The notes under the pieces were generated by a model that was not told the DNA's origin, did not search any database, and saw only the letters and a program-made list of their open reading frames with translations. The position numbers and the translations under genes were made by a program. Shown here one piece after another: positions 1-57,582 of a stretch of 57,582 bases of DNA. Within the stretch, counting starts at the first letter, position 1; each line of letters starts with the position of its first letter. The DNA lies in the NCBI GenBank assembly GCA_008704415.1, contig VXIS01000312.1:1-57582 (forward strand), given 5' to 3'. The stretch comes from Sphaerosporella brunnea (lineage: Eukaryota > Ascomycota > Pezizomycetes > Pezizales > Pyronemataceae).

Positions 1-1
1 G

Positions 2-508
2 GCTCGAGATGCATTGCTGGCAGCACGTCACCGCCAGGCAAGCATTGCTGCCAAGCGTAGGAATCCTCAGGTTCAACTTCAGGTTGGACAATGGGTGTTT
101 TACAAGAGACGTTCTCGAGGGAAGGGCAAGGTTAGGAAGCTTATGGAAGTTTGGGAAGGGCCCTACAGGATCACCAAAGTCGATGAGGATACAGGCAACT
201 GCACACTTGAACTCCCCAAGAACAAGCGTGTTTATCCCATCTTCGCCCAGGACAAACTCAAGCTCTTCCAGCGAATTTCAGACAAGACAATTCCGCCTCC
301 TCCCTCCAGCTACGATGACGAAGAAGAAGACGACCACACTCTCTACAACATCAAGGAGATTCTCGACCACAAGAAGATTAACGGTATCGATTACTGGTAT
401 ATCTCTTGGGAGAATTATGGACCTGAAAACAACTCTTGGGAACCTGATGAGAATGTACGCAACACTGGCGCAGATTCCATCCAGGAATTCTTTTCGAAGA
501 GAACATAG
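2..508 (+). CDS. Ty3/gypsy chromovirus pol, C-terminal end (integrase tail and chromodomain), 5' partial
   Basis: This is the last part of a retrotransposon polyprotein whose beginning lies outside the window. The frame is open from the first bases. It starts with the Arg/Gln-rich end of the integrase core (ARHRQASIAAKRRNP), followed by the SH3-like integrase C-terminal domain (VGQWVFYKRR ... EVWEGPYRITKV) at about residues 22-75 of the visible part. After an acidic linker (DDEEEDD) comes a chromodomain (YNIKEILDHKKINGIDYWYI, then WENYGPENNSWEP) over the last 55 residues. In chromoviruses this module directs integration to methylated-histone chromatin. The stop is followed within 150 bp by a polypurine tract and an LTR, as expected for pol. 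The visible part has no stop or frameshift, so the element could be young. The chromodomain call is firm; the exact clade is not. Confidence 0.9.
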   Translation, partial: ARDALLAARHRQASIAAKRRNPQVQLQVGQWVFYKRRSRGKGKVRKLMEVWEGPYRITKVDEDTGNCTLELPKNKRVYPIFAQDKLKLFQRISDKTIPPPPSSYDDEEEDDHTLYNIKEILDHKKINGIDYWYISWENYGPENNSWEPDENVRNTGADSIQEFFSKRT

Positions 509-652
509 GACTACACCTCCACCGCAGTCACTCTTCCTCCCGATTTTTTCTTTCCTTCTGATGATTCTTTCTGTTTCTCTCCTATGTCATCCATCGCTTC
601 TTCCGTTTTTGATTTACGTGAGTAACTGTTTCAACTGTTTTTTAAGGGGAAG

Positions 653-1164
653 TGTAAGATTATTACACTTACTATGGTTTCTTGTTTACGTATTTCCTTA
701 CTAAGCTATAAAACTATAAGGCAGTAACGCAGGTATGATAACAGCATTCTACGAGTTTCCATTACTTTCTTTACTATGTTTTGTCACCATGTTTCTAGCA
801 CTTTCTAGCCCCTTCGATGCTACGTCACTTTGGAATCTTCTAGTTTCCACAAGGCAGACTTGTAGGTCTTCTAGACCATTCTTTCCTTAGTTTCGAATTT
901 GCCACCAGATTGTTATCACATGATGTACTCAGCATCGTTGGCTATAAAAGCTACGAGCTTTTCCTACATTCATTCTTTTCTCTTCTTTCGATACGGCCTT
1001 TCGAGCAGCCCAGATTGTATCGACTATCATCAATAAATACTGAGTTGATCAGTGACCTGAGTGCGAGTATTCTCTTGGTATTTATCAAGTCAGATACACA
1101 AACGGTTCTGAGTTTATTTGCATCTGTGAAATAGCGGATCTTATAAGCTCACGAAAAGGTTACA
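653..1164 (+). repeat. 3' LTR of the Ty3/gypsy element
   Basis: It begins TGTAAG just after a purine stretch (AAGGGGAAG, about 644-652) and ends in TTACA, so its termini form a short TGTAA/TTACA inverted repeat. Inside are a TATA box (TATAAAA, 943-949) and an AATAAA signal (1032-1037), the usual U3-R order. Its position 145 bp after the pol stop fits a 3' LTR of 512 bp. The 5' LTR is outside the window, so the boundaries rest on terminal signals only. Confidence 0.75.
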
Positions 1165-1479
1165 TCTATATAGTAGTAGACGAGTCATCAGCGGTGTGGC
1201 GACGAGACCGTGTGCAGTACAGCGCCACTTAATGTAAAGTCATATGCACGTTGCAGTCCGGGCGTATGGGTGTGAAACACGGCGCAGTTGCTTTCATCCA
1301 GTGTCGGCGCTAAAGCTCTACGGCTCCGCTCCAGAATGATAGAGCTGTGTAGTCGCTTCGCTTCAAAATCCGACGGTTGCAAATTGATGGTTGATTACGA
1401 GGGGCTTTGGTCCAGTAGTTTACATTTCAAAGCAGTAGTTTACATCAGCGTGGGAGTATTTGTCGTCATTGTGGGCTGC

Positions 1480-1563
1480 AGCCTGTACAGCCGGGCGAGC
1501 TTTTTGATGCGCCCACATCCGCTCAGCGCGGCCGGTCGGGTGGGCTGGCTGTTGAAAACACTG
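1480..1563 (-). repeat. hAT-type MITE fragment, family B
   Basis: This fragment shares its sequence with 17517-17622 and, for its terminal part, with the complete 56-bp element at 22949-23004. Its terminus on the minus strand reads CAGTGTTTTCAACAGCCAGC, a YAG-type hAT end. The opposite terminus was not found. The 100 bp upstream also contain a twice-repeated CAGTAGTTTACAT. Confidence 0.5.
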
Positions 1564-1579
1564 GTAGTTAGCGGGTTGC

Positions 1580-1955
1580 AGTCGGCATCGGATGTAAGCG
1601 GTCCCGTGCGTTGACGGCCGCCGAAAGATATACCTTAACGCACGCGCCTTCGTGGCGCAATGGTTAGCTGACCTGCTTCCGCAGTCCGGACCTTAAGCTC
1701 AATGCGGCAGCCGCCGCGTTCGAGCCCGGCTGGAATTCCCTGCGGAACCAGTATTGAGGGGCCCCGTCACGTGTGTGCCGGGGTGAGCAGGGTTGTCCGA
1801 CAGCGGGATCTGCACTGATTAGTCAGGCAGAGACGCTGGTTTGTAATGCCCCGGTTACCATTCACTGCAATTACGGTCTGAGACAGGAGGCAGCGAGGCC
1901 GCAGTGCAGCTGGTAACCCCGGTAACGGGCATACATATATGTGCAACCTTTTTTT
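1580..1955 (+). mobile_element. tRNA-derived SINE candidate, copy 1
   Basis: This 376-bp unit is about 90% identical to 11228-11601. It contains a polymerase III A box (TGGCGCAATGG, 1653-1663) and a B box (GTTCGAGCC, 1718-1726) 54 bp apart, and ends in T7, a Pol III terminator. The head resembles a tRNA 5' half (TGGCGCAATGGTTAGC), but the T-arm pairs badly and no cloverleaf closes, so it is not a working tRNA gene. About 65 bp of shared sequence precede the tRNA-like part. Its T7 end lies next to the stop codon of the minus-strand LINE at 1957, which leaves a second reading: that the unit is the 3' tail of that LINE. Copy 2, which has no LINE coding sequence beside it, favours a SINE. Confidence 0.65.
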
Positions 1956-1956
1956 A

Positions 1957-3608
1957 TTAATACCGAGCCAGGAAGTCCAAGATCGTTGCGGTGCATCGCT
2001 CTTCTGCCATGATGGTTGTTATAGGGGTCGTGGTCTTTCTCCACCCGCTACCCCTCTCCCCACTACCCTTTTTCCCCCTCTTCTCGCTGGCTCGAATTGT
2101 ATTCCAAACCACGTCCGGCTGCCTGGGCCACTTGGCGCACCTTTTGAAGAGGTGCTCTCGCGTTCGCTTCGGCTTTTTGGCGCAGAAGTAGCACTTGTCG
2201 TCCGTCCATCTGTTTGTCTCTAGCAGGTATCGGGCTGTCGGTGCTTTATTGAGCCTTAGCTGGTAGTATCGCGACGCCAGCAGCTTGGGGGCCTTTGCCG
2301 CTTTGGAATCCCACGCTCTCTCGCGCTTGTAGTAGCTCTTAGACTTGCTTTGTAGCGCCAACCAGGCATTTCGATCCTGCCTCTTGGCGATTGTAACGTT
2401 CCGGCTGATGTGCGCCAGCGTTGTGACGTGAGTCTGGGCGGCTCTGTCTAGACGCCACGTTGCAGTTTCTTTGGCCACCCTGTCAGCCACTTCGTTGCCG
2501 GGGACCCAGTGATATTCCGTGGTCCAGCCCCGCTCAAGGAGGCATGTTTCGGCGGCGCGTCTGCAGACAGTCAAAAGTCCAAAAATATTAAGCGCTTAAG
2601 CGCGCGCGGTCAACCCAGCGTCCAACAATTTGGAGCGTGTTTTACAAAATTCCAAGTTTACATAATACAATGCCCTCTCCTGCGTGTGTTTACGTATACC
2701 AACAACCAGTTACCATCTTATCCTCCTGTCGCACCTCTCCCGCCACTCCACCCCGCCCCCCGCCCCCCGTCGTCCCACCGCTCCTCTCGATCCTATGTCC
2801 TCCTACAAGTCCTCCTTATCTGCCCCCGGGCGCCAACCAATTGATGCAACCTCTCAGCGAAATGAAAGCACGAGGGATTCCAGCGCAGCTGCCAGCCGGA
2901 CATCTCCTCCAGGCGCCAGTCTCCAGGAAATGCTGCGACCACAGAGAGCGCCAAAGAAAAAAATTCCGGATCGAGAATTTGCAGTACGGCCAACAGCGCC
3001 TCCATCAATCGAACCGATAATTCAAAAGACCATTAAATCCTTCGCCTCAGAGTAGCTTGTAATGCGACAAAATGGCGAGCGTTTTCCTGACCCACTGAAT
3101 GCCTTTCAGCGGCTTCAAGCATATGCCTTCTCCTGTGGTTTTGCAAGAAGAGAAGGCGTGAGGTGGACGAGCCGGAAGCAGAGGAGGAATCATGGCATGG
3201 GCGACGGACTGGGCTTACAACCAAGCTGCGCGCTGGATTTTATAAGCTGCTCAATGATGGCAAACTTGGGTCGCAAGACACATACTTCTCGGCAAAACTG
3301 TATCTACAAAATAGATTGTGGCAAAATAAATGCGCTTGTGTTCAAATAGTAGGGCATCGGGTTGAACGTGCGCGCTTGAGCGCTCAAAATTTTTGGGCTT
3401 TGGTCTGTCCGCAGACGCGTCGTGTTTCGGCGCGATCAATGCGTGGTAATAGCAAATGTCCTGGTCCAGGTTTGTCATGTTGCAAACGTTGGACAGCCGC
3501 CTGAGCGTCGGTGAACACCCGCAGTGGTAGATCCTGACTGTGATCGCACGCTGTGTGGCTCGCGCGCAAATGACGTTTGCGCAACCGTAGCTTCACCTCC
3601 TCGAACAT
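1957..3608 (-). pseudogene. LINE (non-LTR retrotransposon) ORF2 3' end: RNase H and zinc-knuckle tail, interrupted
   Basis: On the minus strand, 3608-3423 encodes the middle of an RNase H domain (RVFTDAQAAVQRL) and 2554-1957 encodes its end (WVPGNEVADRVAKE) plus a Cys/His tail (CYFCAKKPKRTREHLFKRC; C-x2-C-x9-H-x4-C). This order is typical of Tad/I-like fungal LINEs. Between them sits the 868-bp element at 2555-3422. Without it, both halves are in the same frame and share the duplicated codons at the target site (AET). The reverse transcriptase and endonuclease are absent, so the copy is 5'-truncated, near 3550. The stop codon lies only a few bases before an A7 run on the coding strand, leaving almost no 3' UTR. 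Confidence 0.85.
2555..3422. mobile_element. 868-bp inverted-repeat DNA element with 10-bp target duplication (Mutator-like, non-autonomous)
   Basis: It is flanked by TGTTTCGGCG at 2545-2554 and again at 3423-3432. Its ends form a long imperfect inverted repeat of roughly 65 bp: the left end starts GCGCGTCTGCAGACAG and the right end, read inward, starts CGACGCGTCTGCGGACAG. Both continue with a related AAAAAT ... AGCGCT ... AAGCGCGC stretch and then TCAACCC. A 9-11 bp target duplication with long inverted repeats is the usual mark of Mutator-like elements. Small plus-strand ORFs inside (for example 2684-3055, Pro/Ser-rich) resemble no transposase. It sits in the LINE RNase H domain, so it is younger than that LINE. 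Confidence 0.8.
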
Positions 3609-4746
3609 GGTTTCTCTGAACCACAGTTTACCCGACCGCGGGCGTCCAAACGGACCCTTTCAAATCGTGAGGACCCGTGAGAACCATGGTCCGCAGAATC
3701 ACGTTGTGATGCAACCAGACAGTCACCGAATCCGCAAAATCATGTTCTCGTTGCGACCACGGTCTAGCGCCCCGGATCATGATCGAAGCCGGGAACCAGA
3801 CGCACCCTAAAATTGTTTGACGAGACCAAGATTGGAAGACGTACGGGTTAAGTCCCCATTGGGCGGCTGATGCTACTGACTTAGAGTGTGTTTAATGGTG
3901 CGATTTGCTTTTTATGTATTTCTTTTGTATGGGGAGCCCCAACAGACGGGTAAGACCGTGTGGACAGGATACCAGGTTTCTTATGTCCGTCATAGGCCTT
4001 TGGCCTCACTCCGATTCGCAAGATAGGAGGCACTTGGGCTAACGTCCTCGTGTACGCTGTATGATTTAAAACAAAAACAAAAAACAAAACAAAACGAACC
4101 AAACGCACCCTTACTAGTCTATTCTCCGCAGCGGGGAGTCGTGCAGCGCTAAGAGACAAAATAACCGTACATAGAAAGGAAAACCCACAAGAAAACAGAT
4201 CGGCCATAGGAAAGAAACAAACAAAGCAAAAAACATCCCACCTAAACCTGAATCACGCATCTGTGAAGGTTGCCCCTAGCTCGGCAGAGCTGAGTCCGGA
4301 GGCAGAGTTGAGTCCGGAGGCCGAGCGTCGGGAGGCCTACGCCAGCCCTCGACCCGGCCCGGGAGCCTCAGGCTGCCGGGCTGAACTCCTCCCAGCATCG
4401 CCCGTGGGCACAGCTACAGGGAGATGATCCAGGCGGTCGTGGTGGGTAGGTAAAAGCAAAGCGAGGTGACGACGAGGTGTTGGAGGTCTGGAGGGCCTCG
4501 AGGCGCGGAAAGGGGTCCTTTTTATAGGGAGCCGGCCAAAACGAACTCCACCCGCTCCACCTCCGGCACTACAGCTGAATCCTCTGCCCTGGCCTCCCGT
4601 CCAGTCATTCGGCGCTGCTCCGACCCACTAGCTCGCAGTCTAACTGCCCATATAGTGTGCGTGATCTCCAGTGAAGCAACTGCGGCGGACATCCCTTAAA
4701 GCTTCCTGTCTGTGTATTGGTTGATGGTCCTCAATACCACCAGCTA
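3609..4746. other. No recognisable gene
   Basis: Short ORFs only. The plus-strand ORF 3577-3810 has a stretch (NGPFQIVRTREN) faintly like an integrase C-terminus, but it is too short to call. There is an A-rich AAAAC/AAAC run at about 4068-4104. Near 4290-4325 a short direct repeat, GAGTCCGGAGGC, occurs twice. The minus ORF 4207-3881 resembles nothing I recognise. Confidence 0.5.
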
Positions 4747-5004
4747 TACAACGATGTAGTTCTAATTCTTTCGAAGAAACCCACAAGCCGACGGCGGGCA
4801 TTGACTGCCCGAATTGTACCCCCGCAGTCTATTGTACCCCCGCAAACTGGCCGCCGTGGCCGTGGGATGCATCCCCATTTGCAGCGCCTTACCCTGTACG
4901 TGTGGGTTTATCTGAACCCGCTCCTGTAGTATAAATACGCGCAAATCGACCTCCACATCCACTCAACGCCTCCAGACTCAGAACGTCCACACTCCACTAT
5001 CAGC

Positions 5005-5127
5005 ATGAGCTCCGACGCGCCGGCCGCTGACATCCTTCTGGATGGCCGCAACTTCGACGAGTGGCTCCCATTCATGGAAGGCCGACTCAGGCATCGTAGA
5101 ATCTACTCGATTGCCACCCGGGCATAG
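5005..5127 (+). pseudogene. Truncated first copy of the gag-kinesin ORF
   Basis: The first 38 residues (MSSDAPAADI ... IYSIAT) match the start of the 628-codon protein, but small changes near 5120 create a stop (RA then TAG). Sequence similarity continues to 5145, where the second promoter begins. It has its own TATA box 75 bp upstream, so it could yield a short transcript or a 40-residue peptide. More probably it is a dead by-product of the tandem duplication. Confidence 0.8.
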
Positions 5128-5211
5128 ACGGAACCGAAGACGGTCTACAACGATGTAGTTCTAATTCTTTCGAAGAAGCCTACAAGACGACGGCGCACAT
5201 TGACTGCCCGG

Positions 5212-5316
5212 ATTGCACCCACGCAGTCTATGGTACCCCCGCAGTCTATTGTACTCCCACAGTCTATTGTACCCCCGCAGTCTATTGTACCCCCGCGGTC
5301 TATCGTACCCCCGCAA
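5212..5316 (+). repeat. 18-bp promoter minisatellite (unit GTACCCCCGCAGTCTATT)
   Basis: Five to six imperfect units lie about 80-190 bp upstream of the TATA box at 5395. The upstream duplicate promoter has only one to two units at 4815-4850. The pyrimidine-rich units could be binding sites whose number sets promoter strength. That is inference; the sequence shows only the copy-number difference. Confidence 0.75.
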
Positions 5317-5394
5317 ACTGGCCGCCGTGGGATGCATCCCCATTTGCAGAGCCGTACCCTGTACGTGTGGGTTTATTTGAACCCGCTCCTGTAG

Positions 5395-5402
5395 TATAAA
5401 TA
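5395..5402 (+). promoter_or_regulatory. TATA box of the gag-kinesin gene
   Basis: TATAAATA lies 83 bp before the ATG at 5485. The same element is conserved at 4930-4937 in the duplicated promoter, at nearly the same distance from its ATG. The leader between them is C-rich, with CTCAGAACGCCCA repeated in the downstream copy. Confidence 0.7.
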
Positions 5403-5484
5403 CGCCCAAATCGACCTCCACATCCACTCAACACCTACAGACTCAGAACGCCCAGACTCAGAACGCCCACACTCCAATATCAGC

Positions 5485-7371
5485 ATGAGTTCCGACGCGC
5501 CGGCCGCTGACATCCTTCTGGATGGCCGCAACTTCGACGAGTGGCTCCCATTCATGGAAGGCCGACTCAGGCATCGCCGAATCTATTCTATTGCCACCGG
5601 GGCAGAGACGGAACCAAAGACGGTCTCAAAGATCCCTAGGTTCTGTATTCGCAGCGAGCATGCAAGGACGACAATCCTTGTCTGCATGACCTCTGAAATC
5701 CTCCAGATATATCAAGGGTTTGAAAACCCAACGGAGCTCTGGGAACTATTGTGTGAGGATGCTCGTCTCAGTACGCCGCCCGCGTCTCCTGCAACGCCCG
5801 CGACCGCGCCTCCCGCAACGCCCGCGACCCCGGATCCTGCAACGCCCGCGACCCCGCCTCCTCTTGCACAATGCCATAGGCGGTTCATACTGAAGTTCCT
5901 TCGGCCCCTCGATGAAGATTGCCCCAGGGCATTAACCAAGAGTGATCCGCCCGTGAAGGATCTTTTGAAGCCGTTCGCGTTGACCCCAACGAGCGAGGTG
6001 TACACCGACATGCACAGCATGACTCGCCGATACTTCCAACACACCAACAAAGGCAAGGAGCTGGCAGCTGTCGAGTTGTTTACTGCGGAGGCAAAGCAGA
6101 GGTTTTGCGATGTTATCGGAACCTGGGACTTCACCGACGAAGTTGTCGCCGCATTCTGCCAGCGGGGCACTATTTCTGATGGCCTCCGCGAATGGTTGAT
6201 GTACATGCTTTTCAAAAGCATACGGAAAACGGTCAAGAAGAACCCGAAAGGCGCACGTCGCCTGGTGCAGTCCACCCGGTCTCCCCTTTCGTCTCCAGAG
6301 ATTGGCCGGGCGAACGATAATCATGACGACGACAACTTCAACGACGATGATGGTGGGGATGACGATCAATGGTGGGAGGTGGCCGCTCCGGCATCACCGA
6401 TCCCTGGACAACACTGGGGAGCGGAACCCCCGGAAGCACAGCGCGACTCAGAGCCACAGGCCGTCGCAGACACAGAGCCCGTCGCAGACCCAGAGCCCGA
6501 GCCTTGTCCGAACATACTGGTATTGTCAACTCATCGAAATGCCCTTTTGAAACAACGCACTGAGGATATCGGCACAAAGTATATCACGCTGCCGGGTGAT
6601 GGAGATTTCAACCACACACGCAGAGAGGCGGCTGATACCGTCACCCACTATTTCCTCGGGCTGCAGAAAGAGGGTCACGGGGGCATTTTCATCGCTGTTG
6701 GCTATTCCGGTACCGGCAAGACGTCAATTACGCGCGACACTGTGAGCTGCGCAATGGAGTCTCTTGTGATGGGAGCTGCAGCTGCGTGCGATGTAGTGAG
6801 TTACCACATACAGGTCAAGGAGATCATGGAGTCTGGCATGCGACGCCATCAAACACTTGAAAACGGACCAAAACGAAACCTCAACGCGAATCACGACATT
6901 CGAACCGTCGTCCAGGAGGACATTAAATCTGCGCTGGCAGTCCAAGGGACAGTCCTGGCTACAGCGATGAACCAACAATCATCGCGCACAAGCATTGTGT
7001 ACATGCTTACGATCAACAACTCACGATTCCTGTTCGTGGATACCATCGGAATGGAGGGAAAGGCCACTCTGGAGGATCCAACAGCAATTGGGCAGCGAGC
7101 AGTCTTGCAGCAGGCTTGTATCGGAACCAACCAATGTATTCGCATCCTCCTCCGTGGCCAATGTCTGAGCTCAAAGTATGGAAAAGGTTCCACCAGCTCC
7201 CTTGGTAGAACATTGAAAGAGCTAGTCTCGAACAATGATGGCGTGGCCGTTCTTGTAACCCTCCGCGAGGAGAGTGAAGATGAAGAAGCTATACATCAAA
7301 ACGATCACACGGTCAGAAACCTATTTGCGACGGAGCAGGGAGCGGGCAGGAACCACACGGTCAATGTTTGA
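5485..7371 (+). CDS. Gag-like / kinesin-like motor fusion protein, 628 aa
   Basis: A single uninterrupted ORF. Residues 9-95 look like the N-terminal domain of copia-type Gag (LLDGRNFDEWLPFMEGRL ... TELWELL). A Pro/Ala/Thr repeat fills 97-126, a helical region 127-260, and an acidic low-complexity linker 275-340 (NFNDDDGGDDD, EPVADPEPEP). Residues 342-597 carry the kinesin nucleotide-site motifs in order: P-loop GYSGTGKT (406-413), switch I NQQSSRTS (496-503, kinesin NxxSSRSH) and switch II VDTIGMEG (518-525, kinesin DLAGSE). The Arg of switch I and Glu of switch II that form the kinesin salt bridge are R501 and E524. The motor is about 255-285 residues, shorter than the usual 330-350, with no coiled-coil stalk. 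The gene is intronless and follows the second of two tandem promoters. It could be a domesticated retroelement gene or an undescribed transposon protein; binding to microtubules is not shown. Confidence 0.75.
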   Translation: MSSDAPAADILLDGRNFDEWLPFMEGRLRHRRIYSIATGAETEPKTVSKIPRFCIRSEHARTTILVCMTSEILQIYQGFENPTELWELLCEDARLSTPPASPATPATAPPATPATPDPATPATPPPLAQCHRRFILKFLRPLDEDCPRALTKSDPPVKDLLKPFALTPTSEVYTDMHSMTRRYFQHTNKGKELAAVELFTAEAKQRFCDVIGTWDFTDEVVAAFCQRGTISDGLREWLMYMLFKSIRKTVKKNPKGARRLVQSTRSPLSSPEIGRANDNHDDDNFNDDDGGDDDQWWEVAAPASPIPGQHWGAEPPEAQRDSEPQAVADTEPVADPEPEPCPNILVLSTHRNALLKQRTEDIGTKYITLPGDGDFNHTRREAADTVTHYFLGLQKEGHGGIFIAVGYSGTGKTSITRDTVSCAMESLVMGAAAACDVVSYHIQVKEIMESGMRRHQTLENGPKRNLNANHDIRTVVQEDIKSALAVQGTVLATAMNQQSSRTSIVYMLTINNSRFLFVDTIGMEGKATLEDPTAIGQRAVLQQACIGTNQCIRILLRGQCLSSKYGKGSTSSLGRTLKELVSNNDGVAVLVTLREESEDEEAIHQNDHTVRNLFATEQGAGRNHTVNV

Positions 7372-8578
7372 TAATTTTGTACTCTTGCGTTCCGTAGCAC
7401 TGATACCGTGATTGAGATTATATAGTGAATGTGCTCGCATGATCGTGAATACGTTTCCTGAGTCCAGGTGAAATAGCATTCTCGTTGAGGCAGGATGGTG
7501 TAATCGCATGCCAGGTAAAGAGCTGTGAATACCAGGATGCCAGTGCCTTTCCATCCTCCTTGAAAACTGGAGTGACCGGGTGGACATAAAAGCACGGCGA
7601 TCAGTCAACGCGCAACAGCGGAGGACTTCCGCTGTCATACGATCGTGACTTTGGAGACGATGGCTAGATCTAGACATAGGCAGGACACGCACAGACATAG
7701 CACACTGGTTACGGGTTCCGCAGTCGTCACTACGCCAGCAATATCTGCGCAGGACCGCAATCTGGTAGTGCTGTGCCTCCGGCGATACTACTACCCGTAT
7801 ATTACATAATGCCGGGTGTGTACCGGAGACGCCGTGTTGTTGAATTCCACTGTCAGACGAATATCATGTGTGACAATTGGACGGGGAAGTGTACCGGCCC
7901 TGAGAGGGCCGGTTACATGAGTCTCACCCCGCCCAACCCCGATCACCCCTCGTGCCCCGGTGCACCCCGCCCTGCCCCGGGCTACCCCGCCGCGCCCCGC
8001 CCGCCCGCGCCCCGTGCACAGCACTAGGCGGAGCATCCGTAAGGACGAAAGTAGCGACAGAAGCAACTACCTGAGGGCACGGTTCACAACCTCGAATCGA
8101 TTCAGTCGAAGGCGTTCCCTTTATAGCAACCAACGATTTGCAGTAAACAGGGGCCGGCGGCGTGGGCTTAGTAGCAATGAGGAACGTTGTCTGAATAGCA
8201 ACTCCCACTGGATGGAGTGGACTGCGTGACATTGGCCTTTAACACCCGCGGCTTTACAACAGCAGCACTCCCGTAATACCCGATCCAGGCCCAAGCTCAA
8301 CCAGAAAGAATCATTGAAGCACACTGCGGGGATTTTACCGACTTTATTGTCATAACTCCATGTTTCACTGCCATCGGGAAAGAACAGACTACAAGCGTCT
8401 CTTGTTGAGCCCAAAGACGTCTCATAAGCAGACCAAGATGACCACAATGGTCAAAGCAGCCAGTTACACGCTGTGGTTGATGAATCCGCTCACACCGGTG
8501 CCACCAGCGAAAAGTCCTGAGAACCGAGGGGCAATTTCAATGCACTGCCTCGAACGTCAGAGAGCCCCAAAAGAGCAC
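7372..8578. other. No recognisable gene; GC-rich CCCCG-type low complexity
   Basis: Anonymous sequence follows the gag-kinesin gene. From about 7925 to 8022 the plus strand is a CCCCG/CCCGC-rich low-complexity tract. ORFs on both strands here are by-products of that composition. Confidence 0.5.
7893..7913. repeat. Perfect 9-bp inverted repeat (hairpin)
   Basis: ACCGGCCCT and AGGGCCGGT are separated by GAG. It could form a tight GC-rich stem. No downstream T-run or coding context assigns it a role. Confidence 0.5.
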
Positions 8579-9291
8579 GATGAGTACAAGAGAGTCCGAA
8601 AAGACCCACTTTGTGGTGCTTCGTTTTGTAGGCATAATGCCCGACCCCAGCGACGAGGATTGTCCAGCGGAGTGCGTGAAGGCTTCGTCCGAGTCATCCG
8701 AAGGGAGCCCCTCACCATAAATATCCACGCAGCCTGTTTCTCCATCCCTGCAGCGGAGAGAGTACCACGAAAGTGACAGCTGAACGTTTCCCCAGCTCTT
8801 TGGCAGGTACCACCGGGGTTTGTAAACCTTGCAGTTGCACCGGAGCTCGAACGGAGCTCAAATGTTGCACCAGAAGCGGCCCCTTCACTACAACCAGCCC
8901 TACAGGCCGTTTTCCCGGTACCAGATGCAGAGATATCGTCTCACCTGGAGGATCCCTATTCCCATGATGCGATATCATTCAGATCCATTGACAACGCGTG
9001 TTCTACATACCCGGCTCTGTCTGCCCCGGTCTCCGGTATGACGTTCCCTGCGAGATCATGACCAACTCGTGGATGGCGGAGATACCACTGATCAAGACGA
9101 AAAAGGAGGACCTGCCTGCTGGCGATGACGCTGTTCGCGCTTTCGGGGCGGTGTTTGTCGCACCTGATCCTGCCGCCGATCAGAGCTCCACGATTGTGAC
9201 CTGGCAAACGGCGAACAAACCAAAACCTCGAATGATGTTCCTCAGAGATGGCAGTGACCTGGTCACATTCAATGACAGGTCGTTGCACTGA
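8579..9291 (+). pseudogene. Possible decayed gene of unknown function
   Basis: Several adjacent plus-strand segments have coding-like composition in different frames: 8579-8710 (MSTRESEKTHFVVLRFVG ...), about 8810-9056 (VPPGFVNLAVAPELERSS ... PALSAPVSG) and 8998-9291 (RYDVPCEIMTNSWMAEIPLI, then FGAVFVAPDPAADQSSTIV). A 45-bp GT-AG interval at about 8761-8805 would join a short upstream piece to the second segment in frame. I could not find consistent splice sites for the third, so it may be frameshifted. No family is recognised. The last segment runs up to the palindrome cluster at 9289. Confidence 0.35.
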
Positions 9292-9343
9292 CCGGTCATT
9301 GACCCGACCGGTCAATGAAGTGGTTGACCGGCGGTCAACCACT
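9289..9343. repeat. Cluster of three palindromes built on TGACCGG/CCGGTCA
   Basis: TGACCGGTCA (9289-9298) is a perfect 10-bp palindrome. CATTGACC/GGTCAATG (9297-9304 and 9310-9317) is an inverted repeat with a 5-bp centre. AGTGGTTGACCG/CGGTCAACCACT (9319-9330 and 9332-9343) is a 12-bp inverted repeat around one base. All share the core TGACC(G). It could be a transposon terminus, a dimeric-regulator site or a structured RNA end. Confidence 0.7.
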
Positions 9344-11227
9344 GGTTATCGGGGTTAGGCTTGAAAATTTCGCGGGGAAACCAGCGCCGCCACCGAAAAC
9401 CCGCTCCCAGTCCTGAGGCCTGCTGAGATCTGACTTGCGAGGACACCCCGTGAGACTAATTATTTATCCAAGCGGCAATGATCGTATGTACAGCGCTTTC
9501 AAACCTGGGAGTGGATGGTTGGAGACGGGTTTTCTCATTAGTTTCAATTGTACTACTACGAAAGAATCTCCGCTCTTGAAACTCTCTTCCATATTGAGGC
9601 GAGCCATTTGGAACCCTGTGGTAGGCAGAAGTAGTTTGCTGAGGTCAACTCCTTAGGAGGCCGTCGCTGTCGCTGCGCCGACGCACCCTCACCCATATAT
9701 CAGGTGATTGTGGACTGGAACATCTTGAGGTAAGGAAAGTATCAAATCGTCCGGTTGGCCGTTGGTACACCTACAGTCGTCACGGGTGCAAGCCAAGGGC
9801 GTACCCCCTACATATCGTTGCCACAACCTTACATAGCGACACCAAAATGGGGAGTTGTCCGGTGCGCCCACGACCACGAGGTGATCGACAAGGATAAGCG
9901 AAGATCTTCCTTGAAAGCAAAGTCTCGCTATTTTTAAACTAATGCAATTGCTGCATGCATAGATACACGAACCGAGAACAGGCTGCTTTACACAAGGGAT
10001 GGATCACGACGCCCAGTCAGACTGTAAAATCTGTTGACACAGTGAACATTGAGCGTGGAATTCGGTGCGGGAAGCGGTCTGCAATTGACAATGCATTCAA
10101 CGTGTCACCGCGAGCGAGCATTCCAATAATACCTACGCAGAGAGAAGTATATGTGCCCGAAGTAGTGGTTGAAACACCCGCACAAGCTGCTCAGCTGTCG
10201 TCACAGCCCTCTCTGGTACCTGTCGCGCTCTTTGCCACATCCATTGTCTGTCTCCGGCGCTGCCTATCGTTGTAGGTATCAAGCACGCAGAGGCCGGTAA
10301 AGTGCAAAAGGTGTCGGCAAAGCCTGATCGTTGGAATTCACCCTGGCGAACCTGGAGCGGCGGTGGACTTGGTCCTTCACTCTCACTGCAACATGCATAA
10401 CAGCTACTTCAATATTGATGATGATTAAAAGAACGCGTCTCTACAGATGAGAATGGAATCATGATTGCGCCTTTCTGACTAAGCAAACTGGACTGCAGCA
10501 GCGACGAAACTTGCGTATCCAAGATGCGATTGACCCGTTCCCAGTCACACACCTTATCCGGCGCGTCAGAGTTGACTTTTGCGAAAACGCTCCCTCCCTT
10601 AGAGATGACAATCTCCAATGAGTGGAGATCACATGGCGGGAACATCGGGTTGTCCAAACAATGGAGGATCATGATACCGCGAATCAACTCCAAGCTTGCA
10701 AGCCCATCCGAAGGACACCAAATTACATCCACTAAAGGGAAACTCAAGTGTAGGTTGATTTGGAATCGTGTCCTATCCCAGATGTGCTTAGTTATGTTTT
10801 ATGAAGACCCTCCGAAAGAGATACCGCTGCGGGTTGCTGAAGTATACGTCTCGGAACGGGTGCTCGACAATCAAGTGGTTTGCGGGCGGCATCATTGCGT
10901 GCTGTGCGTTGGCAATGATGAATGAAAAGACGGGGAAATAGATGCAATGGGGGGTTGAGGTAGCAACTGCGGCTGCCCACCGCCCGCCAGGCGCCGGAGC
11001 TATGTACCATTGTTTTAAACAACACAAGAACCCCGAGACGACGTCAAACTGAGTACCCCACAACCTGCAATCATTCCACCCAAAACCCACTATTAGTTAA
11101 TGATGATACAAACGCCAGATTTTTGCTAGGTGTCGTATGAACATATCCCCCAGTGAAATAAAACATAAGGTTCTTGGTAAGCGACTGCTCTGAGGTTGTA
11201 GGAGGCATATTAAAGTAAGCATATTGT
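9344..11227. other. Mostly unassigned; possible gene fragment on the minus strand at 10409-10790
   Basis: The minus-strand frame 10790-10409 is open for about 125 codons without a proper ATG. Its translation (FQINLHLSFPLVDVIW, then DWERVNRILDTQVSSLL) has the amphipathic, Leu-rich, Trp-containing look of the C-terminal part of basidiomycete F-box/leucine-rich hypothetical proteins. That is only a resemblance. Nothing else in the interval could be assigned. Confidence 0.3.
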
Positions 11228-11601
11228 AGTCAGCACCGGTGCAAGCGGTGCCGTGCCTTCACGGCAGGCGAAAATTATTACCCCGCGCACGCGCCTTCGT
11301 GGCGCAATGGTTAGCTGACCTGCTTCCGCAGTCCGGACCTTAAGCTCAATGCGGCAGCCGCCGCGTTCGAGCCCGGCTGGAATTCCCTGCGGAACCAGTA
11401 TTGAGGGGCCCCGTCACGTGTGTGCCTGGGTGAGCAGGGTTGTCCGACAGCGGGATCTGCACTGATTAGTCAGGCCGAGATGCTGGTTCGTAATGCCCCG
11501 GTTACCATTCACTGCAATTACGGTCTGAGACAGGAGGCAGCGAGACCGCAGTGGAGCTGGTGACCCCGGTAACGGGCATTCATATACGTGCATCTTTTTT
11601 T
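11228..11601 (+). mobile_element. tRNA-derived SINE candidate, copy 2
   Basis: This 374-bp copy matches 1580-1955 closely from the tRNA-like head onward; the first 65 bp are more diverged. The A box TGGCGCAATGG is at 11300-11310, the B box GTTCGAGCC at 11365-11373, and it ends in a T7 run (11595-11601). No LINE coding sequence adjoins it. I could not define clear target-site duplications. Confidence 0.65.
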
Positions 11602-12745
11602 GTTTCTTAATTATATGTATGTCAAACCTTTCAACTGGCGCGTGTTAATAAGCTACGCGTGTCAATAATCTCCAGTCAACCGCCTCTGTCATTTTCGATC
11701 GCAGGAAAGCCGACGGTGACTACAGCAGACGGCATCGCTTCGTTGCTCTGTCGAGTACGCACTTGACTGCACTATGGCAGACCGTCCAGGCCGGCCTGCA
11801 GACCGCCGCGGCCCGCGAGGAAACACGGCTTGCCAGCCGATCAGCAGCCCGCTTCACCAACACGCGGCCAAATCCCATCCGCTGGTGCACATTCTCGACT
11901 GCGCGGCGAGTTTGTGACTACGCGGCTTGCCGCGCCTTGTCCCGATGCGTGGCGCGGCACGCCGCGTAACCGTAGCTGGGGACTGTGGGAGATCAATGGT
12001 TCAAAGTGCTGGCGGCGTCCGTCGCGGTGGCTATGCAACGGTTGCACGATGCTGTTTGGCTGGGTTCTTGCCCCGGGCAGCTCAGTCGCTATCTTAAATC
12101 AATGGGGGTGGAACGCTTTGCCGCAGTGCGGAGGGATACCGTGTGGCGGTGTGCTGCGGACGTAAGTCAATACACGGTGGAGCGGATGGAAATGAGTGTT
12201 TGCAGCGGTGATCGACGTGGTGCCTGAGTCGCCGCCACCCGGCCAGTAGCGTGTCCCGACGGACGCTAGTAATCGATGTGTCGTTCGTGCGCCTGCAGCT
12301 AAATCTGGGTTACTCGCAGAAATATGCGATCCGTCGCTGGCAGAACCAGCGAACCGCACCAGAGCCGACAAACAAAAGCAGCCTGCGGTGTGCACGCCCG
12401 AGTCGGGAACCAAACTCGGGGATAGGATCCCGTGCTTCTCCGACTCATGCGTGGCGTTTTCGGAGATGTTTTACCGCGGGATCGACGGACACCAAACGTT
12501 GCCAGCATGAACTCGTTGGTTTTGATCACAACGCATCCGGCCGCTTGCGGCCACGACATAAACGGTACACTTAGACTGCCGTTGGGTCCTACAGACCCAC
12601 GTTCCCGTGTGTCTTTGCGGGAAAGGAAATTGAAAAAACTGCGAGATGACAAAAGAAACAAGGTCATCGTTACATCCTTATCTTCTCCGGCCAGTCCCCT
12701 CCGTTGGTGGTTGCCGGGAAATCCTGCACAGCCTTGGGATACCAG
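11602..12745. other. No recognisable gene
   Basis: GC-rich sequence with overlapping ORFs of up to 110-217 codons on both strands and no consistent coding frame, splice signals or known motifs. The last eight bases (GATACCAG) are the target duplication of the next element. Confidence 0.45.
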
Positions 12746-13527
12746 CAGTGATGCACACGACACCGCGAGACGAGACCGAGGATGATCGAGACACGTCGAG
12801 AACTGTCGAGACCGCTCGAGAATGGCGAGACTGAGCGAGAATGCCGGCGGCCTCGCAAGACCAGGCGAGATCCAGCGAGAATCTCTCCGGCCGCGGGATG
12901 GCTTCCAGTCTGCATCGTAAACTGGGCCGACGGATCTTGCGCGCTGGTGCACCTAGATGATGGGTGAAGAACATAACAACAATGCAATTGCAGACACTAT
13001 CCTCGTACAACAGCCATTTGGGTACCAGCCACTCGACATGGAACATTTCACCGGTCGTCCTGCACCGAATCACTATGCACTGGCAACGAGCGATTCGAAC
13101 CCAAGAACGCCCTGCCTCCACAATGCGCCCAACATGACCACCCCCTGAAGACTCTCGGGGGCCATGCGAGCTTGATAGCGTTCTTGAGCGGTCCCTGCAG
13201 CGGGGAAGAGCCGTTCCTCCGGCCCTGTGGAAGCTAAACCGCGGAGTCAGCCTCGACACAACCACAGTACCGTGAGATGACCTACGCTGGGTCGAATAAT
13301 AGTCCTTCGCCATCATTGCGCTTTGAGGAAACATGATGATGCCTCCCCAAACAACAGCGGCACCATAGCAGCCTGAACGTTGCAGAGACAACCGAGCACT
13401 CGCGAGAATGACGACACCGAACGAGAACGGTTGAGGCTGCGGCGAGACCGGCGAGACAATTCGAGCCCGCACGATTCTCACGAGACCGAGACTCTCGGCG
13501 AGAATTCTCGACTCGTGGGCAACACTG
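12746..13527. mobile_element. hAT-type non-autonomous element, 782 bp, with 8-bp target duplication
   Basis: It is flanked by GATACCAG at 12738-12745 and 13528-13535. The left end reads CAGTGATGCACACGA and the right end, read inward, CAGTGTTGCCCACGA, giving a 15-bp inverted repeat with two mismatches. An 8-bp duplication and CAGTG ends are characteristic of the hAT superfamily. The interior is rich in CGAGA/TCTCG words near both ends. It has no transposase; the long minus ORF across it (13667-12678) is judged spurious. The right terminus matches both ends of the 692-bp element at 55859-56550. Confidence 0.85.
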
Positions 13528-13910
13528 GATACCAGTCGTCTGCTACCCGGACCTTGATGGTAGTGGTAATCTCCCTCTTCCCGCTTCCGTCCTCCCGTGG
13601 GGCCGTGTGCCTTCGCCGACCGCCTTCCACGGCACGCCGTGCGCTGAGGCTCCTGCGGCCGCAACAAGCGAAGTCACCGAAAGCCTGTTTCGCGCCTCGG
13701 GAATAAGATCTCGACCTCGGGATAAAAGCCTCTTAGAAACCTGTGGGTTGTGGAGAAACAGTCGCGAGCCATCCTGGCCAGTGGCGGGAAGCGATGCTCA
13801 TTTGTGTTTCGTCAATCAACACGGTTGGCCTCACACTCTTGCACCGACTCCGCAACTGTGGCTACCGGCGAAGAGAAAACAAAGTCCAAGTCTCCATCTG
13901 ACAGGTTTGG

Positions 13911-14052
13911 TGCGAGATTCAAGTATGACTCTCTGGTAGATCCGAGTATGAACTAGTGTAGTGCTTGTTTCTGACTCTTAAGGAGCAGCAACTCGTGATT
14001 AGCTTTGTACCTTGCAATATATCTGTCCATTGCGCAGATCCTATCATCAACA
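13911..14052 (+). repeat. Copia-type LTR, solo or derivative (142 bp)
   Basis: It matches the 170-bp LTR at 27287-27456: TATGACTCTCTGGTAGATCC, the GAGTATGAAC motif, CTTAAGGAGCAGCAACTC, and the end CATCAACA. Its start (TGCGAGATTCAAG) is diverged. No primer-binding site GGTTATGAGCCC follows, so it is not the 5' LTR of an intact copy. Confidence 0.7.
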
Positions 14053-15658
14053 AGGTTCTCCACGGCGTGGGAACGCGCGGTTGACCAGGCCTCAGTCGAC
14101 GCCGTAGGGAGAGCACAATGTGCGCAGGCCGGTTCGGACACGTCAAACCGTGACGCTGGCAGCGGGGATCCAGGACGCTGCGACGCCAAATCGTCGGTGT
14201 GGGAAATAGTCATTCCACATATCGCAGCTGTCAAACACTGCAGCAGTCTGTGTGTGACGTTGCATTCGCGCAACTGCCGCGGAAGGCGGTCTTCATTTGC
14301 CGGGAATATTGTTCCCGCCACAGCTCACATTCGCCGGAGCTGTGCCGCGTACGACATGTTCCCACTATTTGTGCCTGATACCGTTTTCGCCACGATTACG
14401 ACCACCGCCAACGTGTATGCCAGGCGGACGCGACGCGAAAACCTCCAAGCTGGTGCGCGGACGGTGTTTGGCGTCGCAGTAGACCAGGCCGGAGTTTAGA
14501 TGGGGAGCGTCCTATCTAGGCGGTAAATGTACCGCCAGCAATTGCACACGACTGCCTGAATGCAGACCCTCCTATCCGCAAGTGTATAGCCCAAACTTGC
14601 TTGGAACAGCCTTCGGAGAAGAGCGCGAGACGGATATATCCATTCATGCCGCACACCCACCGCTGGGACCGCCACACCCACCGCATGGGTTGCGTTGATA
14701 TCGCCCATCAGCTAGTACGATGCGCAGCTCAGCTCTGGCGGCGAATATTGCATTACGGCATCGACACCGCGAGCACCACCAGCTACTTCATGGCCCGTGG
14801 CCACGACCACACTGGCCACATCCCAGATGGAGTGTGGTGGACCGACCCATCATCATTGCCGACAATCGGCAGCCTCCACCTGCTGCTAGCACTCAAAAAT
14901 ACAACTGCACTAGCTCCAAAACGTGATGATCGCCACCGTCATCAACCCATACGCACGGCGACCCGCCGAGCTGGCTCCTGCCGTCGATGGTTCGATGCCT
15001 TTAGACGACCGCTGGTGCTGCAGAGCCGCAGTCTCCAGCTTGGTGTCCGTGGCAAGTAAAATTGTTCGAAACTGTCACGGGAAGTTAGATTTGGGGCTTT
15101 CGCAGGCAAATCGGCATTCTGGCAGGAAACGGAGTGAGCCGGTAACACACGCGTCCTGGGTTTTCGGCAGGCACAATCGCAACGCCGCAGCGCCACCAGC
15201 TCTATATTTCTGATTGAAACTGTCGATGGCGTCAACAGCTCATGTCGGTCCAACAGGTCCTCCCGCGTTATTGCTTTCGTTGTGGATCGTCGCGCGGTTG
15301 TGACATCGCCAATCGGCAATAAATGCGGCCACGAGCGACGGAGAGCATGCGCGTCACCCACACCCACCGTCGCGAGATATATTCTCCCGCTGGAGTTGCG
15401 ACGTAGAGGCCATGCAAGTGATATGGATGACCATCAGCAGTGGCGATAGGAATGAGGAACGCGGTTGAAAAACAACAGCAGCGGCTCGCATCCAATATGC
15501 CATCATCTGAGATTTCCGACCTTCGGGAGAGGATGGTGGTAGTGGTTGTGACGGTGGAAGTTGTGATTTTGGCGTTGTTCAATCACTTCCCAACACTCCC
15601 AGCCGCTCGTCTCCCACATAACAAACTCGTCCCTGGCATCATGCACCTCATTCGCTCG
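14053..15658. other. Unassigned 1.6-kb segment between two related LTRs
   Basis: It lies between LTR copies 13911-14052 and 15659-15941 in the same orientation, so it could be the inside of a heavily modified element. However, I see no gag or pol motifs, primer-binding site or polypurine tract. The longest plus ORF, 14601-15059, has some coding-like composition (DGVWWTDPSSLPTIGSLHLL) and no known motif. Confidence 0.4.
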
Positions 15659-15941
15659 TGTCGAGGCATGGAGTATGACTCCCTAGTAGATCCGAGTATG
15701 AACTGGTGCAGTGCTCGTTTCTGCCTCAAGGGAGCACTTAGCTGTGTACCTGTAGGGTTCGGATCGAGGGTTCAGTGCACGACAGTGAGGCAAGAAGAGG
15801 ATATAAGGTGCAGGGGCGGTAGCTAGCTTCCTTTCTTCCTTTCTTCTCCACTAAACCTCCCACCTCTTGTCCTACAGTACCTTGCAATTGACACTGCTAC
15901 CGACGTTCTTCAAGTCGACTGCGCAAATCCTATCATCAACC
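15659..15941 (+). repeat. Copia-type LTR, long form with internal TATA segment (283 bp)
   Basis: The outer parts match the 170-bp LTR at 27287 (TGTCGAGGCATGGAGTATGA ... GATCCGAGTATGAAC ... GTACCTTGCAAT ... GCGCAAATCCTATCATCAAC). A further stretch of about 125 bp, absent from the short LTRs, lies between GTGTACC and GTACCTTGC. It holds a TATA box and a CT-rich tract. Either the short LTRs are deletion forms or this one gained an insertion. It ends 24 bp before the ATG of the polyQ gene. Confidence 0.7.
15802..15807 (+). promoter_or_regulatory. LTR-borne TATA box upstream of the polyQ gene
   Basis: TATAAG lies inside the long LTR, about 160 bp before the ATG at 15965. A CT-rich stretch (TTCCTTTCTTCCTTTCTTC) follows about 25-45 bp downstream and resembles a fungal initiator region. 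This suggests transcription of the polyQ gene starts within the LTR; that is inferred. Confidence 0.5.
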
Positions 15942-15964
15942 GCTCGCACACCGACACCTACACC

Positions 15965-16744
15965 ATGAACCTAGCCGAACTTTACGCCAAGTACGGGCTC
16001 CCGGCGCCACGCACCACCGACCAGAAGACCCACATCCTCATCGCGCAGTTCATCTGCGACAACGGATGGTACACTGCGTACCACCCCCGCAAGAACCAGG
16101 CTGTGCCGCAGTGGGAGGCGGTCCTCACGGAGGCCTTCAACCACGTAAAAATCTTCAAGAGGTTCCCGCTGCTCTATAGGTCGGGTGTGCACGCTGTGAC
16201 CAAGGACAACCACCTTTACACCTTCGGCACTTCGATGGTTGGGCTCGGCATGGTCAACGTTCGGAAACACGGACTTCCGCAGGGACCCCCATCCCCGCTC
16301 AACCTGGCGATTGTTCTGGTCCTACCTCTGGCCCAGCAGCCGCAGCAACAGCAGCAGCAATTGCAGCACCAACAGCCGCAGCAACAGCACCAGCAATGGC
16401 AGCAGCAGGAGGATGCTCGCTGGGCTGCACAGCACCAGTGGCAGCGTGACCACGAGGCTCGCGAGAAGATCATCGAGGACCAGCTGAAGGCGCTCCCTGG
16501 CAAGATTAACGACATCTTGGACGAGAGGCTGCGGGCAGTTCTGGGCAGACGTACAGAGAACGAAGACCCCTCCCCGCACAGAGTGTCGCCTGCTCCGCCC
16601 TGCTCGGGTGCCGCGTCGCCCGCCCCCGCCTCCGACTCCCGCAAGCGCCGTGCGACAGTGGCCGCCTCGCCGGGTGCTGTTGCAGCAACAGAGACGCAGA
16701 TTCAACAAGAACTGCAATTGGCGAAGAGAATCAGATCCAACTAG
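15965..16744 (+). CDS. PolyQ-containing protein of unknown function, 259 aa, multicopy
   Basis: A complete intronless ORF from ATG to TAG. Residues 1-110 form a globular-looking region (MNLAELYAKYGLPAPRTTDQ ... NGWYTAYHPRKNQAVPQWEA). Residues 124-149 are glutamine-rich, followed by a charged helical stretch (about 150-195) that could form a coiled coil. A Pro/Ser/Ala-rich tail carries basic patches (SRKRR at 225-229, AKRIRSN at the end) that could be nuclear signals. No known domain is recognised. Its C-terminal codons and the 330 bp after the stop recur, diverged, on the minus strand at 30836-31510, so the gene is part of a dispersed repeat. It begins 24 bp after an LTR that probably provides its promoter. 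It could be a gene carried by an unclassified element. Confidence 0.7.
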   Translation: MNLAELYAKYGLPAPRTTDQKTHILIAQFICDNGWYTAYHPRKNQAVPQWEAVLTEAFNHVKIFKRFPLLYRSGVHAVTKDNHLYTFGTSMVGLGMVNVRKHGLPQGPPSPLNLAIVLVLPLAQQPQQQQQQLQHQQPQQQHQQWQQQEDARWAAQHQWQRDHEAREKIIEDQLKALPGKINDILDERLRAVLGRRTENEDPSPHRVSPAPPCSGAASPAPASDSRKRRATVAASPGAVAATETQIQQELQLAKRIRSN

Positions 16745-17072
16745 CGGATATTGAAAAACACGGCCCTTTTTTTTTCAAAACTTTAGGTACGTAAGCATTT
16801 CATCTGATTTTTTACCTCCTGATCTTAAAATGCATGCTAAACTCCGCCCAGAATTTCTACACTGTGTTTCTCTGTGGCGAGAATGGGAAAAGTGGTCTGC
16901 GGGTTATTGATTTGTTAACTTTATTGCCTGTAACAAGTGGATTTGTTGGCGTTCGTTTCATAGTTGTCAATAGAACGTCAATCCCAATGACTGTGAGCTC
17001 AATTCACGGTGTTTTGCTGATACACTGTTGCCATTTCTTTGAAAACACGCGTCCAAACCAGTTGCCTTGAAC
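16745..17072 (+). repeat. 3' flank shared with the minus-strand copy at 30836-31510
   Basis: Directly after the polyQ stop, CTAGCGGATATTG, TTAGGTACGTAAGCATTTCA, ATTGATTTGT and CGCGTCCAAACCAGTTGC recur in the same order in the reverse complement of 30836-31380. Similarity ends abruptly after CCAGTTGC-TTGAA in both copies, which looks like a real element boundary. Confidence 0.75.
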
Positions 17073-17516
17073 CTAACCTGCTGCGCGGTCGGTATCGCCG
17101 CTGGCCCGAGTTTGACGCGTCAGGCGCGTATCCAAGTGGTTTCAAACAGTTGAAACCCTTCGCGCACAGTACCAGTAGTTGTTGCAAGCCGTGGGTGTTG
17201 ACACCGCACACCAAACGAATGGCACATCGTTCTCATCAGAGTCAATTCTGCGCAGTCAGGCCGACGAAGCCTAACTTGTTACCTGCCACAACAGCGCGAG
17301 CGAGACCACCGGTCCGGTCACGCGGCAATTTCCTGGTTGTCGCACCAATCGCGATGCACGACCAGACCCGGCCGTGTTGTGGTGTCTACGACAGAGCCCT
17401 TGAGATACTACAATGCGCCCTGCGTGCATATACCCATCCTGCCCTACGCTAAGCTTCATCACCGCCAGTCTACACCAGAAGCAGTGGAGCACAGGAGAAA
17501 GCGGTGTCAACCCCAG

Positions 17517-17622
17517 CAGCCGGGCGGGCTTTTTGATCAGCCCAAACAGCCAGCCGGGCTGTTCGATCAGCCCACATCCGCCCAACGACGCCGGCCGAGC
17601 GGGCTGGCTGTTGAGAACACTG
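17517..17622 (-). repeat. hAT-type MITE fragment, family B
   Basis: Read on the minus strand it starts CAGTGTTCTCAACAGCCAGC and contains two GATCAAAAAGCCC/GATCGAACAGCCC-like units. It is related to 1480-1563 and 22949-23004. Only one terminus was found. Confidence 0.5.
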
Positions 17623-18840
17623 GCCACTACTGTGTAGGTGTACCGTGCTGGAGATGTATATGACACGCAAAAGTTCACCCAGAAAGTGTACTAAGGTCAT
17701 AGGAGAGTGCAGAAATCATGACCACTTTCTGTCTCAATGCGCTATCATTCTCAGCTTGCAAGTCAGGGGCCAGTTCATGAGATTTCGTGCAATCGAACTC
17801 GGAGGTTTCTACTCCTGTAAACTGACTTGCTTCCTTAAGAGCGGGTAGTGAATAGGTGACTTATTGGGGCCACGGTGTAAGGCTTGCTGCATCAGAGTAG
17901 AAAGGTCGGATAGCTTCATGGCATTTATCGGTGCAACTGAAGAACCGATGAAACAGCCACGTGCGTGCATATCCAGTTGAGAAGGTTTCAGGTTGGCCCT
18001 GGCGCTGGCGATCTGCTACGTGAGCAGGGCGGCCAATAGACCGGCAAGTCCGGCTTTCGGTGAGGTCTGAACCTGTTTGAATTAAACGGGCTTTTCAAAA
18101 CGAGTCCCGTTTGGACCAGGCATCTGGGACCGAGAGCCAGGTGCCCACGGGCGCCGGATGGGCTGCGTGACATGCAGGCTCCCACCGGGCCCGCCAGGCA
18201 CCGGAACTATCCCCAGTTGGTGTGGCGTTTTACGGTGGCGTTTACCATTCTGGAGTCAGGCCGTGGAGGGCTGCTCAGTTATCCCTGTATATATATAGAG
18301 CAAAGTGGATGGCGCAGCACGGTGGCTCAACACGGAAAACTTATCCTACCAGAGACTGAGTGATTAGCAGTGATTGTGCGGCGCGTTGTGGAGCAGAGCC
18401 GTGGAGGAGCTTGAGCGACAATACTGCGGAGCGGCCACGCTGCTGTACACGTTGCTAGATTTGTCGATGGTTGTGTAATGGAATGGAATTGTATTTATCC
18501 GTGCCGGTACTCGCGATGAAGTCGGATGGTCTTCCCACCTCGACCCCAACCCACTACCTCCTCTGATTACTTTACTGCGCGGTGTTCCACACACATACGC
18601 CCTGTGTGCAACGTACATACGACTTTAACTTGTAAAATGGCCCCGCTTTTCCTTTCTTGCACATACTATAGTATAACACGGTGGATGAAGCTACCCTCAC
18701 AGAAACGCACGCTCCGCACTACAATCTGCTCCGAATGCGGGCCGCCACCAACAACAGGACCTTCAACCATCAGAGGACAACCTGTTTTCTTGGGGCAATG
18801 CTCTTATACGAGGAGCATCTTGAGGGAGCATTATCTGGAG
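17623..18840. other. No recognisable gene; contains a family A hAT end
   Basis: The only supported object is the repeat at 18024-18165. A TATATATATAG tract at about 18288-18300 could be a promoter, but no credible ORF follows it. Confidence 0.4.
18024..18165 (-). repeat. hAT-type element fragment, family A (reverse orientation)
   Basis: It starts CAGGGCGGCCAATAGACCGG on the plus strand, a family A terminus. It continues with sequence matching, in reverse, the internal part of 51650-51792 and 23390-23530 (GTCTCGAT..AAAAAGCC, AACGGG, AAAAGCCCGTTT). The other end is missing. Confidence 0.5.
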
Positions 18841-19136
18841 ATTGAGGCGGACCGGGTGCAGCACCGACCGCCCCTCTGGCGTTTGTGAGGCGTTTGCCTC
18901 TCTGATGTCAACGATTGTTAGGATGTCCTCTAGGCCGTCTCCATTGGGAGTCTGCACCCAACCTTTACGACCCGGAACTACACCACGACCACCATGTTCA
19001 GTGTTGCGTCAAAGACAACAATGGTTTTGGGTTGGTCACGGACTGGACTCACAACTTCATAAAGGATGGTGCAAGCCCCAGTGTCTGGTTTAGTGCACTG
19101 TCAACGGCCAACCGCAGTTTGAGCCAGCCGAGCTAG
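18841..19136 (+). other. Possible exon of an unknown gene
   Basis: The frame ending at TAG 19136 is open across about 70 codons with convincing codon use (NLYDPELHHDHHVQCC, then GFGLVTDWTHNFIKDGASPS). A possible 49-bp GTGAGG...TCTAG intron ends just upstream near 18933. The splice does not keep this frame with the only upstream ORF I see (18526-18888), so the gene model stays open. No family is recognised. Confidence 0.3.
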
Positions 19137-21149
19137 TCGATGGTCTTCAAGGTAGTGAATGCTTACCCCAGGCATACACAGAAAGCCGGGGCCCGTTGAA
19201 GTGGGTGAAGAGGCTTCTCTGAAGCTCAACCAGTGAACAGAATACTGTGACAGCTTGATCTTAGGACCGAAATGGTTGGGATAGGGAGGCTGCGCCTCGG
19301 CTACAAGTAACGTTTCTTTGTATTTGTGACTATCGGTTTCTTTTGGCTGCGCAATTAGCAATCAAAGCAAGCGGCTGCGTGCTAGGATTGCAGCATTCAA
19401 ACAACCCTCCACCTTCACTTTGCTGTTTTCCATTCCGTCCCCATTCTCTTCCAAGGACCTTCGTATTTCATCCTGAATACAATCGTTCACTCTTCTGAAT
19501 CTCGGGCCCTGTGCGTACCGCTGTTGCTGCTGTCTATATAATCTTGTCTTGGCCCCTATGCCTTTCCACGGTCGTATGCCGCTCCGGACAGTACCTGGGC
19601 ACGCTCCTGTCTGTTTTCAATCCTCCCCATTACCAGTAGGTCATGCCGACGCGAGCCAAATTTTGACCAGTAGAACGGCACTGCTGGATTCTTCAAGCAG
19701 CCGCTTTCGCTCCTTTGTTGTCACGTCTCCCGCCTTGCTGAGTGGAATCTAGTCAGACAAGCAGTAAAAAAGTCAAGGAAAAAACATGCTGAGACAATAA
19801 TCGTGCAACGTGGCTGCGGGCTACTGTGACGGAGAGGCTGCCCCCCCCCCCCCCCCAACGGTTGACGGAGCAGGAGGATTTGGGCGGTTGACGGAATGGA
19901 AGGATCTTGGCTGGATGGAAGGGCTTTTTGGAAGAGTCTGCGCATGTAGGAAGGAAGGGTCTAGTGGCCGGGAAAGAGCTTGTGGCGGATCGGCGCGGGA
20001 AGAGCGGGAGGATCTGGACGGACCTTGAGGCCCGAGGACCCCGTGCAGAATCCTCTCCTCAACTCAGACCGGACGTCTTCGCACAGTTTTTTGCCCGCCC
20101 ACCGACACCCCTTTTTTTTCTTTGCTCCATTTCCGTGTAGCTCTGCGCACGGAAGAGGCTGGGAGGAGTTTAGGCCCTGCCCGGCGGGGCTCGGGGTTGG
20201 AGCCCTCGGTCCGGACTAGGGGCAAACCTTCGAATACGTTGGATTTCACGGTTTTGGTTCATAGTTTTTCACAGTTATTTGTTCGGTTTCAAGTTCTCTC
20301 AAATACCTCACTGTGGTGTATAAGCCACCTGCTGGAGGAAAGCACTTGGCTGCTCGCTGGGCACGCTGGAGCCCGGTATAGCAAGGTAGTCCCGGGCCCG
20401 TGTCTTGTCCGCCCGGTCAGTTTACACGACAAACAGATATCAAGTAGCAATTACCTCAACAAGCCGCCATCGTCTTGCACAAGGCCTCGATTTCATCCTC
20501 CGCTGGAGACGGAGCGACCTGGGCCCTTTGTGGCCATGGTGACCTTTTGGTGTGAGTGTGGGGGTTGAAGAGGACGTGTAGGTGGCCATTCAGCTTTCGC
20601 AATTGTATTTTACGCCCCACACGGCCAGCTAGGGTTTTCTCCCGCCACTGGAATCGAGCCAAAAGCTCGAGCTGAAGCTCGGCTCGGCGGGCGACCCGTT
20701 CGACCTTGCTCGGCGCGCCAGGGGGCCAAGCTGCACTCGGCTCGGCTTGTGTGCATCACAAAGGGAAACCCTCCTCCATTCAGATTATTCATAATCCTGG
20801 AAAGCCGTAGTGAGGTTGCTGAATCACGCACTTGACCCATTGAGTGACCCAGAATAGGTTTTGGGATTTCGATGTGGAACCACACTTCGATTTAAAAAAA
20901 ACACTCTACACTGGTATCAGACACGTTTTGTTGTTTTCCACGCGGAGATCAGAATGCAAGGTTGTGGCGTGGCGCTGCAGCGTGAGCATGGGCGGACGAA
21001 AATGAGGGTTGTTCGCTGAGCCAACTGGAAGGTTTGGCAATTGGCGGTCAATTTCAACAACTGGTATGCAGATCCAAAAACGTCGACCCCCCTGGCCGCG
21101 TCAACAATCACACCTTCTGTTTCTTCGCCTCCTCCACTTGCGCCGCCTG
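19137..21149. other. No recognisable gene; C16 run and CTCGG-rich patch
   Basis: A run of 16 C lies at 19841-19856. From 20655 to 20745 the sequence is rich in AGCTCGAGC/CTCGGC words, similar to patches at 29526-29657 and 39550-39655 that look like MITE ends. ORFs here are short and unconvincing. Confidence 0.45.
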
Positions 21150-22920
21150 AAACCCTAGATCTAGCGCGCCAATGAACGAAGCATATACCGAACAGCGCAC
21201 CGCTTCATCCTGCACCTGCGTGCGCCCCAATCCTGGCCGTCCGGCCACATGAAATCCCGCAGGGTCCACGCAACATCCTGGGCAACCATGCCCAAGCACG
21301 GATCGAAGCCATTGACAAGGTCGCAGAACCACTCGTGCTTGATCATCTGCGCGTACTTATTTTTAGCGCCGGCGAGAGGCTCCAGTCCACCCCGGTCGCT
21401 GATGTGAAGTTGATCTCGCGCGCACTGCGGTTCCGCGGGATATCACGGTCCGAGTGTGGATGCGGTTTGGAATCCACTTCACCTCCGACCCTCCATCAAC
21501 CGTATCGTACTCCCTGAACTGGGATTCCGCCACTGGAATGTCGACGGATGTATCCAAGTCCGACGCTTGTTCGCCAAGGCTACCCGGTCACTTTCGCTTG
21601 CTGCCGCAGACCGTCGCCGCCGCGATATATCCCGATCGAATAAACGAGCCACTAGCTCGCCGCGAGGTATCGGGGGCGGCGTCGGTGGAAAGATCACCGG
21701 CATCAGTTGGCAAGTCAACCGGGATGTCGGCCATAGGGGAGTCAACGCCATCAGCTGGTAGGTTGCGATGCATGTCAACGGCCGCAGTTGGTGCGTCGAT
21801 GGGGACGCCATCAGTTGCCGCGTTAACCTTGCCGTCAACCGTCACCGACTTGCTTCGTTTGGGGTCCCGCTCGCCGGATGTAATGCGGTATGGGCTCGGC
21901 CGCTTCTGCGTACGCCACTGCAAATGCGGTCGAGCAGCGTAGGCGGCGCAGTTTCCGATAATATCGTAGATGGTTTCCACCGTATCGTGACATAGATAGC
22001 TAGCAATGCCTTCGACCCCCTTGTCGGTGCACAGCTTCAGCATGTCCCCTTCGTCGTCCGTTTTGGAGTCCCATCTCCAGGCCTCCTTGAGAACCCAGGG
22101 GGGGTCAGTCGCATCCGTCGTAGGCTGTGTGCAGGTGCAACCAGGATCGGATAGCATGTCGTGCCACGGCTGACGATGGCCTGGACGTGGAAAAAGGGCT
22201 CGGTGTGAAGCTTGACGGTCGCAGAGCCGACAACAACGTCCGCAAGGCTGTCCGTGAAGGTGGGGTGACCGAACGGCAGGCCAAGCTGATCAGCCGTCTT
22301 GCCGAAGTACCCCGCAAACACCCGTCAGAACGTACCGAGGTCCGTAGTGAGCGAAAACTGATCGGAGGCGATGCCGCCGGCACGCGTAAACGTCCAGCTG
22401 CGCGTTTTGTCATGGATCACAGAGAACGAAGCGCCGCCCAGGTTAAGTCGCAAAAACCTCATAGGCGTAGCCTGCGAGTTGGATCACAACCTTCTCGCGC
22501 AGATCGCAGAGTCCCTTCTCGGCTTTGAGCTCACCGACCACCAGGACTTTAGCCCAGTCTGCAGGCTGCTGGGCGTCCGGCGTTGGATCGTGCTCAGTGG
22601 CAGCCTCCGCGGCTGGTGCGGTTTCACCATCGACAGCCAAACCAGCGGCTGAGTGCTCCGCTCGGTGTCCTCATGCAGCAGCGACCTATCGCCCGAGGCG
22701 CGCCAAAGCCATGTGCTGACGTAATTTCTACAAAAGTTGTCGTAACATTTTTGGAACCACGTAACTCCGGCCTCTTCGTTTGGCACAGCAGGGAAGGGAG
22801 GTGCCTAAATCGATGTCCGCAGCCACTTAGATGGATATGTGCAGGGACGAACCTCGAAGTGATCCTCCGCAACCGGCGGGAACAAGTCGAAGAACCCGTC
22901 AACGCCCGGGACCGCTTACA
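21150..22920 (-). pseudogene. FunK1-type fungal protein kinase pseudogene
   Basis: Read from 22920 downward, segments in different frames follow the order of a FunK1 kinase: an N-terminal piece (VDGFFDLFPPVAEDHFEV), the early motif DWAKVLVVGELK with QLAGYAYEVF, then RSWTFTRAGGIASDQFSL, FAGYFGKTADQLGL, WVLKEAWRWDSKTDDEGDML with GVEGIASYLCHDTVE (the lysine-containing N-lobe), and NRIHTRTVISRGTAVRE near the helix preceding the catalytic loop. At least three frameshifts or stops break it (for example TAA after EVFAT near 22443 and TGA near 22320). No HRD/DFG-like catalytic loop is seen before 21150, so it is truncated as well as decayed. FunK1 kinases are a large family in mushroom genomes. The final segment (ALKNKYAQMIKHEWFCDLVN) is unassigned. 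Confidence 0.7.
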
Positions 22921-22948
22921 CCGATGCCGAATGCGACACGCTGACTAC

Positions 22949-23004
22949 CAGTGTTCTCAGCAGCGAGCCCGGCCGGCTGTTTGTGCTTGCTACTGAGAGC
23001 ACTG
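22949..23004. mobile_element. 56-bp hAT-type MITE with perfect 8-bp target duplication
   Basis: It is flanked by CTGACTAC at 22941-22948 and 23005-23012. The ends are CAGTGTTCTCAGCAG and, read inward from the right, CAGTGCTCTCAGTAG: a 15-bp inverted repeat with two mismatches. The middle (CCCGGCCGGCTG) links it to family B fragments at 1480 and 17517, so it is a deletion derivative. It lies just upstream of the FunK1 pseudogene. Confidence 0.85.
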
Positions 23005-23389
23005 CTGACTACAATACGACGCCAAAATGGTCATATATTCCGCGGTGGCAGCAGTAAAGTAAAGGCAGCAGGTAGTGCGTCGAGGCGGCAACACCGTCTC
23101 ACTTCACCGGCACGCATAAATAGAATGGTAGAGCTATGTACGTTGCAGTCGGCGCGTATGTGTGAGAAACACGGCGCAGCAAAGTAATGAGACGAGGTGC
23201 CGTATTACAAAGCGTTACGCGAGAAAGAGATAATCACAGAGGATCACCGTAAGGATGCGGTCTAGAAGAAAATGAACGTGGACTACAAGAACGAGCTGAA
23301 CGCAGAGTTGTGGCCATGCCCCCATGCAGACTGCAGTCCCGGTACGGATCGCCATCCCTTTACACATCCCGAACGCGATGTCAATCCAG

Positions 23390-23530
23390 GCCTGGCGGGT
23401 GCTCTCAGCCGCCTGGGTCTCGATTCAAAAAGCCTAGTCCAACCGGGCCGTGATTTTAAAAGCCCGTTTACATCAGTCCGGTTCACGCCACGCGCTCAAA
23501 GCCGCTGTGGCCGGACTTTTGACAGCCCTG
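23390..23530 (+). repeat. hAT-type element fragment, family A
   Basis: It closely matches the right part of the complete element 50947-51792, including GGTCTCGAT, GGGCCGTGATTT, AAAAGCCCGTTT and the terminus GGCCGGACTTTTGACAGCCC-TG. The left terminus is missing. Confidence 0.65.
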
Positions 23531-23838
23531 ACGGCCAATTTACACCCAGACCAAAATGCTGCCGCGCCGTGGAGACTGTTGAGGTTGGCGAAGCAAAGGC
23601 GACAGCAGGACGACTACAAGCGAGGTTGAGCAGGAGGTGGCCGTGAAGAACGACGGGATAAGCACGCTAAGGTGGATGGGGAGGATGGGCACGGCGGAGG
23701 TGATGAGAAAGGGATTGGCGATCACCGCATCCAACAGTTAAAGGTATGATAGCCCTTACCCACAGCGGGTCACTCGGGCAAAGGTAGGGTTAGGATTTGA
23801 ATCCTGAGCCCTTGATGTCACGTGTCGCCATTGACAAA

Positions 23839-23845
23839 TATATAA
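23839..23845 (+). promoter_or_regulatory. TATA box of the F-box gene
   Basis: TATATAA lies 59 bp before the ATG at 23904. The leader is C-rich and ends ACACCATGG, a good eukaryotic start context. Confidence 0.6.
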
Positions 23846-23903
23846 CCGCACCATTCTCCGCAACGTCGCCAACATCCTTCCAATCAACCAACCCGCTCAC
23901 ACC

Positions 23904-24985
23904 ATGGCAACACTCTGCGGCGTCGCTGCCGAGCTCCACATCGAAATCCTCAGCAACCTACCCGATCTACGCTCACTCGCGGCAGCAATATTTACCTCAC
24001 GTGCCATCTACAAATCTTTCACCATCGCACGGCATGACGTGATGGAACACGTTCTGGACCGAGAGATCCCGTTAGCATCTATCATCGGCGAAATCGAATG
24101 CCTGTTACCCCAGGACTGCGTCGCCGCACTGCACGACCGCTCAAGCAGCAGGGTTCGTGGCAAGGCCCTCGACATGCTATGTGTCTGCCAAGGATTGGTC
24201 AGTGCCTGGTGTCGCCGGTTTTGCGAGGACACTCTGCAGGAGCTGTCTTCTGAGGATCACAGTCCTCCTTCGCCGTCAGAACGTCTCAGGATCCAGCGCG
24301 TCTTCTATCGGTTTTGGGCGCTGTCCTGTGCCATCGAGGCCTCTGGAATAGAACTACCCACCAGCGGCGACGATTTGGGTTTCTCCAAAACCTACATGTT
24401 GCGCTACAGCCTCTGGGAAATCGCGGAGCTCACACTGGTCTACCGTTACATCCACTGGAAACTGATCGTCTTGTGCTGCTCAGGCGGAACCGAGGCGACG
24501 TATGAGGAGATTGGCAGTTGTTTTTGCAGCGTGTCCGGCAAGTCCCCCCAAGCCCCCCCCCGGTGAGTTGCAGCTGTAATAACGACGAGAAAACTTCAGA
24601 ATGGGCTGTAATCCTACGAACTGTATCCTCCCTGGTCCTGCTGGACCTGCCGGTGCTGTACACACTGCTGTTCACACCCCGAACCGGATCGTGCACCTTC
24701 GAAACATACGTTTGCAGGCAACTCAGCCGGCACCGAAGCTGGGTGGACCTGTTCACCGCGGACCGAACGAACCGCGCCCACGATTCCGCGTTCCCGCCGC
24801 GCTGTATTTGCACGCGCCGCGACATGCCCGCAGATGAGTACGACGAATGTTTGCGTGGCACTGCGGAGGACCTCAGCACGATACTGGCGGTGAAAGATCT
24901 TGACGAGGAGGAGGTGCGGTATGACTTGGCGCTTTGGGATGATAGTCGCTTGGAGCGCCTGGGGTTCTTTCTCCCGGCGGCGTAG
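23904..24985 (+). CDS. F-box-like protein, about 360 aa, with one apparent frameshift
   Basis: Residues 1-50 carry an F-box-like helix set of the fungal type (AAELHIEILSNLPDLRSLAA, then FTSRAIYKSFTIARH). The rest is the helical, unnamed C-terminal region common in such proteins, which act as substrate receptors of SCF ubiquitin ligases. The first frame runs 23904-24566 and a second frame runs from about 24506 to TAG at 24985 (SEWAVILRTVSSLVLLDLPV ... RLERLGFFLPAA). The switch falls on a run of nine C at 24553-24561. One additional base there would join the frames. A GTGAGT...TTCAG interval (24563-24599) is only 37 bp and would not restore frame, so splicing does not explain it. Either a homopolymer assembly error or a fresh frameshift is likely. 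Confidence 0.65.
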
Positions 24986-25028
24986 TGTACTTGGATATTC
25001 AACCACGTCTGTTGTTTGAAAGAGTAAA

Positions 25029-25108
25029 TACAGTAGAGTCTCTATATAAGCATACGGTCGGGACTGCAGGGGCATTTTCTTATAAAGTGTGAATTCTTAT
25101 AAAGAGTG
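25029..25108 (+). repeat. Possible Tc1/mariner (pogo-like) terminal sequence
   Basis: TACAGTAGAGTCTCTATATA followed by two CTTATAAAG words, beginning at a TA dinucleotide, resembles the ends of pogo-like elements (TA-CAGTAGA..). No second terminus or transposase was found in the window, so this is probably one surviving end. Confidence 0.35.
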
Positions 25109-25127
25109 TGGTTTAGCCCTGGTGCTG

Positions 25128-25395
25128 GATGCCACAAGACCTCTGCGAGGCCACCCCACAAAACCACCAGCTACTAGGGGATAAATCGGAGAACAAAGGG
25201 ATTCCATCGAGAGTAACAGCTTCCAGCAATTTTTGAACCGGACAGGCCATAGGACCTCCGCGGGGCCACCCCACACAATCACCATCTATGTGGGGATAAA
25301 CCTGAACACAGAGGGAGAAAGAGCGTCCTCTAATGCCCTATAGTTCCCATTCCATTGAGAGTAACAGCTGCCAGCTATTTTTCAACCGAACAGGC
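25128..25395 (+). repeat. Imperfect tandem duplication (two units)
   Basis: The segment ACCTCTGCGAGGCCACCCCA ... GAGAGTAACAGC ... TTTTTGAACCGGACAGGCCA occurs twice, the second time with an extra 35 bp before GAGAGTAACAGC. It directly precedes the truncated 5' end of the copia element. Function unknown. Confidence 0.6.
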
Positions 25396-25407
25396 CAAAG
25401 TTTGGGC

Positions 25408-25925
25408 AGCCGAAAGGCTGAAGTTGTGGGCTTAAGACAACTGGAGCTTGGGAGGTCGTTTCCGGAGCGACGGAAAGCGGTTTCAGCTCACCAAAGGAGC
25501 TTGGACAATCGCTTGAGGGATCGCACGAGACACGATTTGAGCTCATTTAAACCCTGAAGTTGTGGGGGTTAAGACAACTGGAGCTTGGAGGATCGCCCGA
25601 CACGAGAGCACGATCTCGGCTGAACGAAAGCCTGCGTTGTCGGCTTAAGACAACTGGGGCTTCGAGGATCGCTAGCGGACAACAACGAAGCGGTCTTAGC
25701 TCGCGCGAAGCCTGAGTTGTCGGCTTAAGACAACTGGCACTCGGAAAATCGTTGGACGGATCAGAGGAGAAGCGATTTTAGCTCAACGAGAGAGCTGGGA
25801 GAATCGCTCGACGGATCGGAAGAGAAGCAATCTCAGCTCACCGAAGGAGCTTGGAAGGACTGCTTGAGGATACGAAAGGAAATGATCCTGGCTCGACGAG
25901 ACCCTGAAGTTGTGGGCGGAAGACA
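25408..25925 (+). repeat. Leader repeats of the copia element (CTGAAGTTGTGGGCTTAAGACAACTGG-type)
   Basis: The core TGAAGTTGTGG followed by TTAAGACAACTGG occurs five times in variant forms at irregular intervals of about 80-190 bp, mixed with GGATCG and AGCTCA-GAG words. GTTGT and ACAAC arms inside the core can pair into a small hairpin. The same repeats occur in reverse at 38970-39115. They lie between the LTR and gag, where packaging or dimerisation signals are usually found; that role is inferred. Confidence 0.7.
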
Positions 25926-26000
25926 ACTACAGCTCGACGAAAAGAAGAAGGAGCTCACCAAAAACCCGAGAGCAGCAGACCGCGAAGAATAGAAGACAAG

Positions 26001-26562
26001 ATGGGTACGCAACTAGTGCCGTTGCTCCAGGGCGACAACTATCCAGTATGGGCGAAAGCGATCGAACGGCATCTGGAAGGAGCGGGATTATACAACTTGA
26101 TATCTGGCCATCGAAAGCAACCAAAACCGCCGATGGTACGACAGGGAGCGACTATCATTTCATCAGACGAAGACGAACCGCAATGCGACGATCTGGCATG
26201 TTTCAACTGCTGGTATCGCTACAGCGTCGACCTCAATCGTTTCCGTGGAGATCAAGAGAGAGCGAGCGCTGATTCTGTCCGGACTGCATACCTCCATATT
26301 GATGAATGTTGAAGACGATGAAACCTTGGACACAGCAAAAGCGCTGTGGGATGCTCTTGCTGAGGAATATCGACGGGCTGCAAAACGAGATCCCATGGCT
26401 GGTCTCACGGCACCGCTGAAAACGAAGCGAATGGAGTACGGCAGTATCGCCGAGTATCTAAGCAACTTAAAGGCCAATGCCAAAAGGGCTCCGGTTGCCA
26501 AAGAGCGAGCCAGTTTGGATAAAGAAAGAGCGGCGTTTGCGGAAGAGAGCTTCTTTCGCTGA
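26001..26562 (+). pseudogene. Copia-type gag with frameshift
   Basis: Starts MGTQLVPLLQGDNYPVWAKA, the standard copia Gag opening (x-L-x-G-x-N-Y-x-x-W), in one frame to about 26236. It continues in the next frame (ALILSGLHTSILMNV, DTAKALWDALAEEYRR, EYGSIAEYLSNLKANAK) to the stop at 26562. A single-base change near 26236-26245 explains the break. No CCHC zinc knuckle is seen. Beyond the stop, another frame (about 26565-26716) may be a decayed C-terminus. Confidence 0.75.
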
Positions 26563-27286
26563 AGGAAAAGGACAAGATGGTGGATTGACGGACGTGAGCG
26601 ACGGTTTCGGAGATACTGTCGATGAAGGAAGAACGGGTCCCGATGCAGTAAACGACGGAATCGCCGCACAGCGTCCGAAAACAACAGCCATCTCCTTCCG
26701 GCGATATCAACGATGACTGCTACGAATCAACCAGCTACAGGGAGTTGTGGGGTAACCGGGCGGGGTACACCACTACACACGACGGAGATAGTGGTTTGAA
26801 TGGAGATGGTCAAGACGCGGATGGAGAAGATGGACGTTACAGTTATCTTTTACGTTCTACGGTAGCAAAGCGCAACACAATAACGACACCCATGGTACTC
26901 TCGAAGTCGACAAAAGAAAACGATGAGAGTGAAGACCCGGATAGCGACAATGCTATGGGCATGGCAGACGGTGGTGGAATCGGACACCGTTTATGCTCAG
27001 ACAGGGGGAGTCATGATACCTGGGACTATCCGTGTGGCTATGGATGCGACTCTGCATCAAATGGTGATCAAGTGCGTTTCGGTAGCCAGACGGATTGCAC
27101 TGCTGATGCGACGACCGAATGGAGCTATCTGCGAAGGACTCCGGCAACTCAACAGGCCATTGCACAGCTCAAGTATGAGTATCTATTGTGATGGATAGAC
27201 GAAGCCGTTGGGAATCGAGAGGACATGGATCATGTGATGGCGCCGCATCGCGATTGGGGATATAGTTCATGCTCGGATAGGGGGAG

Positions 27287-27456
27287 TGTTGAGACATAGA
27301 GTATGACTCTCTGGTAGATCCGGGAATGGACTAGTGATATACTAGTGCTCGTTTCTGCCTCTTAAGGGAGCAGCAACTCGCAATTAGCTCTGTACCTTGC
27401 AATATATCTCTTGACCTACGTTCTTAGTGTCCACTGCGCGAAACCTATCGTCAACA
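27287..27456 (+). repeat. Copia 3' LTR (170 bp), reference copy of the family
   Basis: TGTTGAGACA ... TCAACA with a TGTTGA/TCAACA terminal inverted repeat. It is immediately preceded by the purine tract GGATAGGGGGAG. Other copies or pieces: 13911-14052, 15659-15941, 28826-28857, 38208-38280, 38385-38456, 39323-39452 and 46170-46233. The GATCCGAGTATGAAC motif is the easiest tag for most of these. Confidence 0.85.
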
Positions 27457-28040
27457 GTTGGCAGGTTGTAATATAATGTTATTGTCAGGAGGTAGTGGCT
27501 TACTTCTGCTGTTCAAGATCATATATGTCAACCACTCGTCATCTTGGGCGGTTCAATCTGGTATTAAAAATCCTCTTACCATTGTGTCTTCAACACCTTA
27601 CACACGTCAATATTACAACGGGAGTGTTACTCTCCCTGGTCAACACGTCCATCTCCACAAACGCCGTGCAATGCAAACTGGCGAAGTGTTGATGGAATAG
27701 GTTATAGGGCCGCTCAGCCGGGCGTTTTTGACTTGGATATCCGAATTTTCAAGCGGCTGTTTCTCGATGTCTGTAAGCCATTTGACGCCGAAACTGGCCT
27801 TAAATCCATAAACGTCCAAAAAGCTAAAAACGCCTGTCTGAGCGGCCCTTATGGGGTCTAGAGTAGATGCGTGCTTGCTTTGCTCAATTGTGCCCACGAT
27901 GACACGCCGCTGCGTTTGTCACAACATAACCCGGCCATGATTCACAATCTCCCTCTAGCTAATTCACTTCACAATCACACCATAGTACACCGGGAAGCGG
28001 AATTTATCTCATTATTATAGACTGGTGTTAGAGGACCACG
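27457..28040. other. No recognisable gene
   Basis: AT-richer anonymous sequence. The short minus ORF 27897-27640 lacks recognisable motifs. Confidence 0.4.
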
Positions 28041-28450
28041 CTATTCGTCTATCACGGCCTCAAAGCGGTATCCCCAACCAAGAGGGAACTCCTGGTACTC
28101 CAACCCGTGATACCACAACTAGACGGATTAGTTCCTGTTTCTATCACAATCACACGTTGAGGATTCTTACGTTCGAAACTCTGTGGTTCATGGGTGGCAG
28201 TTCGTTGCCCTCATCGTCAATGAAGACAATGTGGTCGGCGATAATGCCAAACTCGTGTGAAACGAGGTGGCGGACCCACCGGAGCCTCGCGTTAGCAGCG
28301 ACCAAGAAAGTCAAAGGGTCTGCAATGAAGTGCAGTTAGTACTGTTGCAATTGGATGATACGCTTCGGGGTGCCTACCAATACCCTCAGCGGTAATGACG
28401 ACGACGATGGGGTCAGCGCCTGGTAGAATTGCAGGCATTGTGTTCCCCAT
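28041..28450 (-). CDS. Small three-exon gene, 97-aa protein of unknown function
   Basis: Exons on the minus strand: 28450-28384, 28319-28171, 28118-28041. Intron 1 (28383-28320, 64 bp) is GTATTG...TTGCAG with a perfect TACTAAC branch site. Intron 2 (28170-28119, 52 bp) is GTAAGA...TCTAG with an ACTAATC branch site. Both splices keep the frame (phases 1 and 0), and the model runs from ATG to TAG without a stop: 67+149+78 bp = 98 codons. The protein begins MGNTMPAILPGADPIVVVIT, has a central basic/hydrophobic part (LRWVRHLVSHEFGIIADHIV), an acidic turn (FIDDEGNELPP) and an aromatic C-terminus (LWYHGLEYQEFPLGWGYRFE). No signal peptide, membrane helix or known domain is apparent. It seems intact amid decayed transposons, which suggests a real host gene or a recent arrival. 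ORF scans miss it because every exon is short. Confidence 0.75.
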
Positions 28451-28498
28451 GTTGAATTAGTTGTGATCGTATGGCGGTGAATGGAGAGTTCCCCGCCA

Positions 28499-28504
28499 TT
28501 TATA
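28499..28504 (-). promoter_or_regulatory. TATA box of the three-exon gene
   Basis: TATAAA on the minus strand, 49 bp before the ATG at 28450. It supports the start choice. Confidence 0.6.
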
Positions 28505-28703
28505 TCTGCCCCTGAGGTCCAAAGTGGAGGCGCAAATTGTCTGGTGCATACACCTGGGTGCAAATGTGGTGTTACAAATGGCTGCCTTCAAATTTACCTA
28601 CCAATGTTGGAATTCTTGGTGTCAGAAGTGCGGGTAGAACTGTCTGGTACAGACAGGTTAGGGTCTCCTTCTTTCATGAAACCAACGCATTAACCGCGCC
28701 TAC

Positions 28704-28815
28704 CAGGGCTGTCAATAGTCCGGCCGCCCGCCAGGTCAAACCGGGCCCCGCGGAGTGGGTCAGGTCGGGCCGATGATGCGGAAACCCTGATAGGTTCGGG
28801 CCGGTGTAACAAAAG
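28704..28815 (+). repeat. hAT-type element fragment, family A (left end)
   Basis: Starts CAGGGCTGTCAATAGTCCGG and matches the left 125 bp of 50947-51792 (GTCAAAC-GGGCCCC-CGGAGTGGGTCAGG ... GGTTCGGGCCGG ... CTGGATATC). It is cut off at a short piece of copia LTR end (28826-28857, GTCCACTGCGCAAATTCTAT), so one insertion has truncated the other. Confidence 0.7.
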
Positions 28816-29097
28816 TCTGGATATCAGTGTCCACTGCGCAAATTCTATCGTCAACGAACCTCACGGATGTCAGCCAACCAACAGCCAGCGCTCAGCGCAC
28901 GTATGAAAGAAGATGCGATGCGAGCATTCAACAAAGACCTCAGTTGAAGTTGGGGTAAGGAGCTGCCTGCATTTCTCACCGATGTTAACCTCACTCTAAT
29001 GGCTCTAGATACATTGCATGCTGCCAGTTTGGCGCGGACGCTCAATGGACAGGAACTACACGTTAACTGCGCGAACCCCCGGTGGACTTAAAGACTA

Positions 29098-29449
29098 ACC
29101 CGCTTCACTGGTAGAAGCTCAATGAGCACCGATTCCCGACTCTTGCAAGAATGGAACGAGATTACCTTGCGATCTGTGCTTCCAGCGTACCCTGCGAGCA
29201 ACGTTCTCAGTGGCTGGTGACAGAATCACCAAGAAGCGGAACCGTCTTCTCAAAGAATCGAGTAGCACTCTTCTACTGCTCAAGCATTGGTTGAAGCAGA
29301 CGGATGTGAAAACCTGGGGAAAATGGGGATATGAGGAGACGCAGAACGAACCAGCGCTGACTGGTGACCATGATGCAGCGGAGGGTGTTGAATCGGACGT
29401 TGAAGCTTCGGTGAACTCCTCTTCGGATCTCTCAGACTTATCCGATTGA
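29098..29449 (+). pseudogene. hAT transposase C-terminal (dimerisation) remnant
   Basis: The first frame reads LHW, stop, KLNEHRFPTLARMERDYLAI and CASSVPCE, which matches the W-W-x..YP-L-A-x-M-A-R-D-Y-L-A-I-x-A-(T/S)-S-V-P-x-E-R core of hAT transposases; the stop replaces the second Trp. A frameshift near 29200 leads into ATFSVAGDRITKKRNRLLKE and LLLLKHWLKQ (FS-x-AG-x-x-x-x-KRNRL, the dimerisation helix). An acidic Ser/Asp tail ends at TGA (29449). The catalytic domain is missing. It is a possible relative of the source of the MITEs in this window. Confidence 0.8.
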
Positions 29450-29525
29450 TCTGCGCACTTTATACTCTCACAGATAATTTACATCGCCCTGCAACAGCTC
29501 CTGCGTGCGTCAAAATGTGATTTTA

Positions 29526-29657
29526 TATATGGCGGGCTCGAGCTTTAGCTCGAGCTCATGCTGCTCGGGCTCGGGCTGGCGAGTCGAGCCTCAAAATTGC
29601 ACGAGCGGACTCGAGTCTACCCTGAGCTCGACTCGACTGCGCTCGTGCGCAACACTA
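29526..29657. repeat. GAGCTCGAG-rich patch ending in a hAT-like terminus
   Basis: The right end read inward is TAGTGTTGCGCACGAGC, close to the TAGTGTTGCCCACGAGTC terminus of the 55859-56550 element. The interior is dense in CTCGAG/GAGCTC words. The left end is not defined. Confidence 0.45.
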
Positions 29658-30835
29658 GGAATGCCTGCCTGACGTCACGCTGGGCGGCATCCGGGTCCTA
29701 CTCTCAGAAAACCTAACCGCCCAGATTTTTGACCACCGAGCGCGTGGTATATAAGGAATCTACGGTAAAGAGAGGAAGTAGTCGGTGGGCGTTGAGGAGG
29801 CAAACCATCCGCATGAATAACTATGATTCGATTCCAGTTCACAACTATCTATAAAGCTCGGAGTGTGTACAGCAGCGTCGTCGATGCGCAGTATCGCCGC
29901 TAAAAAACCACCTCCAAGGCTGCGGTCGAAAATGGTAGAGCAAAGCAAGTCGCTGCGCTGCAAAAGCCGACAGCCGGAAACCTAGGGTTGAGCCACCGAA
30001 AAACGCCACCGGAGAACGCCACAACAACTTCATAATATAGGTATAGTATAGATCGGACGCTCACCCTCCGGCGGCAAAGCGAATCATGCTTCTTTTGGTC
30101 ACCTCTCGCAACCTCGTCGTTCAACACTGGTAGCTCTTCCACGTCGCTTGTAGGGGGCGTAGAAAGGCCACTGCTTTCCCAGTACTTGTCGTCCATTCCG
30201 TTCGCTTCGTCTTGCTCCTCTTCTTGGCCTCCTCGTCTGGAGATAGAGTCACGTGTTTCTTTATTGCGTCTTTCCTTTGCTTGGTGGTCAACGGGGAGCG
30301 GAAGAATTGGCAGCACCCGTAGACAGCTTCACGGCTATTGTTTCGCATAGACCTTATGGGCACCAAGTGAAGTATGATTCCAATTTAATCTTCTTGATGA
30401 TTGTTGCACATCAAACATTGAGAAACACAGCCAAGCACAGCCAGGCCGTTAGCGAATTGCCCGCTAGAATGTAATAAACAGCAGTCTAGGTAAAGGGCCT
30501 ACCCGTTTGCGAAGGGTCCGCGTAGTCTGCGGATTAATGCACCTGCAACCACAAATAGAGAATGGCTGTCGCCTTGAATAGCTGCGAATCAAAACAAGCT
30601 TATTTCAGCCTTGGTACCACAATTTGATAGGACGAAAATTGGAGGAGATGTCACAGCAAGTTATGTACGATGGGTAGGCTGAGCAGACGCGTCGGCGCTT
30701 TCCTCCCTGGAGGTGAGTATTATGCAACAACCAGGTAATGGGTGCACAACCGTAGGATGGATCTTCGAAGTCTATCTTATCGTGAAATACTCGCTGGCAT
30801 TAAGGCCAGTGATGGTTGTTGAGTAATGACCGCAA
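29658..30835. other. Unassigned; possible exon on the minus strand at 29900-30316
   Basis: The minus frame 30316-29900 has a coding-like first half (KERRNKETRDSISRRGGQ, GMDDKYWESSGLSTPPTSDV, EELPVLNDEV), charged and disordered in style. The rest loses that character, perhaps past an exon end. No family is recognised. Confidence 0.3.
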
Positions 30836-31510
30836 AGGGGACTTCAACGCAACTGGTTTGGACGCGTGTTTGCAAAGAAATGGCAACTGTGCATCAGCAA
30901 AATACCGTGAATTGAGCTCACCGTCGCTAGAATTGACGTTTTATAGGCGGATTATTGATTTGTGACCTTTATGGATCGTGACAAGTTGATTTGTTGGTGT
31001 TTAATAGTTGTCCGAAAGATGTACGCATGCAGAGAGCGACTCGCCCGGATCTGATATCGTGAGTCGAATCACCCAGTTCCCCAACAACCACCTTTCTCAT
31101 TCTCGCTCTCCGGTTGTCCCGAAACATCGATAGGATAATCGATTCTATCACTGGCCTGTCCGTAATTACGGTTGGAGTCTGCATAAAGCTAGACAAACCG
31201 ACACCACCGAACACGCATCTCCGGTCAGGTTGACAACATAGAAAACAAAGAAAACACGGCGTGGAGAATCTGGTCGGACTTTAGCACGTGTTTTAAGGTG
31301 ATCGGGAAACAATAAAATGAAATGCTTACGTACCTAAGATTTCGAAAATACAGGCTGTTTTTTACAATATCCGCTAGTTGAAAGGGATTATCTTCGCAAA
31401 TTGCTTTCCGTATTCAATCTGTTTCAGTCTGGAGGCAACATTCTCCGGCGTGGCGGGGACTCTCGCACGGCGGTTGCGGGAGGGCGACTCGGCGCGTGGG
31501 GAGGGCGGTG
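30836..31510 (-). repeat. Second, partial copy of the polyQ-gene repeat
   Basis: On the minus strand, codons before TAG at 31376-31374 (RNRRARVPATPENVASRLKQ ... KIIPFN) align with the C-terminus of the polyQ protein (RKRRATVAASPGAVA ... KRIRSN). The following 540 bp match the plus-strand 3' flank 16745-17072, with about 220 bp of extra sequence at about 31010-31240. The 5' part of the gene is absent, and similarity fades beyond about 31510. Confidence 0.7.
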
Positions 31511-32142
31511 CACGCCACAGTCTGGGCGGCAATAGAACGAATCATGGCTGTCCACTGCACGCATGCACAGAACTTCCCGGTTCGTGATGATATAGACGTA
31601 TCTTATGACGATCAGTACGTAAGTGGTTCCTCTGAGGATGGTGGGTAGGTGACCACTTCCCGTCATTTTGGTCAAAATCCTACCCAGGAGATGCCGAGGT
31701 TGTGGCGGGCGGGCAAAACCTGCGCCAGATCAGATTTCTGGACTTGCGGAACCTGATTCTTTATAGAAATGTTCTTTCCATTCATGGTACATAGATCTCT
31801 TTGATTGCATCGCATCGCCATATCGCGGCCTGAGCATTCTCCCCAGATAACACAGCCAACACCGCGTAAGTGCCACCCACCATTATATGCAAAGCACCAA
31901 TCATGAGCTAACCTACGTACAAATATGCCGCCCAGACAGCTCTCGTTGCAATCCGCCGAGGCGCCGGTGACACAATCCGCGTCAGTCAATCCTGACAAAC
32001 TGATGATGACGATCGCGCCAGAATGGGTGGAACTGGGTTCCAGGCCATTCGCGCGGAGGAGGCGGAGGAGGCAGAGGAGGCGGAGAAGGGTTGGAGAGGC
32101 GGAACCTGAGCCACCAGCGACTGCCTGATCGTAAAGGAGCGC
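31511..32142. other. No recognisable gene
   Basis: The plus ORF 31925-32128 ends in an Arg-rich stretch from a GGAGGCGGAGGAGG purine tract and is probably not a gene. Confidence 0.4.
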
Positions 32143-32800
32143 CTACCTCGCCAATTTCAACGCGGCGGCTGCGGCCTCGTCCTTGGCGGCTGCGACCACG
32201 TTCTCGGCCGCCTCTATTTTGAGTGCGGCCACCTTCTTTGCCATCTCGACGTTAATGGCGACCATTTCCTCCTCATCCTTTGCCGCATTGTAACGCAGGT
32301 TGGCAGCGTCCTCCTCACGGAGGGCACCGTCAGTGCGGTGTTTGATTAGCTGCCTCTCCTGGTCTGCAGCATCGCTGCGAGCCTGGCCGGCTGCGGCCTC
32401 GAGGGTAGCTCCCTCGGTAAGGATCTCAGCGGCAGCCATGACCTGGTCCGCGGCATCACGAAGGGTGGTGGAGTCCAACAACTCCTGCTCTGATGCCAGC
32501 GTTTTCGTCTGGGTGATGACCCGCTTGGCCCGGGCCCGCAGCGTCTCATCCACCTTCTTCTTGAGAAGAAGGTGGAGAGAGTGCAGAGCTGGGACCCCAA
32601 TCTCCGCAGTGTCAACACCCAGCCGGTCCCTACAGCATCATTTAGCATCAGCGATGATGGCGATGTCAAACAAGATGACACGGAACGTACCCAAGGTCGA
32701 GGACTACCTTCAACCACTCGTCGGTGGTCAGCGTCTTGCTGGCTATGAAGCAGATGTTCTTATTGTTCGGTGTCCCACTAGCTAGAACCTTCCCGGGAGG
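32143..32800 (-). CDS. Spliced gene encoding an Ala-rich coiled-coil protein, 5' end unresolved
   Basis: Two exons on the minus strand are joined by a 61-bp intron (32690-32630) with GTACGT donor, a CTGATGCTAA branch region and TGTAG acceptor. Splicing joins GG and G in frame, giving WLKVVLDLGDRLGVDTAEIG across the junction. The last exon (32629-32143) continues LLLKKKVDETLRARAKRVIT and then a long Ala/Glu-rich helix (AAAEILTEGATLEAAAGQAR ... VEMAKKVAALKIEAAENVVA) likely to form a coiled coil, ending at TGA. The upstream exon begins after an in-frame TGA near 32803 and reads VLASGTPNNKNICFIASKTL, so a further exon or a truncation must lie upstream. The palindrome at 32792-32814 sits at that break. 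No known family. Confidence 0.5.
32550..32575. repeat. Perfect 12-bp inverted repeat
   Basis: CCACCTTCTTCT, TG, AGAAGAAGGTGG. It lies inside the coiled-coil exon, where it encodes the LLLKKKV stretch, so it may be a chance result of repeated AAG/CTT codons. Confidence 0.4.
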
Positions 32801-32814
32801 TCAATCCTCCCGGG
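32792..32814. repeat. Perfect 9-bp inverted repeat at a break between elements
   Basis: CCCGGGAGG, TCAAT, CCTCCCGGG. It lies between the end of the copia pol remnant and the open upstream exon of the coiled-coil gene. It could be a footprint or a hairpin end of an element. Confidence 0.45.
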
Positions 32815-32973
32815 TTCACTATCAAGCACTCGACCCAACCGCCGCTCCGACAAGCAGTCTACCCCGCTCCGCTCTACAAAGCCCTCCGGCCCGCAACACG
32901 CCCCCGCGGTGCAAGTAGAAAAAGAAACAGGGCCTAATGCCGTACCGAAGATATCCCCATTTGTGTACCCTCG

Positions 32974-34165
32974 CTAATGCATCCCCAAGGCTTTGACAAA
33001 GGCCGCGAGTTTCACGCTTCCCAGCGCCTTCGTGAGGCCGTCGGCAAGCTGTTCGTCTGGGGGAACTTGCACGAGCTCCATCTGTCACGCCTTCGTGGCT
33101 TCTGGCAAAGATGAAATCGGAGACGGAGGTGACGAGAGGCGTTTGGAAAACCGCTGTCGATAACAGTTAAACAAGAGTCGTTGTCTCCCACCATGACGAC
33201 TGTCAAAGGACGTCCGACAACCATAGGACGTGTCGCCAGGCCTCAGCCGTCGCGATCAACTCTGCTTCCATAGTTCCTTGGGCAACCAAGGACTGGTTGC
33301 GTGATCGCAACATAATCAGGCAACCTTCGTGCAAGATAAACCATCCGGAGGTGGACTTTGCAGTATCTGCGTCTCCGGCATGGTCAGAATCGGCGTCGGC
33401 GACAACATCGGCGTTTTCGAATTTCTTGTGGAACTGAAGACGCGTATCCACATCCGGAACGATGGGGAGTGAATAGTGCGACGTGCCAACCAAATGTCGC
33501 CGCAGATGCTTCACAGCCTACCAGTGCAATGTAGAGGGGTCGGCAGCAAAGCGCCCAAGAATTCCGACGGCATAGACAATGTCAGGGCGCGATCCCAGCG
33601 CTGCATACCGAAGACAACCGATAGCCTGCCTATAATGGTCCTTGTCGTATGCCGGTTCATCGTCCCGCCGAAAATGGAGCTTGACAGTCTCGATGGGCAT
33701 CTTTCGGTTGTTAGACTTCTCCATGCCGAAGCGCTCGATGACCTTTTTGATGTACGCCTGCTGCGTAATATGGATGGATTTATTGGTGCGATCGCGGGTT
33801 ATTGTGAGACCGACGTACATGAAACGATCTCTAACTGAACCGCCTTTTGTGTTGAAACGGGCCTTGAGTTCGTCACAAAGCTCTCGAAGCTTCTCCGCCT
33901 TTGCTGCAATCATGAGGTCGTCAGGATAGAGGTTCAACATAGCTTGTTCACTGGCAGCTGAGGATGCACCGTGACCGGAGGTGCAAGTGCCAGTGTAGAA
34001 AAGACCGGGTGCAGCAAGCGAGGCCTGAAGACCCAATTCCTTCTCAATGAAAGCACTGATATCGTCGAACCAGCACTTACCGGACTGCTTCAAGCCAGGG
34101 ACGGACTTCTTCAGCCTGACAATGGGACGCTTGCGCTTCCATGGCTCGTCTGCCCAGTTGAGCTT
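32974..34165 (-). pseudogene. Copia reverse transcriptase (3' part) and RNase H, decayed
   Basis: Starts KRKRPIVRLKKSVPGLKQSG, the copia LKKSLYGLKQ block. YPDDLMIAAK replaces the usual YVDDL active-site loop (Pro for Val). RYAALGSRPDIVYAVGILGR follows. A TAG at 33517-33515 interrupts TLHW/AVKHLRRHLVG. The RNase H part has DADSDHAGDADTAKSTSGWF (catalytic Asp). After a further frameshift near 33220 the typical pol end ELVQVPPDEQLADGLTKALG runs to TAG at 32974. So there is at least one nonsense change, one frameshift and one large deletion. Confidence 0.85.
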
Positions 34166-34818
34166 TGAGTGTTAGTATATGCAGAAGCTCCAAGGCGGTC
34201 ATATGCATCAGATAGCTCAAAGATTTGAAGGTGATCTAAAATATCGACACACTTTTGAGCCTTCCCCATTATAATCAAGTTGTTCTTGAACGCAAGCCAG
34301 ACGTCACCTGTAGGTAGGCACTGCATTATGAAGAAGGCAAGCACCTCCTCAGAGAGCTCTGTACCGCTGTTGCGTACTTCCGTGGCAATGTCTAGTATTT
34401 CGAAGTGGTAGGCAGACGGACTGTCAAAGTCCACTCTTCGGATCGCATTGAGCTTAAACAATCCAGCACTCGCATCAATCTTTGCGATACCCTTGCGATC
34501 CTGCTCAATCTGCTGCCACAGCAGGCTGGGCGCCGAGTCGTACAGTATATTGTCATACTGCTTGCGAAGGGACGGGTGAATCGACCGCTCGATCTCCGCC
34601 GTAGCCTTGCCGACGTCCTCGATGTAGTTCTCCCTTTGGATTAGGTACCGCTGGAAATCGGTGAGGTATACCGCATCCTTTGGCTCAGGTGTTGTCTCGT
34701 TGACTGCAGCCATCCTTGCCTGCACACGCGCGAGGATATCCGCCGCAGCGGATGCTCCAGAGGCTCTGGTGGTTGCCGAATTTGTGGTCGGTCCCGCGGT
34801 TGCCGAAGTTGTAGTCAA
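34111..34818 (-). CDS. Copia gag (UBN2-type), family 2
   Basis: An intact 235-codon ORF. After a low-complexity Thr/Ser/Ala start come the helices of a copia Gag: VYLTDFQRYLIQRENYIEDV, SAPSLLWQQIEQDRKG, SAYHFEILDIATEVRNSGTE and EEVLAFFIMQCLPTGDVWLA. It ends with a short Ser/Gly tail (STGQTSHGSASVPLSG) where the internal deletion joins it, out of frame, to the reverse transcriptase. The zinc knuckle is lost. It could still make a truncated Gag. The start is TTG or an ATG further in; the tool-like start at 34818 has ATG context (ATGACGACAACT on the minus strand). Confidence 0.75.
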   Translation of the reverse strand: MTTTSATAGPTTNSATTRASGASAAADILARVQARMAAVNETTPEPKDAVYLTDFQRYLIQRENYIEDVGKATAEIERSIHPSLRKQYDNILYDSAPSLLWQQIEQDRKGIAKIDASAGLFKLNAIRRVDFDSPSAYHFEILDIATEVRNSGTELSEEVLAFFIMQCLPTGDVWLAFKNNLIIMGKAQKCVDILDHLQIFELSDAYDRLGASAYTNTQSSTGQTSHGSASVPLSG

Positions 34819-35033
34819 CGGAGACTCAGGGACTTCGCGCGTTCTTGGTCGCTCCGTGATACCTTGGACTATGTCCCATAGCCCGCGCGCCAGGAGCTCG
34901 TTGCGGCCGTATGATGCCCATTCTTGGTAGTTGTTCTCCTGCAGCGAAACCCGCTCCGTCTTGACGACCTTTCGCGACGCAAAATACGGGGTAGTTGATG
35001 ACTTGAACTTGATGAATACCCTAGCGAAGGTGA

Positions 35034-35045
35034 GGGCTCATAACC
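35034..35045 (-). promoter_or_regulatory. Copia primer-binding site, initiator tRNA-Met anticodon arm
   Basis: GGTTATGAGCCC on the minus strand starts at the base after the LTR-like TCAACA. It is complementary to GGGCTCATAACC, the anticodon stem-loop of eukaryotic initiator tRNA-Met, the half-tRNA priming known for copia-type elements. The same 12 bases follow the LTR of the other copia family (39322-39311). Confidence 0.8.
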
Positions 35046-35101
35046 TGTTGATGTATGGATCTACCCTTGAGTGCGCCCACCGATTCGTCCATACATCAAC
35101 A
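35046..35101 (-). repeat. 56-bp palindromic LTR-like end
   Basis: It begins TGTTGATGTATGGA and ends TCCATACATCAACA in either orientation: 14-bp perfect arms around a 28-bp centre. It occupies the exact place of a 5' LTR (next to the primer-binding site). It may be an LTR reduced to its two ends, or an unusually short LTR. No TATA box is inside it. Confidence 0.65.
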
Positions 35102-36431
35102 GCATCACCGGCGCCGAGAACTCTCGCGTTGTAGCAGCGCAAGATTTCTTCATAGAGCGACGCGAGCAGCGGTTTTGTAGGTTCGAGGTCCAACTGAGGG
35201 CGGGGTACGGGCATCGGAGCGTGCGTGGAGAGAGGGGCTGGGATTGGGAGGGCGTTGGCCTTTTGGGTCGTTCACATCTGTCCGCGCGCGATAGGGCAAG
35301 TGCGTCTTAAGGTTGGGGTTTCTTCGCGCACTCATTCCACGGGTTGGGTTGACAAGTGTCACTGAGCGTGGCAGACTTGGGACAAACACGTCACGCCTCG
35401 TTTTTCGTCTGTTAACGTGCAGATGCAGTTCAATTCACATATGCATTCACCAAAGCTTTGCCAATTTGAACTCGATTGTGCTCTCCCAGACAATCATGCG
35501 TGTTGCACGTGCAATCGCTGCGATTCTCTGTGAGCCTATGCTACGGCTTGCTCTGTTTGCCTGAGGAGTGCTGGGTTGATCGGCAGCAGGAAAGTCCCAA
35601 GTCCTGCGACAAACCTAGCGCGGCTTGAACCGGTTTGTTGTTTTAATCGTATAGTATTCGGCCGCTTGCAGCCACGACATACGCAGAAGAGAAGAGACTA
35701 CGCTACCCCCAGGGTCTCTGCGTACCCTCTACCGGGGCCTGCGGCCCATCTCAGGAAATAGCGACAAGGAAATCGCACCAAATGGTAACGCATAGAAACG
35801 GAAAAGACTGTGTTCAACGCCGCACCCGCTGCTCCTTCACCTTCACCTTCTCTTCCTCATCTCCTGCTTCCTCTCCTGCTTGGGTTTGCGCAGCCTGTGC
35901 GGCTTGGTGTCAGCGGCTCCGCCGGTGAAGATGCTGATGCTTACACCACCGCCCCGAGCCACTGGGGCCGCTCCCCCGTTTGTCTCCTTCGTTGAGCGGC
36001 CCGAGAGCCGTCTGCGTTTCTTTCTTTCGACCTTCTCCCCGCCTGCTTCGGCCTCCGTCCCTCCACCGGCAGTGACAGGAGCCTCTGTGTTGCCGGGTCC
36101 CGGCTGCGTGTGCGGGTCTGGCTGCATCGAGAATGAAGCGGTGTTCGGACCCGCGTGTTTCGAATGCACAAGAGAGGGCGGAGGGGAGATTGTTCTCGCT
36201 TGTTCCGCGGGCTGCACTATTGGGCTGGGCGGCCCGGAGCGCCTGCGCTTGGACCTCGTTGCGACTTACGGCAGCATTGCGGTTGTCGCCCCTGGTGCAA
36301 GGGTTAGGGTCCCTATGGCCGTTTCGAGGGAAATGTGAGGCAGAAGTGGTTTCGTGATGGTAGGTATAGACCAATCAAACAGCACGAAGCGAGTGGGATG
36401 AAGGAAGGATGAGATCTAGCCGCGCAAGCTC
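35102..36431. other. Unassigned; GC-rich overlapping ORFs at 35843-36338
   Basis: Both strands are open over about 375-460 bp at 35843-36338. The minus reading (EKVERKKRRRLSGRSTKE) and the plus reading (Cys-rich, GCVCGSGCIENEAVF) cannot be separated without expression data. No motif is recognised. Confidence 0.35.
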
Positions 36432-36571
36432 CAGTACTTGGTTAAGTGGACTGGCTACGATCAGCCAAAGTGTGAACCAGCCGTGCTGGCCAATGGTCTG
36501 CAGCCTCGATCGCTTCCACGGGGCCTATCCAGATCCACTGGGACCTCTCCCACCGGATGAATGGAGCTCGT
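36432..36571 (+). pseudogene. Ty3/gypsy chromodomain remnant, second family
   Basis: QYLVKWTGYDQPKCEPAVLA is a clear chromovirus chromodomain core (YLVKW-x-GY-x-x-P-x-x-EP). After a one-base frameshift it continues DRFHGAYPDPLGPLPPDEW, the usual x-x-FH-x-x-YP-x-K-PGP end of fungal chromovirus integrases. It differs from the chromodomain at the left edge of the window. No other part of that element is visible. Confidence 0.7.
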
Positions 36572-36733
36572 ATACACATAGCAGATATTCCCGCTTGCGG
36601 GCGGCGCTTCGGTGATGTTTGGGATGTGGGCAACCTCAGGCGATCTTATATCGCTCCAAATCTCAGCGTTCGTCAGCCACGGCTGCTTGCCTGCAATGGT
36701 CACTTGGAACAGAGCTTGCATACAATATAGAAG

Positions 36734-36900
36734 ATGACTCCGCTTGCGGGTCGGGCATCCACTGCGGCTGAGCGGATATTCTCTAGCCTGAAGATTCATA
36801 TAAGCGACTGCAGAGACAATGTCTTGGAGGAAAGCATCGAGGCATTCCGGTGTTTGATTGCGGCATTGGCAGCATTGCGGCTCTTGGAGTTCAGGAAGGG
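36734..36900 (+). pseudogene. Possible hAT transposase C-terminal remnant
   Basis: STAAERIFSSLKIHISDCRD followed by LEESIEAFRCLIAALAAL resembles the S-x-x-ERVFSS-x-K-x-x-x-x-x-RR-x-x-x-x-x-x-x-MEALQ-LK block of hAT transposases. The match is weaker than at 29098 and 39780, and the block is isolated. Confidence 0.4.
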
Positions 36901-38207
36901 AGTCGAGAGGAGTGAGGTTTGCAGGGAGGGGGGCGATGGACGGGGCGTGGCGGGGTACAAAGTGGCTGCAGGCGAGGGATACGTTGATCGATTGTGGTTG
37001 AAGGTTAATATGTCGAGAATAGAATATTTGTTTATGCTTCATTGACCGAGAGAGCGTCAGATGCACAATGTGGCAGTGGTTCAAACATCAACGCGCTATG
37101 GCGCACCGCTGTGATAGCCAGCGCGGCGTCACGGGGTGCCGACTGTAGCCCACCATGGTCGTCCCGCCTGTGCTTGAAGTCTAGGCACTCATCTGATGAA
37201 AACAATACTGGTGTGAATCACGCCGCAGGTCGGCGTGAAATACGGAAATGCGGCGTTGCTGCTGTGTTTTACGCCGGCGGCCTGAAGCCTGAAACCACCG
37301 GCATTCGGCAATGCCACGCTGCCGGTCGGGAATCCAATGTACCTCTGTCCGTGGGGATCATCACCTCAATGAGGTACACCCCGCACCCCGACTGATGTAG
37401 TCCCCTGGCAGAATAATACCCGCTGAACGCCTTGGCGTGGTTGGACGCTTGTAGATTGGGTCTCGATTGTGTGGATGTTACAGCGCGCTCACATATTGTT
37501 CTTTTCCATGCAGCACTCACGCCCCCGACAGACACGCGCATCCGACTTGGTAACGGCAAGCCGGTACGCGTCCCCCCTTTCTTGCACGAAAGCCTCTGTC
37601 GCGACAAAAACGTTTGCCTCACGCCCACGGGCGCCCCCCGCAACGGACGCAAAACGACAACCACAGCAACATCATCCCTTCCTGGTGCGCTGAAAAGCCA
37701 ATTCTTGTCTTCTGGGGATCTAGTTCCCAGAATCCACCTTGTAGGAGGTGGAAAAGAAGCGGCTGCTCAGTATAAGACACAACCCGGAAATGAGGGCCTG
37801 CGCACGCGCAATGCGCCAGACATGGACACCTTTATGTGTCCATCTTTCAAAGACCCCATCGAGACGCCACCGCTGGTGGTCGTCGCACCACCAGTCGTCG
37901 CCGCGACGACGTAAATGTTCAACGATCGGCCTACCAACGTCCAGAACCCAGACAACCACATGATGATGATACAGGCTGAGCTCCAGAACGCCTCCCACTG
38001 GTCAGAATACGTACCAACCAACCCCACGCACCGACACTCAGGGGACCGATGGTAGCCGGGCTCAAGAACTCTCTTGGTGATGCTCTAGATGACGGGCGCG
38101 GGGTGTATATAAGTTCAGGCCCGTGTGGCTATCTAGACCATTGCATCTATGTTAACCATCGTTGACGTTGGAAGAATTTGGGAATCTGTTCAGCTTGACA
38201 GGGGAAG
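36901..38207. other. Unassigned; competing ORFs at 37432-38027
   Basis: The plus ORF 37432-37914 (FLHESLCRDKNVCLTPTG ... DTFMCPSFKDPIETPPLVVV) and the minus ORF 38027-37767 (YSDQWEAFWSSACIIIMWLS ... GRSLNIYVVAATTGGATTTS) overlap and both look coding-like. The minus frame has a TATATAAG-like sequence about 80 bp upstream (38103-38110, readable on both strands). I cannot choose between them. Confidence 0.3.
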
Positions 38208-38280
38208 TGTTGAGATACGAGGTATGGATACCGCATTACTCTATAGGGATCCGAGTATGAACTGATGCAAGGTGGTGGAA
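38208..38280 (+). repeat. Copia LTR 5' fragment
   Basis: TGTTGAGATACGAGG ... GATCCGAGTATGAACTGATG, preceded by the purine tract GACAGGGGAAG. It breaks off after about 70 bp and faces the oppositely oriented element at 38385. Confidence 0.65.
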
Positions 38281-38384
38281 CTAGAGTATCTGGAACCTGA
38301 ACAGAGCCCCGTCGCATTGGCTGGGACGCGATGATGAGCCGCGTGGCTTCAGCTGGGAGGGATATGACAATCTTCCTTGCGTGG

Positions 38385-39452
38385 TAAGAGGCAGAAACGA
38401 GGACTACACTTGTTCATACTCGGATCTACTAGAGAGTCATACTTCCTGGGTCAACACTCCCCCTATCCGAGCATGAACTGTTTTCCCAATCCTCCACAGT
38501 ATCATTCCACATCTTCCCAATCCTTGATACCCGCCAGATCCTTCGCTTTCACGACAATCACATGTGTGAGGAATCCCAACGGCCTCGTCCATTGATCACA
38601 GGAGATGCTCACACTCAACATGCCTCCATGCTAGTCGAGTTGTCCGATGCCTTCGTAGACAGCTTAACCCCATTGTAGTGGTGTCTCCAACCGGGTCCTT
38701 CGTAGCAGTGCGATCCATCTGGCTACCGAAACGTACTCGATCAACGTTTGGTTTGGTGTCATATTCGCCGGTATCATGACTCCCCCTGTCTGAACATAAA
38801 CGATGTCCATCTTCTCTTCGATTCTTCCCTGTTTCTTCTGCTTTCGCTGGGTGTGAAAGATCAGTCAAGCTCTAGCTGCTTACACCCACAGCTCCAGGTT
38901 TTCGTTGAGCCAAAGAAGTTTTTCTTCTGATTTGTATTCTCCAAGCTCCTTTGCTGAGCTAATTCCGGTTCTCTTCCGATCCGTCCGACAAGCCTTCAAG
39001 ACCCAGTTGTCTGAAGCCCACAACTCAGGCTTCCGATGAGCTAAGATCGCGCTCTCGTATCTGCAGGCGAGCCTCCAAGCTCCAGTTGTCTTAAGCCCAC
39101 AACTTCAGGCTTTCAGCTGCTCAAACCTGTCCGTAGCAGCTCCAGCTGTATATACCGACAGCTCACGGTCCGCGCTGCTCAAACCTGTCCAATAGCAGCT
39201 CGGTTTCCGACCCTGTCGCGAATTCTCTTTTCGGGTCTGCGCTTCTGCAGCGGACCTTCGTCTTCGCGTCTCTTCCTGGGGTTGTCTGTTGCTATCAAAG
39301 TCTTAGCGCTGGGCTCATAACCTGGTGACAATAGGTTTCACGCAGTGGACACTGAGAAAGTAGGTAGATGAGATATATTGAAGATAGAGAGCGAGGTGCG
39401 AGTTGATGCTCCTTAGGAGGCACAAACGGGCACTACACTGGTTCATAGGGTT
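38385..39452 (-). mobile_element. Copia derivative lacking all of gag-pol, about 1.1 kb
   Basis: On the minus strand: truncated 5' LTR (39452-39323), primer-binding site GGTTATGAGCCC (39322-39311), leader with the TGAAGTTGTGGGCTTAAGAC repeats, a gag start context (GAAGAGAAGATGG), then at once the 3' region (ACATCGTTTATGTTCAGACA-GGGGGAG), a second purine tract and the first 72 bp of the 3' LTR (38456-38385). Compared with 25405-27456 the deletion runs from the fourth base of gag to about 300 bp before the 3' LTR. Such short elements can still be mobilised by a relative's proteins. Confidence 0.75.
39311..39322 (-). promoter_or_regulatory. Copia primer-binding site
   Basis: GGTTATGAGCCC, complementary to the initiator tRNA-Met anticodon arm, directly next to the LTR end TGTCACCA. 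It is identical to the site at 35034-35045. Confidence 0.75.
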
Positions 39453-39779
39453 ACGCCGGCGTTGCTGCAGCCTGGACACCTCGTCTCTTGGGTATGACGC
39501 AAGGGGTGCCCTCCTGGATCCCAGGTAGCGATGTAAACACGGCCAGACAGCTCGAACCGCAAGCCGAGCTGAGCAGACGAGCCGCTCCTTTGTCTTCTAC
39601 GAGCCGAGCTGCCTCGGGCTGAGGGTGAAGGGTCGGCTCGCGGCAGCTCGAGTTTTCAGCATGAGGGCGGGTTCTGCTGGCGAGGGTTGATCGGAATGCA
39701 AACCATAGCGAACGTAGTGGAATGTAACAAATCATCAAGATGGACTTCATATAGAAACTTCGACAGCGCTATGCAACAC
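39453..39779. other. No gene; CTCGGCTCG-rich patch
   Basis: From 39550 to 39655 it is rich in GCCGAGCTG/GGCTCG words like those at 20655 and 29526, probably a MITE relic without clear ends. Confidence 0.4.
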
Positions 39780-40141
39780 GGGTCAGTGGAGGCACCGCGC
39801 GCGGATGAGTCTGCCGTTGATTTCAAATGGGGATCAGGAAACTGGGGTATACTGACTGAATGCTCGCGGCTATCTCTCTATGCCAGCCGAATGAGTGTCC
39901 TTTCCCCAAGCTGGAGATCGTATTCTGAACAAGCGAAACAGGGCGCTCGGACACGTCAAGCGGGGTTTGCTTGTTGCTCAAAACCTGGTTTGGGCAGGAT
40001 CATCTGGAGCAGTGGGAACGTCAAAGGCAAAGCAAGGAGGATGCGGGCGAAACTGACGGCGGAGATGAGGTTGCGGTCGCAGATGCCGATGCGCTATCAC
40101 TGCTAGACAGTGCCAACGCTGCGGACGCCGAGGAATCGTAG
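39780..40141 (+). pseudogene. hAT transposase C-terminal remnant, second copy
   Basis: EAPRADESAVDFKWGSGNWG, then in another frame ARGYLSMPAE, stop, VSFPQAGDRILNKRNRALGH and LLVAQNLVW. This is the DYLS-x-PAxS-x-x-x-ER-x-FS-x-AGD-x-I-x-x-KRN block of hAT transposases. A third frame holds an acidic tail (QDHLEQWERQRQSKEDAGET ... ADALSLLDSANAADAEES) ending at TAG. Two frame changes and a stop mean it is dead. It differs from the copy at 29098, so at least two hAT lineages left tails here. Confidence 0.75.
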
Positions 40142-40455
40142 CCAGTGATTGGGCGGTCTATTTTCGTGGATAAAACCCTCGAATTCAGGCAGTCCGTGAG
40201 CTCAAAGTGTGGTGAAGCGGGAACAGATCGGGCTCTCACAACGCCCGGACGCAATCCCGATGAGACTGAGGTTTAAGGTGGTAGGAGGGAGTTGCGGAGC
40301 ACATGTTCCTAGTCTGCATAATCCTATCTTATATAGCGATCAATATGTGTAATTTTCTATTGAGATGATCTAATATCATAGCAATGCAATTCGTTTTGTT
40401 TTTTCCCAGACGATCCTTCCGCCAACTCCACCACCCGTACGTTGTGCAGCTTTTT

Positions 40456-41845
40456 TCAATTTGTGTATCCTGAAGGCTCGCAATCCCAGATGCTGTTGAA
40501 GTTCAGGATTAAAAAGCACATCATCTCCTCCGCAAGTTTGTCCATCAACTCGAGAGCCACCGGACACTCATCCAGGTCAACGAATTGGAATACCTCTTGG
40601 CCTTCGACTCTGACGCGACCGCTCTCAAAGCGGAAGAGCACCAGTGCCAAAGTGACTGCAACCCAGTCCAACAGCCTGCCGACTGTTCAACAACCCAACA
40701 GGCACACCTCTGTTGCCTTTGGGTGAAGCTCCCCATTCCCAGAAACATAGACGGTCCTCTCAAGCGATTCGAGAGAGGGCGAGAGAACTTGGAGATCGAG
40801 CACGCAAGCGTCGGGAACAGGCGAGCGAGCGGGCACCGGACTGTCACCGTAGAAACGGGCGTCATCGATGTCGCAAAAGCTTTCGTCGGCGCCGTGCTCT
40901 TCAGATCCGTTCTCGTCTGCGTCGCTCTCACCCAAAGCCGAGCCGTTCTCGTCTTCATCGCTCTCACCCAAAGCCGAGCCGTTCTCGTGTTCGTCACTCT
41001 CACCCAAAGCCGAGCCGTTCTTGTCTTCGTCACTCTCACCCGAAACCGAGCCGACTGATGTATCTATCAAGCGTTTCGAGAGAGGGCGAGAGACCTTGGA
41101 GATCGAGCACGCAAGCCTCGGGAACAGGCGAGCGAGCGGGCACCGGACTGTCACCGTAGAAACGGGCGTCATCGATGTCACAAAAGCTTTCGTCGGCGCC
41201 GTGCTCTTCAGATCCGTTCTCGTCTTCGTCGCTCTCACCCAAAGTCAAGCCGTTCTCGTCTTCGCCACTCTCACCCGAAACCGAGCCGACTGATGTGTCT
41301 ATCAAGCGTTTCGAGAGAGGGCGAGAGAACTTGGAGATCGAGAACGCAAGCCTCGGGAACACGCGAGCGAGCGGGCACCGGACTGTCGCCGTAGAAACGG
41401 GCGTCATCGATGTCACAAAAGCTTTCGTTGGCGCCGTGCTCTTCAGATCCGTTCTCGTCTTCGTCGCTCTCACCCAAAGTCAAGCCGTTCTCGTCTTCGC
41501 CACTCTCACCCGAAACCGAGCCGACTGATGTGTCTATCAAGCGTTTCGAGAGAGGGCGAGAGAACTTGGAGATCGAGAACGCAAGCCTCGGGAACACGCG
41601 AGCGAGCGGGCACCGGACTGTCGCCGTAGAAACGGTCGTCATCGATGTCACAAAAGCTTTCGTTGGCGCCGTGCTCTTCAGATCCGTTCTCGTCTGCGTC
41701 GCTCTCACCCAAAGCCGAGCCGTTCTCGTCTTCATCGCTCTCACCCAAAGCCGAGCCGTTCTCGTCTTCGTCGCTCTCACCCAAAGCTGAACCGTTCTCG
41801 TCTTCGTCGCTCTCACCCGAAACCGAGCCGACTGATGCATCTATT
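40456..41845 (-). pseudogene. Acidic-repeat gene with four tandem, frame-shifting internal copies
   Basis: On the minus strand each unit encodes SVGSVSGESDEDENGSALGE (12-residue acidic repeats), then EEHGADESFCDIDDARFYGD, SPVPARSPVPEACVLDLQVL and SPSLETL. Unit borders marked by GCGTTTCGAGAGAGGGCGAG fall at 40764, 41071, 41306 and 41541: spacings 307, 235 and 235 bp, all one base more than a multiple of three, so each unit throws the next out of frame. The spacing difference of 72 bp is two 36-bp acidic repeats. Beyond the last unit the frame continues ERTVYVSGNGELHPKATEVC, meets one TGA (about 40688), then WVAVTLALVLFRFESGRVRV and ECPVALELMDKLAEEMMCFL to a stop at 40456. The original protein was probably a single-unit acidic protein of unknown function. 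Confidence 0.6.
40764..41845. repeat. Four tandem units of 307/235/235/about 305 bp
   Basis: The two 235-bp units are almost identical to each other. The outer units carry two extra 36-bp subunits (GAGAGCGATGAAGACGAGAA-type). The near identity of neighbours suggests recent amplification or gene conversion. Confidence 0.85.
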
Positions 41846-41979
41846 AGCCAATGAACGGGGGTATGATTGAGATGACAGTGCGCAGCACACGTACAAACAT
41901 GCAGATCGTAGTAGCTAATGGGTTTGCTTTGCGGCAGACTTGTTGGGAACCGAAGAGACGGTCGTTTGGTGGTCGATAT

Positions 41980-42320
41980 AGTTGTTTCCGGGTAGAGATG
42001 GTTGTTTGGGGGTAGAGATGGTCGTTTGGGGGTAGAGATGTGAAAGATGGTCGTTGGGGGTAGAGATGGGAAAGATAGTCGTTGGGGGTAGAGATGGGAA
42101 AGATGGTCGTTGGGGGTAGAGATGGGAAAGATGGTCGTTGGGGGTAGAGATGGGAAAGATGGTCGTTGGGGGTAGAGATGTGAAAGATGGTCGTTGGGGG
42201 CAGACATGGGAAAGATGGTCGTTGGGGGTAGAGATGTGAAAGATGGTCGTTGGGGGTAGAGATGGTAAAGGTGGTCGTTTGGGGGTAGAGATGGTCGGTC
42301 GTTTGGGGGTTGTGGGGGTA
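41980..42320. repeat. 28-bp minisatellite (GGTCGTTGGGGGTAGAGATG + GGAAAGAT)
   Basis: About nine to eleven units, with length variants at both ends that add TTT or lose GGAAAGAT. The strand with GGGGG runs is purine-rich and could form G-quadruplex structures. The long minus ORF over it (42489-41506) translates to PNDHLSHLYPQRPSFPSL-type repeats and is probably not a protein. Confidence 0.85.
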
Positions 42321-45300
42321 TTGGCTGACTAGGTTTTTCCGTAGAGGGAACTCGAAGGTGGTTTTTGCGAAGTGAGTGTATGTTGGGAGATTGAAGAGAT
42401 GGATTGGGTTTTTGGATGGGGAGGGGGTGGGCAGGATAAGCCCTAGAAGGAAGCCCTAGGAACGGAGCGAGCCAACGTAATCTTGCCATACGAGTGCTTA
42501 TTTGTGCTTGTGTATCAGAGTGCTGGAGTCATGTCGGTCGAGTGCGAGAAACATCATCTCTAATAGGGCACCAGCGGTTCTAGAGTAACGGCTTTTCCCT
42601 ACCACTCGAGACACCGCAAGTTGTCCTCAGTCGATTCATTCAAGCTGGCCCGGGTCCATCACTGATCCAGGTGGATGCTGCATCTCTGAGGGGCGTGAGT
42701 GAGTGACTTCGGGGATTCTCGGACGAGCCGCTGCGCATGAGCAGTTTGCTTTCTTCGCTTTCTTTGCGGTGGATGTTCGTGGCGGAGAGGTCTATCTGTG
42801 CGGGCAGCGAGGATGATTCAGTTTTCGCAATTGTTCAACGCGGTTGCCCGGTCATCATGGTTGCTTCGCTGGCTACCACCGTGCACGTTATAGATGCAAA
42901 GATACAGCCAGTCTGCTGGAATCCAAAGCCAGGCTGGCACGATGCAGCAGCGAGTTCAATCCAGCGAATAGCGGCCGCTCTGCCATACAATGCACGCTGA
43001 CTGCTTCTGCTGCTCAGCGGAGGCCTATGGCCCAAGGAACAACATCCCCCTCGGCGGCCACATCAACGGCGATGGACACGCCACCTGGCCATTTGTTCCT
43101 CCAAACAACCACGTCTCGAACTGCCTGTCCACTCAGCGGTTCTCAAATGCATGGCCGACCATCTCCCGCCCGCAGTGGACGGCGCGGCTGCCATTCGTCA
43201 CGGCATCGACTATGGGATCCTCGAGCATACGCGGCGCGCTGCGATGCATCGGATGGCGCTCGCGCGCGCGATGGCGATGGCAGAACCCGAGGCGACACGG
43301 TTGATGGACAGATAGTGAACAGCGCCCATCTCCGGGCGGCGATCGAGGGTGCCGACGACGACGGTTGGAGCGTTTGGATGGTGGGCAGCGATCGACACCT
43401 TCCACTGCAACGAGGGTGCGCGTTTTGGCGCCCGACTGCTCGAGAGCTTCAACGCCGTGGTGTAGGCGTTCAGGCACGATCCTTAGCTGGCCGAGATGTG
43501 CCGCTGTCTGATGGAGGTGTCCGCGGTCACACAGGGCCAGCTGTGGATGTTGCTGGTGCGCTTCGATGCGCCAATGGCGCGCTGGAAAATGCCGGCGTGG
43601 CCGCACGCGTGGACCGTCGCAGAGATTCTCAGCGGCGCGTGCATGCGGCCTCCGGTGCTGCACAGCAGCGTGCAATGTAGCTTCAGAGCCGGCCACGCCG
43701 ACGCATATCGACCACATTGTGCACGAGCTGGAACACATCGAGTTCCGCAATCTGGGGTATCCCACCGCGACGTGGTTAACGTGATGACGACGGTGGTGCG
43801 CGATGCTTGCGGTCATGGGCAGATGCTCGCCAGGGATGTTTGCAGACACACCACCGGCGGAAAATACTGCACCGACATCGACGACGCCCTGCTGTCTGTC
43901 GACCTCCTGTTCCTGTTGGGGGGGGGGGGGGTGTAGATATGCAGCCAGGAGTATTGATGCTGATTTTACAACGAAGGATTTGAACGCCACGATTCCAGTG
44001 ACACTGTAACCCGCCTGATAGTGTTCTGTAAACTCGCAGCTGCGCAGGTTGGCGGTCTGCAACGCATACCACCTGCGTTGAATCGCCGCGCTCCGAGGAC
44101 TATGTAACGCCCGGACCGTGAACTGTACACCCATTCAACAAGCTGGTGATGAATGCCATCCATGACATGGTTTGTCCCGCCGATGCTTTTTCGCAACATC
44201 CCAGCATGCAGTAAGCCGGTATCTCCTCGACAATCGGGGAATCCGAACGTCGCGGGCGGGCGCACGGAACAGCGGCTGATGTCGTGATCACTCAACGGCA
44301 GGTGACTGTCCGGTGATGCAACCGCGTTGCTAGTCCTCCGGGCCTCCGCCGGGCCAGATATGTTTGCGGGCTGCCAGAAGGGATGTGGATCGCGGACTGG
44401 ATGGCATGGGAAACCAGCAGGCACAGCGACTGGCGGAGGCAGCGGCAGTGACGGCTGCTGAACACTGAGGCTTGGTCGCGCAGGCGGTTGGTGAAGTTGC
44501 ACAAGAGAAGAGTGGCGTTATCATTCATCCATGTTGCTTGAGCTGTAGCAACAGCGCCCCTAACAGGGCTCAGTAATTTGCTGGTGGACGACGGCTTGTG
44601 GATCAGGGAATCGGCATGGTGGAGCTGCGGTCGATCGGAGATGAGTGATGATCCGGGAACTGCAGGACGGCGTCACGAGTCCTGGTGGCCGTGCAGTTCC
44701 ATAGCCCGCAGCCCGGCGCGCGCGTCGACCTTGGAAAAACGAGTGAACCGTCACGAACATACCGCCGGGTTCAGGAATCTATCACGTCCATGCGCTGTGC
44801 GCATCGTCAGGTGGTGACTATATGTGAGATATTCACGGCCAACCCTCCTCGCTTTGGCAACCACTGTGCCCAACACCACCATCACCACGTTGCAGCCACT
44901 ACTCGCCGGCCATGCAACAAGCACGGCGACGTGGTTGAACAGCGTCCGTTGCCAGAACGACCCGGGCCATTCGAAGGTTTCAGGCATTGGCGCAATCAGG
45001 CGGCGTACTGGCGACGTCTGCAACAGCCACCAAGTTGGTGTACGAAGCGCCGCACGGTTGGCAGCTCGTGCAGTGCAGGGAGCGGCAGTCGGAGAAACAA
45101 CGGAGGGACGGCACGATGACGAGCGCTGGCCATGCCCGCATGTCCGCAGGCTCCAGAGCGCCGAACCCGTGGCTGGCGGCTGCGGCTGTGCGCATGGTGC
45201 AGTTGCCGCCGCCATCGAGAGTGCCGGCCCCGATAGTAACAGAGGGCGGTACGGAGGATTCACCAGTCCGCGGCAGGAATCCGGGGAACCCTTTCGAAGA

Positions 45301-45389
45301 GGAGCATGTCAACCTGTCTGCCAGAAGCGAGCTGGCTGTTGTCATGTGGCAGTGTTGCCTTTGTTATTCGTGCGAGCGATGCTGACTAG
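42321..45389 (+). other. Unresolved region with several coding-like segments; G14 run
   Basis: Plus-strand pieces that look coding but do not join into one frame: 42737-43000 (VIMVASLATTVHVIDAKIQP, PKPGWHDAAASSIQRIAAAL), about 43130-43315 (LKCMADHLPPAVDGAAAIRH), 43496-43700 (MCRCLMEVSAVTQGQLWMLL) and 44987-45385 (TSATATKLVYEAPHGWQLVQ, NPFEEEHVNLSARSELAVVM). These could be exons of the gene ending at 46137, or a decayed element. The 333-codon minus ORF 44134-43133 is judged a shadow. A run of 14 G lies at 43918-43931. Confidence 0.35.
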
Positions 45390-46137
45390 ATTGCGAGCGG
45401 AGAAACGAACACGCGTCCGACGGTTGGCTCGAAGGGCTCCAGAAGAGCTCCAGCCGAGAGCTTGGCGCAAATCGAGTCAGCCAACGATAGCGCATCGGAA
45501 GACGAGGACGAGGAAGGTGAACAGCCAGTACACCGACGGCGAAAACCAAAACCAGTGGAGGATCGCACATACCGAGCTCCTGGGCGGCGCCGCGAAAATT
45601 TGGCTTTCTCAATCCTGGCGTGGTTGAAACCGATCCCGATGCCTACCAGAGGCCAGATGGATTCCGCGTTGGAACAACCAATCGGGCGAGATAGCATGGA
45701 AAAATTGAAGACCGGAGAGCAGGTGGAGATCACTCTGGGACAAGCAATGAGCCACGCATCTTGGCAAGGGTGGGTTTTACGCCCGCCACCGCTCGATTCC
45801 TGCCTTTTCACCGATGCTTATCGTTGCCAGGCAAGATCCTGTGCTCTGGATGGTTGCTGCGTGGGTTAACGGGGCGTTCAATGTTGATGCTCACCTGACT
45901 AATAATGGGAAGAAGCTTGACGACGTGAGTGGGGAGCTGGACATGGATACATTGGTCGCCCTTGTTTCTTCCCGGGCCGGCGAGCCCATGGAACTGATAT
46001 CGGGGGGGGGTGTTGACAGCAAGTTTATACGCAGCGACACTAAGATGTGGGTAGAAGAGGTATGGATTGAAGGTGCAGAGCTCAAGCGCTCGGTTCTGCA
46101 CTTCAGGTGCAAAACCGACGTTAGCGCCAAACGTTAA
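45390..46137 (+). CDS. Two-exon gene (3' part) of unknown function
   Basis: Exon A (open from 45390 to 45769) encodes an acidic/basic start (ESANDSASEDEDEEGEQPVH, RRRKPKP) and LAFSILAWLKPIPMPTRGQM ... EITLGQAMSHASWQ. Exon B (45831-46137) encodes DPVLWMVAAWVNGAFNVDAH, DMDTLVALVSSRAGEPMELI, KMWVEEVWIEGAELKRSVLH to TAA. The intron 45770-45830 (61 bp) is GTGGGT...TTGCCAG. It joins GG to G, so the frame continues as WQGQDPVLW without a stop, which strongly supports the splice. The first in-frame ATG of exon A is late, so an upstream exon probably exists; 44987-45385 is a candidate. No known domain; the acidic Ser/Asp/Glu stretch next to RRRKPKP suggests a nuclear protein, by inference only. Confidence 0.55.
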
Positions 46138-46169
46138 TCTAACTACACTACTGCGTAACCCTAATGCGT

Positions 46170-46233
46170 CGGTTCATACTCGGATCTGACGCAGAGTGAC
46201 AGTCTACGATCGAGTGACACTCTGTGTCCAACA
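46170..46233 (-). repeat. Copia LTR 5' fragment
   Basis: On the minus strand TGTTGGACACAGAG ... GATCCGAGTATGAACC. It is a diverged fragment of the 27287-type LTR without an adjacent purine tract. Confidence 0.55.
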
Positions 46234-49200
46234 GGGGGGTGTTCAGTGGATGGTCGACAATGTCACGCTGGACCATCATCTGCTGGCAGAGGCAAACCAA
46301 AAGGGCGTTTATCATGAACGCAAAGGTAACACATGGTCCAAGGCGGCGCCATCTGGTGATTTTTTTCAGGAACCATGGGTGAGCGGACACCCTTGTGCGC
46401 CGCAAGGGTCGGACACGGCGCTCGGGACGATGGCAGTGTGGATGGCTCTTACCTTGCATTGGCCGTCTTTGGAAGACCAGCGTGGCAAGGAACAAGTCGA
46501 CACACCGCCAGCAAAAGGCTGATGTTAGTGGACTGTACCAGTTGATCTTGGGTTTCTCGGTTTTCTTGCCACTTGGCTTTGGCCGTCCGCGTACTGCAGA
46601 CTCACGATGGTCAGGTTCAGCCCAATGAAGTCACTCTGCCTGCAAGCCCAGTCGACAGGCTGTTTGACATCTCGCGGAGGTCGAGCTGGTGATCTGCGAC
46701 GCTGCCTGCCGCTCGCGTTGTAGCCCCGAGATGAAGAGCCACGGGGCTAGCGAAGCGGATATTGCTGATGTTGTCAAATGCTGTTGTCCGCTGAAGCGGT
46801 TTGGTGGTGGTATTTCCGGTCCGGGAAAGGCTTTCCGTGGCGGAAACTAACAGGAAGGAGTGGAAGGAGTTTGGCGTGTGGCAAAGTTGCGCGCCGGGTC
46901 TGAGGAACGCGGAATTTCATGCCGTTTGTTGAAATACATGAACATTCGATGTTTTGCTGGTGGTTTACATGCTTGTAACCTTGGTTCACGGATTGGTCAA
47001 TTCGATAACTGCGCAGCTGTAGGGAGGCAATTCTAGTGCGTGCTTTGATGATCGTTACACCGTAGGCGTTGTCAAATTCCTGCCGCGCCCCATGAAAAAA
47101 GATTTATTCCCCGTACCCTGTTCATTACCCGGCCCGCAACCAGCTCCTTGATCGACTAAATACCTTTCTACCGGCTCCACCGTAGCCGGCCCCGCCGCAG
47201 AGCTCTGAGCCCCCTTGAGGCACCAAGCCTATGGGTGATCAAACCAATGGCGTTGCCAAATATTCAACTTCTGAGTTGTCTGATCACCAGATGGCACTGC
47301 GTTGACATGCGACCACGGGAACGCGCAACCAACAAGCACAAGAGCAGAGACTGCAAGCGGCGACCACGCGGCGCTGCCGAAGTCCTGAGCTATGCGCTGA
47401 CCTGCTCGACGGTGTTATCTTGGCAACCGTGTCGGCCATCGTCCACCCAGGCACACACACTGGGGGGATTTGGCAGTGCAATTCGCGAGGAATGGGGAAT
47501 ACATAAAGTTCCACGGAATTTCACAAAACGGAGCAAAATAGCCGATTCTAATCTCGCCTGTGAGCCGTGCCGAGACGTGAAACCAATAAATCTTCACAAC
47601 CGCCGTTGTCCGCCGCTCTAGACGCGATGTGGGGGCGTTCGAGCATGTTCTATTGCAACAACCATCTGACAGGTGCGATCCGGGCGATCGAACAAATCAA
47701 CCACATAGCTGCGCGTAGGTAAATAAGAGTCAGGAGCACGTCAAGCCATCCTATATGTGGATGCTTTCCAACATCTTTGGCTGCCGCCAGAATACTCGGA
47801 TTGGCACGAAACCGACAGCGCTCACCTATGTACGCAGCCTCCAGAGTTCAGGAATGCCCAGAACCAACATGTCTGATCTGCGCCTGGACAATAACTCGGT
47901 TTCAAAGACACTCTCGCGCGGATCTTATCTGTCAGCCATCTCTCATTCATTGCGATGCCCCGACTAAAACCGGCACAGGGTGTACACACAGTAGCCGTCG
48001 CTGGGGCGGAAGATAGTTCGTCGTGGCTGTCGGAGAGGAGAAGTCACCCAGCCGGTGTGACAATGATTTTAACATGTTCTTACGGGCCTATTTTCTTTCT
48101 TTGCTCTTTTCTAGACTTTACTTTTGAGGAGGGTGTTTCGCATTGCTGGTTCCCATCAAATGCGATGAATAAGGGCGCGGACATCTTCACGCATAGCAGC
48201 CCTCTCTACGGCTCCGAAGCCGCTTGTAGCTCCCGCTTGAAGCGGGGTCTTCAACTGTCGAGTGGCTATGGTCTTGCACCCCAGATCGCCTGTACAGTCA
48301 TAGAATCTTTTTCTCATCGGCCACGAAGGATCCATCGCATCCAATGGCAGCGCTTCACCATATTTCTGGTCGCCCCGATAAAGGTTGACTGGGTGGTTCT
48401 CGCGCTCTGTGTCATCAGTTCAGGCTCTGAATATGGATTCGCGCCGTCCCGTACCAGGCAGCGGGATGTCCTGCACCACGTGTCCTCGGTTCTCGGTCTG
48501 TCTTGTTGACCGACTCCACGTATTGCTCACCGCTATTATTTCTGCGATCTGAAGAAAATAGAGCCGGAACGCACACTGGCGATGGATCGCAGTTGTTTAC
48601 CTCAACGGAGATAGAACTGCTTATCCACGTCACTGCGCCATCACCGGCTACCGGTCACCTCCACTGCGAAGGTTCAGGTGCCAGGGCAGAGACGCCATGC
48701 GTTGTGTCAAAAATGGCGCGTAAAAGGCCGATATAGCGAGCTGCCACGGTGCTAGGCGGCCGTAGGGACTGCAAACGGCAGTGGAGGACACGGCGATGGG
48801 AGATCGACTTGCCGCGGGGCCGTGAGGCGGGACGTATAGGGGAACGGGATGCCTATCATCCACGGGCCCAGGGGTATGTGGGAGGCTTAGTGAGCCGGAC
48901 GTCTACCCACCGTGGGTCCGGGAACCTATGGGACCCCTAGGGACTCCAATGGTTTGCTGCGGTAGTCCCGCAGTGCCCAGGAGAACCCGAGGGGCAGTAC
49001 CCGTCAATACCTTGCACCACCGTGGTCGCTTTCGGCTATGGCCACCCGACGAGGCAGTATGCCTATTATGTAGGCCCTCAGGTCCTACTTATTCAGAACG
49101 CGGTGATGGATCAACTTCTACCATACACGGTGCGGGATGCAGCGCCCTGCAACTGTAGTTTGAGCGGCGACCGGAGACAGAGCGACAACCGGAGACAGCT

Positions 49201-50938
49201 GTCACGTATTTGATGACGTGGACCGTGAGCAATCGCAAAGCCGGGGACCGGCAGTGGTGGACACTGACGCCGCTGCGGCGGACCGCAGAATGACGAAACT
49301 GCTATGCACATCGCGATGCTGCACTCCACTATGAGTGCGACCTCACGAAACCAGTGCGAAACCAGACCCTGCGAAGGTGATATTTTCAAAATATGCGACC
49401 GCGCGGGTGGGGGGAATATCCAGGATGGGCATTCCAGAGTTCGGACTCAGATTCGGTCACAGAACCATGATTCTGGCTTGGCTGCGCAGGCGGATACGCG
49501 ACCCATCAATCCTGTGGCAGGAGGACATGCGGATCATGGCATTCGCGAGATCTGACGATGACGATGATTGTAGCCTCACACTGACGCACCGCCACACCCA
49601 GATCACCCCACCGGCACTGTGGCCGAGTCTGGCCTGGGCAGTACCCTGCTATGGTTGGTGAAGCACGGCAAGTGGCGTGCAGACATCCCAACAGGGTCCT
49701 GTGGGGTATACTGTGTGAAGGACCCCTGTGAGGTATCTCGGGTCCCTGGGATGCAGTCACCTTTTACCCTCATCATCCTGTCGCCCAGCCTTATCGTGCG
49801 CATGGCCTCTGGGCATCTAGGCTTCGCCCCGCATAGGGCCTTGTGCAGATAACAAAACGATATGGGTTCCAGGGTGCCGCGAATTGCCTAGGGGTAGGCT
49901 ACGTTTGCTTTGCTGTGTCTCCGCCCGGCGTGGTGGCCAGATGAAGATCCAGAAGCGCAGAAAAGGAGATTTACAGCGTCTGCTGGATGTGATTTTTTGT
50001 GGGCCTTTGTTTGCAAACAACTGTCTATGCTTTCTGTGACTCTGAACGATCGTAACAGATCCTACTGAGTCCGTCTCCTATCCTGTCCGCCTCCTCATTG
50101 ATGCTCTGTTAGGCTTAACTGAGGCCACCCGAAAGCGGTTGCTAGGTAGGTTTCAAGCCATCGCTGGATATAGACAACACTGCGCAGCGGATGTGTTCGT
50201 GCGGAGTTTTAGGAGTTTTCGAGTATAAGAATACCACCGACATGTAACCGCAGCACCGCATTTCCCCTCAAATAGCCACCCCCGAAGCATAATATTGCTT
50301 TCGTTGCTGCGAGTTCCTCTGTATGTAAATAGCTTGTTCCAAAAACTGCGCGTTCACTACCTCTTCACTCACTCTGCCGCGTCGATACTCGTTCTCCTAT
50401 CAAAAACTCTGCTCCGTGATTTCATTATGCCGGTCTTGGCCGTGACGCCAATGGGGGTTAGAATAAACCTAGGCGCGGAGCGGCAAAATCTAGACGAGAG
50501 ACCGGTCGGCAATCGTGGGACAACACCAGTGGGTTATAAATAATCTCGTCGTCATTGACAGGCACAGCATTGATTCCTTGTATGCGTTTCATGACCGGTC
50601 CGTGACGGCACCGCGGGGTTCTCAACAAGCTCTCACAAACGGCGTGGGCTCGATTGGGAAACGAGCGTGACCAGGAATGTGGGAAACGAAAGTTATTGGT
50701 ACCTGCTACAGGTTGATAAAGACCGAGAATGTGGCTCATTCCCGGCGTTAGGCTTAACGTAGAGGATATGCGTTTCAGTATCTCTTCCTCGAAGCGTGAG
50801 GCTGTATCGCGAGAGGTCGAGGCGATGGAAATAATGCCACCCTATTCGCTCCCGGTCTCGAATATTAGTCACGTACCGTTCCTGTCAGTTGCGCGCCTGC
50901 AGTGTCACATTGGTGGAGTATTTTATGCAAGCACAAAT
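46234..50938. other. 4.7 kb without an assignable gene
   Basis: ORFs are short and scattered. The most coding-like is minus 50739-50458 (FPHSWSRSFPNRAHAVCESL ... GINAVPVNDDEIIYNPLVLS), which starts at an ATG but has no known motif. No transposon ends, repeats or RNA genes were recognised. It may hold strongly decayed elements or spliced genes with very short exons. Confidence 0.4.
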
Positions 50939-50946
50939 GTTTGTAC

Positions 50947-51792
50947 CAGGGCGGCCAATAGTCCGTCCGGCCGCCAGGTCAAACGGGGCCCCACGGAGTG
51001 GGTCAGGTCGGGCCGGTGATGTGGCAAGCCCGACAGGTTCGGGCCGGCATAAGAAAAACCTGGATATCTGATAGGTGCCTGCCGGTGCCCAGTACCCTGA
51101 ACTGAGGTCGGGTCGGTCATTGTGCCGAACGCGGGGCCAGTAAAGGCGCTAATCGTTCGGTGCTCGCTCCGCCGCAGATAAAGCGTTGAACGCAATCAAA
51201 AGACTGGTCGATCCACCCCCAAAACAGCAACTCGGACGAGAGTCGGAAGTTGAGCTTAATACGATCCCAGCGATGTCTGCGGAAGCAGAACCTGTGTTCA
51301 GCGGGTGAGAGTCTGCTTTGAAGTTGGTGTTGATAGAAGCATCACTAACAATTCCCAGGGGTCGATACACTATTACGGATCAGCGGGGTTCCTTGGGAGA
51401 CGATGTTATCGAAGCCATAGAATGCCTCAAATCCCGGGCGAGGGAAGATCTGGTATATGGCGCGGGTTCTCAAATTCATCAGGGTGAGCGTATGCTGAGT
51501 GACTCGGAACAGCGGGCGGCGGAGATGGAGGGGTAGCTGGAGGTCCTTCAGGTTGTTGAATCTGTATCTCGCGTTCATGTTTCTCTCCTTGATGTATGTG
51601 TAAGCAAAAAACTACAGATGGCTGGCGGCCCGCCGGGCGCCGGGTACTTCTGGGCCTGGCAGGTGCGCGTAGGCGCCTGGGTCTCGATCCAAAAAGCCTG
51701 TTCCAAACGGGCCGTGATTTCAAAAGCCCGTTTCAATCAGTCCGGTTCAGGCCGCGCTCAAAGCCGGACTGGCCGGACTTTTGACAGCCCTG
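50947..51792. mobile_element. hAT-type non-autonomous element, family A, complete, 846 bp
   Basis: It is flanked by GTTTGTAC at 50939-50946 and 51793-51800 (perfect 8 bp). The left end is CAGGGCGGCCAATAGTCCG, and the right end read inward is CAGGGCTGTCAAAAGTCCGG. CAGGG termini and an 8-bp duplication are typical of hAT. It has no transposase. Internal ORFs (51305-51536 and the reverse) look accidental. Fragments of this family lie at 18024, 23390 and 28704. Confidence 0.85.
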
Positions 51793-51800
51793 GTTTGTAC

Positions 51801-52478
51801 CAACCTCAAGCTTCGCTCTTATATTCGCTCACTCCTACTAGCTAAGGCTCTCTTGGCTCGCTCACAACGCGCTGGCAAGTGCGGCAACATGATTGCTACT
51901 GACAGCGTCTCTCTTTCTCGCCAGCCGCGGTGAGCACAAGAGGTAGGCGGATATCCCAAGCTTTGAAATACTGCTCAGTAGTTTAGGTTGAATGGTCCCA
52001 GGTACCGCGTTGCCGGATATGACACCGCGTTGTTTGATTCCGCACAGAACACACGCAATGGCACATACTGGCGACATTGGACATCGAGTCGGTGTGTGCT
52101 GTATTGCGCCGTCAACGTCGCTGACTAACAGGTCGCAACAAACGCGCGGCGCTTAGATCGTCGCTAGATACACCGGTTAAGCATCTGATAAGCGTCCGCG
52201 ATAAGCGCATCCTGGTGTGGTGTGTTAGTCATCATCCCTGCGACCCACGATGTTGTTGTTTGTTTACATTTGTCGCGTCAGCTGTCAACAACAGACATCA
52301 CACAACACCACATCACACCCTGGCCGATATCCACTCCGTATCATACCTTCCGTTTCCCCAACATGAATCGCTGTTCTCTCCGAAGCTGCCTCGGCATCCG
52401 ACGTCCTGCCAAAAACCCCCGCGAGGCCCTCTTCCTTGCTCCACCCGAGCGATCATACACCCCTCACCACCAACAGCG
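51801..52478. other. No recognisable gene
   Basis: Sequence upstream of the FunK1 relic. The ORF 52222-52737 overlaps the start of that relic in another frame and is probably a shadow. Confidence 0.4.
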
Positions 52479-53524
52479 ATGGCCGACGACTTCACGGTTG
52501 GCAAACCTCGATAGGGCAGCGCTACACCTCTTCTGGCGCCTACCACGCGACGAGACGGACCCAGTCCTTCTGGCCGAACTGGCGGATCTCGCAACGTGCC
52601 TGGATTCGCGTACGCGTTTTTCCCCGCTTCTCACGATCTACAGCAGCTCTTCGACTGGGCGGCCGATACAGGGGTCTCTGTGCGCGATAGCTCGCGTTGG
52701 AGATCTTGGCCTGCCCCTCCGACCGAGGGCAACTTAGGCCAAAGTTCTTCCGGAATCCGCTCCTAAGCGCACCAGGCGAGACGAATCAGCCGTCTGTAAC
52801 AACCACATCTTCAGCCGTCTCGTCATGGCCCCTGTCGGCAGAGCGATCGATATGTTCACCACCGTGACCGAGCTCTTGGAGGCAATGCCCGATGCCATTT
52901 GCGGACACCGTACGCGGTACAATTCCCACCATATCCCTCATCGGGATGTGTCGCTATTCAATATTCTGATCGATGACGACATCACCCCCCCCTGGTCAGG
53001 GGCTGCTAATAGACTTGGATCTCGCAATCCGCCGCGACCGACTGAGCGCCACTGGCGCCTCACACTGCACAGGAACGCAGGACTTCATGGCCCCCGGCTT
53101 GATGTGCGGCAATCCGCACTCCTTCCTCCATAACCTCCAGAGTTCCTTCTATGTTCTCTTGTGGATTGCGACATACTACACTATGCCCCCTGGCGATGGC
53201 TCTCCCAGTGAACTCTGGACCTTCAATTCAGAAGTCGACACCATCTTCGACTCCTGCAACGACGTGTCCCGGAACTTTACGCATGTGGCAATGGTGAAGG
53301 TATTTTCATCCCGATTCTCTGTTCCCACCCGCTGACGTGAACCCCAGGCCAGCTTCGTACAAAATCAGTTCGTCTCTGAAAAGCGCTGTCTCGCAGTGCT
53401 ACACGGCGACATGCGCGCTGCATTGGGTCCGCTCCTCTCCGCCTGGCGCGACGTTCTCTATCCTCCAGGTTACTGCGTTGAGTATGCGCATGCCTCTCCC
53501 GATGAAGAGGCCGGGCTGTGGTAG
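52479..53524 (+). pseudogene. FunK1-type protein kinase gene, decayed
   Basis: From ATG 52479 (MADDFTVGKPR) a TAG at 52512 follows, then the frame stays open (AYAFFPASHDLQQLFDWAAD, TGVSVRDSSRWRSWPAPPTE) to about 52735. In the next frame: KRTRRDESAVCNNHIFSRLV, MAPVGRAIDMFTTVTELLEA and the catalytic loop HRDVSLFNILIDDD (HRD-x-S-x-x-N). A one-base change in a run of eight C (52985-52992) leads to GQGLLIDLDLAIRR (the DFG/DLD-like metal motif) and TGTQDFMAPGLMCGN, LQSSFYVLLWI. A 48-bp intron (53300-53347, GTATTT...CTGAC...CCCAG) joins in phase 0 to an exon ending SAWRDVLYPPGYCVEYAHAS and TAG at 53524. The C-lobe is complete, while the N-lobe is mostly missing. FunK1 kinases are expanded in mushrooms. 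Confidence 0.75.
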
Positions 53525-55858
53525 ACATTGATCCATGCGTGGCAGGTACCATTCGAGGCGCTGGTCAGACGGTGAGGGTGATAGTGATGGATGGTCATGA
53601 GGGGGCGCTCGACGTTTGCTAAGAATACGTGGCGGAAGGGCACCCGGCTTCACGAGCTCCTGCCCCGTCTCGGAGCGATTACCGGCTGTTGTGGGCTTTG
53701 TCTCGGGACGGATAAGGGGTCTGGTGGCGATGATGCGCGGCCGCAAAGGGGCGGTATACTGGTGGACACCGGCAGTGGACAAAATAATGATGGATTGGGT
53801 GGGAATATGGGGCTTGATTGCAAGCATTGGAGTCAAGGCTGAGTCGCGATGATAAATGGGGAAAAAAAGAAGAAAACCCGAGGTCCGGGGTACTGGGTAA
53901 AGGTTTGGGGCGGTTCTATTCAAGGCCCAGAAACGTGCAAGCTGGGAGGATAAAAGGCAAAAGAAAACGAAAAATAGACATTCGGGTATTTGGTGAAGTT
54001 TTGGGGGTCGAGGACGGCAGGATGTAGTCGTGAGGCAATGTCGGCGCAGCGTTTGGAAAATTCAAGTGTAAAGCCACTGGGGATATATTGAATCGTGGGC
54101 ACTTGGGACACGCTTGAACGACTGCCAGTCAGTTGAACATGGTGAGAGCGTTCGGGATGCAGGATTCTCACACACGGAACGAGACGACGTTGGTGCCGCG
54201 CCCTTCGTCCATGATTCCGACCGTCGTGGAATGGTTCTTTCACATCGCCTTGTCCGCACCGGCGGTCTTGAACGGTTGATGCCGTGAAAATACTGAATAT
54301 GCTCCACCCCAGACCCACCTGATGCACTGCAAAGTTATACGAAGTGATTCCGCCGTTCAGTATTGTGTCGCCGGGTAGTATACGTTCCGGCAGTTAGACA
54401 CCGGCCTTTGCTGGCATTCCCTGCCATGCAATTCCGCTCACGGTCCTGCCCAAATCTTCGTATCTCAAAGCGAGCAACAGCACCTGCTTCTTGGCAGATC
54501 GAGCATTGCCTTCATGTACAGAGCCGCCCGGTACCGGCCCCCAACAGGCAAACCCCTTGACGAGACTGCAAAACCCATCCGTTTCAATACGCCACATTCT
54601 GTGTCAAAGGTTCGGTGCAAAAGATCACTAATCGTGAATCCTATATCCACTGTCCTGCTCCCACACACGCAGATTCTAAGAACATATACTCGTCCACACC
54701 AACGCGAGCTCGTCCCCGGCCTTTCGCTGCACACGGTGTCTTGTACGCCAGGCTGGTGGGTTGATACCAACTGGCCGTCTAGCGCTGTACCAGGCAACCG
54801 GGCAGACTGGTGAGTTAGACGTTGATCGATGGTTCATTGTCGTGACGGACGCTAGAGACGGCAGCGACGATGGGCCGTGGGGCACGGGACGACAGGTATT
54901 AGATCTGATGCTGTGGCGGTGCGGAGTGTGCGGCGATAGGTGAAGGTGTGACTGGCAGCAGAGGGCGCTTTTCAAGACCCAGGTTGCGTAGGCCGCGTGG
55001 CCGGCTTCTGGTGGGGGTATCCAGGGTTCGCCAACACCAGTGACGTCTTCACGGTTGCCAAATCAGAGGTTGTGCTGTGCGTCACCGCAAAACATAGCTG
55101 CCAGGGAAGAGGCGTCTCACCTCACGTGACAAGTGCGATATACCGAGACTGGATAGTCGTACACGAGGAGGCTTCACGGCATGACCGCCAGGCAGAAAGC
55201 ATGCCTTTACTGTAGTTTGTGGAGCTCTACAATACTCAATGAGGGACTCGGTTGCGGCGAGGAGAGCTGTCGACGACCGGCGACATGGTGTATTCTGATG
55301 GGAAGCATGGGACTGGGCCGCTGCGACGGCCCCGGTGGTGTGTGGACCGTGAGCAGTCGCTGAGAGCGACTTGAGTCGAAGCGGGACGGCCAACTGCAGA
55401 ATAGGAATGGGCCCGAAGAGAATTCGGTATTATAACTGGATCGACAAAATTTGCTTTATGTGGGTGCGTGGTGTGAAATAACCCGCCAAAGATAAAACTC
55501 TATCCCTTCAGCGGCGCCCTCCCCGACTCCCCGACCGGGCTACAAGGCCCCCAAACCGGTCCAAACTCTGGTTCTTCCACATCCAGGCGGTCCTGGCCTT
55601 TGATTGTGCAATTTACGAACTCTGAGTTCTCAACGGCACACAGCACCTCTGACACATCATCATATCTGCGTTGTTGGGGGACAGCAGACAGCAGATTACG
55701 CTTGCAATGAATGAGATCTCAAGCGCGAGAAAATACACCTGCTAATTGAGGCCTGGAGAACCATAACCAGTTTGCCATTGCAGGAGCGTTCCCCGTCGAT
55801 AGAATTTGACTCCAACTTCGAGGGAATAAGCAAGGTCAGGGCGTAAGGCTTTCCGATG
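53525..55858. other. No assignable gene
   Basis: The minus ORF 54327-53920 (SVSQVPTIQYIPSGFTLEFS, RLHPAVLDPQNFTKYPNVYF) is coding-like in its second half but matches nothing I know. The plus ORF 53616-53852 ends in a hydrophobic stretch (DKIMMDWVGIWGLIASIGVK). The rest is featureless. Confidence 0.4.
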
Positions 55859-56550
55859 TAGTGTTGCCCACGAGTCCCGGACTGCACACCATGGACTCGG
55901 GTTTTTGGAGCTTTTGATGGACTTGGGACGTGTGAGTTTCACAGGTTACACCCGGGTTAAAGCTCGAGTGCACGTTATTGTATTCGAGTTCATGCAAATT
56001 ACAGTTAAAACCCAAAACAACGAAACCGTGAGTTACTCCCAACGTCCAGAGAGACCGTGACCGGGCCCGGCGCATGGTTCAATCTTCCACGCTGCTCAAT
56101 GCCATATCGCCCGACCCACCCAGTGCGTCGCCGAGCGCATCGCCGAGGGCATCGCCCTGGCGTCACCCGAGGCGCGAGCGTGCGTGACCTCTCCACACTC
56201 TGCACTATCCGCAATCCATTTTTCATTGTCCGACGATCCCCAGTCATGCAAACACATGATGTACCGCACGCCCAGTGCCGCAGCACTAGATCTGGAGTGT
56301 TTTGTCACCGCGGCAGCGCTGTCACAGACTCACAGCCTGAGCTTTTGAGAGTTTTATACATCAGCAAGGTTTGAGCAACTTTGATCCTGAAATTACTATC
56401 CATAACTCGGGCCAGGCTCGCATCACGGAGAGTTTGGGAGACTCGAATACGCCCGTAACTCGCAACGACCATCAGGTTTAAACTTGTCCGGACGAGACCG
56501 AGCACAAGTCCGGCTCGACTCCGCGCCGAACAGACTCGTGGGCAACACTA
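55859..56550. mobile_element. hAT-type non-autonomous element, 692 bp, perfect 18-bp terminal repeats
   Basis: It starts TAGTGTTGCCCACGAGTC and ends with the exact inverse. The flanks are TTCCGATG (55851-55858) and TTCGGATG (56551-56558), an 8-bp duplication with one mismatch. It has no transposase. It shares its termini with the right end of the 782-bp element at 12746-13527 and, more loosely, with 29657. The interior has direct copies of GACCGAG/GAGTCC words near the right end. Confidence 0.85.
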
Positions 56551-56558
56551 TTCGGATG

Positions 56559-57582
56559 CTGGTGTACATGAGTTGTTTGTAATGCTTCCAGGACGCTCCA
56601 GCGTTCCAACGGGTGATCAAAGCAGTCTGCAGTACAGATCATGACATTCCGGTCCCACGTTGGATACTCTCAGTCTTTCACTTTGAGGCGGAGTAGGCGT
56701 CGGCGGTCATTGAGGCAGCTTGCATATCGTACTCTACCGTGGGGCGGGGGGGGGGGGGGGGTAAAACATGATGGGAGTCCTTTAGAATGTTGTCGTCCCC
56801 AAACTGACAGCAAACAATTCTACGCTTTTCTTTTATTTAATTATTCCCTTTTGACAGGCCCGGGAGTGGTGCAACCTCTCCCTGCAAGACTACGCGATCC
56901 AGTTCTACAGTCACGATAGGGCGCGGAACGTGAATGGTCATGATGCTGAATGGAATGGCGGAGGGTGAGTCGTAGTGGGGGACTAAACAGCTGAAGGTTA
57001 CAAGGCGAAGGATGATACCCAGTTGGAGGTGAAGAACTGCTTGGAGGAACAAACGTGGGCGTGCCTACCGTTTTGTGAGTTCAACAGTCATGGTCGGTTT
57101 GCGTCTTCATAAAAATACATGACATCTGACAGCGTGAATGTTGTTTGTGAGTGCTGATGTTACCACAGTAGGGTAGGAACCAAATGTGGTGGCTGATATT
57201 ACATCCTCCGATTGCTCTCATCCCGGGGGTGAAGAAGGACAAGCTCACTGTTTTGCGAGATCAAACCACAACCGCTACATGGAGTAACTCCTGCTCCGTA
57301 GAGTTAACTGCTTCTTAACCCTATGCACTCCGCTTGAGGTCAAATCTGCTGCCATACAGCTCAGCTTTTGTTCGTACTACGGCACACCCTTGGTGCGAGT
57401 GCATGATGGCCCACTTCACGCGTGATACTGGGCATTGGCCAGGACCTAGCACACCGTCTTGTCTCCCACCACTCGAGTCGATAGACATTCCACCTCTGCA
57501 CGGATTGCCAGTATGAGGTGAAAACGATCTCGTTTGAATGACTTACTGTATGCTCAGGCAACGGCCTATCGTAAACTCAGGC
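56559..57582. other. No recognisable gene; G16 run
   Basis: A run of 16 G lies at 56746-56761. No supported ORF, repeat or element end was seen up to the window edge. Confidence 0.45.

Follow-up and report, generated by a model that had tools for sequence, protein, structure and literature searches.

Host genes derived from Gag are well known, as are kinesins, but a gene that joins the two did not turn up in our searches of proteins and papers. Domesticated Gag genes and Gag-derived restriction factors of the Fv1, Arc and Ty1 p22 type resemble the gene described below in having a Gag-like domain under apparent purifying selection; to our knowledge, none of them carries a kinesin-like domain. 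The Gag proteins of copia-type retroelements resemble it along the Gag N-terminal region, with the difference that our protein continues into a middle domain and a kinesin-like domain in place of pol. Kinesin-1, as encoded by the same host, shares the P-loop and both switch motifs, in the same order. It differs from our protein in having Ser-His after the NxxSSR motif, where ours has Thr-Ser, in its longer inter-motif spacing, in a recognizable YRxSKLT-type motif, and in the absence of preceding Gag-like and middle domains. The preliminary description of this locus remarked that kinesins are not known as partners of Gag domains, and no Gag–kinesin fusion from another species was found in word-based protein searches or was apparent by title among open-licence papers.

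The host, Sphaerosporella brunnea, is an ectomycorrhizal cup fungus of the Pezizales with a published assembly of 51.6 Mb in 872 contigs, as given in the genome report (PMC6908789); it is not a mushroom, as had been presumed at first. We analyzed one stretch of 57,582 nucleotides, hereafter the window, which is the entire contig C238 of the 640 contigs (50.6 Mb) that were searched.

Layout of the open reading frame and its Gag-like N-terminus

The window holds an intact, intron-free ATG-to-stop open reading frame (ORF) in a single exon (Table 1). The stop-to-stop frame comprises 658 codons and is far longer than the longest frames in 20 base-shuffled windows (179–274 codons), which bears out the original observation of one intact ORF. 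A second intact copy, with an identical layout and no break, lies near 218 kb on contig C223; it encodes 597 amino acids and corresponds to the protein annotated as "hypothetical protein FN846DRAFT_998377" of S. brunnea (P0001).

Table 1. Features of the chimeric locus, in positions of the window
Feature	Residues	Positions	Strand	Remarks
Partial tandem duplicate		4657..5145	+	Repeats the upstream region, with TATAAATA at 4930, plus ~50 initial codons from the ATG at 5005; closed by a TAG
TATAAATA box (TATA box)		5395..5402	+	Putative promoter, 83–90 bases 5′ of ATG; sequence common to several copies
ORF, Gag-like/middle/kinesin-like chimera	1–628	5485..7371	+	628 aa; second intact copy on C223
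Copia-Gag-like domain	10–96	5512..5772	+	Pfam, genome search, pairwise match to C128 frame
Pro/Ala/Thr-rich linker	97–131	5773..5877	+	Composition
Middle domain	132–275	5878..6309	+	Without Pfam match; conserved between copies
Acidic linker	276–340	6310..6504	+	Composition
Kinesin-related domain	341–628	6505..7368	+	Homology supported solely from P-loop to switch I
P-loop GYSGTGKT	406–413	6700..6723	+	Motif
Switch I-like NQQSSR	496–501	6970..6987	+	Motif and alignment
Switch II-like DTIGME	519–524	7039..7056	+	Motif and order; alignment past switch I not significant

For residues 1–130, the copia Gag family PF14223 (Retrotran_gag_2) was the sole Pfam family within E 10, at 12.9 bits and E 0.074. 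P0001 reached 16.1 bits (E 0.0077) and a broken family piece near 169 kb on C223 14.1 bits (E 0.033), all short of the 27-bit cut-off, and the piece on C14 gave no match. When the genome was searched with P0001, the best match outside the family was a frame on contig C128 (E 0.0032), followed by three stretches at E 0.15–1.6. This frame contains Gag and Pol_BBD domains, with a PF14223 match of its own at E 3.2e-11. The Gag-like N-terminus aligns with it at 28% identity over 88 columns, and the phmmer score of 22.4 bits compares with at most 6.0 bits among 1000 shuffles. The copia-Gag-like character proposed for the N-terminus is thus clear in comparison with a copia Gag frame from the same genome, but weak by Pfam, where it stays under the cut-off.

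A profile of the Gag-like part (A5) searched against the PDB returned 20 rows; none was a Gag, and nearly all were chains of antibodies or nanobodies. By pattern search, both intact copies lack a D[ST]G protease motif as well as a CCHC zinc knuckle, the latter being absent from some copia Gags too. Two further copia-Gag-like frames occur in the window, at 26101–26559 (+) and 34114–35037 (−), with PF14223 E-values of 4.6e-5 and 9.7e-4, respectively, both under the cut-off. The middle domain matched no Pfam family at E ≤ 10. An AlphaFold2 model of residues 1–275, computed with P0001 and a second family protein (P0002, see below), had a mean pLDDT of 33.7 and was unusable.

Copies, selection and genomic surroundings

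A search of the genome with the ORF yielded 21 stretches, which by our grouping represent 11 places: the ORF of the window, the tandem piece beside it, the two sites on C223 (the intact copy and the piece near 169 kb), C479, C605, C14, C67, C77 near 26–31 kb, C77 near 72 kb, and C440 near 18 kb. A further piece, near 5 kb on C440 and inside an inverted duplicate of the 18-kb piece, makes up a 12th place. Two of the 12 places hold intact copies, and the remaining ~10 are broken copies or fragments. The broken copy on C479 covers residues 2–560, with stops and breaks. The old copy on C14 shows 30% identity in the Gag-like part and 38% in the middle part; these are followed by two stretches that, in a search of 1500 bases, matched the kinesin-like part, one at 33.9% over 62 columns (E 2e-5) and the other at 44.7% over 38 (E 4e-5). 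The Gag-like/middle/kinesin-like layout is recognizable in both of these broken copies and, since it is seen in the old C14 copy, predates the split of these copies.

Whether queried with the entire ORF, with the motor region or with a six-row alignment, the protein database yielded no relatives outside S. brunnea; the searches returned one, one and two matches, respectively, all from this species. One protein annotated as hypothetical, P0002 (154 amino acids), is a piece of the family. Scoring in the whole-ORF and six-row searches was confined to the 7994 and 7995 candidates, respectively, with the most shared words, and as all these searches rest on shared five-residue words they may miss distant relatives. 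PHROGs gave no match.

Nei–Gojobori (NG86) estimates of dN/dS between the two intact copies, a single pair, were 0.37 for the Gag-like part (96 codons; bootstrap 0.14–0.95), 0.31 for the middle domain (144 codons; 0.13–0.60) and 0.40 for the kinesin-like part (273 codons; 0.26–0.60). Across all 588 compared codons, dN/dS was 0.38 by NG86 and 0.45 by YN00, and the Pro/Ala/Thr linker gave a YN00 value of 2.75 over 33 codons. The comparison of dN/dS across copies that had been suggested for this locus therefore comes out below one in each of the three parts, and both the Gag-like and the kinesin-like pieces seem, from the one pair compared, to be kept by purifying selection. The middle domain has the lowest point estimate among the three and retains its 38% identity even to the oldest copy, that on C14. 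The RIP index TpA/ApT was 0.36–0.85 in the copies and 0.67 in the whole window, with no clear sign of RIP.

The ORF might instead be the protein of, or a passenger in, a non-autonomous mobile element, the Gag-like part of which would package its own RNA into copia-made particles while the family spreads and decays. Occurrence at 12 places, mostly broken and many beside other repeats, would fit such an element, as would the lack of introns and the sharp end of the match between the window and C223 at 7325, just 5′ of the stop codon. We nevertheless consider this account rather doubtful. No LTRs or terminal inverted repeats were recognized in window positions 1–20000, where a search with seed 12 and length 20 gave neither LTR-like direct repeats nor inverted repeats, and the frames scanned near the ORF, which took in part of the short frames, contained no copia pol domain and, of pol pieces in general, just one LINE-type zf-RVT match. 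Moreover, the 5′ limits of the shared sequence vary among copies, and upstream sequence including the TATA box is common to them. This shared upstream sequence suggests that the copies arose by duplication of DNA and not via mRNA. Of the three origins first offered for the locus (a captured motor in a retroelement, a domesticated gene, or an undescribed transposon protein), a domesticated or chimeric gene fits best.

Several other elements lie in these surroundings. A ~310-base repeat is present in two 94%-alike copies on the plus strand, at ~1640–1952 and ~11292–11600, ~3.6 kb 5′ and 3.9 kb 3′ of the ORF. By eye, it looks like a tRNA-derived SINE, with A- and B-box-like words and a terminal T-run. 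It also occurs in the C77 and C440 loci. ARAGORN and Rfam reported nothing at the two window copies, nor anywhere else in the window. Adjoining the first SINE-like copy, at 1960–2574 (−), is a LINE remnant with a zf-RVT frame (E 4.4e-5, under the cut-off), and at 15827–16741 (+) there is a weak match to the mitochondrial ribosomal protein mL59 (E 0.0029, under the cut-off). Contig C440 (24.5 kb) contains a 7.3-kb inverted duplication with 91.7% identity (L052 1959–9000 versus L051 8947–1726), which holds two copies of a broken piece of the chimera gene. On contigs C346 and C437, myosin matches occur in mirrored pairs of equal score, which are either inverted duplications or palindromic assembly artefacts.

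The kinesin-related domain and the AAA/STAND alternative

The P-loop, switch I (NxxSSR) and switch II (DxxGxE) motifs stand in the correct kinesin order, and both intact copies have the same residues there. The salt-bridge pair R501 and E524, whose retention had been pointed out, is present in both. When the 215 residues after the P-loop were shuffled, N..SSR followed 5–60 residues on by D..G.E appeared in 52 of 1,000,000 sequences. The motifs had been called correct in order and spacing; the order holds, but the spacing is shorter than in the host's kinesins, some of which were assembled by us from joined exons. From P-loop to switch I there are 90 residues, compared to 112–123 in seven of the eight measurable host kinesins and 190 in the eighth; from switch I to switch II there are 23, compared to 28–56 in ten host kinesins. 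A pattern search found no YRxSKLT-type microtubule-binding motif.

The domain matched the host's kinesin-1 (L022), the best PDB match of which is the kinesin heavy chain 1goj. HHalign aligned the two over 114 columns from P-loop to switch I at 30% identity, with a score of 46.75 and a probability of 87%; none of 1000 shuffles that kept the P-loop did as well (maximum 33.7), and single rows gave probabilities of 78.5% for the window and 80.1% for P0001. We also aligned a five-row profile of the domain (A4) to ten host kinesins, obtained from 17 PF00225 genome stretches after exon joining, and found a score of 39.9 with 65% probability over 136 columns. That score was reached by none of 500 column shuffles and none of 500 P-loop-keeping shuffles, although the best of the latter came to 39.7. 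Against single host kinesins, no shuffle out of 60 reached the score for L022, L027, L028 and L031 and one did for L024 and L030, while L026, L025, L029 and L023 gave no signal (9–37 of 60). With an HMM of the ten kinesins, the P0001 domain scored 13.7 bits, above all 10,000 shuffles, and the window domain 10.8 bits, equalled or beaten by seven of 10,000.

Residues 436–532 had Kinesin as their sole Pfam match, at E 0.052 and model positions 187–214, and the P0001 piece matched it at E 0.036. In the PDB, the piece from before the P-loop to switch II matched kinesins in five of five cases for the window and three of six for P0001, for which the two best were UvrA. However, no piece reached the PF00225 cut-off of 29.3 bits (at most 13.5 bits, E 0.036–0.76). 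Past switch I the score is no better than chance (54 of 300 shuffles as good), and past switch II likewise (197 of 300); residues 524–628 matched two unrelated proteins in the PDB. PDB searches with the A4 profile (E ≤ 10) and with the whole ORF (E ≤ 1) turned up no kinesins. The kinesin-like domain first described is therefore supported from P-loop to switch I, with nothing significant after it, and it is to that extent that we regard the C-terminal part as kinesin-related.

An ordinary AAA/STAND-type P-loop ATPase, in which the kinesin-like switch words would be coincidental, is an unlikely alternative for this part. AAA_7 has the best Pfam E-value for the entire domain (0.002), and AAA_16 and nSTAND_NTPase5 match as well, with all three below their cut-offs (18.1 of 25.8 bits, 15.5 of 32.6 and 13.6 of 34, respectively). 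For the P-loop half alone (residues 342–478), the top PDB match was a 4309-residue AAA+ protein (E 0.11), and UvrA was matched as well. Furthermore, an AAA_7 search of the genome lists the ORF (E 0.0755), whereas the ORF is not among the 17 matches of the PF00225 search. We discount the AAA_7 signal because it spans just the P-loop and ~60 residues behind it, because nine of the genome's 19 AAA_7 matches rank above the ORF, and because AAA_7 matches occur in 14 of 14 control genomes. As non-kinesin controls we used two AAA modules, presumed dynein AAA3 and presumed midasin, and two myosin pieces, all named by us after the family that fetched them. The AAA modules add nothing past the P-loop (18 and seven of 60 shuffles as good), and the myosin pieces gave 33 and seven of 60, so that none of the four controls compares with the kinesin-1 result. 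The block without the P-loop (residues 479–532) matched only kinesins in the PDB, eight of eight at E ≤ 10 (E 0.29–1.4), six of them constructs of one protein, KIF13B; for the comparable P0001 piece, eight of 11 matches were kinesins.

AlphaFold2, given residues 340–628 together with P0001, produced an unusable model (mean pLDDT 33.6, pTM 0.37). Foldseek with this model gave 799 matches, none at E ≤ 0.001 and no kinesin among the best 50, a result that is meaningless at such confidence. A search of a viral collection for kinesins with which to deepen the alignment confirmed one of nine stretches, the long frame of which showed no kinesin motif by eye, and a further search there confirmed none of 13. 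An "FxFDxVF"-like stretch seen in the C14 copy was unsupported on follow-up.

Possible functions of the chimera

With moderate confidence, we propose that the ORF belongs to a lineage-specific S. brunnea family in which a copia-Gag-like and a middle domain precede a shortened, kinesin-derived NTPase domain, and that the protein probably acts as an assembling nucleotide switch. As a Gag/kinesin fusion, it is backed by the two intact copies, the older broken ones and support beyond motifs for each half, with the reservation that the kinesin homology is partial. In outline, the protein would have a head that assembles or binds Gag, followed by the conserved middle, an acidic tether and, last, the nucleotide switch. 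The Gag-like part may assemble with itself or attach to Gag proteins made by living copia elements, and the kinesin-like part may bind ATP through its P-loop, switch I and switch II and thereby alter the assembly's shape or partners. As no microtubule-binding motif is recognizable, the protein is probably such a switch and not a walking motor.

The likeliest role, which we put forward tentatively and by analogy, is that of a host protein that disturbs copia particles in the manner of other restriction factors derived from Gag. We prefer a role against copia because the genome contains 119 copia-Gag stretches (PF14223, E ≤ 1). Less likely than any of the foregoing is that Gag-like particles are opened, remodelled or moved through ATP use by the kinesin-like part, which would make the protein a capsid protein with its own engine. 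If true, this would pair a virus-like shell with a cytoskeletal-type NTPase, a combination that we did not find described.

That the protein is a working microtubule motor carrying Gag particles, for example towards the nucleus as the preliminary description had imagined, is highly improbable: neither intact copy has lost the P-loop, the switch I arginine or the switch II glutamate, and capsids of the Caenorhabditis elegans retrotransposon Cer1 are reported to associate with microtubules (PMC3315495), but nothing was found that supports such transport, given the missing YRxSKLT-type motif, the short motif spacing and a match no better than chance past switch I.

If expressed, the proposed nucleotide switch would make it possible to test directly whether the capsid domain of a retroelement can couple to a cytoskeletal-type NTPase. 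The chimera would also illustrate the degree to which a kinesin motor domain may erode while selection, as it seems, retains the domain.
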